From IMG/VR virus record IMGVR_UViG_3300032308_002457, positions 1 through 47,636 of that record: a DNA stretch of 47,636 nucleotides; one strand, written 5' to 3'. The notes below the pieces were generated by a model, which did no database searches, was not told the origin of the DNA, and saw nothing but the letters and a program-made list of their open reading frames with translations. The translations under genes were made by a program, and so were the position numbers. Positions 1 to 47,636 of this stretch are shown here, piece by piece. Each line of letters opens with the position of its first letter. Positions within the stretch are counted from its first letter, which is position 1. This stretch comes from a virus.

Positions 1-849
1 ATAAGCGGAATTTCTCCTGTTTTAAACTTTTATGATAGATCTATATATACTGCATTTAAAATAAATGAAGATTTTAATTTAGGATCTGAAATGCAAAATT
101 CGGCACAAATGCCAATTTTAAAAGACAGCCCAAATCTATTTCAAAACTTTTTAGGATCTATTTTCGGAAAAGAACCTTTTTATCAAGATGATTTAGGAAT
201 GGTTGCATATGAAAAAATTGCAAATTTTGTTGGAAATCATTCTGATCCAGATACTTGTGAAATTCCACAATTATATAATCTTTCGCAACAAATTGATTAT
301 AATTCAGATGATTATCTTTTAAATTACCCAGAAACTATAAAACGTGTAATGAATTTGGCAAGTGTTAATTTATCTAAATTGTTGGGAACAAATTGTAACT
401 GCGGATCAAACTACAGTCCTGCGAACGATTGTGCTAAAAGAGAAATTTGCCCATATTGCGGAAAAGAAAAAGCCGTAAACAGAGGTGAACTTTTAAGTTT
501 AAATTATACCGTTACGGCAGGAATTCCATTAGTGTTAAAAACTAAATCTCTCAATCTTTATAAGAAAATTCCAACCGGAGAACTTAATTATCAAACAACA
601 TATAATTTAAATACTTTGGCATCGTCTTTACAACTTCCCAAAGATTGGACTGATTTTTATGAATTTTATGATTATTTTGATGCATATAATGGAGGAATTA
701 TAGAAAACTGGATAGATTGGAATTCAGATCAAACTACCATATCTAGAACTCTTTCAAATTATGACGATTGGTATAAAGATGAAGGAATTTTAGATTTGTT
801 TTTTAATTATGAACTTTATAAAGGTTTAGATCTTTTAAAAAATTTGTAA
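1..849 (+). CDS. Hypothetical virion-region protein, 5' end outside window
   Basis: The reading frame is open from the first base of the window, so the gene almost certainly starts upstream. The ATG at 91 is only the first internal methionine. At least 282 residues are visible. I do not recognise a family. A cysteine-rich patch about 95-125 residues after that methionine contains NCNC, a further Cys and CPYCG, which looks like a small zinc-binding knuckle. The rest is rich in Asn, Tyr and Asp, like the next gene. It is followed after 42 bp by the giant beta-rich gene on the same strand. That context suggests a tail or baseplate component. The function is unknown. Confidence 0.7.
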   Translation: MSGISPVLNFYDRSIYTAFKINEDFNLGSEMQNSAQMPILKDSPNLFQNFLGSIFGKEPFYQDDLGMVAYEKIANFVGNHSDPDTCEIPQLYNLSQQIDYNSDDYLLNYPETIKRVMNLASVNLSKLLGTNCNCGSNYSPANDCAKREICPYCGKEKAVNRGELLSLNYTVTAGIPLVLKTKSLNLYKKIPTGELNYQTTYNLNTLASSLQLPKDWTDFYEFYDYFDAYNGGIIENWIDWNSDQTTISRTLSNYDDWYKDEGILDLFFNYELYKGLDLLKNL

Positions 850-854
850 TTGTT

Positions 855-862
855 GATAAATA
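855..862 (+). promoter_or_regulatory. T4-type late promoter candidate (GATAAATA)
   Basis: GATAAATA differs by one base from the T4 late consensus TATAAATA, which gp55 recognises, and a gp55 homologue is encoded at 18083. It lies 29 bp before the ATG of the giant virion gene. A second, weaker CTAAATA follows at 874-880. AT-rich DNA produces such octamers by chance, so the call rests on recurrence before other late-type genes (9974, 11521, 13543). Confidence 0.4.
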
Positions 863-891
863 TGTATTTTTTTCTAAATATTATATAGAAA

Positions 892-3800
892 ATGATAACA
901 GATAAAGGATATACTATAACAGAAATAGGAAGTTGGCCTAGAGAAGCATACGAAATAAAACCAATTACGAGTATATTGCCCCCTGAATTAGAGGCTTTGG
1001 ACTATCAAGTAGAAAATAGAATTATTACAAATCCTATTTTCGATCTAAACGCATATAATTTTAATTTTTATCGACCAATTAATACTAATATTACGCAAAA
1101 TCTTGTTAATGACACTTATAGAATTAATTTTTTAGATAGTACATCTTCGTTAATTTATGTTGCTTCTGGATTAAGAGCTTTACAATACGATACGAATTTA
1201 ACTTATTTTGCAATTAATAATACTGCATCTTTTTTAGGATTTTTATTTTATCCAAAAAAATTATTTTTAAAACCAATATCAGCTGTAAAAAATAGTTCTA
1301 CCCAATTTACGTTAACAGCTAAAGCATCTTTGGTTAGTCCAGTTCAGATGTTTTTTAATAATGTAGCACCAAAAAATAATGACTTATCTGCGAAGTATAA
1401 TTATTTGTATAGAAGTGGAAAATATTTAGATGTTACCGACGATACCATAAAAAACATAGATTATACTGATTATCCAACAGATTTAAATAATCAAGTTATT
1501 TTTTATTATGGTTTAAGTTCTACCCAATCAATTATAAGACAAAAAGTATTAGATTTTACTGAAGTTAATAATCCAAATACTAATGTAACATTATTAGAAC
1601 CAAATACACAAATTACTAAAAGAATTCGTTGGACCTCCCCCTTTATTGAATTTACTGTTGCATACCAATCATTTTTTCAAGATCCTACCACAACTGTTGA
1701 GAGATTTTTACCATATATAGAAAATTTAAACAACGTATATTACGATAATCCAACAACACCTTCATCAGATTTTAATAGTGGTATAAATTATTTGTATAGT
1801 CCTGTAGCAGATAGAAATATTCTTACTTTTTTAATGGTTCAAAGTTCATTTGATGTAACTAAAAAACCACAAGATATTGTTAACAATGTTACAAAAGTTG
1901 ATTTAAATTTACAGACAACTAATATGACGTACACAACAAGAACTCGTGTTTTTGGTGGCAATATAGTTAATGTAGTTAGTGGAGTTGCAGGAACAAATTT
2001 AAATATATCTTATATACTCGATACAGACCGGATAAAATATTATGGAAATAATAAAACAGTACAAAGTACACTTATTCCACAAAACGAAATAAATGTTGCA
2101 GGATCTACGTTATCTTTAACTACATGGGCTTCTGGAATTTCATCAACACAAACCAATTCAAACACCGTAATATATACAACACAATATCCTCCACATTATT
2201 ATTCTTATAATCTTTCCATAAGAAAACCAAATCCAATTAGTTCACAATCAATTCCAAGAGAAGTAGAAGTTTCTAACTTGTCATTTTATTTAACTGCTCA
2301 TCAATACGAAAGTCGTACTGGATACTCTCTTGCGGGAAATCTTACAGGAGCAACTCGATTAAATACGTATTTATATTCCGATTTTAATACATATAACTTA
2401 GATCTTCCAACATTTGCATATAATGAAACTGAATTCACAGATAAAATAAAATATGCTGTGGAATATACAGAAGAAGCATTGGTTAATAGTGTTTCTGCAT
2501 TTATTATAAGATCATCAACACAGGTTCCATACGATTTAAAAACTTCCCCTTGGGTAAATGCACATGAAAGCAATATATTAGAAATAACTTTTCCTTCAGA
2601 ATATGCAGGTACTCCTAGAATTTCGATTCGACCCAGTTTGTCAACATTAGTAGGAATTAATAATGCGTTGTTTTGCACAAACGTCTCTTTGACTGGTTTA
2701 TACCAAGCACCAGAATATCCATTATACATGGAAATTGTAAAAGAAGAGGAAGATTATATTGATATTACTGCAGAGTTGATGAACAGTCCAATATCAGCCT
2801 TTCCGGGCATTAATTTGGCGGGTACATCCTTCAAATGGTTTGTAAATCCAAATACAGATCCAAATATAAAGGTAAACTATTTGCGAAAAGGTAATGACAA
2901 TGTTTATCGTCCAATTAATACAATTCAAACAGGAACATCTTTACCCTTTAATTCAAACACATGGGCAATTAGAGTTTCTGGGTATGGTCCACAAGAAGTA
3001 GAAGTTACATTTTATTCAGATTCTTTGTCTTCTCGTATTAGTTTATCTTCAAATAACCTATTGTTTAATTATTTTACCAATCAACAAATAATTTTAGATC
3101 CAATATTACCCCTAAACAATTTAGAAAAAATTAGAACAATTGCTTTATCCGCATCTGTTCCATATAAAGGAAGAAGATATCCATTACCCGGTTCCTTTTT
3201 AGAACCATTTTCCGTATATTGGAATTGGTCTTATGACAATACATTTGATAATTTAAGTACACCAATTACAGCGAAATACTTTTACGGAAATACAATCGGA
3301 AATGATTATTCATATAGTGAAATAAACACAACAAACGTATTGAGTTCTATGTATTTTTACATAAATCCTCAAGAAAGATCCGCACCAATAACAAGAAATG
3401 CAAGATTCAATATTTTTACTGTCGATACAACTCCACAAATAAGTGCTTCATATCAAGTAAATGTCGATGATTTTCCCAGTAAAAATATTTTTAATGCAGA
3501 TTTTAGTTTAGCATATCAAGCATTTCCAAATAATTCAATCTTAAATACAAGAAACAATACATTTATTTTAACCCGACCTGATAACGATTCTAGTCTCTTA
3601 AGAGCAACTGCAAACACCGATGTTATTCCCACTTTAAACGCACAAGGTTATCAATGGACCGTAATTAAAGATGGTGGAGCACCAGTAATTACAAATAATT
3701 CAACAACTTTAAATTTTGATATTGCCGCATCATCATTGACTGAAGTTAAATTTAAAGTTTTAGGCGCGGCTCCTGCAGGTTGGCCGTATGTACATAATAT

Positions 3801-6759
3801 AGAACAAAGTATAAAAATTTATAGATTACCCGCCGCAGAATTCAATAAATCTTTAGACTTTAATATATATTCGGAATTTGCATGGCCCAACAGTCGAAAT
3901 TTAATATTTTTAGACAATGCAAATTTTAATACAAATTCTGTTGCGCCAACGGCATATGGTTATAAAACATCCCAAACAGAAATTTACAATGTTTCTGCTG
4001 CTCCATTTTTTAACACATATAAATATGCATACGGAAATCAAAGAATTCCCATCGCTAATTTAGCAACAAATACAGGACAACTTACTTTACCTTACAATAC
4101 TGAATTTTTTTCACCAACTGGAGTAACAGTAACTTTGACTGCATATGATGACAGGTATCCAGAAAATACACCATTACGTTTTCAAATGGTTGATGGAGGA
4201 AATTTGGTAACTCGAAATTATAACATAACAGCACAAACAATACCTTATAATGCAGGAATTGCAACCAATTTAAGATTCAAACAAAATCCAAAACTTATAG
4301 ATTATAATACAGTATTTTATACATTTACTGCCACGAAAAGTTCATTTGATACCGATATTGACCGATTAATATACGTGAATCAAAATATATATACAGATCC
4401 AGACAAAGCACCTGCATTACCAGCGTTGAATGTTTCAACGATAACATATACACTATCTGCAGAAAATTGGATCTCAAAGAAAAACGTACCTGCTGTTGAT
4501 GGACAATTTTTACTTTTTACTCTAAGAGTAGGAGACTCTTTAAATGAATTAACAATTAATGCATCAAAAATTAATACATTATATTTAAATGCTTCTGCTG
4601 ATTTAAATATAAAAATTCCATCATCAACTTTTGACAATTATAGTTTTTCATCTTACAGAGGAGTCAGAGATTTATGGGATATAAAAAACGTAAAAATCGC
4701 CCAAGATCCAACAAAAGTTCAAACATTAGTTGCTTATTCAACATCAACTAATCCGGAAATATATTTTAACACATATTATACCATAACAGCTTCTCCAATA
4801 TTTTTAGAATTTTTTACACCTACTTTTGAAAATAATCCAATAGTATCATACGCTGTAGATTTTGGAGAAAATACAACCAAAACCGGAAATATCGATAACA
4901 CATTTTTTTATCAATATAGCAGTACGGGAACATTTTTTGTTAAATATAGCGCATTTTATCAAGATGGATCTACCGAAAAAATAATTTCCAATATACCAAT
5001 AATAGTTAAAAATTTTTGGAATATTTATAATCAAGAAAATATTCGAATTATAAGTGAACAAACATTGTCATTACCTTATACATTAGATGAAATTTTAATA
5101 CAACCAAACGAGTTTGGCGATAAAGATATATTCAATACGTCGATAACAAGATTGAATGAATGTTTGGAATATCTGAAAGGAAACATGCAAACGATGAATA
5201 TCGATGCACCAATTTATTACGCCGGTTGGTTAGGAAACAACGAAGAAAATAAAAGCCAAGGAATTAGATGGTATACAAACTCATATGGTTTAAATTATTA
5301 TAATCAACCGACATTTGCTTCATCGGAGGGAAATGAATATTTTACAGAAATAAAAGATATTCATTTCGGAAAAACTTATATGTTTGTTTTGGATGATAAA
5401 ATTTTTCGTTTATTCAAAAAAGATAAAAATGCCACGGAAATTATATTCAAAAACAAATCAGAAATAGAAGGATTGTTTTTTGATCCCCGATCTATTGCCA
5501 TATCAGAAGATGAAATTTCTTTATACATTGTAGATTCGATTCGTCATAAAATTTACAGATACGATTTTGATTTTAGCAATGAAAATAACATTATTTTCAG
5601 TTTGGTTTTAACAGTAGGTTCTTTTGGAAGCTTGAATGATTCTAATAAATTTGATTTTCCTTCGGAATTGCATTACTACGCAGAAAACTTATATGTTTTA
5701 GATTTTAATAATAATTGCATAAAACAATATACGAAAGATTTATCTTGGCTTCATACGTATTATGATGATGTATTTAAAAATGATCAATTGTTGAATTTTA
5801 CAATCCATCCAACAGGATTGATATATTCAATAAGCAAATCATTTAAACTTTATATTTTTGATACGTTTGGAGAAAAAGTCATTCAAACAATACAATTAAA
5901 CCAATTTTCAACTACAGATGAAATTGTTAAAATAACTTTTGATGAAAATGGTGAATTTTTATATATTGTTACCAAAAGAACAATTTTTAAATATTCTGCA
6001 GCGGGAGAATTTGTAACAACTTTGATAATGCCAGATATTAATGAATTAAATTATACATCTGCAAAATTTTCAGAATATAGAAGCTTAAACTTTTCTACCG
6101 CAAAATCTATTTTAAGAGTTCAAGATTTTGTGGAAACTTTTAAAATTGGAAATGGGTTGGATACAAATTATTGGAGTTTAGATCAAATGCATCTTGTTTC
6201 AGAACAATTTGCCCAAGATTTAAATTATAACAGTTCATTGATTAAAATGGCACAAAATTTAAAAACTTTAAGAGATACTATCAATGGAACATTTGCATTA
6301 GTCACAGAACAAACGACCAGAGGAACTGTTTCTTATTTTTCTCTATTACCGATTGATAAAAATGATCGACCCGTTTTTAACAATGATGTAGAAAATGAGA
6401 AATTATTTATTGGAACAAATGAATTTCATATACCTTCTGTTATAAACAGAGAATTAAAAAAGCTATATGTTTCTTTAGAAACTTTAAAAACTTCTTTGGA
6501 TGTTATATCTACCAATACGTCTGATATTGATTTGAACGGAAATCAACCAGATGCAAATATTTGTGGTGGAGAATTTTGTTGGTCTTGGAGAGCAATGTCT
6601 TGCTACAACTTAAGTTTACCAATAATAAGAATATGTAATATTAATCCGATTACATATGCGGAATTGGTAAACACATTCCCTGTAGAATATGCACCGACTA
6701 AAAAATGGGGAGATGCTAATTCTCTTTGTTGTGGTGATGTTGCATCACCTCTGGAGTAA
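892..6759 (+). CDS. Giant beta-rich virion protein with PKD-like and NHL-propeller-like regions
   Basis: This 1955-residue protein is probably a tail-fibre or baseplate-associated structural protein. Residues 1 to about 1300 are Asn/Thr/Ser/Tyr-rich, with recurring short strands of the type SFYLTA, TLTA and TITAS, as in strings of beta-sandwich domains. Residues about 1304-1358 resemble a PKD domain (VDFGENTT followed by FFYQYSSTGTFFVKYSA). Residues about 1484-1701 contain repeated blades such as PRSIAISEDEISLYIVD and FPSELHYYAENLYVLDFNN, which match NHL-type beta-propeller repeats. The C-terminus is Cys-rich (CGGEFCW, SLCCGD). There is no signal peptide. The start has no Shine-Dalgarno, and a late-promoter-like octamer lies upstream. 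It is followed by the S74 fibre gene. The virion role is inferred from size, composition and neighbours; the domain names are read by eye. Confidence 0.75.
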   Translation: MITDKGYTITEIGSWPREAYEIKPITSILPPELEALDYQVENRIITNPIFDLNAYNFNFYRPINTNITQNLVNDTYRINFLDSTSSLIYVASGLRALQYDTNLTYFAINNTASFLGFLFYPKKLFLKPISAVKNSSTQFTLTAKASLVSPVQMFFNNVAPKNNDLSAKYNYLYRSGKYLDVTDDTIKNIDYTDYPTDLNNQVIFYYGLSSTQSIIRQKVLDFTEVNNPNTNVTLLEPNTQITKRIRWTSPFIEFTVAYQSFFQDPTTTVERFLPYIENLNNVYYDNPTTPSSDFNSGINYLYSPVADRNILTFLMVQSSFDVTKKPQDIVNNVTKVDLNLQTTNMTYTTRTRVFGGNIVNVVSGVAGTNLNISYILDTDRIKYYGNNKTVQSTLIPQNEINVAGSTLSLTTWASGISSTQTNSNTVIYTTQYPPHYYSYNLSIRKPNPISSQSIPREVEVSNLSFYLTAHQYESRTGYSLAGNLTGATRLNTYLYSDFNTYNLDLPTFAYNETEFTDKIKYAVEYTEEALVNSVSAFIIRSSTQVPYDLKTSPWVNAHESNILEITFPSEYAGTPRISIRPSLSTLVGINNALFCTNVSLTGLYQAPEYPLYMEIVKEEEDYIDITAELMNSPISAFPGINLAGTSFKWFVNPNTDPNIKVNYLRKGNDNVYRPINTIQTGTSLPFNSNTWAIRVSGYGPQEVEVTFYSDSLSSRISLSSNNLLFNYFTNQQIILDPILPLNNLEKIRTIALSASVPYKGRRYPLPGSFLEPFSVYWNWSYDNTFDNLSTPITAKYFYGNTIGNDYSYSEINTTNVLSSMYFYINPQERSAPITRNARFNIFTVDTTPQISASYQVNVDDFPSKNIFNADFSLAYQAFPNNSILNTRNNTFILTRPDNDSSLLRATANTDVIPTLNAQGYQWTVIKDGGAPVITNNSTTLNFDIAASSLTEVKFKVLGAAPAGWPYVHNIEQSIKIYRLPAAEFNKSLDFNIYSEFAWPNSRNLIFLDNANFNTNSVAPTAYGYKTSQTEIYNVSAAPFFNTYKYAYGNQRIPIANLATNTGQLTLPYNTEFFSPTGVTVTLTAYDDRYPENTPLRFQMVDGGNLVTRNYNITAQTIPYNAGIATNLRFKQNPKLIDYNTVFYTFTATKSSFDTDIDRLIYVNQNIYTDPDKAPALPALNVSTITYTLSAENWISKKNVPAVDGQFLLFTLRVGDSLNELTINASKINTLYLNASADLNIKIPSSTFDNYSFSSYRGVRDLWDIKNVKIAQDPTKVQTLVAYSTSTNPEIYFNTYYTITASPIFLEFFTPTFENNPIVSYAVDFGENTTKTGNIDNTFFYQYSSTGTFFVKYSAFYQDGSTEKIISNIPIIVKNFWNIYNQENIRIISEQTLSLPYTLDEILIQPNEFGDKDIFNTSITRLNECLEYLKGNMQTMNIDAPIYYAGWLGNNEENKSQGIRWYTNSYGLNYYNQPTFASSEGNEYFTEIKDIHFGKTYMFVLDDKIFRLFKKDKNATEIIFKNKSEIEGLFFDPRSIAISEDEISLYIVDSIRHKIYRYDFDFSNENNIIFSLVLTVGSFGSLNDSNKFDFPSELHYYAENLYVLDFNNNCIKQYTKDLSWLHTYYDDVFKNDQLLNFTIHPTGLIYSISKSFKLYIFDTFGEKVIQTIQLNQFSTTDEIVKITFDENGEFLYIVTKRTIFKYSAAGEFVTTLIMPDINELNYTSAKFSEYRSLNFSTAKSILRVQDFVETFKIGNGLDTNYWSLDQMHLVSEQFAQDLNYNSSLIKMAQNLKTLRDTINGTFALVTEQTTRGTVSYFSLLPIDKNDRPVFNNDVENEKLFIGTNEFHIPSVINRELKKLYVSLETLKTSLDVISTNTSDIDLNGNQPDANICGGEFCWSWRAMSCYNLSLPIIRICNINPITYAELVNTFPVEYAPTKKWGDANSLCCGDVASPLE

Positions 6760-6786
6760 ATATTAATAAGCTTAATCTACAATAGT

Positions 6787-6823
6787 AACCAAAAAAAATT
6801 TTTGGTTCTTTGGTAAAACAAAG
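6787..6823 (+). terminator. Two back-to-back hairpins between giant protein and fibre genes
   Basis: The first hairpin has perfect 9-base arms AACCAAAAA/TTTTTGGTT (6787-6807) around an AAA loop. The second follows immediately with arms CTTTG/CAAAG (6808-6823) around GTAAAA. They fill half of the 79-bp gap before the fibre start at 6839. They could act as an attenuating terminator or an mRNA-processing or stability element. There is no clean T-run after the second stem, so termination is uncertain. Confidence 0.45.
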
Positions 6824-6838
6824 GCTTGCGATTAACCT

Positions 6839-9800
6839 ATGAGCAACAGATTTCACAATAAATGGCACAGAAAAAACCATCATACGTATGGTAATATAAC
6901 CAATCCGGATGCGTCACACGATCCAATTGCCAGTCCGGAACAACCTTTTTTAGGAGATTTTGTTTTACAAGGATCTTTATGTGCAGTTGCACCTGCAAGC
7001 GCATATGCTGCTTATTTTTATTCAAATTATACTGCTATTTGTGCATTTGCTGGATATAGAGCCATCCAAGCAAAATCGTTTTCTTTTCCAGGTCTTGACA
7101 GTATTGGTATACAAGTAGATTCACAAAACATAGCCATTAGTGCTTATGCTCCAAAGGTTGCAATTAATGCATATAGTTCCCAAAATGCAATTTCTGCTTA
7201 TAGTCTACAAAGAGGAGCTTATATCGGAGGAAACGATAAAGGCGCAGAAATCACAGGGGGAAACATCGGAATCGAAGTATATAGTTCTAAAAAGGCTATT
7301 TCTGCTTATGGTATAACTACAGGGGCAGAAATCGGAAGTTCTGGAATTGCAATTTCTGCTTATAGTCCAAAAATTGCAATAAAAGCAATTTCTTCAAATA
7401 AAAAGCAAAATGAAGATGGAATCAGAGCATTAGATGTTGATGGGTATAGTTATTTTGATGGTGATGTTACCATATCTGGAAATTTGACTGCTTTTGGAGA
7501 ATTAACATATTTAGATACCAAAGTTCAAATAACATCTTCTTTATATGTCAGAAACACGGGAACTGATACAGCACTTACTGTAATTCAAACAGGGAACACA
7601 AATGTAGCCGTTTTTTATGATGATGAAAACCCCGCACTCATTATAGAAGACGGTGGAAATGTAGGAATAGGACTTCTCAATCCTGATGCTAATTTACATG
7701 TTGCAGATATTAGAAATGATTCTAATCCAGAAATTAGAATACAAGCAGTAACAAATAACACATACGATCCAACCTTAAGATTGATTGGTACAGGAAGCAC
7801 ATCAGATGGTCTTACCGTCAGATATGATAGCAACGTAGGCGATGTTTATATTAATAATGGAGCAACACCATCTAATAGCATTGCATATCGCGTTAGCACA
7901 CAAGCAGATACAGATTCTGTTGTAGTTTTCAATACAGGTAATGTCGGAATAAATGCAACAGCACCAATTAATGCCGCAAAATTAAATATAGCAGGAGATA
8001 GCGATAGCTCAAATATTGCCTTAAGTGCAAACGCAAGTTTTATAGCAGGTTCTTTTCACAGTACAAATATGGGATTGTCCGCATTTGGAGGTTCTGTTGG
8101 GGCATCTATTCGTAGTCCAAATTTAGCACTAAGAGTTACTGGACCAGTACAAATAAATGAAAATCCGGAACAAGAAAATCCACTAACAACCTATGCTGTT
8201 AATATTAACAGAGGTACTTCAACAGGTGCAGTTTCAATCGGAAATGCAACAGGAAATTTAACTTTAAACGGAAACGCAGGAACCTTAACTACTGCTGGTA
8301 CATTGGGAATTACTACAGGAAATACTTTAAGCATCAATACAACAACTGGTAGAGCAACCAACATAAACACAGGCACCGGTGCTGTAACAACCACAATCGG
8401 AAATGCAGGAACTGTTGATATTAATGGAGCAACATTAACTTTAGATAGTACAACATCCACTAGCATTAATGCCACAGCAGGTGCAGCAACAACAAATATT
8501 GGAACCGGAACTACCACAGGAAAAATAACTATCGGCAACACAAGTCTTACTGGCGGCGTTGAATTGGACGGATCTCCCATAGATATCAATGTTAATGCTG
8601 GTGCTTATGCAACAAACATTGGAACAGGATCTACCACAGGTGCAGTTTCAATCGGAAATGCATCTGGAAATCTTACTTTAAATGGAAACGCAGGAACCTT
8701 AACTACTGCTGGTACACTGGAAATTACTACAGGAAATACTTTAAGCATCAATACAACAACTGGTAGAGCAACCAACATCAATTCTGGCACAAATGCTGCA
8801 ACAAATATAAATACCGGTGGAACTAATTCAACAGCCACAAACATTCATACCGGATCAAATTCGGGTGCATTAGGTTTAGGAAATACTTCTGGTGCTACAA
8901 ATATAACCGGAAGTACGGTTACAGTTACAGGACCAACAAATATTGCCAATACAACAAACGCTGCAGTAAACATCAATACAGGAAGTGGTAATGCAGCTAC
9001 AAATATTGCAACTACTGCAAATACAGGTCCTCTTAGTTTAGGAAATACTTCTGGAATCACAAATATACACGGAAGTGTAATTGCTCTTGTTGCAGCTAAT
9101 ACACATATTACAGGCACTCTATCAGCTAGTAATTTTAGAACACCTAACAGTACAAGCATTGGGGCAGGTACTAATGCTCTTTTTAATATTACAAGTGGAA
9201 CAGGCAACACAGCATTCGGGGCAAAAACACTCCAATTTAATCTAACTGGAAGCAACAACTGTGCGTTTGGAGAAGAAGCACTTATACGAGCTACCGGAAG
9301 CAACAACTGTGCGTTTGGAGTAAATTCACTTCGTAGTAATCTAAACACAGCAAGCGACAACACAGGGTTTGGGCATGGTTCGCTTTTAGCTAACAGTACA
9401 GGGACTGACAACGCTGCTTTTGGAAGAAGCGCAGCAGAGTCTATCACTGAAGGGTCGCGTAACACAGCTGTTGGAGCATACGCATTATCAAACTTACAAA
9501 CAGGAAATAATAATGTTGGAATTGGGCGCAGCGTAGCTTCATCATCAACATCTGTTAGCAATGAAGTGACTATAGGTAACGGCACAGTGGTTGCAAGATT
9601 TCAAGGAGCAGCATCCGCTTGGACCTTTACATCTGATGCGCGAGACAAAAGCGACATTGAAAATCTTGAATTAGGCTTGGACTTTATCAATCAGTTGCAA
9701 CCCAGAAAGTTCAAATGGGCAATTCGTAATAGCGATGTTGATCAGGGCAAAGAAGCTGCTGGATTTATCGCTCAAGAAGTGCTCTCTGTAACTCAAGCAA

Positions 9801-9937
9801 ATCAAGCAGAGTATCTTGGATTAGTTGATACAAATGATCCAAATCATTTTACATTAGGTCAAACAAGTTTAATACCCGTTCTTGTGAACGCTATCAAAGA
9901 GTTAAAAGCAGAAATCGAAATTCTTAAAGCTAGATAA
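6839..9937 (+). CDS. Tail fibre protein with C-terminal S74 intramolecular chaperone
   Basis: This 1032-residue protein is a trimeric tail-fibre or receptor-binding candidate. Residues about 85-195 hold repeats of the AISAYS type. The middle (about 460-760) is a Thr/Asn/Gly-rich beta-solenoid-like repeat with INTTTGRATNI and GNASGNLTLNGN units. Residues about 790-900 hold YadA-head-like NTAFG/NNCAFG/NTAVG repeats. The C-terminal about 100 residues are the endosialidase-type S74 chaperone: SDARDK supplies the Ser and Lys five apart that carry out self-cleavage, GFIAQEV is present, and a helical end LVNAIKELKAEIEIL forms the trimer coil. In this family the chaperone folds the fibre and is then cut off. 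It lies between the giant beta protein and the LRR gene. GC rises sharply from about 9150 (31 of 60 bases in 9421-9480), which suggests an exchanged C-terminal module. Confidence 0.88.
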   Translation: MSNRFHNKWHRKNHHTYGNITNPDASHDPIASPEQPFLGDFVLQGSLCAVAPASAYAAYFYSNYTAICAFAGYRAIQAKSFSFPGLDSIGIQVDSQNIAISAYAPKVAINAYSSQNAISAYSLQRGAYIGGNDKGAEITGGNIGIEVYSSKKAISAYGITTGAEIGSSGIAISAYSPKIAIKAISSNKKQNEDGIRALDVDGYSYFDGDVTISGNLTAFGELTYLDTKVQITSSLYVRNTGTDTALTVIQTGNTNVAVFYDDENPALIIEDGGNVGIGLLNPDANLHVADIRNDSNPEIRIQAVTNNTYDPTLRLIGTGSTSDGLTVRYDSNVGDVYINNGATPSNSIAYRVSTQADTDSVVVFNTGNVGINATAPINAAKLNIAGDSDSSNIALSANASFIAGSFHSTNMGLSAFGGSVGASIRSPNLALRVTGPVQINENPEQENPLTTYAVNINRGTSTGAVSIGNATGNLTLNGNAGTLTTAGTLGITTGNTLSINTTTGRATNINTGTGAVTTTIGNAGTVDINGATLTLDSTTSTSINATAGAATTNIGTGTTTGKITIGNTSLTGGVELDGSPIDINVNAGAYATNIGTGSTTGAVSIGNASGNLTLNGNAGTLTTAGTLEITTGNTLSINTTTGRATNINSGTNAATNINTGGTNSTATNIHTGSNSGALGLGNTSGATNITGSTVTVTGPTNIANTTNAAVNINTGSGNAATNIATTANTGPLSLGNTSGITNIHGSVIALVAANTHITGTLSASNFRTPNSTSIGAGTNALFNITSGTGNTAFGAKTLQFNLTGSNNCAFGEEALIRATGSNNCAFGVNSLRSNLNTASDNTGFGHGSLLANSTGTDNAAFGRSAAESITEGSRNTAVGAYALSNLQTGNNNVGIGRSVASSSTSVSNEVTIGNGTVVARFQGAASAWTFTSDARDKSDIENLELGLDFINQLQPRKFKWAIRNSDVDQGKEAAGFIAQEVLSVTQANQAEYLGLVDTNDPNHFTLGQTSLIPVLVNAIKELKAEIEILKAR
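8227..8778 (+). repeat. 138-bp in-frame direct repeat inside the fibre gene
   Basis: Bases 8227-8364 and 8641-8778 are near-identical, with only a few substitutions, and are offset by exactly 414 bp (138 codons). Both copies encode the block running from GAVSIGNA to INTTTGRATNI. The almost unchanged DNA, not only protein, points to a recent duplication or recombination. A second, shorter pair (9248-9271 and 9296-9319, offset 48 bp) encodes the GSNNCAFG repeat. Such repeats can change fibre length by recombination. Confidence 0.85.
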
Positions 9938-9973
9938 CAGATTATATCTAGAGTAGACACATTGCATACTAAT

Positions 9974-9981
9974 TATAAATA
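9974..9981 (+). promoter_or_regulatory. T4-type late promoter candidate (exact TATAAATA)
   Basis: This is an exact match to the T4 late -10 octamer. It ends 7 bp before the ATG of the LRR gene. If the start site lies about six bases downstream of the octamer, as in T4, transcription would begin within two bases of the start codon, giving an essentially leaderless mRNA. Confidence 0.5.
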
Positions 9982-9988
9982 GTATAAA

Positions 9989-11227
9989 ATGGCAACAACC
10001 TCAATATCCATAACACCTCAATTTGGCAACAATACAGTTACCAAAATCTTCTGTGGTACGAGTTCCCCCAAACTTGGTGGCACAATAGACATTTCTGCTT
10101 TTCCTAATCTGACGCATTTCAGATGTGATGGCAACGACATAACCGCAATATCAGAGTATGCCAACAGGGCCGATCTTCAACTCCTCACCCTCTCAAATAA
10201 TAAAATTACAGGTGACATACCAGCAAATCTGTCTGCGTTAACTAAAGTAACAGTTTTTCGGGTAGATAACAATTTATTAACAGGGACGTTTCCAAATATA
10301 AGCGGAATGACTGGGTTGGTAGATTTTTGGTGTGGTGACAATAATTTAACAGGCACAATTCCAGATTTGGCGGGATTCCCTACTTTGAGGGAGTTTCTTT
10401 GTCGCATGAACCAACTCACAGGAAGTATTCCAAACAATTTGAATTCGTCAACGAGCATGTGGTATTTTCAAGCTGATGGGAATTATCTTACAGGAAATAT
10501 TCCAAGTTTAGCAGGAATGTCTAACCTAAAATATTTTCATGTTCACAATCAAAGAGGCGGAACAAGACTTACTGGTTCAATTCCTAGTTTAGCAGGATTG
10601 AGCAATCTGCTAGAGTTTCTGTGCGATATTAACCAATTGACAGGTAATATTCCAAGCTTGAATGGGTTGACACTCCTTCAAAAGTTCCGATGTAATAACA
10701 ATGACCTCACAGGCTTTGCTGGTGGTTCAGTTTCTAACACTTTGGAACAATTTGAAGCACAGAACAATCAATTAACTTCCGCAGCAGTAAATGCAATCTT
10801 GGCAGCTTTTGTGGCTGCTAATAGAACTACAGGAACAAAAGTTTTATATCTTGGAGGAACAGGAAATGCTGCCCCAAGTTACACGGGTGGGGCAACTTCA
10901 ACGGCTGCTGGATCTAACTTCACCAGATCTGGAACTACAGTAACAGCCAATGTCATAGGCCATGGACATGTAACTGGAGATATTGTCACCATTACTGGCA
11001 TTGGTCCTACTACACCTACAGCACCTTTTCAAGGCACATTTGTAGTAACCAGAATCAATAACAATCAATTTCAATATACAACAATTTCTTCAGGTGCAGC
11101 CACTGGAACAGACACAGCCACCATGAGAAAGACTTCTGATCCTACATCTGGTTATGCTTCATATCAAAATTTAGCCTTGGTTTCCCGAACTGGAGGACCT
11201 TGGGACATAACAATCAACCAACCATAA
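9989..11227 (+). CDS. Leucine-rich-repeat adhesin-like protein
   Basis: This 412-residue protein has about eight plant-type leucine-rich repeats between residues 25 and 260. The unit is close to NNLTGTIPxLxGLxxLxxF (LTGSIP, LTGNIPSLAGMSNL, LTGNIPSLNGLTLL). Residues about 300-385 form a beta domain (VIGHGHVTGDIVTITG, then FQGTFVVTRINNNQFQY) of a type often found in phage fibres. There is no signal peptide or membrane segment. LRR solenoids bind proteins or glycans, and the place directly after an S74 fibre gene suggests an accessory receptor-binding or fibre-tip protein; that is inference. GC is far above its neighbours (26 of 60 bases in 10021-10080 against 10 of 60 in 12001-12060), a sign of acquisition from another source. 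Confidence 0.8.
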   Translation: MATTSISITPQFGNNTVTKIFCGTSSPKLGGTIDISAFPNLTHFRCDGNDITAISEYANRADLQLLTLSNNKITGDIPANLSALTKVTVFRVDNNLLTGTFPNISGMTGLVDFWCGDNNLTGTIPDLAGFPTLREFLCRMNQLTGSIPNNLNSSTSMWYFQADGNYLTGNIPSLAGMSNLKYFHVHNQRGGTRLTGSIPSLAGLSNLLEFLCDINQLTGNIPSLNGLTLLQKFRCNNNDLTGFAGGSVSNTLEQFEAQNNQLTSAAVNAILAAFVAANRTTGTKVLYLGGTGNAAPSYTGGATSTAAGSNFTRSGTTVTANVIGHGHVTGDIVTITGIGPTTPTAPFQGTFVVTRINNNQFQYTTISSGAATGTDTATMRKTSDPTSGYASYQNLALVSRTGGPWDITINQP

Positions 11228-11230
11228 TTT

Positions 11231-11461
11231 ATGATTAATGTATACAAATGGGCAGTAATTGATGTAACACAAGATCAATGGATTGTGTTATATAATGATG
11301 AAACCAAAGAAATTTTAGTTGAACCTCAACAGTGTTCTGGTTCTTATACCTGTGCCAATACTTTAGTTGTTGCAGATACTAAAGAAGAATTGGATCAGTA
11401 CATTGTGGACAACCATTTATTTTTTCCCGCTATTCCTGAACCTGAGTTGCCGTTTCCGTAA
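11231..11461 (+). CDS. Small hypothetical protein after LRR gene
   Basis: This 76-residue acidic protein begins 3 bp after the LRR stop codon and so is probably translated from the same mRNA. It has Trp and Tyr near the N-terminus (YKWAVIDVTQDQWIVLY), a Cys pair in the middle, and a Pro-rich end (PAIPEPELPFP). I see no known domain. Small genes just downstream of receptor-binding genes often encode fibre chaperones or attachment factors, but nothing in the residues proves that here. Confidence 0.65.
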   Translation: MINVYKWAVIDVTQDQWIVLYNDETKEILVEPQQCSGSYTCANTLVVADTKEELDQYIVDNHLFFPAIPEPELPFP

Positions 11462-11520
11462 TTTAAGTATAATTTGTTCACCTTGTGTCAGGTTTTATGT
11501 ACTTATTTTAATATTTTTTA

Positions 11521-11528
11521 GATAAATA
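11521..11528 (+). promoter_or_regulatory. T4-type late promoter candidate before lysis cassette (GATAAATA)
   Basis: GATAAATA ends 8 bp before the ATG of the lipoprotein gene, the first gene of the lysis cassette, and is followed by TTAGTATAATG. As at 9974, the geometry predicts a leader of only a few bases. The context of a late-acting cassette in a phage encoding gp55 supports the call. Confidence 0.45.
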
Positions 11529-11536
11529 TTAGTATA

Positions 11537-11803
11537 ATGAAAATTATTATTTTATTGCTTTTTATATTTTTAAGTGGTTGTTCCAGTCTTCAAAAAAAAG
11601 ATACACCACTACCTACGGTTTCGACGGCTCAAGTTGTTGCTTCTTTGGAAGATACTAAATTAGAACTTGAACAAGCAGGGGAAAGCAACACAAAAATTGC
11701 GGAAAATATAAACAAAGCCCTAACATTAGCAGAAAAACTAGAAAAATTGCTTGAAAAAATTGAACAGCAAAGCACAAATAAAAATGTAATAAAATCAGAA
11801 TAA
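11537..11803 (+). CDS. Small lipoprotein, possible outer-membrane spanin subunit
   Basis: This 88-residue protein has a lipoprotein signal: a hydrophobic run IIILLLFIFL, then LSGC as lipobox, with the acylated Cys at residue 15. Residues about 35-85 are a charged helix with coiled-coil spacing (LEDTKLELEQAG, LTLAEKLEKLLEKIEQ). In Gram-negative lysis cassettes a short lipoprotein with a periplasmic helix usually serves as the outer-membrane spanin (Rz1-like), and it sits next to coiled-coil, holin-like and endolysin genes here. True Rz1 proteins are commonly Pro-rich and this one is not, so the spanin role is inference. The lipoprotein call itself is firm. Confidence 0.72.
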   Translation: MKIIILLLFIFLSGCSSLQKKDTPLPTVSTAQVVASLEDTKLELEQAGESNTKIAENINKALTLAEKLEKLLEKIEQQSTNKNVIKSE

Positions 11804-11807
11804 TTAT

Positions 11808-12329
11808 ATGAAAAAAATATTAACAATCGTATTTATATTAAGTTTAACAACAACTGGAATGACATGGCCTTGGAGTAAAAAAAATAAAACTAATTCCGAA
11901 TTTAAAAAACCCGCACAAGTAGAAGTTCAAAATAAAACAACTCTACAACAAGCAAAGAATGTCGTTAAAGAACTTAATGCAGAATTGTCTTATGCAAAAA
12001 CAGAAAATATAAAATTAAAAAATAATTTGAATAATGCAAATAACAAATTAAAAGATGCAGAAACAAATGTGGCAGTTGTTCAAAAACAAGCAGATACTTT
12101 AAAGGAATGGGGAGTACAAAAACAACAAGAAGCTTTTCAATGGTTAGAAAAATATAACAATGCTATAAAGCGTTACCATCGTTTGAAATGGATTGCTGCA
12201 ATAATTGCAGCAGCCGGTGGAGTATTACTTGGTTTACAATTTATGACATTTGTTCCCCCTCCTTATAATTTGTTGATTCCGATTGGGGGATCCGGAATTT
12301 TTGGTTTATTGGTTTGGTTATTTTTATAA
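11808..12329 (+). CDS. Membrane-anchored coiled-coil protein of the lysis cassette
   Basis: This 173-residue protein has an N-terminal hydrophobic segment (residues about 4-17), a Lys/Asn-rich linker, a long coiled coil (about 42-115, with QAKNVVKELNAELSYAKTENIKLKNN), and two C-terminal hydrophobic segments (about 125-148 and 153-173) around a PPPYN turn. It starts 4 bp after the lipoprotein gene and abuts the holin-like gene. An anchored coiled coil beside a lipoprotein fits an inner-membrane spanin (Rz-like). The extra C-terminal hairpin is unusual for Rz and could instead make it an additional holin or antiholin. The topology is seen; the role is inferred. Confidence 0.65.
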   Translation: MKKILTIVFILSLTTTGMTWPWSKKNKTNSEFKKPAQVEVQNKTTLQQAKNVVKELNAELSYAKTENIKLKNNLNNANNKLKDAETNVAVVQKQADTLKEWGVQKQQEAFQWLEKYNNAIKRYHRLKWIAAIIAAAGGVLLGLQFMTFVPPPYNLLIPIGGSGIFGLLVWLFL

Positions 12330-12809
12330 ATGTGGGAAAAAATTACAGATATTGCAAAAAACGCAACAGCTTTTTTACAAGCTGGAAAAGTACCTCCGAA
12401 TACTCCTATACAATATAGAGAAGAGTTCGGTAAAATTAATTTCTTTTCTTCAAAAAAATTCTTTATAGTTTTTTCTTCTGTGATTTTATTAATGGCATTT
12501 TATTTGGTTAGTGTTGGTATATTGTTTATAACTTCTTTTTTTCCAGAAATAATACAACCATATGTAACAATTTTTGTAGAAAGTATTAAAATTTTTGCAA
12601 TTATCATTTCTGTATATTTGGGATTACAAGCTACTATTGATTTTAAATATCAAAGTAATTCTAATACAACAAATGAAACACACAATAATGTAGAAAAAAT
12701 TGATCAAAAAGTAATAACACAAGAAACTATTAAATACGCTCAAATTTATAAAAATGACCCTTCGTATGCTCCTTTGGAATGGGTTTTTAATCAGGAGGAA
12801 GTTAAATGA
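12330..12809 (+). CDS. Putative holin, two membrane segments
   Basis: This 159-residue protein has two strong transmembrane segments (about 43-70, IVFSSVILLMAFYLVSVGILF, and about 75-100, IKIFAIIISVYLGLQA). They are flanked by a hydrophilic N-terminus of about 40 residues and a hydrophilic tail of about 55 residues rich in Asn and Thr. Its ATG follows the previous stop with no gap, and its stop overlaps the endolysin start (ATGA). Position directly before an M15 endolysin makes a holin the best guess. No family signature is visible, so another inner-membrane lysis regulator remains possible. Confidence 0.62.
   Translation: MWEKITDIAKNATAFLQAGKVPPNTPIQYREEFGKINFFSSKKFFIVFSSVILLMAFYLVSVGILFITSFFPEIIQPYVTIFVESIKIFAIIISVYLGLQATIDFKYQSNSNTTNETHNNVEKIDQKVITQETIKYAQIYKNDPSYAPLEWVFNQEEVK
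12793..12798 (+). promoter_or_regulatory. Perfect Shine-Dalgarno before endolysin
   Basis: AGGAGG lies 7 bp before the endolysin ATG at 12806. It stands out because most first-in-operon starts in this window have no Shine-Dalgarno. It shows that the phage expects a host ribosome with a usable anti-Shine-Dalgarno, and it fixes the start codon. Confidence 0.75.
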
Positions 12810-13501
12810 AAAATTTAAAAAAAGGAGATTTCGGAGAAGAAGTCAAACAATGGCAGTTGTTTCTACAATCTGCTGGTTATAAAGTTCCTTATGTTGATGG
12901 AGCATTTGGTCCGATAACAGAAAAAGAAACTTTAAAATTTCAAACAAAAAACGGTCTTAAGCCTGATGGTATTGTTGGAGAAAAAACATGGGCTTTTATT
13001 ACAACAGTAAGTAACAACACTCCTCTATCTCAAAAATGGCCAAAACAAGATTATACATCAATGGTTAATTTTTATGGTCCTGTTGGAGAAAATCAAACTA
13101 GCTTAGATTTGCCATATAAATTAAAATTGGCATGGGATTTAAATACTTCTTTATCGAAGATAACATGTCATCAAAAGGTTACAAAATCTTTATATGGAAT
13201 TTTTGAAAAAACTTTAAAAACTTATGGAGAAAAAGACATACAAAAATTAAAATTAGATATTTTTGGTGGTTGTTTAAATGTGAGAAAGAAAAGAGGAGGA
13301 TCTTCTTGGTCCATCCATTCTTGGGGTGCTGCTGTAGATTTAGACCCAGATAATAATCAATTAAAATGGGGAAAGGATAAAGCATCTTTTGCAAAAAAAG
13401 AATATGAAGAATTTTGGAAAATTGTAGAATCCGAAGGTTGGACCAGTTTAGGAAAAGCCAGAAACTACGATTGGATGCATTTCCAGGCGGCTTTATTATA
13501 A
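12806..13501 (+). CDS. Endolysin: peptidoglycan-binding domain plus M15 peptidase
   Basis: This 231-residue protein has a PG_binding_1 domain at residues 1-67 (LKKGDFGEEVKQWQ, DGAFGPITEKETLKFQ, GLKPDGIVGEKTW). It is joined to a C-terminal D-Ala-D-Ala carboxypeptidase/L-Ala-D-Glu endopeptidase-type M15 domain. The zinc motif SxHxxGxAxD is seen as SIHSWGAAVD, with His171 and Asp178. The third ligand is His225 in DWMHF, with Glu208 or Glu210 as candidate catalytic acid. There is no signal peptide, as expected for a holin-dependent endolysin. The start overlaps the holin-like stop (ATGA) and has a perfect AGGAGG. It would cleave peptide stems of murein at the end of infection. Confidence 0.9.
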   Translation: MKNLKKGDFGEEVKQWQLFLQSAGYKVPYVDGAFGPITEKETLKFQTKNGLKPDGIVGEKTWAFITTVSNNTPLSQKWPKQDYTSMVNFYGPVGENQTSLDLPYKLKLAWDLNTSLSKITCHQKVTKSLYGIFEKTLKTYGEKDIQKLKLDIFGGCLNVRKKRGGSSWSIHSWGAAVDLDPDNNQLKWGKDKASFAKKEYEEFWKIVESEGWTSLGKARNYDWMHFQAALL

Positions 13502-13542
13502 TAGATAAATTATAGATTTAATGCATTTATCAGCAATTTGTA

Positions 13543-13550
13543 GATAAATA
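13543..13550 (+). promoter_or_regulatory. T4-type late promoter candidate before HNH gene (GATAAATA)
   Basis: GATAAATA within TAGATAAATATATT lies 6 bp before the GTG start at 13557. It is the same octamer as at 855 and 11521, again almost touching the start codon. A related GATAAATT occurs at 13504, so some of this may be plain AT-rich sequence. Confidence 0.38.
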
Positions 13551-13556
13551 TATTAA

Positions 13557-14150
13557 GTGCAAAAAATAAAAATCTGTAATCAGTGTAAAAAAGAAAAAAA
13601 TATTTTAGAGTTTCCAAGAGACAAATATACCAAAGATGGCTTTACAGCGTCTTGCAAAATATGTAGATATGAAAAATCAAAAAAATGGCATCGTAAAAAT
13701 TATTTAGAAAATAAAAATAAAGTTTTAAATAAAAATTCAGAATGGCGAAAAAGTAATTGGAGTAAAGTTTATAAACAAAGAAAAGAGTCTGGATATTGTA
13801 AAAGATCAAGAAAAAAATGGTATCATAAAAAAGGAAAATTTAATATTAATTGGGTCATATCAGAACGTATACGTCATAGGGTTAGAAATATTTTGAATGG
13901 AAAAGTAAAATCTCAAAATACTTTAAAATTATTAGGTTGTTCAATTCCAGAATTAATGAAACATCTTGAATCCAAATTTTATGGCGAAATGACATGGGGA
14001 AATTACGGTTCTTACTGGCATATTGATCATATTCGACCATGTGCCAGTTTTAATTTGCAAAAAAAAGAAGAACAAAAGTTATGTTTTCATTTTTCAAATC
14101 TTCAACCATTAACCGCAAAAGAAAATCTATCTAAAGGATGCAAATTTTAA
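13557..14150 (+). CDS. HNH endonuclease with N-terminal zinc knuckle (homing-type)
   Basis: This 197-residue basic protein starts at GTG. The N-terminus has paired CxxC motifs (CNQCKKEKNILEF, then CKICRYEKSKKWH). The middle is Lys/Arg-rich and likely binds DNA. The C-terminal HNH site reads HIDHIRPCASF, FSNLQPL and AKENLSKG, which is the standard H-D-H/N/N pattern with the metal-binding and catalytic His residues in place. Free-standing HNH genes like this act as homing endonucleases that spread between related phages. It lies alone between the endolysin and an unknown 83-residue gene, with no sign that it interrupts a coding region. The GTG start is accepted because the zinc motif follows within eight residues. 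Confidence 0.82.
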   Translation: MQKIKICNQCKKEKNILEFPRDKYTKDGFTASCKICRYEKSKKWHRKNYLENKNKVLNKNSEWRKSNWSKVYKQRKESGYCKRSRKKWYHKKGKFNINWVISERIRHRVRNILNGKVKSQNTLKLLGCSIPELMKHLESKFYGEMTWGNYGSYWHIDHIRPCASFNLQKKEEQKLCFHFSNLQPLTAKENLSKGCKF

Positions 14151-14163
14151 ATTATTTATAGCT

Positions 14164-14415
14164 ATGAACTTATCAGATATATACGCAAACCGAGTTAAAA
14201 AAAATAAAATTACTAATTTATCAATTGGTGGTAGTTTCCCTCAAATTCAAAGAGATCCAATAATTTCTAATTTAGAAAAAGATGTTTTCTCTAAAATGAA
14301 AGAAATTAGTGGTCCAGATCATATAAAATCTAAAGAAATTAATAATATTACTGTAAATTCTTTATCTTTTGAAGAAGCTTTGAAAGAATTAGCAAATATT
14401 CAAAAGAATTCTTAA
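14164..14415 (+). CDS. Small hypothetical protein
   Basis: This 83-residue protein begins 13 bp after the HNH gene. It is charged and soluble, with no Cys and no membrane segment. Notable stretches are NLSIGGSFPQIQRDP and a C-terminal helix SFEEALKELANIQKN. I do not recognise it. It is the last rightward gene before the four leftward genes that end at 14537. Confidence 0.6.
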   Translation: MNLSDIYANRVKKNKITNLSIGGSFPQIQRDPIISNLEKDVFSKMKEISGPDHIKSKEINNITVNSLSFEEALKELANIQKNS

Positions 14416-14451
14416 AATTTGTTAAATATTTCAGAAAACAAAAAAATTATA

Positions 14452-14565
14452 ATGCGAAAATTAAAAAAGTCAAGTATAAAAATTCGCAAATTTGGCAAAC
14501 AAAACCCAACACATTATTATTCTAATGCTAATTATTTTATTTTTTTAATTTGTCAAGTGCTTTGA
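14452..14565 (+). CDS. Possible 37-residue basic peptide
   Basis: An ATG at 14452 opens a short frame of 37 codons. Its N-terminus is basic (MRKLKKSSIKIRKFGK) and its end is hydrophobic (NYFIFLICQVL). Its last 29 bp overlap the 3' end of the leftward gene at 14537-15031. It fills most of an otherwise gene-free 121-bp gap between converging genes. There is no Shine-Dalgarno. It may simply be chance in AT-rich DNA. Confidence 0.2.
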   Translation: MRKLKKSSIKIRKFGKQNPTHYYSNANYFIFLICQVL

Positions 14566-15031
14566 CAATAAATTCTTCATCTTCTCCCGATGGAACAATA
14601 CAAGAAAATTCTAAAAATTGACCTTTTCTTTTTTTAAACAATGTTTGTTCAACCTTTTCTTCTATAAAATTAGGAAGATTTTTTTTACAAATTTTTTTTG
14701 ATATTTTTATAAACTTCAAAGGATCAGAAAAATATTCTTTCCATTCTTTTGGTTCAGAATTCAAAGAAAAATAAGATAACATTTTACAATTATTTTCATT
14801 TACTATTTTTTGAAACTCTTTTATCTCTTGTTCGATTTTTTGTGTTATTAATTCTTTAATAAGTTTATCCGTAGAAAATACTTTACCATCTTTTAAAAGA
14901 TTCCAATCGTAAACAAAATCTGCAACATGAACAGCTAGTTCATCAATATATGAAGAAACATCAAAAATTAAAATATTCTCTTTTAAATAATAAAAAAAAT
15001 ATCTTTTACTCTTGGGTATGCTCATTATCAC
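14537..15031 (-). CDS. Hypothetical protein
   Basis: This 164-residue, Lys/Glu/Phe-rich soluble protein is the last gene of the leftward four-gene run. Two start codons lie close together (15031 and 15025). The first overlaps the zinc-knuckle gene by 26 bp, so the two are probably translationally coupled. Helices rich in KIEQEIKEFQK and EEKVEQTLFKKRKG are visible. I see no known motif and assign no function. Confidence 0.6.
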   Translation of the reverse strand: MIMSIPKSKRYFFYYLKENILIFDVSSYIDELAVHVADFVYDWNLLKDGKVFSTDKLIKELITQKIEQEIKEFQKIVNENNCKMLSYFSLNSEPKEWKEYFSDPLKFIKISKKICKKNLPNFIEEKVEQTLFKKRKGQFLEFSCIVPSGEDEEFIVKALDKLKK

Positions 15032-15548
15032 TCATAATAGCATCAATCAGAATTTCTTCCACAATTTCTTGAGGCAAAGCAAAATTTGCAACTTTTACTG
15101 TGCGAATAATTTCTTTGTATTGTTCTGATAATCTTTCTTTCAATTCCGTTGCTTGAACAAATTGTTCTTTTGTCAAATTTTTATACGTTGGCTTAGATTG
15201 AAGTTCGAATGTTTCTAAAAGAGGTTCTCCGGAATTACCAATAATTTCTGATAATCGTTTATAAAATCTTCCCAAAGGAGTTAAAAATTTGCTATTTGCA
15301 ACTCCTTTAACATTTTCATACAAATATTTTAAAACAGTTGATTTTTGTGTTTGTTCTTGAACTCGATTTAAAAATTCTGGACCTTTTACATGCATTTTTC
15401 CATAAGGATTGAATAAACAACCGGATCCTAGATATTTAGAACCACAATATATGCATTTATTTGGCGCATCCATATGAACGTGAGTATTGGTAGGAGAAAA
15501 TAAACAAGGTCTACCATAGGTTTTAGAATCACAATAAATACATCCCAT
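15006..15548 (-). CDS. Protein with two tandem zinc knuckles
   Basis: This 180-residue protein opens with two near-copies of a zinc-binding unit about 30 residues apart. The first is CIYCDSKTYGRPCLFSP ending in HVH. The second is CIYCGSKYLGSGCLFNP ending in MHV. Each offers CxxC, a third Cys and a His, a plausible zinc site. The rest is helical and charged (ATELKERLSEQYKEII). It is encoded 1 bp after the GIY-YIG gene stop and overlaps the next gene. Duplicated zinc knuckles suggest nucleic-acid or protein binding. The specific role is unknown. Confidence 0.68.
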   Translation of the reverse strand: MGCIYCDSKTYGRPCLFSPTNTHVHMDAPNKCIYCGSKYLGSGCLFNPYGKMHVKGPEFLNRVQEQTQKSTVLKYLYENVKGVANSKFLTPLGRFYKRLSEIIGNSGEPLLETFELQSKPTYKNLTKEQFVQATELKERLSEQYKEIIRTVKVANFALPQEIVEEILIDAIMSDNEHTQE

Positions 15549-15549
15549 A

Positions 15550-15987
15550 TTATATAATTACTTCTTTTTGGAACTTATCCAATTCATTTTTAGGAGGAGT
15601 TCCTATTCTTACATTTATTATGCCATTATAATAATCTTCTCGCAAAAGAACATTTCTATCTATTTGTTCTTTTATTTCATAATAAGCTAAAGCCCATTTA
15701 GAATCGCAAGTACGAATAATTTTAAATTCAAAGTTTTCTTTACTGTACTTAATAATGTCTTCGTTCAAATCTTTAGAAGATGAAGTATAAGATTTCCAAT
15801 CTGAAGATGTGACAGATATTCTATTTCTTTTATTTCCCTTTAAAGGTTTTCTTTTAATACGCATAAAACATTGTTTTTTACCAATATATTTTTTATTGGT
15901 CAGTTTATTGGTAATCTCATACAAAAAACCAAATGTTTCTTCAGTTAAATTAACATTTTCTGACAAAATCCAGTGACCAGTATCCAT
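15550..15987 (-). CDS. GIY-YIG-type endonuclease (SegE-like)
   Basis: This 145-residue protein has a degenerate GIY-YIG core: GFLYEITNKLTNKKYIGKKQ, with F-L-Y in the place of GIY and KYIG as the second element. This is followed by WKSYTSSSKDLNEDI and FEFKIIRTCDSKWALAYYEIKEQ, whose Glu can serve as the metal ligand. The spacing fits the SegE-like GIY-YIG family known from T4-type phages. Such proteins are homing nucleases or branched-DNA nicking enzymes. It overlaps the upstream gene stop by one base (TAATG). The changed first GIY residue makes activity less certain. Confidence 0.6.
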   Translation of the reverse strand: MDTGHWILSENVNLTEETFGFLYEITNKLTNKKYIGKKQCFMRIKRKPLKGNKRNRISVTSSDWKSYTSSSKDLNEDIIKYSKENFEFKIIRTCDSKWALAYYEIKEQIDRNVLLREDYYNGIINVRIGTPPKNELDKFQKEVII

Positions 15988-16244
15988 TATAAGTCTTTTT
16001 TATGCAAAGGTCTGCGTGTTACGTACAAAATACCCTTTTTTTTCTTTTTTTTCTTTTTTGCTTGTGTGTTAGGCAATGCTGTAGACATTGCTGCTTTTAT
16101 ATTATCTGTATATCCTTTATCAGGGTTAATAGAAGTAGGATTACTGATCTCAAAACCCGTTTGAGGCGAACCAAAAACACCACCAGCACCTGCAGTATTA
16201 TTTTCCAATATATTTTTTACCAATGTTTGAAATTTGTTGATCAT
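15987..16244 (-). CDS. Small hypothetical protein with polylysine tract
   Basis: This 85-residue protein is the first gene of the leftward operon, 32 bp from the divergent uvsY start. The N-terminus reads FQTLVKNILENNTAGAGGVFG, the middle is Pro/Asn/Ser-rich, and residues about 63-70 are eight lysines followed by GILYVTRRPL. The tract is encoded by A-runs of 6, 8 and 8 broken by single G (complement of 16036-16059), a region prone to slippage. I recall similarly organised small proteins (an NNTAG-VFG start and a basic end) in other large phages but cannot name a function. Confidence 0.6.
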   Translation of the reverse strand: MINKFQTLVKNILENNTAGAGGVFGSPQTGFEISNPTSINPDKGYTDNIKAAMSTALPNTQAKKKKKKKKGILYVTRRPLHKKDL

Positions 16245-16246
16245 AT

Positions 16247-16269
16247 GTTATAATTTAAATTACTATAAC
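16247..16269. promoter_or_regulatory. Divergent promoter/operator between leftward operon and uvsY
   Basis: The 32-bp gap has 6-base inverted arms GTTATA (16247-16252) and TATAAC (16264-16269) around an AT core that includes the palindrome TAATTTAAATTA (16251-16262). Read on either strand the arm gives a -10-like TATAAC. On the plus strand it ends 7 bp before the uvsY ATG. No clear -35 is visible, so it may need an activator or a phage factor. It is the only divergent gene start in the window. Confidence 0.5.
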
Positions 16270-16276
16270 TATACTT

Positions 16277-16675
16277 ATGGAATTTTTTGATAAAATTAAA
16301 AAAGAAATTCAAGAAGATCTTAAATTGGATCGAATATCTTTGCTTGAAAAGCAATTGATTTTACCAACAATCAAACATAAATGGGTGGCACGTTTGATTG
16401 AATATAAAAAATTAAAAAATAATTTGACCAAAAAAAGAAAAACTTTGAAAGAAGAAGCATTAAAAACAATAACAGACCAAAATATTCCAAGCAGTTTGCC
16501 TAAAGCTGCTTTGGACAAAAAAATAGAATCCTCTGATGTATTTAAAAAAATAGATGAAGAGTTATTTGAAGTCGAATTAGCAATAGATTATCTAGAAAAA
16601 GTAGAAAGTATTTGTCGCTCCATGACTTACGACATAAAAAATGCTGTAGAATTAGAAAAGCTTGAAACAACGTAA
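16277..16675 (+). CDS. uvsY: UvsY-like recombination mediator
   Basis: This 132-residue helical protein is very close to T4 UvsY in length (137) and layout: N-terminal helix KIKKEIQEDLKLD, then KHKWVARLIEYKKLKNNLTKK, and a C-terminal amphipathic helix YLEKVESICRSMTYDIKNAVELEKLE, which corresponds to the oligomerising tail. UvsY loads UvsX on gp32-coated single-stranded DNA. Its stop overlaps the uvsW start by one base (TAATG), and T4 also keeps uvsY and uvsW close together. The identification rests on size, pattern and neighbourhood more than on invariant residues. Confidence 0.72.
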   Translation: MEFFDKIKKEIQEDLKLDRISLLEKQLILPTIKHKWVARLIEYKKLKNNLTKKRKTLKEEALKTITDQNIPSSLPKAALDKKIESSDVFKKIDEELFEVELAIDYLEKVESICRSMTYDIKNAVELEKLETT

Positions 16676-18108
16676 TGGTAGAAATAAAATATACAGGAAA
16701 TAATAAGCAACAAGCTCAGTTAATATGTGAAAATAGTATATTATTAGCCGTGCGTGAATATTTTTCTGCTTCAAATCCCGCATATAGAAGAAATAGATCA
16801 TTTTCACAAGCTCGAATATACGCTATAACACCATCAGGCAAGTTTGATGTTGGTCTTTTGGAAGATATAAAAACATATTTTGATACAAACCAAATAAAAG
16901 TTAAAATAGACGAAGATTTATTTCAAAATTACTATAACGGATTTGAAAAATCCGAAATATTTCGATTTACTTTAATGGAATATCGAGAACATCAAGAAAA
17001 ATCTATTATAAATGCTTTAAAAAAAGGAAAAGGAGTTATTTTAATACCTACCGCAGGAGGAAAAACGTATGTAATCGCAGGATTGATAGAAAGTATTCGT
17101 TTAAATCTTAAAAGACCAGACGCAAAAGCACTAGTTTTAGTTCCCAGTCTTCAGTTAGTGGAGCAAACATACAAAGATTTTGAACAATACGGTTTAAAAT
17201 CTTTAACAAAATGGTCTGGAGATAATAAACCAAATTTTGAATCTAAAACAATTATTGCCGGTAATCAAATTTTACTCAGCGAAAAAACAGATTTATCAAT
17301 ATTATCTAAAATAGATATACTTTTAGTAGACGAATGTCATGTTTTGCGTAAAAATAACGAAATAAACAAAATATTAAGATTTATTAATACAAATTTTAAA
17401 TATGGATTTACTGGAACATTACCCACGGACAAAATCGATCAATGGAATATATTTGGCAAGTTAGGGCCAATCATATATCAAGAAAAAACAAAAGATCTTA
17501 AAGATAAAAAATATGTTTCTAATTTTAGAATTATAATTTTAAATTTAAAACACGGAAACATACCAAAATTTTCAATAAATTTAAATAAGCCAGCAGAAGC
17601 ATATCAACAAGAATTGGATTTTCTTTTACAAAACGAAAGAAGAAACGAAATTATATGCAAATTATCAAAAAAATTAAGTCAAAACACTTTAATAATGGTT
17701 GATAGAATAGAACATGGTGTTGTTATAGAAAATATGTTGAAAAATCTTTGCGAAAAAAATCGACCAATATATTTTATAAGAGGTTTGACAGAAATGGAAG
17801 AAAGAGAAAGAATCAGATCTTTAATGGATAAAAGAAATGATGTTATTATTGTAGCAATTTCTAAAATTTTTAGCACAGGAATTAACATCCCAAATTTACA
17901 TAACATTATTTTTGCCTCTGCAGGAAAAGCAAAAATAAAAATAATGCAATCTATAGGACGCGCATTAAGATTACATCCAACCAAAACTATTGCTAGTATA
18001 TTCGACGTTGCAGATAATACAAAGTATGGTAAAATCCATATAGAAGAACGTAAAAAATTATATAATTCAGAAAGTTTTAATTATGAAGAAAAAAACATCC
18101 AACCCTAA
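16675..18108 (+). CDS. uvsW: UvsW helicase (SF2, recombination and replication)
   Basis: This 477-residue SF2 helicase has motif I PTAGGKT (residues 125-131), motif II DECH (219-222), TGTLP as motif III, and motif VI QSIGRALR (425-432). It also has an N-terminal domain of about 90 residues before the helicase core, as in T4 UvsW. UvsW unwinds R-loops and branched DNA and moves forks, switching T4 from origin-dependent to recombination-dependent replication. The start overlaps the uvsY stop, and the end overlaps gene 55 by 26 bp, so expression is coupled. Confidence 0.92.
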   Translation: MVEIKYTGNNKQQAQLICENSILLAVREYFSASNPAYRRNRSFSQARIYAITPSGKFDVGLLEDIKTYFDTNQIKVKIDEDLFQNYYNGFEKSEIFRFTLMEYREHQEKSIINALKKGKGVILIPTAGGKTYVIAGLIESIRLNLKRPDAKALVLVPSLQLVEQTYKDFEQYGLKSLTKWSGDNKPNFESKTIIAGNQILLSEKTDLSILSKIDILLVDECHVLRKNNEINKILRFINTNFKYGFTGTLPTDKIDQWNIFGKLGPIIYQEKTKDLKDKKYVSNFRIIILNLKHGNIPKFSINLNKPAEAYQQELDFLLQNERRNEIICKLSKKLSQNTLIMVDRIEHGVVIENMLKNLCEKNRPIYFIRGLTEMEERERIRSLMDKRNDVIIVAISKIFSTGINIPNLHNIIFASAGKAKIKIMQSIGRALRLHPTKTIASIFDVADNTKYGKIHIEERKKLYNSESFNYEEKNIQP

Positions 18109-18784
18109 AAAGAAAACAATTAAAAAAACAAAAAAAACTAAAAAAGTTTATAAAAAGAAAAAAAAGAATTATAAAAAACTTGATATAAATGAAAATTCGT
18201 TGGACGATGCTTTAGACGAAGATATAGAAGAAAAAGAAGAGGATGAAAATGTAGAAGACGTAGAAGATGAAGATGTAGAAGAAAAGGATGAAGATGTAGA
18301 AGAATTATATGAAGATGAAATTGAAATTTATGAAGTAGAAAAAGCAAAAAAAGCAAAAAAAAGACCAAAAAAAGAAGAATTTTACGTAGAACCTAAAAAA
18401 TTTGACGAAGAGATTGTAAAATATTATGAAAGTGGCGTATTAACTGATGAATTAGCACAAATGGTTAATAAAATTGCCCACAAATTAAGCTATGCGGGTA
18501 ATTTTATTAATTATACCTATCGTGATGATATGGTTGGAGATGCTTTAATAAGAATGTTTAAAGCATTAATGTCTAAAAAGTACGATAGAGAAAAGGGAAC
18601 AAACCCGTTTTCATATTTTACAAGAATAGCATTTAATGCATTTAGAAACCGAATTAAAAAAGAAAAGCATATCAACGAAACACATATAAAATACAGAGAA
18701 GAATTGTTTCACATGTCAGAAAATTACAACAATTACACAAAAAACAATAAAAGTTCTAGTTTTGATAAAATAACCAATGATTAA
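18083..18784 (+). CDS. 55: Late-transcription sigma factor gp55 with charged N-terminal extension
   Basis: This 233-residue protein, longer than T4 gp55 (about 185), carries a gp55-type sigma2-like core from about residue 110: LAQMVNKIAHKL, NYTYRDDMVGDALIRMFKAL, and NPFSYFTRIAFNAFRNRIKKEK. gp55 directs host RNA polymerase to TATAAATA late promoters together with the gp45 clamp, which is also encoded here (41982). The first 100 residues are strikingly ordered by charge: about 30 mostly Lys, then about 45 mostly Glu/Asp, then a KKAKKAKKRPKKE patch. The C-terminus SSSFDKITND lacks the clear hydrophobic clamp-binding tail (SLDFL-like) of T4 gp55. It overlaps uvsW and gene 47. Confidence 0.88.
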   Translation: MKKKTSNPKKKTIKKTKKTKKVYKKKKKNYKKLDINENSLDDALDEDIEEKEEDENVEDVEDEDVEEKDEDVEELYEDEIEIYEVEKAKKAKKRPKKEEFYVEPKKFDEEIVKYYESGVLTDELAQMVNKIAHKLSYAGNFINYTYRDDMVGDALIRMFKALMSKKYDREKGTNPFSYFTRIAFNAFRNRIKKEKHINETHIKYREELFHMSENYNNYTKNNKSSSFDKITND

Positions 18785-19823
18785 AACTAACAAAATTGGG
18801 TGTTTTTCGGATATCCATATCGGAATTTATCAAGATAATCCGATATGGCATAACATAAGTTTAAATTTTGCAAAATGGGCATCAGAAAAATACTTAGAAT
18901 CTGGTATAAACGATATAATAATTTTAGGAGACGTATTTCATAACAGAACTGAAATATCTGTTACTACTTTAGATGTAGCTAAAAAGTTTTTTGACTATTT
19001 TAAAGATTTTAATGTTTACATATTAGCAGGAAATCATGACAGTTTTTACAAAGATAATAGTAAAGTGAATTCTATTTCTATTTTTGATGGATGGAACAAC
19101 ATTAAAGTAATAGACAAAGAACCTTTTTTGCTTAAAATTGCAAATAAACAAACTCTTTTGGTTCCTTGGGGAACGTCATATGATGATATCACAAATTGTG
19201 ATATTGTTTTTGGACATTTTGAAATCGTTTCTTTTTATATGAATTCTTATAAAGTATGTGATCATGGATTCACATCAGAAAATCTATTTAAAAAAGCAAA
19301 AGTTATAATGTCTGGACATTTTCATAAAAAAGATCATAGAACATACGATAGCGGCGAAATAATATATCTAGGAAGCCCTTATCAACAAAATTATGGGGAT
19401 TCTTTAGATGAAAGAGGAATTTATATTTATGACGTAAATGAAAATGAAATATCATTCATTCAAAATGATATTTCTCCAAAGCATAAAAAAATATCAATTA
19501 AAAAAATATTATCTGGAGAAATTAACACAGAATATTTAAAACAAAATGTAACAAAAAATCATATCAGTTTAGTCATAGATGCTAAAATAGATGATGAAAA
19601 AATTCTTTTATTGAAAGGAAAGTTGCAAAAACTTGAACCGGAAACACTTAGAATAGAATATTCCGACACAAAAAGTTTAGATCAATTAAATTCAAATTTA
19701 ACCGACATTGAAACCGTAGACCTATTAAAGGATATTGAAAATTATGTAATGTCGCTAGATATTAAAGACAAAAAAGAAGTTGTTTCTTACGTAAAAGAAA
19801 TATATAATAATTTAACATCATGA
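18777..19823 (+). CDS. 47: Recombination nuclease subunit gp47 (Mre11/SbcD-like)
   Basis: This 348-residue calcineurin-type phosphoesterase has the metal-binding motifs FSDIHIG (Asp12, His14), GDVFHNR (Asp52), AGNHD (Asn86, His87), FGHFE and SGHFHKKDH. gp47 is the nuclease subunit that pairs with gp46 to resect double-strand ends and degrade host DNA. It overlaps gene 55 by 8 bp and the first glycan-island gene by ATGA. Its partner gene 46 lies 9.6 kb downstream, separated by the glycan island, whereas in T4 the two are neighbours. Confidence 0.93.
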   Translation: MIKTNKIGCFSDIHIGIYQDNPIWHNISLNFAKWASEKYLESGINDIIILGDVFHNRTEISVTTLDVAKKFFDYFKDFNVYILAGNHDSFYKDNSKVNSISIFDGWNNIKVIDKEPFLLKIANKQTLLVPWGTSYDDITNCDIVFGHFEIVSFYMNSYKVCDHGFTSENLFKKAKVIMSGHFHKKDHRTYDSGEIIYLGSPYQQNYGDSLDERGIYIYDVNENEISFIQNDISPKHKKISIKKILSGEINTEYLKQNVTKNHISLVIDAKIDDEKILLLKGKLQKLEPETLRIEYSDTKSLDQLNSNLTDIETVDLLKDIENYVMSLDIKDKKEVVSYVKEIYNNLTS

Positions 19824-20617
19824 AAAACGAAATAGGAATTGGAATAATTGATTTGTATTCAAAAGAGTTTTTGAATTCTTGTATTTCTTCAATACCGGAA
19901 GAATATAAAGAAAATTTATGGATTGTATCAAATAAAATACACTCTTTAGAAAATGTAACAAATTATACAAAACAAGTTTCTATGGCAACTCTTAGAAATT
20001 ATTTAATCTCACAAATGAGAATCAAGGGATTAAAGTATTATTTTCTTTTAAATTCTAACGTAGAAGTAAAAAATCCATTAATTTTTGAAAATACAATAAA
20101 GTTGGCTAAAACTTTTGGAACATGGTTTATGACCGGAGCAGGTTCAAACAATGTTACATTAGAAGAAGATACTTTAAATATTTCATTAAATGTATCTCCA
20201 CAATTTAATAGTAATTTTATATTTTTATACTCCGGTATTGTAAAAAACTTTGGATTTTTCGATGAAAGATTTTATAACACATTAGATTTGGATGTTATTG
20301 ATTATCTTAATAAGTTAAGAGATCAAAAAACATATCCACCTCGACACTATAATCCCACAATTAGTGCAGAAGATATAATAGAAAAAAAAGAAAACATACA
20401 AAAAATAAATTTTAAAGATTTACCAAAATCAAAAGATGATTATAAACCAGATTCTGACAAATCTTTAGAACTATCGGTTGCATTTTTTTATCATAAATAC
20501 AAATATTTGCCATCACAAAATGAACCAGCAGGTATTACTCAAAAAGAACTTTTAGAAGCCATGGAAAAATTACAAAAAACTTACGGAGATAACCAAAATG
20601 GTGATTCCAAATTATAA
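19820..20617 (+). CDS. Degenerate GT-A-like protein, first island gene
   Basis: This 265-residue protein resembles the next two genes: GIGIIDLYSKEFLNSCISSIP parallels their opening strand, and LKYYFLLNSNVEV stands where they have a DxD-type LLEDDIEI. FGFFDERFYNTLDLDVIDY parallels their late strand. The metal-binding acidic pair is thus lost and it is probably not an active transferase. Its tail ITQKELLEAMEKLQKTYG matches a linker in the third gene (ITIKDLL followed by LQTNY). It may be a scaffold or acceptor-binding paralogue. The start overlaps the gene 47 stop (ATGA). Confidence 0.6.
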   Translation: MKNEIGIGIIDLYSKEFLNSCISSIPEEYKENLWIVSNKIHSLENVTNYTKQVSMATLRNYLISQMRIKGLKYYFLLNSNVEVKNPLIFENTIKLAKTFGTWFMTGAGSNNVTLEEDTLNISLNVSPQFNSNFIFLYSGIVKNFGFFDERFYNTLDLDVIDYLNKLRDQKTYPPRHYNPTISAEDIIEKKENIQKINFKDLPKSKDDYKPDSDKSLELSVAFFYHKYKYLPSQNEPAGITQKELLEAMEKLQKTYGDNQNGDSKL

Positions 20618-21410
20618 AATAGGTTTAGGATTAATAACTTGCGATAGACCAGATTTTTTTGAAAAATCTTCTAACTCTCTTTTTAAATTAGATTGTGTAA
20701 AAGTTGTTGTAGATGATGGAGAAAATAAAGTTAAAACGATCTTAGACAAGATTGATACAGAAACCCCTAAATCAGGTGTTGGAAAGGCTAAAAATAAAGC
20801 ATTAAACCATCTAATAAATGAAAAATGTGAACACATCTTTTTATTGGAAGATGATATAGAAATTCTGGATGAAAAAATTTTTGAATTGTATATAAATGCA
20901 TCAGAATCTACCGGCATAAAACATTTTAATTTTGGATTACACGGAAATCACAATTTAGATTATTTGGGAAGACCAAATATCCGAAAAACTATAAATTATC
21001 CAAATAACACAAAAATAAATTTATATCCTAATTTATTGGGAGCTTTTAGTTATTACCACAAAGATGTTTTAAATAAAGTAGGCTTAATGGATGAAAGCTT
21101 TTATAACGCTTTGGAGCATGTAGATCATACATATCAGACTATTAAAGGAGGATTTCATCCTCCGTTTAGATGGTTTGCAGATGTAGAAAATTCTCAATTA
21201 TATTTAAAAGATATAGTTCCCGACCATCAACAATCAAAAATTCGCAACGAAGCAGATTTTATGAAAACATTTCAATCTGCGTTAGATATTTTTATAAAGA
21301 AAAATGGATTTTCTGTAGTTCATGGATATGGGCCACCAGAAAAAAATGTTTTAGAAAAAGAATTGTTAGAAAATTTAAAGGAAATATGGAAAAAACATCA
21401 CAAAAAATAG
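20598..21410 (+). CDS. GT-A family glycosyltransferase
   Basis: This 270-residue single-domain GT-A enzyme has nucleotide-sugar-binding strand IGLGLITCDRPDFF, AKNKALNHLI, the DxD-type motif HIFLLEDDIEI, and the acceptor-side LMDESFYNALEHVDHTY with its Glu-His-Asp. It should transfer a sugar from a nucleotide donor; donor and acceptor are unknown. It overlaps the previous gene by 20 bp and the next by 25 bp. It is clearly paralogous to the N-terminal half of the next gene (STGIKHFNF against STGIHHLCY; PPFRWFADV against PPFWYFPDI), so the pair arose by tandem duplication. Confidence 0.8.
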   Translation: MVIPNYKIGLGLITCDRPDFFEKSSNSLFKLDCVKVVVDDGENKVKTILDKIDTETPKSGVGKAKNKALNHLINEKCEHIFLLEDDIEILDEKIFELYINASESTGIKHFNFGLHGNHNLDYLGRPNIRKTINYPNNTKINLYPNLLGAFSYYHKDVLNKVGLMDESFYNALEHVDHTYQTIKGGFHPPFRWFADVENSQLYLKDIVPDHQQSKIRNEADFMKTFQSALDIFIKKNGFSVVHGYGPPEKNVLEKELLENLKEIWKKHHKK

Positions 21411-22864
21411 GTGTTGGAATTATTACTTTCAATAGACCAGAATACTATCAAAAAGTTTATAAATCTATACCCAAAAATAAAATAGACTTTTTAGTCGTTG
21501 TTAATGACGGAGAAATTCCATATGTGGATCAAAAAGATGCCAATACAGTTATTCATAATAAAAAACAATTAGGCGTAGCTGTATCTAAAAATAAAGCTCT
21601 TAAAGAATTAATTGATTTAGGCTGTGAGCATTTATTCTTAATAGAAGATGATATTCTTATTAAAGATGAAAATGTTTTTGATGAATATCTCAAAGCAGCA
21701 AATTCGACAGGTATTCATCATTTATGCTATGAAAAAGTAGCTGGAAACGAAAAATCTTTAAAATATACTCACGAACAACCAGATGGAGTAAAATTAAGTT
21801 TTTATCATAATCCACAAGGTGCATTTATGTATATAAATGCAAAATTAATTAAAAAGTTGGGTTATTTTGATGAAGGTTATATAAATGCATTTGAACATAT
21901 AGATTTTGCTTACAATTTAATTCAAAAAAATGTAGCCCCTCCATTTTGGTATTTTCCGGATATTTATAACAGTGATGAATATTTAGAAGAAATTAAAGGC
22001 AGTAGCGAAAATTCTACAATTACAAATAAAGAAAAATACCAAGAAAATTGGCAAATATCTGCACAATATTTTACTAAAAAATGGAATCATTTTACAAATT
22101 CTATAAAAGAAGTTACAATAAAAGATCTGTTAAAAAGTTTAATAGCATTACAGACAAACTATAGTCGTAAAAAATTGGTCAATAAAGATAAAAATTTGTG
22201 TGTTATTGTTCCATACAGAGATAGAAAAACTGCATTAGATAAGTTAATTCCAGAACTTAAAAATGTTTTGTCCAAGCAAGTTTCGCATTTTGATATTGTT
22301 GTTGTAGAACAAAATGATGAAAAATTATTCAACAAAGGTTTATTAAACAACATAGCTTTTATATTAAATCCTAATTTTGATTATTATTGTTTTCATGACG
22401 TTGATTTAATCCCTGAAATTGCGGATTATTCTTATCCAGAAAATCCTGTACATATGAGTACATATTGTAGCCAATTTAATTATGTACGTAATCCTGACGC
22501 AACTATGGGCGGCGTTATTGTTTTTAGAAAAGAACATTTCGAAGCAGCAAATGGATATCCAAATGATTATGTTGGTTGGGGTTCTGAAGATAGAACTTTA
22601 GGAAATAGAGTCGAAAAAGTTGGTTTAAAGGTTTATACACATCCATTTGGAAAATTCTATTCTGTTCCACATCAAATAAGATTAAAAAATCAAACTGAAT
22701 ATGATGCACATTATGTTAATGGACAAAAAAGAGAAGATGAATTTTTGGGGAAAACTAATATGTTTGACAATGGTTTAAAAAATATTAATTTAGACAATTA
22801 TAAAATTGAAATCAATCAACAATTACATTTTAAACATATCAAAATATTAAAATATGAAAATTAA
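21386..22864 (+). CDS. Two-domain glycosyltransferase: GT-A plus beta-1,4-galactosyltransferase-like
   Basis: The start is the ATG at 21386 (492 residues), which has AAAGGA upstream and begins at the conserved strand IGVGIITFNRPEYY. A longer frame from 21170 only runs through the previous gene. Residues 1-250 are a GT-A domain like the previous gene, with LIEDDILI. Residues about 270-450 closely match the beta-4-galactosyltransferase (GT7) fold: VIVPYRDR (273-280), FHDVDLIP with Asp338 and Asp340, MGGVIVFRKEHF, and NGYPNDYVGWGSEDRTL (389-405) with the WGxED acceptor/catalytic site. Such domains are best known in animals. Two active sites in one chain suggest sequential sugar addition. The linkage made is unknown. 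Confidence 0.82.
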   Translation: MEKTSQKIGVGIITFNRPEYYQKVYKSIPKNKIDFLVVVNDGEIPYVDQKDANTVIHNKKQLGVAVSKNKALKELIDLGCEHLFLIEDDILIKDENVFDEYLKAANSTGIHHLCYEKVAGNEKSLKYTHEQPDGVKLSFYHNPQGAFMYINAKLIKKLGYFDEGYINAFEHIDFAYNLIQKNVAPPFWYFPDIYNSDEYLEEIKGSSENSTITNKEKYQENWQISAQYFTKKWNHFTNSIKEVTIKDLLKSLIALQTNYSRKKLVNKDKNLCVIVPYRDRKTALDKLIPELKNVLSKQVSHFDIVVVEQNDEKLFNKGLLNNIAFILNPNFDYYCFHDVDLIPEIADYSYPENPVHMSTYCSQFNYVRNPDATMGGVIVFRKEHFEAANGYPNDYVGWGSEDRTLGNRVEKVGLKVYTHPFGKFYSVPHQIRLKNQTEYDAHYVNGQKREDEFLGKTNMFDNGLKNINLDNYKIEINQQLHFKHIKILKYEN

Positions 22865-23777
22865 ATTATATACAAATACTGAATTCTTTAAAGAAGATGA
22901 TTTAAAAAATTGGGAAGAGTTGATATTATTAATACCTTTTTTTAATGTTGAACTTTATAAAAAACTAACAAAGGATATACAAAAAATAACATACGAATCA
23001 ATTTTTACTAAATTGTTTTTTAATGGTAAAAATGTTTTAGAAAGATCTAAAAGCATAGAAGAAAGTGACTATTGTTTATTGCCATTTAGATTTAATTTAA
23101 GTGATGAAAGATTATATATCATATGTGAAAACGCAAAAAGATATAACAAAAAAGTGTTAGCATTTTTAAATGATGATGACTTTTCTTGCTTTCCCATACC
23201 AGAAAATTTAATTTTATTTAGAACATCATTATTAAAAAGTTATAAAAGAATTAATGAGCATGTTTTTCCTGTTATATTACCAGATTTGTATGCACCCGAT
23301 TACATATCTCCCGAAGATTCAATAGGATTTTGCGGTAGATCTGCACACGGTAGGGAAGAAATTATAAACGAAATAAATAAACTGGAGTATAAAAAAAATA
23401 TAATAATTAGAGATGGATACTGGTTTCATTGGGCTGAAACAGAAAAGGATTTATTAAAATCTAAGGTAGAATATAACGAAAACTTGTTACAAAATAAATA
23501 TACTTTGTGTTATAAAGGAAACGGAAATTACTCTTGGCGTTTTTATGAATCTTTGATGTTTGATAGAATACCAGTGTTGATCGATTCTGATACAGAATTG
23601 CCATTTAAAAATCAAATTGACTGGAATAAACATATAATACATATACAAAAAAATGATATTAAAAATTTAGATGAAATATTAAGAAATTTTAATGTTGATT
23701 CAATGAAAAATAGAAATTTATGGTTAAAATATTTTTCTTGTGATGGTTTTGTGAAAAACATATTTTCTTTATTATGA
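22854..23777 (+). CDS. Exostosin-like (GT47-type) glycosyltransferase
   Basis: This 307-residue protein has a C-terminal half with the exostosin signature order: IGFCGRSAHGREE, then YTLCYKGNGNYSWRFYE, then RIPVLIDSDTELPFKNQIDW, and finally a short helical end. In GT47 proteins this half binds the nucleotide sugar (GT-B fold). The N-terminal half (SDYCLLPFRFNLSDERLY) is compatible with the acceptor-binding half. Exostosin-type enzymes add glucuronic acid, xylose, galactose or arabinose in known systems; here the sugar cannot be told. It overlaps both neighbours (11 bp and ATGA). Confidence 0.75.
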   Translation: MKIKLYTNTEFFKEDDLKNWEELILLIPFFNVELYKKLTKDIQKITYESIFTKLFFNGKNVLERSKSIEESDYCLLPFRFNLSDERLYIICENAKRYNKKVLAFLNDDDFSCFPIPENLILFRTSLLKSYKRINEHVFPVILPDLYAPDYISPEDSIGFCGRSAHGREEIINEINKLEYKKNIIIRDGYWFHWAETEKDLLKSKVEYNENLLQNKYTLCYKGNGNYSWRFYESLMFDRIPVLIDSDTELPFKNQIDWNKHIIHIQKNDIKNLDEILRNFNVDSMKNRNLWLKYFSCDGFVKNIFSLL

Positions 23778-24778
23778 AAAAAATATTATTTTTAGAAGAA
23801 CAATTTTCCATGCAAGGCACAACCAGAGCATTGTTGGATTACGCATATTATAATCAAAAAATATTAGGAAACGAATCAGTAATTGCTTTTGGTAAAAAGC
23901 AAAATAATTTTCCTTGGAATGAAAATTTTTATAATCAAATTTTAGAAAATACATTTAATAGTATTAAAAATAATTTTCAATTGTTATTTTATAAACAAAA
24001 TTACAACATTTTAAATGAATATATACAAAATAATAATTTTGATGCTATTTATAATATAAAATCTGGTGAAATAACTGGTTTTTTTACAAATGACACTAAA
24101 ATGTTAATACACGCAGTATTTCCACAACCAATTTCTAATGTTCATGGTCACAAATATGCATTTGTTTCAAAATATTTGTCAGAAAAATGTGGTAATGGAA
24201 AAATACCGTATGTTCCCCATATGGTAAATGTACCAAAAATAGATATAGATTTATCGAAGATAGAAATAAGACAAAAATATAACATCCCAATAGATGCTTT
24301 TGTTTATGGTAGAATTGGTGCATTCGATGATTTTAATTTGCCTTTTGTTCACAAAGCAATAATAGACATCATAGATAAAAGAAAAGATTTATATTTTTTA
24401 ATGATAAGCACCATGCCATTTTATAAACACGAAAGGATAATATATGTAGATCCTTTGTATGATATTAAGGAAAAATATCAACATATAGCATCTTGTGATG
24501 CGGCTATACACGCAAGACATCACGGAGAAACATTTGGATTGGGTATAGCTGAATTTTGCTGGATGAATAAGCCTATAGTAACATGGAAACATGGACATGA
24601 AAAAGGATATATTGAAATATTAAAAAATGATGCTATTTATTATGATAACGAAAACGATTTAAAGGACATATTTTTAAATTTTTCACTAGAAAAAGGAAAA
24701 GATTATAATTCTTATAGAGAATTTTCACCAGAAAATGTTATGAATCAATTTAATGATGTGTTTTTAAAAGATATATGA
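23774..24778 (+). CDS. GT-B glycosyltransferase (GT4-like)
   Basis: This 334-residue protein has a C-terminal domain with the GT4-type donor site: DAAIHARHHGETFGLGIAEFCWMNKPIVT, carrying the Glu-x7-Glu pair that contacts the nucleotide sugar. It is preceded by the linker FVYGRIGAFDDFNLPFVHKAI. The N-terminus starts with a short strand IILFLEEQFSMQGTTRALLDYA-like in layout (KKILFLEEQFSMQG), compatible with the acceptor-side Rossmann fold. It overlaps the previous gene (ATGA) and the next (ATGA), so it is translated as part of the island. Donor and acceptor are unknown. Confidence 0.75.
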   Translation: MKKILFLEEQFSMQGTTRALLDYAYYNQKILGNESVIAFGKKQNNFPWNENFYNQILENTFNSIKNNFQLLFYKQNYNILNEYIQNNNFDAIYNIKSGEITGFFTNDTKMLIHAVFPQPISNVHGHKYAFVSKYLSEKCGNGKIPYVPHMVNVPKIDIDLSKIEIRQKYNIPIDAFVYGRIGAFDDFNLPFVHKAIIDIIDKRKDLYFLMISTMPFYKHERIIYVDPLYDIKEKYQHIASCDAAIHARHHGETFGLGIAEFCWMNKPIVTWKHGHEKGYIEILKNDAIYYDNENDLKDIFLNFSLEKGKDYNSYREFSPENVMNQFNDVFLKDI

Positions 24779-26079
24779 CAACTAAAATTTTAATTAAATT
24801 TCCAACTAGAGAAAGACCCGAAAAATTCTTTCAAGTATTGAATTTATATTATCAAAAAGCAAAAGATATTAATAATATAGAATTTTTAATATCCTGTGAT
24901 GAAGATGATAGTACTATGAACAATCCTGATGTTATCAGGAAACTAAACAATTCTAAAAAACACATAAATTTGAATTATTATTTTAGAAATAATAAAAGTA
25001 AAGTTGAAGCTATCAATTCAGATATTGAAAAAAGTCAAAATTGGGACATTTTATTGCTCGCATCTGATGATATGATACCAATTTGTGATGGATATGATCA
25101 AATTATAAGAGATGATATGTATACATATCATAGAAATGGAGATGGTGTTCTTTGGTATAACGATGGAAACAGAAACGACATTAATACACTATGTATTTTT
25201 GGTAAAAAATACTATGAAAGATTTAATTATATATATAATCCAGAATATACCAGTTTGTGGTGTGATAATGAATTTACTGATGTTTCTATTTTTTTAGGAA
25301 AATATGTAAAAATAAATAAAACTATAATAGAACATGCCCATCCTGCTTATCAAAAAGCTAATTTTGATAGATTATATGCTAAAAATGAATCTTTTTTAAA
25401 AAAAGACGAAGATGTTTACAATAGAAGAAAAGTTAAAAATTTCGATTTGAATAAATTTGTACCTTATTTATCGATATTAACTCCAAGCGTTCCATCTAGA
25501 TTGGATAATAGTTTAAAAAAATTAATTGAAAAAATAGAAAAACAAATAAAAGAAAATAATCTTGAAAAACAAGTAGAACATTTAATATTTGTTGATAATA
25601 AAATAAGAACAGTTGGAAGAAAAAGAGACAATTTAGTTCAATGCGCGGTTGGTCAATTTATTGCTTTTGTAGACGACGATGATGATATATCAGATGATTA
25701 TGTTTTGGAATTAGTAAATGCTATAAAAAATAATTCAGATGTCGATGTCATAACATTTAAACAAGAATGTCAGATAGAAAATTATCCAAAATCAATTGCT
25801 GTCTTTGGATTAAAAAATGAACAACAACCATATTCACCGGGTGTAATCTTTACAAGAAAACCGTATCATATATGCGCTTGGAATAGACTATTAGCAAAAA
25901 ATTACAATGTTCCTAGTAATAATATATGCGAAGATCAAGGGTGGGTTTGTCAAATGTGGGATGTTGCAAAAACGGAACATTACATAGATAAAATATTACA
26001 TACATATAAACATTCAGTGTCTAATACGACATGTTTACAACATGGTAATAATAGTGTATATAACAATACACAAATATAA
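24775..26079 (+). CDS. Tandem GT-A glycosyltransferase (two GT2-like domains)
   Basis: This 434-residue protein has two GT-A-like halves. Residues 1 to about 200 contain ILIKFPTRERPEKF, FLISCDEDDSTM and ILLLASDDMIP. Residues about 225-430 contain YLSILTPSVPSRLDNS, VGRKRDNLVQCA and the strong DxD motif FIAFVDDDDDIS, then CAWNRLLAKN and CEDQGWVCQMW, typical of GT2. The second half looks fully active and the first is more divergent. Double GT-A proteins of this kind often build repeating or two-step sugar chains. It overlaps the GT4-like gene by ATGA. Confidence 0.75.
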   Translation: MTTKILIKFPTRERPEKFFQVLNLYYQKAKDINNIEFLISCDEDDSTMNNPDVIRKLNNSKKHINLNYYFRNNKSKVEAINSDIEKSQNWDILLLASDDMIPICDGYDQIIRDDMYTYHRNGDGVLWYNDGNRNDINTLCIFGKKYYERFNYIYNPEYTSLWCDNEFTDVSIFLGKYVKINKTIIEHAHPAYQKANFDRLYAKNESFLKKDEDVYNRRKVKNFDLNKFVPYLSILTPSVPSRLDNSLKKLIEKIEKQIKENNLEKQVEHLIFVDNKIRTVGRKRDNLVQCAVGQFIAFVDDDDDISDDYVLELVNAIKNNSDVDVITFKQECQIENYPKSIAVFGLKNEQQPYSPGVIFTRKPYHICAWNRLLAKNYNVPSNNICEDQGWVCQMWDVAKTEHYIDKILHTYKHSVSNTTCLQHGNNSVYNNTQI

Positions 26080-26083
26080 AATT

Positions 26084-26623
26084 ATGATAACACAAAAATA
26101 TAAAATATTAAAAGAACAACCATCTGATATAAATGAACACCTAGATACTCTTAAAAGGTATGCAGAAGAGTGTGATATAGTAGTTGAACTTGGAACAGGT
26201 CTAACAATTTCTACTTGGGCTTTTTTAGCAGCAAAACCTAAAAAATTTATAACCGTTGATATAAATCAACCAACAGATAGTATAAATTTCAATGAACTTA
26301 TAAATGAAGCAAAAAATTTGAATGTAGATTTTGAATTTATACTATCGGATAGTAGAAAAATAGATCTACCAGAACATGATCTTTTGTTCATTGATACTAT
26401 GCACAATTATGATGTTTTAAAAGAAGAATTATTAAAACATCATAGCAAAGTTAAAAAATACATAATTTTTCATGATACTATTTCATTTGGAAATGCGGAT
26501 GAATTTGGTAATGGTATAGGTCTAGTTCCTGCAATCAAAGAATTTTTAAAAAATAATCCAGAATGGAAAGAAAAAGAAACTTATATCAATAATAATGGAT
26601 TGTCTGTTTTAATGAGAAAATAA
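26084..26623 (+). CDS. Class I methyltransferase-like protein
   Basis: The ATG at 26084 is preferred (179 residues), because the frame upstream to 26042 runs only through the preceding gene's end. The SAM-binding motif I is IVVELGTGLTISTWAF, followed by FITVDINQP (acidic end of strand 2), FILSDSRKI, and DLLFIDTMHNYDVLKEEL, with HDTISFG after strand 5. This pattern fits the methyltransferase-24/cephalosporin-hydroxylase-like group found in sugar loci. In the island it could methylate a sugar hydroxyl or an acceptor. No substrate can be read from the sequence. Confidence 0.72.
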   Translation: MITQKYKILKEQPSDINEHLDTLKRYAEECDIVVELGTGLTISTWAFLAAKPKKFITVDINQPTDSINFNELINEAKNLNVDFEFILSDSRKIDLPEHDLLFIDTMHNYDVLKEELLKHHSKVKKYIIFHDTISFGNADEFGNGIGLVPAIKEFLKNNPEWKEKETYINNNGLSVLMRK

Positions 26624-27346
26624 ATGTATATAGGAATTACAACATTTAAAGAAAGGTTTGATAGTCATTTTAAATTCCTTTTAAATGATATAAAAGGGAC
26701 ACCAGCTATTATATCTGTTAATGCATCATATAAAAATGGTCTTTGTAATGAATATCGAAAACAAATGTTAAATTTATTGTCCTTACATGATGATAATGTA
26801 AGTCCTATTTTTTATCAGCAAATGAGAGGTTGTGCAAAAATGTGGAATGATTTAATAATACATTCACCTACAGAACATATATTAATTTGTAATGATGATA
26901 TAAGAATCATAGACTGCGAAAAACTTATTAATAATTGCAAAGAAATGTCAAAGCAACATGATTTATTTACTATAAACAATTCCATGTCACACTTTGTTAT
27001 TAGTAAAAAATTTGCTATTAAAATAGGATGGTTTGATGAAAGATTTTTAGGATTTGGTCATGAGGATGGTGATATGATATGGAGGCATTTCAAAATGTTT
27101 AATAAAACATTTCCAAATTATTTCGATGATAGTATAATAGATAAAAGTTCGAACATTATCGACACAGAAATAAAAACCTCTATGGGAAAATATACACATT
27201 TTAATGAACTTTTTATTCAACAAAAATATATTCCTGATGAAAACGGTTTACAATGCACATTTGATCAAAAAAGAAGTCTCCATTTAGAAAATATTACACA
27301 ATATCCTTACGAAAATTTTTTTAATAATAATAAAAATATGTTATAA
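26624..27346 (+). CDS. GT-A glycosyltransferase-like protein
   Basis: This 240-residue protein starts immediately after the methyltransferase stop. The opening strand MYIGITTFKERFDSHF, the acidic motif EHILICNDDIRI in the DxD place, and IGWFDERFLGFGHEDGDMIW match the GT-A pattern of the earlier island genes (LLEDDIEI; FDEGYINAFEHID) and the GHED/WGxED acceptor site. It is therefore a likely active member of the same paralogous group. It ends 5 bp before the next start, with a TATAAT-like string (27342-27347) across its stop that might give internal transcription. Confidence 0.7.
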   Translation: MYIGITTFKERFDSHFKFLLNDIKGTPAIISVNASYKNGLCNEYRKQMLNLLSLHDDNVSPIFYQQMRGCAKMWNDLIIHSPTEHILICNDDIRIIDCEKLINNCKEMSKQHDLFTINNSMSHFVISKKFAIKIGWFDERFLGFGHEDGDMIWRHFKMFNKTFPNYFDDSIIDKSSNIIDTEIKTSMGKYTHFNELFIQQKYIPDENGLQCTFDQKRSLHLENITQYPYENFFNNNKNML

Positions 27347-27351
27347 TAAGT

Positions 27352-28161
27352 ATGGATGATACATTAATCATTAATCACAATGCTGGTTTTTTTTCATGTT
27401 GTTCTATTAGATTGTTTCAACTTATAGATTTTTTTAACAAAAACAAAAGATTGCCAACTCGTATAGATGCATCAAAACAATTTTCTTTTTATAAACAAAA
27501 CCTATTCGATGAAAATGAAGATTTAAATTTTTTATTTTTTAAAGATTATAATCATGTAGAAGAAACTATTGAATATTTTGAGAATGTAAATTTTTCATGG
27601 GATAATCAATTTATACCATACAAAAATATAGATATTCAAAAAATAAATTTTTTCATTCGAAAATATTTTACATTAAGTAATTTTATTAAAAATATAATAA
27701 CCGAAACTGAAAAAAAATATGAAATTAATTATGATAATACAATATCGGTTTGTTACAGAGGAAACGATAAATGTCGAGAAACCAACATTGCAAAATATGA
27801 AGAATTTTTTATAAAATGTGATGAACTTAATAAAAAAAATCAAAATTGTAAATTTTTTTTACAAACTGATGAGTTAGAATTTTTAAAACAATTTTATAAC
27901 AATTTTCCAAATACGTTTCATTTACAAGAAATACCCGTTATTAATAAAAATAAAGATTTGGTGGTGCATTATACAATAAATCCATCTGATAAACCAACAT
28001 TTGCTTGTGATATATTAAAATCAATATATATGTTGTCTAAAAGTAAACATGTTATAACACATAGTGGAAATTGTGGAATGTGGATATATTTATTCAGAAA
28101 TAATGTTGAAAATTTTCACCAATATTTAAATCACAATAATAATTTTTTAGGTTGGATATGA
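27352..28161 (+). CDS. Fucosyltransferase-like (GT-B) protein
   Basis: This 269-residue protein has a central motif SVCYRGNDKCRETNIAKYEEF that resembles the H-x-R-x-x-D donor motif of alpha-1,2/1,6- and O-fucosyltransferases. It is followed by FFLQTDELEFLKQF and, near the end, SKHVITHSGNCGMWIYLFR, which parallels the phosphate-binding part of that group. The first His is replaced by Tyr, so the assignment is tentative. A different GT-B family or an inactive homologue is possible. The next gene starts in its stop codon (ATGA). Confidence 0.55.
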   Translation: MDDTLIINHNAGFFSCCSIRLFQLIDFFNKNKRLPTRIDASKQFSFYKQNLFDENEDLNFLFFKDYNHVEETIEYFENVNFSWDNQFIPYKNIDIQKINFFIRKYFTLSNFIKNIITETEKKYEINYDNTISVCYRGNDKCRETNIAKYEEFFIKCDELNKKNQNCKFFLQTDELEFLKQFYNNFPNTFHLQEIPVINKNKDLVVHYTINPSDKPTFACDILKSIYMLSKSKHVITHSGNCGMWIYLFRNNVENFHQYLNHNNNFLGWI

Positions 28162-28868
28162 AATATATATTAAATCAATATCAAGGATTAGGAGATATTT
28201 TATTTTGCGAACCGATAGCAAAAAAACTTTGGGAAAATGGTAAAAATGAGATATTTTGGCCTATTAATAGTGAATTCATATGGTTAAAGGAATATTTTCC
28301 ATATATCAATTTTGTTGATATGAATTATTTTGTTTTTAACTATGAAAGCACACATTTTGGTATCATAAAAAATGATATATTTTCAATACCATTAAGGTTC
28401 GCTAACCCAATTGTAAGAAAATTAAATCTCAACGATTATTCTCAAAACTATCATTGTATGTTGGATAAATATCGATTACTAGATTTACCTTTAGATATGT
28501 GGAAAACCATGACATGGAAGAGAAATCATGTAAAAGAAAATGAATTATTTCAACATTTAATAAAAAAACAAAAATATATTCTAGTTAATACTTTTTTTAG
28601 CGGGGGTGAAATAGATATTACAATAGATAATCCACAAAATTATCAAATAGTGAATATGAAAAAAGAAAAAGGATATACCTTATTGGATTGGGCAAAAATT
28701 ATTGAAAATGCTACGGAAATACATACGGTTTCCACTTCAAATTTGTATTTAATTGAAACTTTACCGATTAAAGCTGAAAATGTTTTTTTATATCTTAGAA
28801 AACCCAACGAAAAAGATTTTGACAGTATATCAGAATTTGTAAACAAAAATTTTATATTGATAAATTAA
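28158..28868 (+). CDS. GT9/heptosyltransferase-like GT-B protein
   Basis: The ATG at 28158 (236 residues) is chosen over a TTG at 28152, because it overlaps the previous stop as ATGA like its neighbours. The N-terminus ILNQYQGLGDILFCEPIAKKLW matches the GLGD-x-hydrophobic-x-P opening of GT9-type proteins. The C-terminal half has KYILVNTFFSGGE and ATEIHTVSTSNLYLIETLPI, which resembles the GT-B donor domain where GT9 has a T/S-rich loop. It could transfer a heptose or other sugar, but the family match is by pattern only. Confidence 0.55.
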   Translation: MKYILNQYQGLGDILFCEPIAKKLWENGKNEIFWPINSEFIWLKEYFPYINFVDMNYFVFNYESTHFGIIKNDIFSIPLRFANPIVRKLNLNDYSQNYHCMLDKYRLLDLPLDMWKTMTWKRNHVKENELFQHLIKKQKYILVNTFFSGGEIDITIDNPQNYQIVNMKKEKGYTLLDWAKIIENATEIHTVSTSNLYLIETLPIKAENVFLYLRKPNEKDFDSISEFVNKNFILIN

Positions 28869-28870
28869 AT

Positions 28871-28888
28871 TTTTATATTAATATAAAA
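28871..28888. repeat. Perfect 18-bp AT palindrome
   Basis: TTTTATATTAATATAAAA reads the same on both strands and lies in the 31-bp gap before the last island gene. It could be an operator or part of a promoter (TATAAA at its right end). Together with the hairpin at 29393-29419 it brackets the methyltransferase gene. Confidence 0.6.
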
Positions 28889-28899
28889 GATGGTGTATC

Positions 28900-29388
28900 A
28901 TGAAAACTATATCATATAATAATAAAATATATCCAAAATTTCAATCGCAAGGAAACGCATCACAATTTGCGATACCGTATGCTAAACATTTTTGTAAAGG
29001 AATTGGAGTTGATGTTGGATGTATGAAAAAAGAATGGGCATTTCCTAATTCTATTTTGGTAGATGTATCATTTAATGATGGATATCACGCATTAAATTTA
29101 CCACAACAAAATTTAGATTATATATATTCTAGTCATTGTTTAGAACATATAACAAATTGGGTGGATGTATTAGATTACTGGTATTCATGTTTAAAAATTG
29201 GTGGTGTTATTTTTTTATATTTACCGACATATGATCAAGAATACTGGCGTCCTTGGAATAATAGGAAGCATATGAATATTTTTAAACCAAAAATAATTAA
29301 AGACTGGATGAAACATAAAAACTTTAAAAATATTTTTTACAGTAAAAAAGATTTGAATCATTCCTTTATGATTGTTGGTGAAAAATGA
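28900..29388 (+). CDS. SAM-dependent methyltransferase (Methyltransf_11-like)
   Basis: This 162-residue protein has the short class I fold: KGIGVDVGCMKKEW as motif I (with GVDVGC), a short strand ILVDVSFNDGYHAL, then LDYIYSSHCLEHITNWVDVLDYW, in which SSHCLEHI is the familiar S-x-x-LEH signature. GGVIFLYLPTYD follows as strand 5. These enzymes often methylate sugar or lipid-linked intermediates in O-antigen-type loci. It is the last gene of the island and is set off by gaps of 31 and 66 bp with inverted repeats, so it may be a separate unit. Confidence 0.78.
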   Translation: MKTISYNNKIYPKFQSQGNASQFAIPYAKHFCKGIGVDVGCMKKEWAFPNSILVDVSFNDGYHALNLPQQNLDYIYSSHCLEHITNWVDVLDYWYSCLKIGGVIFLYLPTYDQEYWRPWNNRKHMNIFKPKIIKDWMKHKNFKNIFYSKKDLNHSFMIVGEK

Positions 29389-29392
29389 CACA

Positions 29393-29419
29393 TATATAAT
29401 ATATTTTTTATATTATATA
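29393..29419. terminator. All-AT hairpin closing the glycan island
   Basis: Perfect 11-base arms TATATAATATA and TATATTATATA surround a TTTTT loop, starting 4 bp after the methyltransferase stop. There is no GC pair and no trailing T-run, so it would be a weak terminator. It may instead be a processing or recombination site. It lies exactly between the island and gene 46. Confidence 0.45.
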
Positions 29420-29454
29420 ATTGATATTTACGTTTTTTCATGTACCATTTATAT

Positions 29455-31251
29455 ATGAATGTCGTTTTTAATACCTTAAAAGTTAAAAATTTTTTATCTG
29501 TTGGTGAACTTCCAGTAGAAATTAAATTCCAAAAAGGTTTGAATTTGATAACCGGAAACAATACAGATAACCAAACTCGAAACGGTGTTGGTAAATCTTC
29601 TGTTATAGAAGCTATTTTTTGGTGCTTATTCGGAAATACTATCCGAGACATCAAAAATGATAAAATAATTCATAACCAATCTAAAAAAGGTTGTGAAGTT
29701 GAGTTGAATTTTGATGTGATTGATTCAAAAAACAACAAAGAAACTTTTACAATTAAAAGATATTTGGGTCCAAGTAAAATCGAAGTATGGAATGGTGACA
29801 AAAATATTACATTATCGACTATACCGGCAAATGATGAGTATATAAAAACTCTTATAAGAGCAAATGAAGAGTTGTTTAACAATTCTGTTATTATGACAGC
29901 AAATAATACTTTGCCGTTCATGGCTCAAAAGAAAATAGACAAGAGAAAGTTTATAGAAGGAGTACTGAATTTAAGTATTTTTAACGAAATGCTTCTTAAA
30001 ACCAGATCAGACTATAACGAAATTAAAAAAGAAAATGATTTATTGTCCAATTCATTTATCAATGAGCAAAAAAATTTAGAAATTTTTGAAAAACAAATTG
30101 TAAAACAAAAACAACAAAAAGAAGAAAATATAAACAATTTTCAAAAATTAATAAAAAACACGGAATTACAAATTCAAGAATTAAAAACATCAGATGTGGA
30201 TTTTTTAAAATTAAAAGAAACTTTTGAAAAAAATGAAAATAAAATTCAAGAGTTGGAAAATTTATCAGAAAATATCAACAAAAATTTGATCGATTTAAGT
30301 TCTAAACTTTCTGAATTTAAAATAAAAATTGAACAAAGCCAAAAAACAAAAAATGAACTTGTTAAAAAGAAAGAAATATGTCCAATCTGCAATAGAAAAT
30401 ATTCAAATGAAGAAGTTTTATTAGTAAATGAAAAAATAATTGAAATAGACAAAGAATTCAATGAATTAACAGAACAAAAAAACAAAACGAGTGTCGAAAT
30501 TCAAAATAAAAATGAAAAAAAAGAAGAAATTAAAAAACTAGTATTGCAAATTAAACAAAAAAATAAAAACTTGGAAGAAATTAAACAAAAAGAAGAATTA
30601 AAGGGAGAAAAAATTAAAAATTTAGAAAACAAAATAGAAGAATATAAAGAAAACATAAAAAAAACAAAAAATGAAAAACTTGATTTTGAAGAAGAAATAC
30701 AAAAAATAAATAAAAAAATTAAAAAAATAGAGGATGATTTAAAAAATATTAAGAAAAAATTAGCAATTTTAGATGATGTTAAATTTGTTTTATCTGAAGA
30801 GGGTGTTAAAACATATATAGTTAAAAAATTAATAGATTTATTAAACAACAAATTAAATTTTTATCTTAAAAGATTGGATGCTCCTTGTTCTTGTATTTTT
30901 AATGAACAATTCGAAGAAACAATTTTAAATTCTAATGGAAAAGATTGTTCGTATTTTAATTTTAGTGGAGGAGAAAGAAAAAGAATTGATATAGCTGTTC
31001 TTTTTATGTTTCAAGATGTTTTGAGATTTTATTCTGGTGCTTCGTATTCTATTAATATGTATGATGAATTATTTGATTCTGCAATTGACGAAGCAGGAAC
31101 TGACAAAATAATAGAAATTTTAAGAGAAAGAATAGAAAGTTATAATGAATCAATTTATATAGTTTCTCATAACAAATCATCTTTAAAAAATATGTTTGAT
31201 GATATTATTTTATTGGAAAAATCAAAAGGAAAAACAGTTTTAGTATCTTGA
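29455..31251 (+). CDS. 46: Recombination nuclease subunit gp46 (Rad50/SbcC-like)
   Basis: The ATG at 29455 (598 residues) places the conserved strand NTLKVKNFLSVG at the N-terminus; an ATG at 29440 would add five residues. Walker A is TRNGVGKSSVIEA, after a longer than usual loop. A coiled coil fills residues about 170-430 and is broken by the zinc hook CPIC (about residue 310). The ABC signature is FSGGERKRIDIA, Walker B is YDELFDSAID, and the switch His is in IVSHNKS. gp46 is the ATPase that holds DNA ends for gp47. Its gene is separated from gene 47 by the glycan island. Confidence 0.93.
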   Translation: MNVVFNTLKVKNFLSVGELPVEIKFQKGLNLITGNNTDNQTRNGVGKSSVIEAIFWCLFGNTIRDIKNDKIIHNQSKKGCEVELNFDVIDSKNNKETFTIKRYLGPSKIEVWNGDKNITLSTIPANDEYIKTLIRANEELFNNSVIMTANNTLPFMAQKKIDKRKFIEGVLNLSIFNEMLLKTRSDYNEIKKENDLLSNSFINEQKNLEIFEKQIVKQKQQKEENINNFQKLIKNTELQIQELKTSDVDFLKLKETFEKNENKIQELENLSENINKNLIDLSSKLSEFKIKIEQSQKTKNELVKKKEICPICNRKYSNEEVLLVNEKIIEIDKEFNELTEQKNKTSVEIQNKNEKKEEIKKLVLQIKQKNKNLEEIKQKEELKGEKIKNLENKIEEYKENIKKTKNEKLDFEEEIQKINKKIKKIEDDLKNIKKKLAILDDVKFVLSEEGVKTYIVKKLIDLLNNKLNFYLKRLDAPCSCIFNEQFEETILNSNGKDCSYFNFSGGERKRIDIAVLFMFQDVLRFYSGASYSINMYDELFDSAIDEAGTDKIIEILRERIESYNESIYIVSHNKSSLKNMFDDIILLEKSKGKTVLVS

Positions 31252-31280
31252 AAAGCAGATAAACACTATTAAATTCTCAT

Positions 31281-32579
31281 ATGGCATTAAAAATTAAAAA
31301 CGAACAGAAAGGAAACAGTGTAACATTTCAATATCAACCTGTTAAAGCAGGTATACCAAATGCGCCGATTGGAATGCCATTAGGATCTCCGTTATATACA
31401 TATGTAGGATCCACTCCAACCCACATTCCAGAACCACCGCCTGTAGTAATGCCAGAAGCAAATCTTCCTAGAGCAATTAATTATTATGCGGATTATGGAG
31501 GTTGCGGATTTTGGCGCATGATTTGGCCGGAATTTTTATTAAATGCATATAATAAAGCATGTATATCCGGATTAACTCAAATGATTTTAGACATGCGTTT
31601 TTATGGACCGCAAAAAGCAATAAGAATGCAAAGGCAAGCAACACCAATTCAAAGCGAGTTTATCAAAGAATTAGCAAAACATAGAGAAGAATTAAAATAC
31701 CGTTTAATTTATGAAATAGATGATATAGTTTTTAAAGAAGATATTCCAGACTATAACAGATGCAAAGATGCATTTGTTGATCCAAAAATTGTTCAGAGTA
31801 TTCTGACTATCATGTCAAACATGGACGAAATAACAGTCACATGCAAATACATGAAAGATTATTATATATCCAAAACAGGAAATAAGAATATAACAGTAAT
31901 ACCAAATTATCCACCAAAGTTTTGGTTGGATAGATTTTATGATAAGAAAAGAATAGAAAAGATATACGAGAAGAATAAAAAAAGACCTAGAATTTTGTAT
32001 TCTGGTTCCGGAACACATATCGATGTTCTCAATAGAACAAATTCAATGGATGATTTTCATCATGTTGTATCTTCAATCATCAAAGCTCGTAAAAAATTTA
32101 AATTTGTATGGAAAGGCTGTTATCCATTAGCAGTAAAACCGTTTATTGATAATGGAGAAATGGAGTATATCGAGTGGTCTCCGTTGATGGATTACCCGAA
32201 GGGATTATATGATACCGATTGCAATGCTGCATTTGCCCCTTTAACTGATAATATATTTAATAGATCAAAGAGTAATATTAAAATGATTGAAGCGGGAGGT
32301 ATTGGAATACCTGGTGCATACCAAGATCTCTGCACATACGAAGACGCTGAATTTAAATTTAAAAATGGAGACGATTTAATTGATCAATTAGACTATATAA
32401 CTTCTGATTTTGACCGTTATATGGATTTGTCAGATAAATCTAGGAAGTTTGTTGAAGGATTGTGGCTCGAAGATCATATGGATGAATACGAAGCAATCTA
32501 TTTTACAAAATTTGGTTCTAAAGAAAGAAATGAAAAATCTTCGACATTGATCAAAAACAATCCTGATCAAAAATGTTGA
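31281..32579 (+). CDS. GT-B glycosyltransferase outside the island
   Basis: This 432-residue protein has a Pro-rich N-terminal stretch (about 20-60), then a domain with RLIYEIDDIVF and an IP-Y start, the linker RPRILYSGSGTHIDVLN, and a GT4-like donor domain. That domain has FVWKGCYPLA, YDTDCNAAFAPLTDNIFNRSKSNIKMIEAGGIGIPGAY, where Glu of MIEAGG sits in the usual nucleotide-sugar site. GT4-like proteins of this type recur in large T4-like phages. It sits between gene 46 and the polymerase, outside the main cluster, but probably works with it. The start lacks a Shine-Dalgarno and is preceded by AAATTCTCAT, also found before 35848 in similar form. Confidence 0.78.
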   Translation: MALKIKNEQKGNSVTFQYQPVKAGIPNAPIGMPLGSPLYTYVGSTPTHIPEPPPVVMPEANLPRAINYYADYGGCGFWRMIWPEFLLNAYNKACISGLTQMILDMRFYGPQKAIRMQRQATPIQSEFIKELAKHREELKYRLIYEIDDIVFKEDIPDYNRCKDAFVDPKIVQSILTIMSNMDEITVTCKYMKDYYISKTGNKNITVIPNYPPKFWLDRFYDKKRIEKIYEKNKKRPRILYSGSGTHIDVLNRTNSMDDFHHVVSSIIKARKKFKFVWKGCYPLAVKPFIDNGEMEYIEWSPLMDYPKGLYDTDCNAAFAPLTDNIFNRSKSNIKMIEAGGIGIPGAYQDLCTYEDAEFKFKNGDDLIDQLDYITSDFDRYMDLSDKSRKFVEGLWLEDHMDEYEAIYFTKFGSKERNEKSSTLIKNNPDQKC

Positions 32580-32604
32580 TTATGAATAAAAAATATGCCA
32601 TAAT
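32576..32604 (+). promoter_or_regulatory. Sigma70-type promoter for DNA polymerase
   Basis: TTGATT (32576-32581), a 17-bp spacer, and CATAAT (32599-32604) form a good -35/-10 pair. The -10 ends only 6 bp before the polymerase ATG at 32611, so the expected +1 is the A of the start codon and the mRNA would be leaderless. The promoter overlaps the end of the preceding glycosyltransferase gene. Confidence 0.6.
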
Positions 32605-32610
32605 CGTTTA

Positions 32611-35184
32611 ATGGGATATAGAAATGTATATTACGATGCCAAAAAAGAGGCAATATATCTGTGGACATGGGACGAAAATGGCAAAAGAACAAAAATCATT
32701 AGTAGTTACGAACCATATATTTACATAGAATCTACAAGTGGAACAGATGCAACGTCTATTTTTAATACACCATTAAAGAAAATTAAATTTAAAAATCAAT
32801 TTGAACGTAGCAAATTCTTAAATGACACTACGATAAAAAGAATATTCCACAATCTAAACTGCGAACAACAGTTTTTATTGGACATATTTAAAGACAAAGC
32901 AGAAAAAGAAGATTACAGTAAAAATAAACTTAAAATATTCTATTTGGATATTGAAACTTATGGTAAAAATGGATTTTCACCGGCAGAAAAAGCACAAGAT
33001 CCCATAAATCTCATAACAATTTATGACACAATTACAGAAAAATATTACACATGGGGATTAAAAAAAGATTATACGTGTAAAAATTCAAATGAAACTTATA
33101 TTAAATGTAAAACAGAAGAAAGTCTTTTAAGAAAGTTTTTAGAGTTTTGGACAAATGATCATCCAGATTGTGTAACAGGATGGAATATCTCTGGATATGA
33201 TATTCCATATATCATAAATCGAATCAAACTTATTTTAAGCGATGATGACGCTAATAGATTATCCCCAGTTGATAGATTGAATTTTAGAGAGAACATAGCA
33301 GTAAACAAATTAGGAAAACCAATTGACAGATGGTACATATGCGGAATATCAATATTAGATTATATGGAAGTTTACAAAGCATTCTCTCTAGGTGACAGGG
33401 AATCTTACAGTCTTAACTATATCGCAGAATATGAATTGGGAGAAACTAAACTTTTTTACGTCAATTCATCTTTGGCAGATTTGGCAGATCAAGATTGGGA
33501 TACCTTTGTCGATTACAACATACAAGATGTTAAACTTCTTATAAAACTTGAAGAAAAATTAAAATATCTAAAGCTAATCAGAAATTTGTCTTATAAAGGG
33601 TTTATTCCATTTGAAAAATCCATGGGAAAAGTTTCTTTAATTACTGGTGCTGTTGCTCACCAAGCAATAAAACAAGATAGAATAATACCAACATTCAATA
33701 TTAAAAATGTAAAGCAAAGTTTTGCGGGGGGATTTGTTCGAGAGCCAAAACCGGGTCTATACGAGGATGTAGTAACTTATGATGCAAACAGTCTATATCC
33801 AAATACTATCATAACATTGAATATTTCCACCGAAACCAAAATAGGAAAAATCATTAATATCGAAGATGATATATACACATTAAAATTGGCTAACGACAGA
33901 GTTGTAAAACTAGAAAAAGAAAAATTTAATAAATTGGTTGAGAAAGAAAAGTTATCTATAACAAAAGCTAATGTTTTATACACACAAAAATTTAAAGGTA
34001 TTGTTCCGAACTTAATCGATAAACTTTATAAAGAACGTGTCGATGCGCGTGATAAAATGTTGGAAGCACAAAAAAAATTAAAACGTGCAAAAACAGAAGA
34101 CGAAAAAATTAAAATAAAAGAAGAAGTCACAGACAACGATATTTTATCCAATGTTTATAAAGTAATTCTCAATTCAATTTATGGTGTATTTTCTCAGATA
34201 TATTCTCCGCTTTTTGATATTGATCACGCAGAGAGTGTAACTTTATCTGGACAAGGAATAGTTAAACAAGGAGCAGAAATTGTGTATGAGTATGCTAAAA
34301 AACTAGGATTTGAAGGAACAGAACAAGATATCTGTGTATATCAAGATACTGACAGTGAATTTTTCTCTTTTAAAGAAATTTTTAAAATCAAAAATATAAA
34401 TTTGAAAAATGAAGAAAATATTACACCCGAAGCATACGAATTGATAGAAGAAATTGGTAAAGTTTTAAACGAAAAAATTAACGAATGGGCAAAAAAAGAA
34501 TTTAATTCAATTGATAGTAGATATTTCTTTAAGCGAGAAAAAATATGTGATGTTGCCCTACTTCAAAAGAAAAAATTCTACATTTTACATATTTTGGACA
34601 AAGAAGGAGTCAAAACAAACAAATTTGAATACAAAGGAATTGAAGTAGCAAAATCCGTTCTTTCAAAAGAAGTTAAAAATTTAATCAAAGAAGTTATAGA
34701 AACGGCAATTATTTCCAAAAACCGTAAAACCGCGAATAGAATTTTTCAGGAAGGATATGAAAAATTTTGTAAAATGACTTCTGAAGAAATTGCTAGTAGA
34801 AAAAAAGTAAACAATTACGAAAAATACAAACAACAAGTTTCAAGTAATGGGTCTTTCGGAAAAGGAACGCCAAATCATGTCAAAGCAGCAATAAATTATA
34901 ACAATTTGATAAAAGGTCTTAAAATTACAGATCGATATCAAAAAATTAATAGTGGCGAAAAGATTAAAATTATGTATTGTTTGAAAAACTCTTTAAATTA
35001 TGATAATGTTGCTTTTATCAACGACTGTCCTAAAGAATTTTTAAAAGTTATCAAACCAGATTATAAAAAAATGTTTGAAAAAAATGTTGCACCAGTAATT
35101 AGCAGAGTTTTTGAAATTGTTGGTTGGCCATCGCCAGTAGCTGGTAGTGAACAAGTTACAGATTTAAATGAATTATTCTCATGA
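32611..35184 (+). CDS. 43: Family B DNA polymerase gp43
   Basis: This 857-residue protein is close to T4 gp43 (898). The 3'-5' exonuclease site is YLDIETYG (Asp113, Glu115) and NISGYDIPYI. The polymerase motif A is DANSLYP (Asp391), motif B is KVILNSIYGVFS, and motif C is YQDTDS (Asp579, Asp581). The N-terminal region (VYYDAKKEAIYLWTWDE) matches the usual start. The C-terminal end DLNELFS is of the kind that binds the sliding clamp gp45; this is inference. It is the replicative polymerase. Its stop overlaps the thyX start (ATGA). A putative leaderless promoter precedes it. Confidence 0.96.
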   Translation: MGYRNVYYDAKKEAIYLWTWDENGKRTKIISSYEPYIYIESTSGTDATSIFNTPLKKIKFKNQFERSKFLNDTTIKRIFHNLNCEQQFLLDIFKDKAEKEDYSKNKLKIFYLDIETYGKNGFSPAEKAQDPINLITIYDTITEKYYTWGLKKDYTCKNSNETYIKCKTEESLLRKFLEFWTNDHPDCVTGWNISGYDIPYIINRIKLILSDDDANRLSPVDRLNFRENIAVNKLGKPIDRWYICGISILDYMEVYKAFSLGDRESYSLNYIAEYELGETKLFYVNSSLADLADQDWDTFVDYNIQDVKLLIKLEEKLKYLKLIRNLSYKGFIPFEKSMGKVSLITGAVAHQAIKQDRIIPTFNIKNVKQSFAGGFVREPKPGLYEDVVTYDANSLYPNTIITLNISTETKIGKIINIEDDIYTLKLANDRVVKLEKEKFNKLVEKEKLSITKANVLYTQKFKGIVPNLIDKLYKERVDARDKMLEAQKKLKRAKTEDEKIKIKEEVTDNDILSNVYKVILNSIYGVFSQIYSPLFDIDHAESVTLSGQGIVKQGAEIVYEYAKKLGFEGTEQDICVYQDTDSEFFSFKEIFKIKNINLKNEENITPEAYELIEEIGKVLNEKINEWAKKEFNSIDSRYFFKREKICDVALLQKKKFYILHILDKEGVKTNKFEYKGIEVAKSVLSKEVKNLIKEVIETAIISKNRKTANRIFQEGYEKFCKMTSEEIASRKKVNNYEKYKQQVSSNGSFGKGTPNHVKAAINYNNLIKGLKITDRYQKINSGEKIKIMYCLKNSLNYDNVAFINDCPKEFLKVIKPDYKKMFEKNVAPVISRVFEIVGWPSPVAGSEQVTDLNELFS

Positions 35185-35810
35185 AAACAAACAAAATACA
35201 ACTAATAGGTTATTATGGGAACGACGAAATCCATGCTGGATCTGCTTGGACATCGACTAGTAGAGATATTACAGAAGAAAAAAAACAAAGAATCCCTTTA
35301 TTATTAAAAATGCTTGCTGAAAATGGACATCATACTCCGTTTGAAAAATCATCATTGCATTTTTTGGTAACATCTGAAATTGCTTCCCATATTCATTTAT
35401 TAAAACATCGAATTGGTGTGTCAATAAATGCTGAAAGTGCAAGATATAAAGAATTAAAGGAAGATAAATTTTATATTCCTAATGATTGGTCCCCATACTG
35501 GATTAATAAACTTAAAAAATATACGGAAGAAGGATTAAAATTATATCATGAATGTGTTGATAGTCTTGTTAATGATTTAAAAATTGATAGAAAAAGAGCA
35601 AAAGAATCAGCAAGATTTTTTAGAACATATAACACTCAAATTGATTGTGATATAATGTTTAATTGGAGATCATTTTATCATTTTCTATCATTAAGAAATA
35701 AATCCGACTCACAAAAAGAAATTAGAGACATAGCATCAGAAATGTTAAATTTAGTTAAAAATATTGAAGGAAATCCATTTAAAGATACTATAAAAGCTTT
35801 TAGTTTATAA
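35181..35810 (+). CDS. thyX: Flavin-dependent thymidylate synthase ThyX
   Basis: This 209-residue protein, of normal length for ThyX, makes dTMP from dUMP using FAD and methylenetetrahydrofolate. The signature RHRxxSxNxxSxRY is present as KHRIGVSINAESARY (residues 75-89), with Lys in place of the first Arg. HHTPFEKSSLHF upstream is the typical FAD/dUMP segment. It overlaps gene 43 by ATGA, so nucleotide supply is coupled to polymerase synthesis. It may help a phage replicate an AT-rich genome that needs much dTTP. The Lys for Arg change is conservative. Confidence 0.93.
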   Translation: MKTNKIQLIGYYGNDEIHAGSAWTSTSRDITEEKKQRIPLLLKMLAENGHHTPFEKSSLHFLVTSEIASHIHLLKHRIGVSINAESARYKELKEDKFYIPNDWSPYWINKLKKYTEEGLKLYHECVDSLVNDLKIDRKRAKESARFFRTYNTQIDCDIMFNWRSFYHFLSLRNKSDSQKEIRDIASEMLNLVKNIEGNPFKDTIKAFSL

Positions 35811-35847
35811 TGTATATTTGTACTAACTTTAGTATAAGTATTCTCAT

Positions 35848-36555
35848 ATGGGAAGAAGATCTACTATTCATTTAAATGAAAGATTTTCAAATCTATTAGT
35901 ATTAGAAATAATACCTTCTAATAAAAGTGGTGAACATTCTAAAGTAAGATGTTTATGTGATTGTGGAAATGAAACTATAGTACAAAGTCATTTACTAAAA
36001 ACAAAAATTAAATCATGTGGTTGTAAAAAAGATTTTTGGGGGGATTTAACGGGTAAAACTTTTGGTAAATTAAAAATTTTAAAAATTATTAAAAAAAATT
36101 CAGAAATTAAAAATAATTGTGGTCATTTATATCTTTGTGAATGTAAAGAATGTAAAAGGTTATACAATTTTCAAGCTTCAATATTAAAAAGAAAAAGATT
36201 TCTAGGATGTAAATGTGATTTAACTAAAAAATCAGCAAAATTAAAAATTTTTTATTCTTATAAAAAAAATGCCGAAAAAAGAAATTTAAAATTCAATTTA
36301 AATTTTGAAGATTTTATAAGAATATGTGAAAATAAATGTGTTTATTGCGGCACTTTAAACAGTAATACCTCAAAAAGCAGTAAACTAAATGAATGGAATT
36401 ATAATGGCATCGATAGGATTGATAATAATAAAGATTACACCATAGACAATGTGTGTTCGTGCTGTAAAACTTGTAATTGGATGAAAAACAAATTATCCAA
36501 ATGTGATTTTTTAAATCATATAAACAAAATTTTCCAAATATTTCTGAAGCTTTAA
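35848..36555 (+). CDS. HNH endonuclease with Cys-rich repeat N-terminus (homing-type)
   Basis: This 235-residue protein has an N-terminal pair of Cys-rich DNA-binding-like repeats: RFSNLLVLEII then CLCDCGNETIVQSHLL and SCGCKK; and KTFGKLKILKII then CECKECKRLYNF and LGCKC. The C-terminal HNH site reads CVYCGT, GIDRIDNNKDYTIDNV and CCKTCNWMKNKLS, with the two zinc CxxC pairs and the catalytic Asp/Asn row. These are standard for free-standing homing endonucleases. It stands between thyX and a small gene and does not break either. A promoter-like AGTATAAG lies 10 bp before the start. Confidence 0.85.
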   Translation: MGRRSTIHLNERFSNLLVLEIIPSNKSGEHSKVRCLCDCGNETIVQSHLLKTKIKSCGCKKDFWGDLTGKTFGKLKILKIIKKNSEIKNNCGHLYLCECKECKRLYNFQASILKRKRFLGCKCDLTKKSAKLKIFYSYKKNAEKRNLKFNLNFEDFIRICENKCVYCGTLNSNTSKSSKLNEWNYNGIDRIDNNKDYTIDNVCSCCKTCNWMKNKLSKCDFLNHINKIFQIFLKL

Positions 36556-36580
36556 AATGGTAATTTTTTAAAATTTTTTA

Positions 36581-36608
36581 TTGATTTTTTAAAACATTAT
36601 GCTAATAT
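36581..36608 (+). promoter_or_regulatory. Sigma70-type promoter before the 129-residue gene
   Basis: TTGATT (36581-36586), a 16-bp spacer and TAATAT (36603-36608) lie 8 bp before the ATG at 36617. Two direct copies of ATTTTTTAAAA, at 36563-36573 and 36584-36594, are set 21 bp apart (two helical turns), and the second overlaps the -35. They could be a binding site for a regulator, or A/T-run bending. Confidence 0.42.
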
Positions 36609-36616
36609 ATTAAACT

Positions 36617-37006
36617 ATGAGTAATGAAACAAATCCAAAACATGTGTTATTTTTAGATACTGTAGGTAGAACTATTCTCGGAGAGAGTGTTGAATCTACA
36701 GAAAATTCTAATTTATTAAAAATTAAAAATCCCGTTATTATTATGATTAATAACGACCAATCAGGAAGAATGTCTGTTCAGTTATTCCCTCTCTTTTTTA
36801 GAGAGTTTCTAGCAGATAAAGAATCGGATGTCGTTTTATCTTATCAAAAAGATAAGATCACACAATCAAACATCGAAGCTCTAGATTTTAGACTTCAAGC
36901 GCAATACGCTCAAATGTTTAATAAAAACAATACGTTTGTTCCTCCTCAGGAACAACCTCCACAACAAAGTTCTGGAAATCAAGTAATCAATTTATTTGAT
37001 GAATAG
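36617..37006 (+). CDS. Hypothetical protein, possible Sm-like fold
   Basis: This 129-residue protein lies just before the terminator and uvsX. Residues about 8-70 alternate as short strands: VLFLDTVGRTILGE, NSNLLKIKNPVIIMIN, GRMSVQLFPLFFREFL. This spacing recalls the Sm-like proteins known from cyanophage-type T4 relatives, but I cannot confirm it. The tail is Gln/Pro-rich and ends in VINLFDE, which looks like a clamp-binding peptide (hydrophobic-x-LF). It could be an RNA-binding or replication accessory protein. Function unknown. Confidence 0.6.
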   Translation: MSNETNPKHVLFLDTVGRTILGESVESTENSNLLKIKNPVIIMINNDQSGRMSVQLFPLFFREFLADKESDVVLSYQKDKITQSNIEALDFRLQAQYAQMFNKNNTFVPPQEQPPQQSSGNQVINLFDE

Positions 37007-37027
37007 ACAAAAAATAAATTAAAAACT

Positions 37028-37063
37028 AAAACCCTGAAAAGCTTTGACTTTTCAGGGTTTTTT
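37028..37063 (+). terminator. Strong rho-independent terminator
   Basis: A 14-bp perfect stem (core ACCCTGAAAAG with CTTTTCAGGGT, extended by A-T pairs) closes a 6-base loop CTTTGA and is followed by a run of six T. It stops transcription of the 36617 gene before uvsX. The right arm and loop also hold the -35 of the next promoter. Confidence 0.93.
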
Positions 37064-37071
37064 GTTATTAT
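37044..37071 (+). promoter_or_regulatory. uvsX promoter embedded in terminator
   Basis: TTGACT (37044-37049) in the terminator loop, a 16-bp spacer running through the T-run, and TATTAT (37066-37071) form a sigma70-type promoter. The -10 ends 6 bp before the uvsX ATG at 37078, predicting a leaderless mRNA, exactly the geometry seen for gene 43. Confidence 0.62.
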
Positions 37072-37077
37072 GTTTTT

Positions 37078-38181
37078 ATGGCTAAAAATAAAAAAGATAA
37101 TAAAGAAGACATTAACTTGAACGGTTCGATTGAAGATGCGTTTAAAATTTTAGATGATTTAAATCCAGATGCAGCATTTTTAGATGAAAACAGTCTTTCG
37201 TCTGTAAATGAATGGGTTGATACTGGTTGTATGGCATTAAATGCGATTATTTCTGGTTCTCTTTATGGTGGAATTCCAGTTGGAAGAATTACAGGATTTG
37301 CCGGTCCACAAGCATGTGGAAAAACTATGATGGTTAATAAAATTATGGCAAATGCTCAAAAGAAAGGTATGCATGTTGTTTATTTTGATACTGAAAATGC
37401 TTTGGATAAAGAAACTGCAGAAAATCTTGGTTGCGATTCATCAAAAATTAAACATTGTCCAATAGAAATTATTGAAAATTGCAGAAACCAAATGGTAAAA
37501 TTTTTAAAAACTGTTGTAGAAAACGGTTTGCAAGGAAAAGTTATCATTGCAATTGATTCTTTGGGAAATTTAATTTCTGCCAGAGAAGCAAAAATTATTG
37601 AAGACGGAAAAGATTCAGCAGATATGGGAGCTAGAGCAGTATCTTTAAAAAGTATGTTGAGAGCAATCACACACGCAGCAGCAAAGGCAAACTGTCCGAT
37701 TGTTTTTACAAATCATACGTATGATAATCCAGGTGCTTTGTATCCCACATTGGTTAAAAGCCAATCAGGAGGATCTGGTCCTTTATATATGTCCTCCGTT
37801 TTGGTTCAAATGGCAACAAAACAAGAACGTGTAGGAAAATCAGATAATAAAAATGCATTAGACGATGTTACACCTTTGTCTAAAGATGTAAACGGTTTAA
37901 CAATGAGAGCATTGACAACTAAAAATAGATTTATTCCTCCGTTTTTGGAATGCGAAATGTATTTGAATTTCAAATCAGGAATTTCTAAATATTCTGGTTT
38001 GCTTGAAATGGCAGAAGGCTATGGTATTGTCCATAAACAAGGTCATCGTTATGCATTAGGTGAAGAAGTCTTGGGATTTTATAAAGATTGGAAAGATGAT
38101 GATACAGTTTGGGCAAAAATTCTTCCAAAACTTGAAGAAAAATTAAAACTAGAACTTAAATTTAACAAAGAAGTGGTTTGA
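37078..38181 (+). CDS. uvsX: UvsX recombinase (RecA/Rad51-like)
   Basis: This 367-residue protein, against 391 in T4, has Walker A AGPQACGKT (residues 75-83), VVYFDTENALD, and Walker B VIIAIDSLGNLIS, and SQSGGSGPLYMSS as part of the DNA-binding loops. It forms filaments on single-stranded DNA with UvsY and gp32 and carries out strand exchange. It is the first gene after a strong terminator and has its own promoter. Gene 41 follows after 1 bp, so recombinase and helicase are made together. Confidence 0.95.
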   Translation: MAKNKKDNKEDINLNGSIEDAFKILDDLNPDAAFLDENSLSSVNEWVDTGCMALNAIISGSLYGGIPVGRITGFAGPQACGKTMMVNKIMANAQKKGMHVVYFDTENALDKETAENLGCDSSKIKHCPIEIIENCRNQMVKFLKTVVENGLQGKVIIAIDSLGNLISAREAKIIEDGKDSADMGARAVSLKSMLRAITHAAAKANCPIVFTNHTYDNPGALYPTLVKSQSGGSGPLYMSSVLVQMATKQERVGKSDNKNALDDVTPLSKDVNGLTMRALTTKNRFIPPFLECEMYLNFKSGISKYSGLLEMAEGYGIVHKQGHRYALGEEVLGFYKDWKDDDTVWAKILPKLEEKLKLELKFNKEVV

Positions 38182-38182
38182 A

Positions 38183-39577
38183 ATGAACAAAAGTTTGCCA
38201 TTAGATTTAGAATTTTTTGAAAAAGTTCTAATATATAATGCACTTTTTGACAGAGTTTATCTGGAAAGTGTTATAAATTATATAAAACCTTCTTTCTTTA
38301 AAGATAAGAATATCAAAAGTGTATTTGAATCTTTAAATTCTTATTATTTAGAATATAAAACAGTTCCAAATATTACAGAATTAAAAACTCATCTAATAGA
38401 ACAAGAAAAAAGAGATTGTTTAAAAAATGTAATTTTATCGATTCAAAATTTAGATAAAAAATACAATAAAGATATTTTATTAAAAAATACTGAAAGATTT
38501 TTAAAAGAAAAAGCCGTATTGAGCACGGTAATAAAAACACATTTGAATGTTCAAAGCGGAGAAGTAGATACTTCTAAAATTTTAAAAGATTTTGAAGAAG
38601 CTTGTAACATTTCTATTGTTGATAGTTTGGGGTTTGATTATCTGGAATCTATTGATCAGCATTGTGAAGATTTACAAAAGGTATTCAACGTAATACCTAC
38701 CGGATGGAAATGGCTCGATGATAAATTGGGTGGTGGATTGATGGCAGAGGGACGAGCATTGTATGTTTTTTTTGGAACTACAAATGTTGGAAAATCCATA
38801 TTTTTAGGTAATATTGCTACAAATTTACTAAGTCAAAATAAAACAGTTGTTTTAATTTCTTTGGAAATGCCGGAACAAATTTATTCCAAAAGAATCAGCG
38901 CACAATTATCTAAAATACCTTTTAAAGATTTGTCTTTGCAAATAAATCCTCTTAAAAGTTATTTGAATGAATATAAAATTAAAAACAAAAGTGCAAAATT
39001 AATAATAAAAGAATTTCCTCCTAAAACTATAAGTCCTTTAAATATAAAAACTTACATAGAAAAATTGCAAAAAAATGGAATTGTTCCAGATGCTATAATC
39101 ATAGATTATTTAAATCTTTTGGCTCCTGTAACAAAAGGAACAAATTCGTATGAATCCATCAAAGAAATTACAGAATATACCAGAGCATTATCATATCATT
39201 TTAATTGTCCAGTAATTTCTGCTACACAAGCAAATCGAGCAGCATATCAAACGGCAAATCCTGATATGGATATGACAAGTGAATCGATGGGTTTGTCTCA
39301 TACGGTTGATGCACAAATTTCTATTTGGACAGAAGAAGAAGATTTTGAATTAGGTATAATTCACATGGGTATTGTTAAAAACAGATTCGGGCCTAGACAA
39401 TGCCATACTGTTTTAGAAATAGATTATGATACTTTGTCGTTAAGAGATCCAGATGACATCGCTAAATCTTTTACAGTCAAAGGAACATCACCTAAAAACT
39501 TATCAAGTGATACAAATCCAAGTATTACCAATACATTAGAATTAATAGAAAGTTTAGAATTTGATGATGAAAAATGA
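38183..39577 (+). CDS. 41: Replicative DNA helicase gp41 (DnaB-like)
   Basis: This 464-residue protein, close to T4 gp41 (475), has an N-terminal helical domain (1-150) then the RecA-type core with IPTGWKWLDDKLGGGL, Walker A GTTNVGKS (198-205), VLISLEMPEQIYSKR, Walker B PDAIIIDYLNLL, and SATQANRAAYQ. This is the DnaB family. It drives the fork and interacts with primase and the gp59 loader. It follows uvsX by 1 bp. A 95-bp non-coding stretch with a stem-loop comes after it. Confidence 0.95.
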   Translation: MNKSLPLDLEFFEKVLIYNALFDRVYLESVINYIKPSFFKDKNIKSVFESLNSYYLEYKTVPNITELKTHLIEQEKRDCLKNVILSIQNLDKKYNKDILLKNTERFLKEKAVLSTVIKTHLNVQSGEVDTSKILKDFEEACNISIVDSLGFDYLESIDQHCEDLQKVFNVIPTGWKWLDDKLGGGLMAEGRALYVFFGTTNVGKSIFLGNIATNLLSQNKTVVLISLEMPEQIYSKRISAQLSKIPFKDLSLQINPLKSYLNEYKIKNKSAKLIIKEFPPKTISPLNIKTYIEKLQKNGIVPDAIIIDYLNLLAPVTKGTNSYESIKEITEYTRALSYHFNCPVISATQANRAAYQTANPDMDMTSESMGLSHTVDAQISIWTEEEDFELGIIHMGIVKNRFGPRQCHTVLEIDYDTLSLRDPDDIAKSFTVKGTSPKNLSSDTNPSITNTLELIESLEFDDEK

Positions 39578-39616
39578 CTATACGTGATTAAATAACATCA
39601 TATAGAATAAACAGTA

Positions 39617-39653
39617 TCAACTTTTTACAATAAAATTGTATTTATAAAGTTGA
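39617..39653 (+). promoter_or_regulatory. Two-part stem-loop after gene 41
   Basis: Outer arms TCAACTTT (39617-39624) and AAAGTTGA (39646-39653) enclose inner arms TACAAT/ATTGTA around an AAA loop (39626-39640), with a 5-base bulge on the right. No T-run follows, so it is not a classical terminator. A -35/-10-like pair (TTGTAT 39636-39641 and TTTATT 39659-39664, 17 bp apart) overlaps it and ends 8 bp before the next ATG. It may be an operator or an RNA element controlling the next genes. Confidence 0.45.
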
Positions 39654-39672
39654 CAAAATTTATTAAATCATT

Positions 39673-39981
39673 ATGATTATAACATCATCTCAACAATTTG
39701 AAGAATCAATAAATCCCACAGAATCAATAAACATTGAAGAATTTGAAGAAATTACTTTAAAGGTCGGTTCCTTTATTTGTATTTCGCGGAGGAAAAAAAT
39801 AAATTTTTTAAATTTTTTAAAACTGTTGGTAGATGATAAAAAAACACAAAAAATATATTTTGAATTGTTGGGGGAATCAAATTTACAAAACATTATCAGA
39901 GCTTATTTGAAATCAACACCGAATGTATATAAGAAAATATTTCGATCAAAATTAAACAAAAAGAAAAAAAATGTTGACTGA
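39673..39981 (+). CDS. Hypothetical protein between genes 41 and 59-like
   Basis: This 102-residue protein has an acidic N-terminus (about 1-30), then a basic C-terminal half (NFLKLLVDDKKTQKIYFELLG, ending in KKIFRSKLNKKKKN). It overlaps the next gene by 11 bp, and the long A-run near its end serves both. No known motif is seen. Its place among replisome genes suggests a replication accessory role, but nothing in the residues demonstrates it. Confidence 0.6.
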   Translation: MIITSSQQFEESINPTESINIEEFEEITLKVGSFICISRRKKINFLNFLKLLVDDKKTQKIYFELLGESNLQNIIRAYLKSTPNVYKKIFRSKLNKKKKNVD

Positions 39982-40618
39982 CTTGCAAAAAAAAATTTAT
40001 AACAATTTTTTAAAAAATTTAAGACACAATCAACCGTTTAAATACAGAAAAGATTTTACAGATTTTGCGGAAAAAGAATTTTACACTCTTAAAAAATTAG
40101 AACTTTTTTTTCAAAAATACAATCATATAAAAATAGAAGAATATTTCGAAGCTCCTAGATTTTTACATCCTGACGAAAAATATCCTTTTTTAGATTATTT
40201 CATAACAAGACCCGCTATTCGAACATATTCAATTTATAAAAAACAAAAAGAAGATGAAAATCCAGAAAAACAATTTGATGATATCAAAGATAGTTTACGT
40301 TTTATCGGAATGTTTTGTTTTAAAAATAAAATTGATTTGAAAAGTTATTTCAAACACAAAACAGGATATATGTTTTCTTGGTTAAATCATTATAGAGAGC
40401 ACAAAATCAATCCATACAGTTTGATGGAACTCGGAGATATTAATTCTGTTTATTCTCATTTAACAGAAGAAGAAAGAGAACTTTTTTCAAATACTATGTT
40501 GGAAAAATTTGAAACATTTAAAACCCGATACCACACATCCACCAAAACTAAAAATTACGTTAAAGAGATTACAAATAAAGTTGAAAATTTCTTAAAAAAA
40601 GAGTTGCATAACAAATAA
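39971..40618 (+). CDS. 59: Probable helicase loader gp59-like
   Basis: This 215-residue helical protein matches T4 gp59 in length (217) and in general order: a basic N-terminal helical part with ADFAEKEFYT-like region and LFFQKYNHI (T4 FFQKLSEKY), then FDDIKDSLRFIGMFCFKNKIDLKSYF (T4 FEEDIRNIYYFSKKVEVSAFKEIF), then SWLNHYREHKINPYSLMELGDI in the place of T4 FKLLQSNIISFETFILLD. gp59 loads gp41 on gp32-covered forks. It sits directly before gene 32, and T4 also keeps 32 and 59 together. No invariant catalytic residue exists to prove it. Confidence 0.6.
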   Translation: MLTDLQKKIYNNFLKNLRHNQPFKYRKDFTDFAEKEFYTLKKLELFFQKYNHIKIEEYFEAPRFLHPDEKYPFLDYFITRPAIRTYSIYKKQKEDENPEKQFDDIKDSLRFIGMFCFKNKIDLKSYFKHKTGYMFSWLNHYREHKINPYSLMELGDINSVYSHLTEEERELFSNTMLEKFETFKTRYHTSTKTKNYVKEITNKVENFLKKELHNK

Positions 40619-40630
40619 TTTCTGATAATA

Positions 40631-40638
40631 TATAAATA
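40631..40638 (+). promoter_or_regulatory. TATAAATA immediately before gene 32
   Basis: This exact T4 late octamer lies only 1 bp before the gene 32 ATG. At that distance a late start site would fall inside the coding region, so late promoter function is doubtful. It may instead be part of an AT-rich, unstructured leader region, the kind of site to which gp32 binds in T4 to repress its own translation. Confidence 0.25.
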
Positions 40639-40639
40639 T

Positions 40640-41500
40640 ATGAGCAAATATACATCATCGTTATTCGAATCAATCAAAGAGACATTGACTAAAAACACAA
40701 GCACAGAAAGTGTATTTAAAGACTTTCTTAAAATGGAAGTCGATAAGACATACATTGTTCGTCTTATCCCAAATGTTAAAAATCCGGAAAGAACATTATT
40801 TCACTATTATAATCACACATGGAAAAGTAACTTAAATAATCAAGTTGTTTCTGTCTTGTGTCCAAATACTTACGGAGACCGTTGTCCTATTGATGAATAT
40901 CGTTCTAAGATTTATAATGGAAAGAATGAATCGGAAATTGACACAATTCGTCCGATTAAAAGAAACGAAAATTGGTTAGTTAATGTCTTTGTTATCAAAG
41001 ACCCAACAAATCCAGAAAATCAAGGAAAGGTAAAAATTCTTCGTTATGGTAAACAATTGGCAAAAATTATCGAATCTGCAATTTCTGGTGATGATGCTGA
41101 TGAATTTGGAGAAAAAATCTTTGACCTTTCAGAAAAGGGATGTAATTTGAAAATCAAAGTAGAAAAAAATGAAGGAGGATATGCAACTTATGTTGGTTCC
41201 AAATTTATGTCTCCTTGCAAATTAGAAGGAAATGAAAATGTGGATGAATTGTACAATTCTACCAATGAATTGGACGCTATTTTTGAACACAAATCTTATG
41301 ATGATATTAAGAAATTATTTAAGGTTCATTTCTTGGGAGAAGTCGAAGATTCTAAACCCGAAGAAGTCGTAAGAGAAGATCGCCGTGAAGAAATTGCAGT
41401 TTCTAATATTAAAGAAACTGTAAAAACAGAAAGCATTTCTTCTGATGATGAATTGTCAGAAGAAGATAAAAAAATGCAAGAAATTTTGAACGATCTTTAA
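40640..41500 (+). CDS. 32: Single-stranded DNA-binding protein gp32
   Basis: This 286-residue protein, close to T4 gp32 (301), has a basic N-terminus with KYTSSLFESIKETLTK (cooperativity part), an OB-fold core with YIVRLIPNVKNPERT, LFHYYNHTW, and NWLVNVFVIKDPTNPENQGKVKILRYGKQL, and an acidic tail ending in SDDELSEEDKKMQEILNDL-like residues. The zinc region has His55/His59, Cys74 and Cys82, but the fourth T4 Cys (CPxC) is Asp85 (CPID), so zinc binding may be lost. It coats single-stranded DNA in replication and recombination. Confidence 0.92.
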   Translation: MSKYTSSLFESIKETLTKNTSTESVFKDFLKMEVDKTYIVRLIPNVKNPERTLFHYYNHTWKSNLNNQVVSVLCPNTYGDRCPIDEYRSKIYNGKNESEIDTIRPIKRNENWLVNVFVIKDPTNPENQGKVKILRYGKQLAKIIESAISGDDADEFGEKIFDLSEKGCNLKIKVEKNEGGYATYVGSKFMSPCKLEGNENVDELYNSTNELDAIFEHKSYDDIKKLFKVHFLGEVEDSKPEEVVREDRREEIAVSNIKETVKTESISSDDELSEEDKKMQEILNDL

Positions 41501-41503
41501 TAA

Positions 41504-41989
41504 ATGAATCCATCCAGAGAAGATCATCTAGAAGCTGCAAAGCTTGCTAAATCAATTAGCTCTCAGCTTAATATGATTGATAGATTTTCAACGGAAAGAA
41601 GAGATTTACCGGCAAATAGAATAGACATTAATAAATTTATTGCACAAGTTGTGCAACCAAATTCTATTGTTGCAAACAACAATAGAGGGTATATTCCAGA
41701 AGATATGGTACAAAAAATGGTACCTGATAATTCACTTTATAGTAAGCCTGAAAATTTACCACAAAGTATTAATATAACCCAACCCCCACAACAACAAAAC
41801 AAAGAAGCTCCAGAGCCTATTGTGGCTCCGCAACAACCAATACAACAAGCCTCTAATAACACAAACTATCAACTTTCAGAAGATAAAGTCGATAGCTTAG
41901 AAAGAATTGCTAAAGCAATGGAGAAATTTGTTGACTGTTATGTAAAATATCATACAATAGAAGATAAAGAAAAAGTCTTAAATGAGTGA
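41504..41989 (+). CDS. Hypothetical Gln/Pro-rich protein
   Basis: This 161-residue protein lies between genes 32 and 45. The N-terminus is helical (EDHLEAAKLAKSISSQLNMID). Residues about 80-125 are Gln/Pro/Asn-rich and likely disordered (QPPQQQNKEAPEP, APQQPIQQA). The C-terminus is a helix DSLERIAKAMEKFVDCYVKYH. It starts 3 bp after gene 32 and its stop lies within the gene 45 start, so it is co-translated with the clamp. I recognise no family. A replisome linker or virion protein are both possible. Confidence 0.6.
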   Translation: MNPSREDHLEAAKLAKSISSQLNMIDRFSTERRDLPANRIDINKFIAQVVQPNSIVANNNRGYIPEDMVQKMVPDNSLYSKPENLPQSINITQPPQQQNKEAPEPIVAPQQPIQQASNNTNYQLSEDKVDSLERIAKAMEKFVDCYVKYHTIEDKEKVLNE

Positions 41990-42737
41990 TATTGTCTTAC
42001 CCGTTCCTAAAACATATTTGGAAAAATTTTTAAAACCTGTTAGTAGAATCAGTGAAAGTTGTATTTTAAAATTTTCCGAAGATTTGCTTTATACTGTTTG
42101 TGCTCCACCAAACAATTCTTTGATTTTATATGCAGCAATCAAATTGCCTATTAAAGTCGAAGCACAAAAACTTAATATAATTAACATCAAAAAACTTTTA
42201 ACTGGATTTGATTGTCTAGGAGATGATGGAGAATTTTCTATGGTTCTTAATAAGAACCACATAAAATGTGAAATGTTCGATTCAGATACGAACGATGGAG
42301 TTCATTTTAAATATCATCTTGTCGATGATGGTATTATTAAAGAATCAACAGTAAACATTCAAAAAATAGCAAAATTAAAGTTTGATACAGAATTTGAAAT
42401 TTTTCCGGAAAAAATAAAAAAAATAATTTCGGCATACTCCTTTGCCTCTGATGCATCTAAAATTTACTTTTACAGTAAAAATAAAAAAATTTATGGTGAA
42501 ATTGATGATAAAACAATTCAAAATATTGACAATCTTTCGCTTTTAATATCCCCCAAAACCATTGGAGAAGATTTACAAAATCCTTTGCCAATCAATATAG
42601 AAATATTTAAAAACTTATCAATGACAAAAAATCCAGTAAAGGTAAAAATAAATAACGAATTCAACGTGTTTGTCTTCCAAGTACAAGAAGAAGAAAATAT
42701 AGATTTAAAATATATCGTTTCTGCACTTGTTAAATAA
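41982..42737 (+). CDS. 45: Sliding clamp gp45
   Basis: This 251-residue protein, slightly longer than T4 gp45 (228), has the clamp layout of two similar domains of alternating strands and helices. The N-terminal part has YLEKFLKPVSRISESCILKFSEDLLYTV, a middle linker VHFKYHLVDDGII, and the C-terminus DLKYIVSALVK typical of gp45. The clamp ring holds gp43 on DNA and also activates gp55-dependent late transcription. The clamp-loader genes 44 and 62 are not in the window. It overlaps the previous gene by 8 bp. Confidence 0.85.
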   Translation: MSDIVLPVPKTYLEKFLKPVSRISESCILKFSEDLLYTVCAPPNNSLILYAAIKLPIKVEAQKLNIINIKKLLTGFDCLGDDGEFSMVLNKNHIKCEMFDSDTNDGVHFKYHLVDDGIIKESTVNIQKIAKLKFDTEFEIFPEKIKKIISAYSFASDASKIYFYSKNKKIYGEIDDKTIQNIDNLSLLISPKTIGEDLQNPLPINIEIFKNLSMTKNPVKVKINNEFNVFVFQVQEEENIDLKYIVSALVK

Positions 42738-42759
42738 CTAAATTAGAATAAATTATTTT

Positions 42760-43104
42760 ATGGCTAGAAATAAAATAACAACTGTCAGTTACTTCATAAA
42801 AAGATTACGTGATTCTGGTTACATTTGCGATAAAATCTTTACAGACTATTCTGATTCAGATCCCAGATGTTGGACCGTTATTGTTGATCCCAGATTTTCA
42901 TCTGTTCTTATAACGTGTTATAATAATAAAAATTATTTAGGAGAAGAATACTTTGAAATTACAGACGGAAATCAATTTATTCCGGAAAATTTTAAAATTA
43001 AAACTTCTTCTGTTGAAGTTTTAATAGAATATCTCGTAAAATTCGGTATTAATAATAAATCAAATAAGTATAATAAAGATTATGGCAACGCCGAAAAAGA
43101 ATAA
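42760..43104 (+). CDS. Hypothetical protein after clamp
   Basis: This 114-residue protein begins TTVSYFIKRLRDSGYICDKIF, then DPRCWTVIVDPRFSSVLITCYNN, and ends with helix SSVEVLIEYLVKFGI. It has an alpha-beta look with no known motif. Its 3' end overlaps the next gene by 23 bp. A weak TTGTTA (42727) and TAAATT (42749-42754), 16 bp apart, end 5 bp before the ATG. Function unknown. Confidence 0.6.
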   Translation: MARNKITTVSYFIKRLRDSGYICDKIFTDYSDSDPRCWTVIVDPRFSSVLITCYNNKNYLGEEYFEITDGNQFIPENFKIKTSSVEVLIEYLVKFGINNKSNKYNKDYGNAEKE

Positions 43105-43447
43105 AAAAGTGTTAAAACAATCGCAAATGCCATCACTGTCTGCAGATGTTTCATTGGAGTTCACAGCAGAAAAAATTTTTGACGAAGTTAATAAAAAAGA
43201 ATTACAAAAAAGTTTGGACCGTTGGCTTAAAGAAAACCAATCCCGAAATGCTATTGCTATGCGAGATCTTGGTTTGTTAAAATCAATTGTAGCTGAATAT
43301 TTGGACGCTTTTATAGTTTTTGGCTATAACTTGGAAGGCGAGAGAGTAATTTTACAAAATTTTCAAAAAGCCAGAGATAGAGATGCGATAATGGAATTTT
43401 TGAAAACTATTTTTATCAAACAGCAACAAGAAAATTTCTTAGATTAA
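43082..43447 (+). CDS. Hypothetical helical protein
   Basis: This 121-residue protein has a basic N-terminus (PKKNKKVLKQ), then helices ELQKSLDRWLKENQSRN and MRDLGLLKSIVAEYLDAFIVFGYNLEG, and a tail QQQENFLD. Its size and position after the clamp made me consider a gp33-like late co-activator, but the sequence does not support that. Overlapping starts and stops tie it to the gene 45 operon. Function unknown. Confidence 0.62.
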   Translation: MATPKKNKKVLKQSQMPSLSADVSLEFTAEKIFDEVNKKELQKSLDRWLKENQSRNAIAMRDLGLLKSIVAEYLDAFIVFGYNLEGERVILQNFQKARDRDAIMEFLKTIFIKQQQENFLD

Positions 43448-43448
43448 A

Positions 43449-44279
43449 ATGCCTTTTTATCAGAATCCATACGTAAATCAAAATTATATTTTACCAACAT
43501 ATTCCGCATTAAGTGCGTTTCCTGCTGCAACATCAGGTTGGAATATTTTGGAAAGATTTGATGCTACTCCCTATTTGTGTCAACTTTTGAAATTGGCAAA
43601 CATACCAAATGTTGATCCAGTTATTCGGATAGAAAATGAAAATGGATTTGATTATGAACATTATTTAGATTCTTTTTATGCACAACTCAGTTCAATGCGA
43701 AGCGATTCTCGCGTAAGTTTTGGTGATGTTTGGACTGAAGTATCTACAGTATTTTTACCTCGTTCTTTAACGCAAATTGAAATTGCCCAAGCAGGGGGAT
43801 GTCAAGTTATTAATAATTATATTTGTGATGCAAATGGAATAAAAATTAAAGAAGCATCCTCTTCTTGTAAAGAAGGTGAAGAGTTTTTAAAACCAATTTC
43901 TAGTCAAGAAATAACAAATTTTGTTACAGATTATATTCAAAATAGATATAATAGCTATTCTGATGGTTTTGTTGAATATATCAATAAAAATTATAGAAGT
44001 CAGGGATGGACAATAAAATTAATTTTTTATAATAAAATATATTTCTTTTATGTTGAAGCTTCAAAAGTAATGACAAGAGTAATAAACGGGGTGAATACAC
44101 AATTCACAGACAAAAAGTTTTTCAAATATTATCAAGATTCAAAACATTATATATCAGAAAAAATGGGAATTCCCATTACAGTAAATAGTGGTTTTGGATT
44201 TGATGAAGAGCCGGAAAATTATGTAGAATTATCAGAAGCTATTGTTTTAGATCCCATTCCAGATTATAGATTGCTTTAA
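43449..44279 (+). CDS. Hypothetical protein, possible virion component
   Basis: This 276-residue protein starts 1 bp after the previous stop. It is Tyr/Asn/Phe-rich with a Cys pair region (GGCQVINNYICD, then SSSCKEGE), a composition more like the virion genes than the replication genes. No domain is recognised. Its stop overlaps the stop of the leftward spike gene in the shared bases TTAA (44276-44279), so the two transcription units converge with no spacer. A baseplate role is a guess from position. Confidence 0.6.
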   Translation: MPFYQNPYVNQNYILPTYSALSAFPAATSGWNILERFDATPYLCQLLKLANIPNVDPVIRIENENGFDYEHYLDSFYAQLSSMRSDSRVSFGDVWTEVSTVFLPRSLTQIEIAQAGGCQVINNYICDANGIKIKEASSSCKEGEEFLKPISSQEITNFVTDYIQNRYNSYSDGFVEYINKNYRSQGWTIKLIFYNKIYFFYVEASKVMTRVINGVNTQFTDKKFFKYYQDSKHYISEKMGIPITVNSGFGFDEEPENYVELSEAIVLDPIPDYRLL

Positions 44280-46348
44280 CATTTAGTTTCATCTATCTTT
44301 TCCGAGTTTTCGTTTACAGTTAAATTTGTGATATCTATCGGACAATCTGTATCCAAACTAAATCTTATTTTATCTGCAGGTTGAATTTGTCCTTCTGAAT
44401 CATAACTCCATTGTCCGGATGAAACATTTGGTGTAATGTTTACAAAATCGTAATCTCCATAAGCATCACTACCAATTATTCCAAACCTTGCATTTCTAGC
44501 AACAACTGCTTGAGATGCATTACTATTTGGAGATCCGAAACCAAATCCAGCACCACCACAAGATCCTCCATAGGATTTTGGGCCTGGTGTAGGACCGTCA
44601 GCAATTTCATTAGCAGGTGTTGGTACGTGACTACCATCAGTCGCAGCACTACCCCACGATTCTCTATCATCTAAGTATTGTCCATGCGGAACCGTATGAT
44701 CATGCGTATGCGTTTGAGGAGTTACTGGATGGGTGTGTTTAAAATTCCAAACTGGCAAAAACATAGGAGGGCAATAAGGAGGACATCCAAAGAAAAAAGC
44801 AAATCCAGTAATCAAAGGTTCGACTGTAGCACCCATTACTGCTAAATTAAAAGACTCCATGGCTATAGTAAAAATACCATTCGGTTCCATTGCGTAACCG
44901 GGTATTATATCACGAGAAATAAGCTGAACAGCTTTATCTGCAACAGTCAAAGCTTGCCCACTACCAACCCATTGTGGACCGTTTACAACCGTTTTAGATG
45001 ATCCAGAATGAGTTGTTTGTAATCGCATAGAGCGAGTTATTAAAGATGGTGCAGAAAGATTCCCATCTATTCTCAAGCTTCCTAATGTGGTAAAGTTTCC
45101 ATTTACAGCCAATGCACCTGTAACCAAAGTATGATTAGCATCTAGTTTTATACCCTCTGTTCCGCTTCTATCGTTTCCATAAATGTTAACATTTTTTCCT
45201 TTTATAGAGGTTACATTATCTGATGCAAAAACAGCTTCTGCGGATCCGGCAGTAATCGTTACGCTTCCAAACTGCATTTCACCATGACCTTTGGTAAGTA
45301 TGTCGAGACCGGGACTTCCTGCTTCTAATAAAATTTTTTCTGATGCATGTAAGTTAAAATTTCCAACCTTTGTTGCTGGATTTGTTTTTACAATTCGTTT
45401 TGCACTGCCTTTGCCACTAACTGCCATATATGCTTTTGTGGATTTGTCTGGCTCATGTCTAAATTCTCCGCTATGAAAAGTTCCAGTATCAACATAAGCA
45501 GGAGAGTTGTTTATACCAAGTCCAGTTTTTATTGTAAGATCTCCGGAATATATTTCTGCTTTGTTACCGCCTTTTAATTTTGCTGCCTGTTTATCAATTT
45601 CTTCCGATCTTTTTTTAAATTCTTCAATTGCTGCTTTGTTTCCTTCTTCTAATTTTTTTTGTGGCGATTGTATTTTTCCATTTTTACATCCTTTGTTTCC
45701 ACAAGTACCGCCCAATAAATCCTGTCCAGTAGCTTCATCCAGCATAGGAGCTATTAAAAAATTATATATACTCTGTAAAACATCTATGGCAAACGCTCCA
45801 ACATACGGAATCAAATACTTTCTTAAAGTTTTAAAAAGTCGAATGCCAAATCCGCTTTTTCTGTTTACCAAATATTTTTTTGCACATGTTGGGCATTCTA
45901 CTTCATCGCCTTTGGTACTTTTGATTTTATCAACTTTTTTTTGTTCTATCTCTTCATAGATTTTATCCAATGCTTTTGCTGCTTTTATCTGTTCTGATGT
46001 TTGTTTTCCGGTAACAACAACATCATCATTTTGCATATATACGTATTTTGTGCCACGAACTTTTTCTACTTTATTTCCACGGGTGTCTATATAAACATTT
46101 GAACCATTTAAACTTATATCTCCGTGCGTTTCGATTCCAATACCGCCACCAGTCATATACATTCGACTGTTTCCGCTATATACTTCCGTTCTAGTTTCTG
46201 TCGTTGGAACAGAACTACTATTATCTTTTTTGACACCTCCAGAAAAAACAACCCCTCCACCAAAAGTTTTTATTGCATCGTGATGTCTTACTTCTCTTTT
46301 TTTACTTGTTGTTCTTGTATTTGGATTTTTTGGATTTTGTAATAACAT
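44276..46348 (-). CDS. Baseplate spike/beta-helix protein with His-rich tip motif (gp5 C-terminal-like)
   Basis: This 690-residue protein has Gly/Val/Thr-rich strands typical of a triple-stranded beta-helix (VYSGNSRMYMTGGGIGIETHGDI, GSVTITAGSAEAVF, TSIKGKNVNIYGND, HTLVTGALAVNGNF). Residues about 150-220 hold a zinc-ribbon candidate (CPTC and CGNKGC), with a hydrophobic segment between. Near residues 535-555 is a His cluster, KHTHPVTPQTHTHDHTVPH, like HxH iron sites at fibre and spike tips. It lies 6 bp after the gp5-like peptidase gene. In T4 both parts are one polypeptide (gp5), cleaved after assembly; here they are separate genes. The Gly-rich C-terminus GGSCGGAGFGFGSP is unusual. Confidence 0.72.
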   Translation of the reverse strand: MLLQNPKNPNTRTTSKKREVRHHDAIKTFGGGVVFSGGVKKDNSSSVPTTETRTEVYSGNSRMYMTGGGIGIETHGDISLNGSNVYIDTRGNKVEKVRGTKYVYMQNDDVVVTGKQTSEQIKAAKALDKIYEEIEQKKVDKIKSTKGDEVECPTCAKKYLVNRKSGFGIRLFKTLRKYLIPYVGAFAIDVLQSIYNFLIAPMLDEATGQDLLGGTCGNKGCKNGKIQSPQKKLEEGNKAAIEEFKKRSEEIDKQAAKLKGGNKAEIYSGDLTIKTGLGINNSPAYVDTGTFHSGEFRHEPDKSTKAYMAVSGKGSAKRIVKTNPATKVGNFNLHASEKILLEAGSPGLDILTKGHGEMQFGSVTITAGSAEAVFASDNVTSIKGKNVNIYGNDRSGTEGIKLDANHTLVTGALAVNGNFTTLGSLRIDGNLSAPSLITRSMRLQTTHSGSSKTVVNGPQWVGSGQALTVADKAVQLISRDIIPGYAMEPNGIFTIAMESFNLAVMGATVEPLITGFAFFFGCPPYCPPMFLPVWNFKHTHPVTPQTHTHDHTVPHGQYLDDRESWGSAATDGSHVPTPANEIADGPTPGPKSYGGSCGGAGFGFGSPNSNASQAVVARNARFGIIGSDAYGDYDFVNITPNVSSGQWSYDSEGQIQPADKIRFSLDTDCPIDITNLTVNENSEKIDETKC

Positions 46349-46354
46349 AATATA

Positions 46355-47636
46355 TTAAGCAAAAAGGGTATCAATTCTGCTAGGATCATTTTGAAGTTCT
46401 TGACTTATAGAAGATGGATCAGTAACTTGGGCAAAATATATAGGTCTTTGTATATCGCCCCCATAAAAAAATACCCAAACTTTTGCTAGATGACTTATTG
46501 TAGAAAATGTTCCAGTTGCAGTTCCTGCTCCACCATAAGGAGCAGCACTGTTTCCGTCTGCGAAATCGTTTGGCTGACTGGGTGTAGATGGTGCAGAAGC
46601 GTCTGATGATGCTAGTGTGGCAGGATCTACTCCATCAGGATATTGTCCATCTTCTCCTGCAGAAAATGCAGCTCGAATAGCAGGACTGATCACCCCCTTC
46701 CTTACCGCTTCATCATAATTTATATCATCTCCTCCGCTATATGCCCATTTCGGTGCTCTATCTGTTCTATTATCAAAATGTAATCCCGTCTGTTTACCAT
46801 CTCTTTGTGGAGTCATACCAAATCCTACATTATAACCTTGCGCTCTCCAAGCTTGAACTAAAGGAGCTAATTGATCTCCAGCTAAAGCTTGGCTTTGACC
46901 AGGAACTGTAACATAAAAATCTATCGCTCTTCCACCTTCATGTCTTCCACTACCACCTGATCTTCCTGCACTATATATATTCAACACCGCACCTTCTCCA
47001 TATACACTTTTAGTAGTGTTATAAACATCATTTAAAAGTTTTTGATCCGGCTTATATGCAGCAGAATCTGCGTCTAATGTATAATCTTTGTTTAAAATAG
47101 GAACACTCGGTTGACTTTGAGCAGGAGCTATGGGTTCTCCTGTTTGATCTGATCCTGTTGGAGTTGACGGAACTAAAGTCGAATCATCATCTACTGAAGA
47201 ATCAGATGTTCCTGTAGGCGATTTATCCTCAAATGAAGGTAAATCGGGTTCTACTGGAGGCATTCCTTCTCCACTGCCTGCTGCATTATTTGCATCATTA
47301 TCAGTAATTGTTCCTGTATCAGGAGTTGGCACACTTCCTGATACAGGAAGTGGTATACTAAAATCTGCTGCTAAATCTCCTGCAGGTACAGACTCTGGTG
47401 CCATATCAAGACCGCCATCATCAGTTACAACAACATCTTCGGGATTGCTACTAGAAATACCTGTAGCAGAATTTGCAAAAAATGGTGCTCCTCCACCAAT
47501 CAAAGGAGACGCACATTCTGCCCAAGGCAAAGAATTTCTCAAACGATTCAGCATTTCCTCGGTTATTTTTTTAGATTTGTCTATTGTATTATTATTCCAA
47601 CCTTCGTATAAAGTATTTGTTATTGAAGGAACCCAA
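46355..47636 (-). CDS. 5: gp5-like baseplate hub protein with inserted M15-like peptidase (5' end outside window)
   Basis: The frame is open to the right edge (27 codons beyond the Met at 47554), so the start is missing. The LPWAECASPLIGGG segment and, 340 residues later, VWVFFYGGDIQRPIYFAQV are the two parts of a gp5-type OB-fold. Between them lies an acidic Ser/Thr/Pro linker (about 31-155 from the Met), then a peptidase-like domain (about 160-300) with GRHEGGRAIDF matching the M15 HxxGxAxD zinc motif (His205, Asp212) and GLHFD (His259). T4 gp5 instead carries a lysozyme after its OB-fold. The protein would locally cut peptidoglycan at injection. Zinc site by pattern only. Confidence 0.78.
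   Translation of the reverse strand, partial: WVPSITNTLYEGWNNNTIDKSKKITEEMLNRLRNSLPWAECASPLIGGGAPFFANSATGISSSNPEDVVVTDDGGLDMAPESVPAGDLAADFSIPLPVSGSVPTPDTGTITDNDANNAAGSGEGMPPVEPDLPSFEDKSPTGTSDSSVDDDSTLVPSTPTGSDQTGEPIAPAQSQPSVPILNKDYTLDADSAAYKPDQKLLNDVYNTTKSVYGEGAVLNIYSAGRSGGSGRHEGGRAIDFYVTVPGQSQALAGDQLAPLVQAWRAQGYNVGFGMTPQRDGKQTGLHFDNRTDRAPKWAYSGGDDINYDEAVRKGVISPAIRAAFSAGEDGQYPDGVDPATLASSDASAPSTPSQPNDFADGNSAAPYGGAGTATGTFSTISHLAKVWVFFYGGDIQRPIYFAQVTDPSSISQELQNDPSRIDTLFA

Follow-up and report, generated by a model that had tools for sequence, protein, structure and literature searches.

A glycosyltransferase and methyltransferase island with a fixed core and an exchangeable cassette between genes 47 and 46 of uncultured T4-like phages

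Why should two nuclease-subunit genes be held apart by a row of glycan-synthesis genes, and what might such genes decorate? The question is raised by the window analyzed here, a whole stretch of 47,636 nucleotides from an uncultured T4 relative (IMG/VR record IMGVR_UViG_3300032308_002457). In this window, eleven co-directional open reading frames (g1 to g11) on the + strand occupy positions 19820-29388, flanked by gp47 (ending at 19823) and gp46 (starting at 29440) (Table 1). The original prediction described an island of methyltransferases and glycosyltransferases (GTs) of several folds that separates the two nuclease-subunit genes, and this was borne out by our profile and structure placements. 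The ATGA junction between gp47 and g1 is real (19820-19823). The eleven genes had also been called overlapping, which is correct for g1/g2, g2/g3, g3/g4, g4/g5, g5/g6, and g9/g10 but not for the other four junctions (gaps of 0-31 nt). The start of g3 is most likely 21386 rather than 21170 and that of g7 most likely 26084 rather than 26042, while g10 starts at either TTG 28152 or ATG 28158. Judging from the gene overlap, the island may be expressed together with the recombination genes. T4 late-promoter octamers were not found on the + strand from 9974 to 40631, which says nothing on early timing. A near-identity search of the whole interval against named phages gave no match, and the DNA polymerase shares only some 30% identity with its counterparts in the best-ranked named phages.

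Table 1 Features of the island and its borders in the window.
Feature	Assignment	Coordinates	Strand	Support
gp47	SbcD-like nuclease subunit, left border	18777..19823	+	phrog_100 4.7e-62; 4-nt ATGA overlap with g1
g1	GT-A fold protein without catalytic motifs, universal first island gene	19820..20617	+	structure model, hhalign to g2
g2	GT-A glycosyltransferase, conserved core	20598..21410	+	phrog_2456 4.4e-25
g3	two-domain GT: N-terminal g2-like, C-terminal GT7 (beta-1,4-galactosyltransferase-like)	21386..22864	+	Pfam, PDB
g4	exostosin-like GT47	22854..23777	+	PF03016 5.6e-14
g5	GT4-like (GT-B) glycosyltransferase, weak match	23774..24778	+	PF00534 0.016
g6	two GT-A domains	24775..26079	+	phrog_8858 1.2e-30; phrog_14945 1.1e-17
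g7	methyltransferase, rhamnosyl O-methyltransferase/CmcI-like	26084..26623	+	PF04989 7.3e-5, at Pfam cut-off
g8	GT-A galactosyltransferase-like	26624..27346	+	PF10111 1.2e-5, just below Pfam cut-off; phrog_29879 2.1e-4
g9	fucosyltransferase-fold (FUT8/NodZ/POFUT superfamily)	27352..28161	+	predicted structure
g10	GT9-like by glycine-rich GxGD motif only	28152..28868	+	motif kept in 11-member family
g11	SAM-dependent methyltransferase	28900..29388	+	PF13489 (Methyltransf_23) 6e-13
gp46	SbcC-like nuclease subunit, right border	29440..31251	+	phrog_77 2e-94
g12	further GT between gp46 and DNA polymerase	31281..32579	+	phrog_7162 2.9e-21

Profile search and structure prediction placed most of the island products (seven of eleven) in GT folds, namely g2, g3, g4, g5 (weakly), g6, g8, and g9. 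At least eight GTs had been predicted; these seven stand, g10 is added by its motif only (no Pfam or PDB match and no meaningful NCBIfam match), and g1 is without catalytic motifs. Both predicted methyltransferases, g7 and g11, were recovered by Pfam profile. Residues D40, E84-D85-D86, and H174 of g2 are invariant in 54 sequences. The N-terminal domain of g3 matches the same family as g2 (phrog_2456, 2e-33), and its GT7 domain is recognized by Pfam (PF13733 4e-19, PF02709 8e-17) and by solved beta-1,4-galactosyltransferase structures (PDB B4GalT, 2.6e-21). The GT4-like orthologue of g5 in the relative L012 (L012:14055-15053) scores 1.8e-5. Sequence searches of g5, g6, g9, and g10 against solved structures gave no matches, nor did a search for Glyco_transf_1 in the window. 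Pfam matches to IL34, gamma-tubulin, and p74 were below cut-off and were discarded as chance.

The fucosyltransferase-like call for g9 is supported by its predicted fold. The AF2 model (pTM 0.73, pLDDT 66) had a Foldseek match at 2e-6, and all 46 matches at E<=0.001 were fucosyltransferases. Alignment to FUT8 with VIA gave a Z of 16.3 (230 aligned, 3.9 A), compared with 11.5 for POFUT1 and 8.2 for the next unrelated structure. An HxRRxDK-like motif (GT23/GT68-like superfamily) is present, with R136, G137, D139, and K140 invariant. By sequence, g9 had no match in the viral and genome collections (pattern search) or in named phages, and its four relatives were found only in neighbouring islands.

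The product of g1 is related to that of g2 (hhalign 99.3%), and its AF2 model (pLDDT 91, pTM 0.90) has a GT-A fold by Foldseek and VIA (Z 13.8, 215 aligned, 4.0 A). The DXD motif is absent in all 67 g1 sequences tallied, in which both the DXD/EDD metal site and the nucleotide-binding Asp of its paralogues are replaced; in g2, EDD is invariant. The g1 sequences form one clade (100/100) under purifying selection (dN/dS about 0.1; median 0.098), and no homologues were found in named phages or in 85,000 prokaryote genomes. Its motifs thus speak against the original reading of g1 as a working GT, and we consider it a conserved apparent pseudo-GT whose active site, judged from sequence, seems to have been lost. 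It may nonetheless not be inert, because some GT-A enzymes work without a metal site. Core 2 GnT, for example, is a metal-independent GT-A enzyme that is active without one.

Comparing the 47-46 interval across related phages showed the same arrangement in dozens of independent contigs, and the island is therefore not a chance arrangement. Upstream of 68 distinct g1 sequences, gp47 was present in 68/68 cases (63 within 60 nt). Among 31 complete islands (4.3-11.0 kb), the g1-g2-g3 family occurred in 31/31, 298 of the 313 genes lay on one strand, and 43 of the 88 gene families were singletons; the families recognized in the cassettes were almost all GT, methyltransferase, or nucleotide-sugar families. 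Two relatives, L012 and L029, share 98, 94, 90, and 70% identity over their first four genes and no genes beyond. No more than two small genes lie in this interval in T4, two cyanophages, and HTVC008M. The island recurs throughout the clade as a hotspot that combines a fixed core with an interchangeable cassette, which had not been predicted from this one genome. A core that is kept while the rest is freely swapped suggests that these phages change a sugar coat rapidly, most likely that of the virion.

As predicted, this island holds no nucleotide-sugar gene. The further proposal that donors come from the host fits this island but is not general, because genes for GDP-mannose dehydratase or epimerase are present in the islands of several relatives. 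In relatives' islands, GDP-mannose dehydratase occurs together with GT10/GT11, which we counted for fucose. To look for membrane proteins, we used a crude hydropathy test (maximum over 19 residues, cut-off 1.9), in which two membrane-protein controls scored 2.2 and 2.6. None of the 298 island proteins reached 1.9, and five scored 1.6-1.9, which favours a cytosolic pathway.

We see about an even chance that the island specifies soluble enzymes that assemble a glycan step by step, primed by the fixed core and continued by the exchangeable cassette, and that this glycan most likely decorates virion proteins. Within the core (g1, g2, g3), g2 and g3 would transfer the first sugars, and g1 would be a non-catalytic partner (scaffold, chaperone, or acceptor-binding subunit). 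The cassette, here g4-g11, would add several more sugars, probably fucose and a galactose-type residue among them, and would also methylate the glycan. The glycan would most likely be attached to a virion protein in the cytoplasm and would then be borne by the particle. Cassettes would be swapped by recombination between gp47-g1-g2 and gp46, making the glycan structure differ between close relatives.

Virion proteins had been among the predicted targets, and this remains plausible through homology to Che8 gp108 and LittleE gp15. The C-terminal domain of g6 is 32% identical over 202 aa to mycobacteriophage Che8 gp108 (1.9e-16), and among named phages its relatives are confined to those of Mycobacterium, Gordonia, and Streptomyces. 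Another homologue of this domain, LittleE gp15, lies directly after the major capsid gene, and the N-terminal domain of g3 matches 508 Mycobacterium phage records. Capsid glycosylation of the Che8 type is reported in PMC11256854 (citing Freeman 2023). Being related to GTs of phages that glycosylate their virions does not, however, identify the acceptor. The location of the island in the recombination cluster, and not beside virion genes, was counted against a virion acceptor. In mycobacteriophages, glycans are reported at the C-terminal ends of capsid and tail-tube subunits (PMC12619734, citing Freeman 2023), whereas a Ser/Thr-rich C-terminal tail was not found in the major capsid proteins of six relatives (capsid proteins only). 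The Thr/Asn-rich fibre, originally named as a candidate target, was dropped as evidence; its composition does not speak for glycosylation, and its repeats resemble those of ordinary trimeric fibres.

An alternative is that the island alters the host surface polysaccharide (O-chain or capsule) and thereby blocks superinfection. GT25, GT9-like, fucosyl-, and rhamnosyl O-methyltransferase-like families were seen, and these are also found in LPS or capsule pathways. Placement with the recombination genes would permit action during infection, and such a function has been proposed for the GTs of SAR11 myophages (pelagimyophages; PMC7029224). However, this target, also part of the original prediction, is weakened because no membrane-protein-like sequence occurs among the 298 island proteins. 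The same crude hydropathy test likewise gave no hint of a Gtr-type flippase or transferase (membrane-bound GtrA/GtrB/GtrC of serotype conversion), an initiating phosphotransferase, Wzx, or Wzy. A soon-lysing phage would also have little time for rebuilding a surface, and the named homologues are concentrated in actinobacteriophages, for some of which glycosylated virions have been reported. We thus regard host-surface modification as unlikely.

Still less probable is a role in DNA hypermodification, in which the enzymes would attach an oligosaccharide to phage DNA much as hydroxymethylcytosine is glucosylated in T4-type phages. The island shares its location with replication genes, and g3 weakly matches the beta-glucosyl-HMC-alpha-glucosyltransferase family phrog_842 (0.069; 1.1e-4 for one relative's gene). 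T4 a-gt (DNA alpha-glucosyltransferase) is likewise a GT gene adjoining gene 47 in a T4-like genome, although on the other side and of a different GT family. Against this, PF00303 (ThyA/dCMP hydroxymethylase) was not found in 13 records of relatives, all linear and possibly incomplete contigs and some of them 195-226 kb long, and the AGT family (PF11440) was absent in nine records while the T4 control was positive at 1e-261. A search without a positive control gave no TET/JBP match. The many singletons, and cassettes that turn over fully between close relatives, could also reflect a hotspot of loosely selected bacterial glycan genes without a common product. This we consider very improbable in view of the universal core, the purifying selection on g1, the narrow range of recognized cassette families, and the shared strand.

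Compared with known systems, the island most resembles mycobacteriophage virion-glycosylation loci (Che8 gp108-110, Corndog gp35-38, and the similar LittleE gp15-21), which also cluster phage GT and methyltransferase genes. These loci have three to four GTs, whereas the island has eight plus g1, for which no counterpart was found in named phages. In Corndog and LittleE, the GTs are surrounded by virion genes (in Corndog, GT and O-methyltransferase genes are reported between the portal and protease genes; PMC4351075), whereas those of the island split gp47 from gp46. The host-recognition clusters of pelagimyophages (HTVC008M and relatives) are likewise those of aquatic phages related to T4, and their variable regions contain several GTs as well as sugar genes. 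However, the GTs of HTVC008M lie elsewhere, its 47-46 interval containing one 2OG-Fe(II) oxygenase gene, and a conserved g1-g2-g3 core is not described for these clusters. Yeast M-Pol I (Mnn9/Van1), in which one GT activates another according to PMC3787745, may offer an analogy to g1 in mode of working only; the title of that paper describes Mnn9 as a priming glycosyltransferase in its own right, whereas g1 appears to be inactive.

In the papers cited, phage virion glycosylation is reported mainly for mycobacteriophages. Our locus points to a whole T4-like clade with a much larger, rapidly exchanged toolkit and an ordered enzyme set. More tentatively, and with some doubt, these phages may have a counterpart of surface-antigen variation, in which T4-like particles would bear a multi-sugar methylated glycan, with a fixed core led by a conserved pseudo-glycosyltransferase and an elongation cassette swapped between gp47-g1-g2 and gp46. 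A degenerate yet conserved GT makes it testable whether phages direct glycosylation by a pseudo-glycosyltransferase subunit, and the hotspot is rich in new glycosyl- and methyltransferases. The further GT gene g12 is common to many relatives and likewise follows gp46 in L012, L022, L027, L029, L030, and L031.

The window, a linear IMG/VR record of 47.6 kb, has a T4-like gene order (uvsY, uvsW, gp55, gp47, island, gp46, g12, DNA polymerase), and the island between the SbcD-like gp47 and the SbcC-like gp46 is filled, as originally predicted, by eleven genes (g1 to g11) on one strand. This arrangement recurs among relatives of the window. A g1 profile search yielded 68 distinct g1 sequences, all with gp47 upstream, at ≤60 nt in 63 and at ~0.9–1.5 kb in the remaining five. 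Likewise, g1 adjoins gp47 in contigs retrieved with gp47 alone, wherever the contig is long enough (41 contigs). No g1 relatives were found in the prokaryote genomes or named phages searched. Genes 47 and 46 are separated by 46.1 and 46.2 in T4, by a single 85-residue gene in P-RSM1 and by one oxygenase gene in HTVC008M, and they overlap in BUCT-ZZ01.

Features in the window and in related contigs.
Feature	Location	Strand	Remarks
Fibre/spike protein	window 6839-9937		C-terminal tail-spike match (phrog_4636); long TNIGTGTTTG-type repeats
Leucine-rich-repeat protein	window 9989-11227		412 residues; Thr-rich C-terminal part; directly after tail-fibre-like gene
Homing/HNH endonuclease-like genes	window 15550-15987; 35848-36555		one each side of recombination-replication block
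Island, g1-g11	window 19820-29388	+	eleven genes
g3	likely start 21386	+	
g7	likely start 26084	+	
ThyX	window 35181-35810		Thy1, 2e-31; after DNA polymerase
Further sugar cluster, Pelagibacter phage HTVC008M	NC_020484 (L150) 124379-133406		after ribonucleotide reductase genes; GT, methyltransferase, carbamoyltransferase, UDP-glucose dehydrogenase
gp55 (late sigma factor) match	L004:1743-3182; L008:2249-3655		interrupted at residue 145 by ~1 kb

Complete 47–46 intervals (n = 30, window apart) spanned 4.3–11.0 kb. Together with the window they gave 31 islands, three pairs of which are near-duplicates. The 313 genes predicted in these islands, 298 of which lie on the + strand, sort into 88 families, 43 of them singletons; only the g1/g2/g3 family occurs in all 31. 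Between two relatives (contigs L012 and L029), identity falls from 98% in g1 to 94% in g2, 90% in g3 and 70% in the fourth genes, past which no gene is common before gp46. The window shares 6 of its 11 island genes with L012 (g1 identity 61%). Such a gradient is the trace that recombination replacing the distal cassette would leave, a mechanism we infer rather than observe.

Within the core, g1 and g2 are homologous over their full length (hhalign 99.3%). D40, E84-D85-D86 and H174 of g2 are invariant in 54 sequences, whereas the DXD position of g1 reads SN, in some SD/TD, and never EDD across 67 sequences, a set in which the nucleotide-binding Asp motif is lost. The g1 sequences form one clade (100/100), are intact throughout and are under purifying selection (median dN/dS 0.098, 18 pairs). 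The confident model of g1 (pLDDT 91, pTM 0.90) is a GT-A fold (GalNAc-T2, Z 13.8, 215 residues, 4.0 Å). From its sequence, g1 is a candidate pseudo-glycosyltransferase; the missing DXD is no proof of inactivity, since its Foldseek list includes a GT-A enzyme that is metal-independent, core 2 GnT.

The original prediction of a glycosyltransferase (GT) cluster with two methyltransferases agrees with profile searches, which place g2, g3 and g6 (two domains each in g3 and g6), g4 and g8 in GT families and identify g7 and g11 as methyltransferases. The C-domain of g3 is a GT7 enzyme near beta-1,4-galactosyltransferases, and the weak GT4-type match of g5 is strengthened by its orthologue. Sequence searches gave no match for g9; its predicted fold (mean pLDDT 66, pTM 0.73) fits FUT8 best (Z 16.3, 230 residues, 3.9 Å), with fucosyltransferase scores down to 11.5 for POFUT1, whereas the best-scoring unrelated GT reaches 8.2. 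The model thus matches the fucosyltransferase type, as had been proposed, while the GT9-like call, which concerns g10, stands at the level of a motif only. The claim that nucleotide-sugar genes are missing holds for the window island but not for those of relatives: when 110 genes of twelve complete islands were scanned with Pfam, five matched Epimerase, three of these also GDP-mannose dehydratase, and GT6, GT10, GT11 and GT25 enzymes were present. These matches fit a picture in which fucose is a frequent constituent of the putative glycans.

Three acceptors were weighed, and we give a virion protein about an even chance. The C-domain of g6 is homologous to gp108 of mycobacteriophage Che8, whose capsid glycosylation is stated in PMC11256854, citing Freeman 2023. 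All named relatives of this domain are actinobacteriophage genes, one of them directly 3′ of a major capsid gene, and in Corndog the portal and protease genes flank genes for an O-methyltransferase and GTs (PMC4351075). Counting against a virion acceptor, the island lies away from virion genes and the capsid proteins of six relatives have no Ser/Thr-rich C-tail. Action on the host surface, the reading favoured for pelagimyophage GTs (PMC7029224), seems rather unlikely here, as none of 298 island proteins looks membrane-bound in a crude hydropathy test. Phage DNA is a still more doubtful substrate: relatives of up to 226 kb (linear contigs, perhaps incomplete) yielded neither an AGT nor a ThyA-superfamily enzyme, and no ThyA-type enzyme was found in the window. 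A TET/JBP search, run without a positive control, gave no hit.

Glycosylation by phage-encoded enzymes is already known. Our searches of the open-access literature turned up no account of GT genes clustered between gp47 and gp46, and none of a phage pseudoenzyme that is GT-like and conserved, which is not proof of absence.

The G+C content of the island is 25%, versus 30% on either side. Its total and third-position G+C are similar to those of gp46, so that composition does not mark the island strongly as foreign. The split gp55 match in the relatives L004 and L008 suggests that gene 55 carries an insert there, such as an intron, and in L012 and L029 ~1 kb separates the gp55 match from that of gp47.
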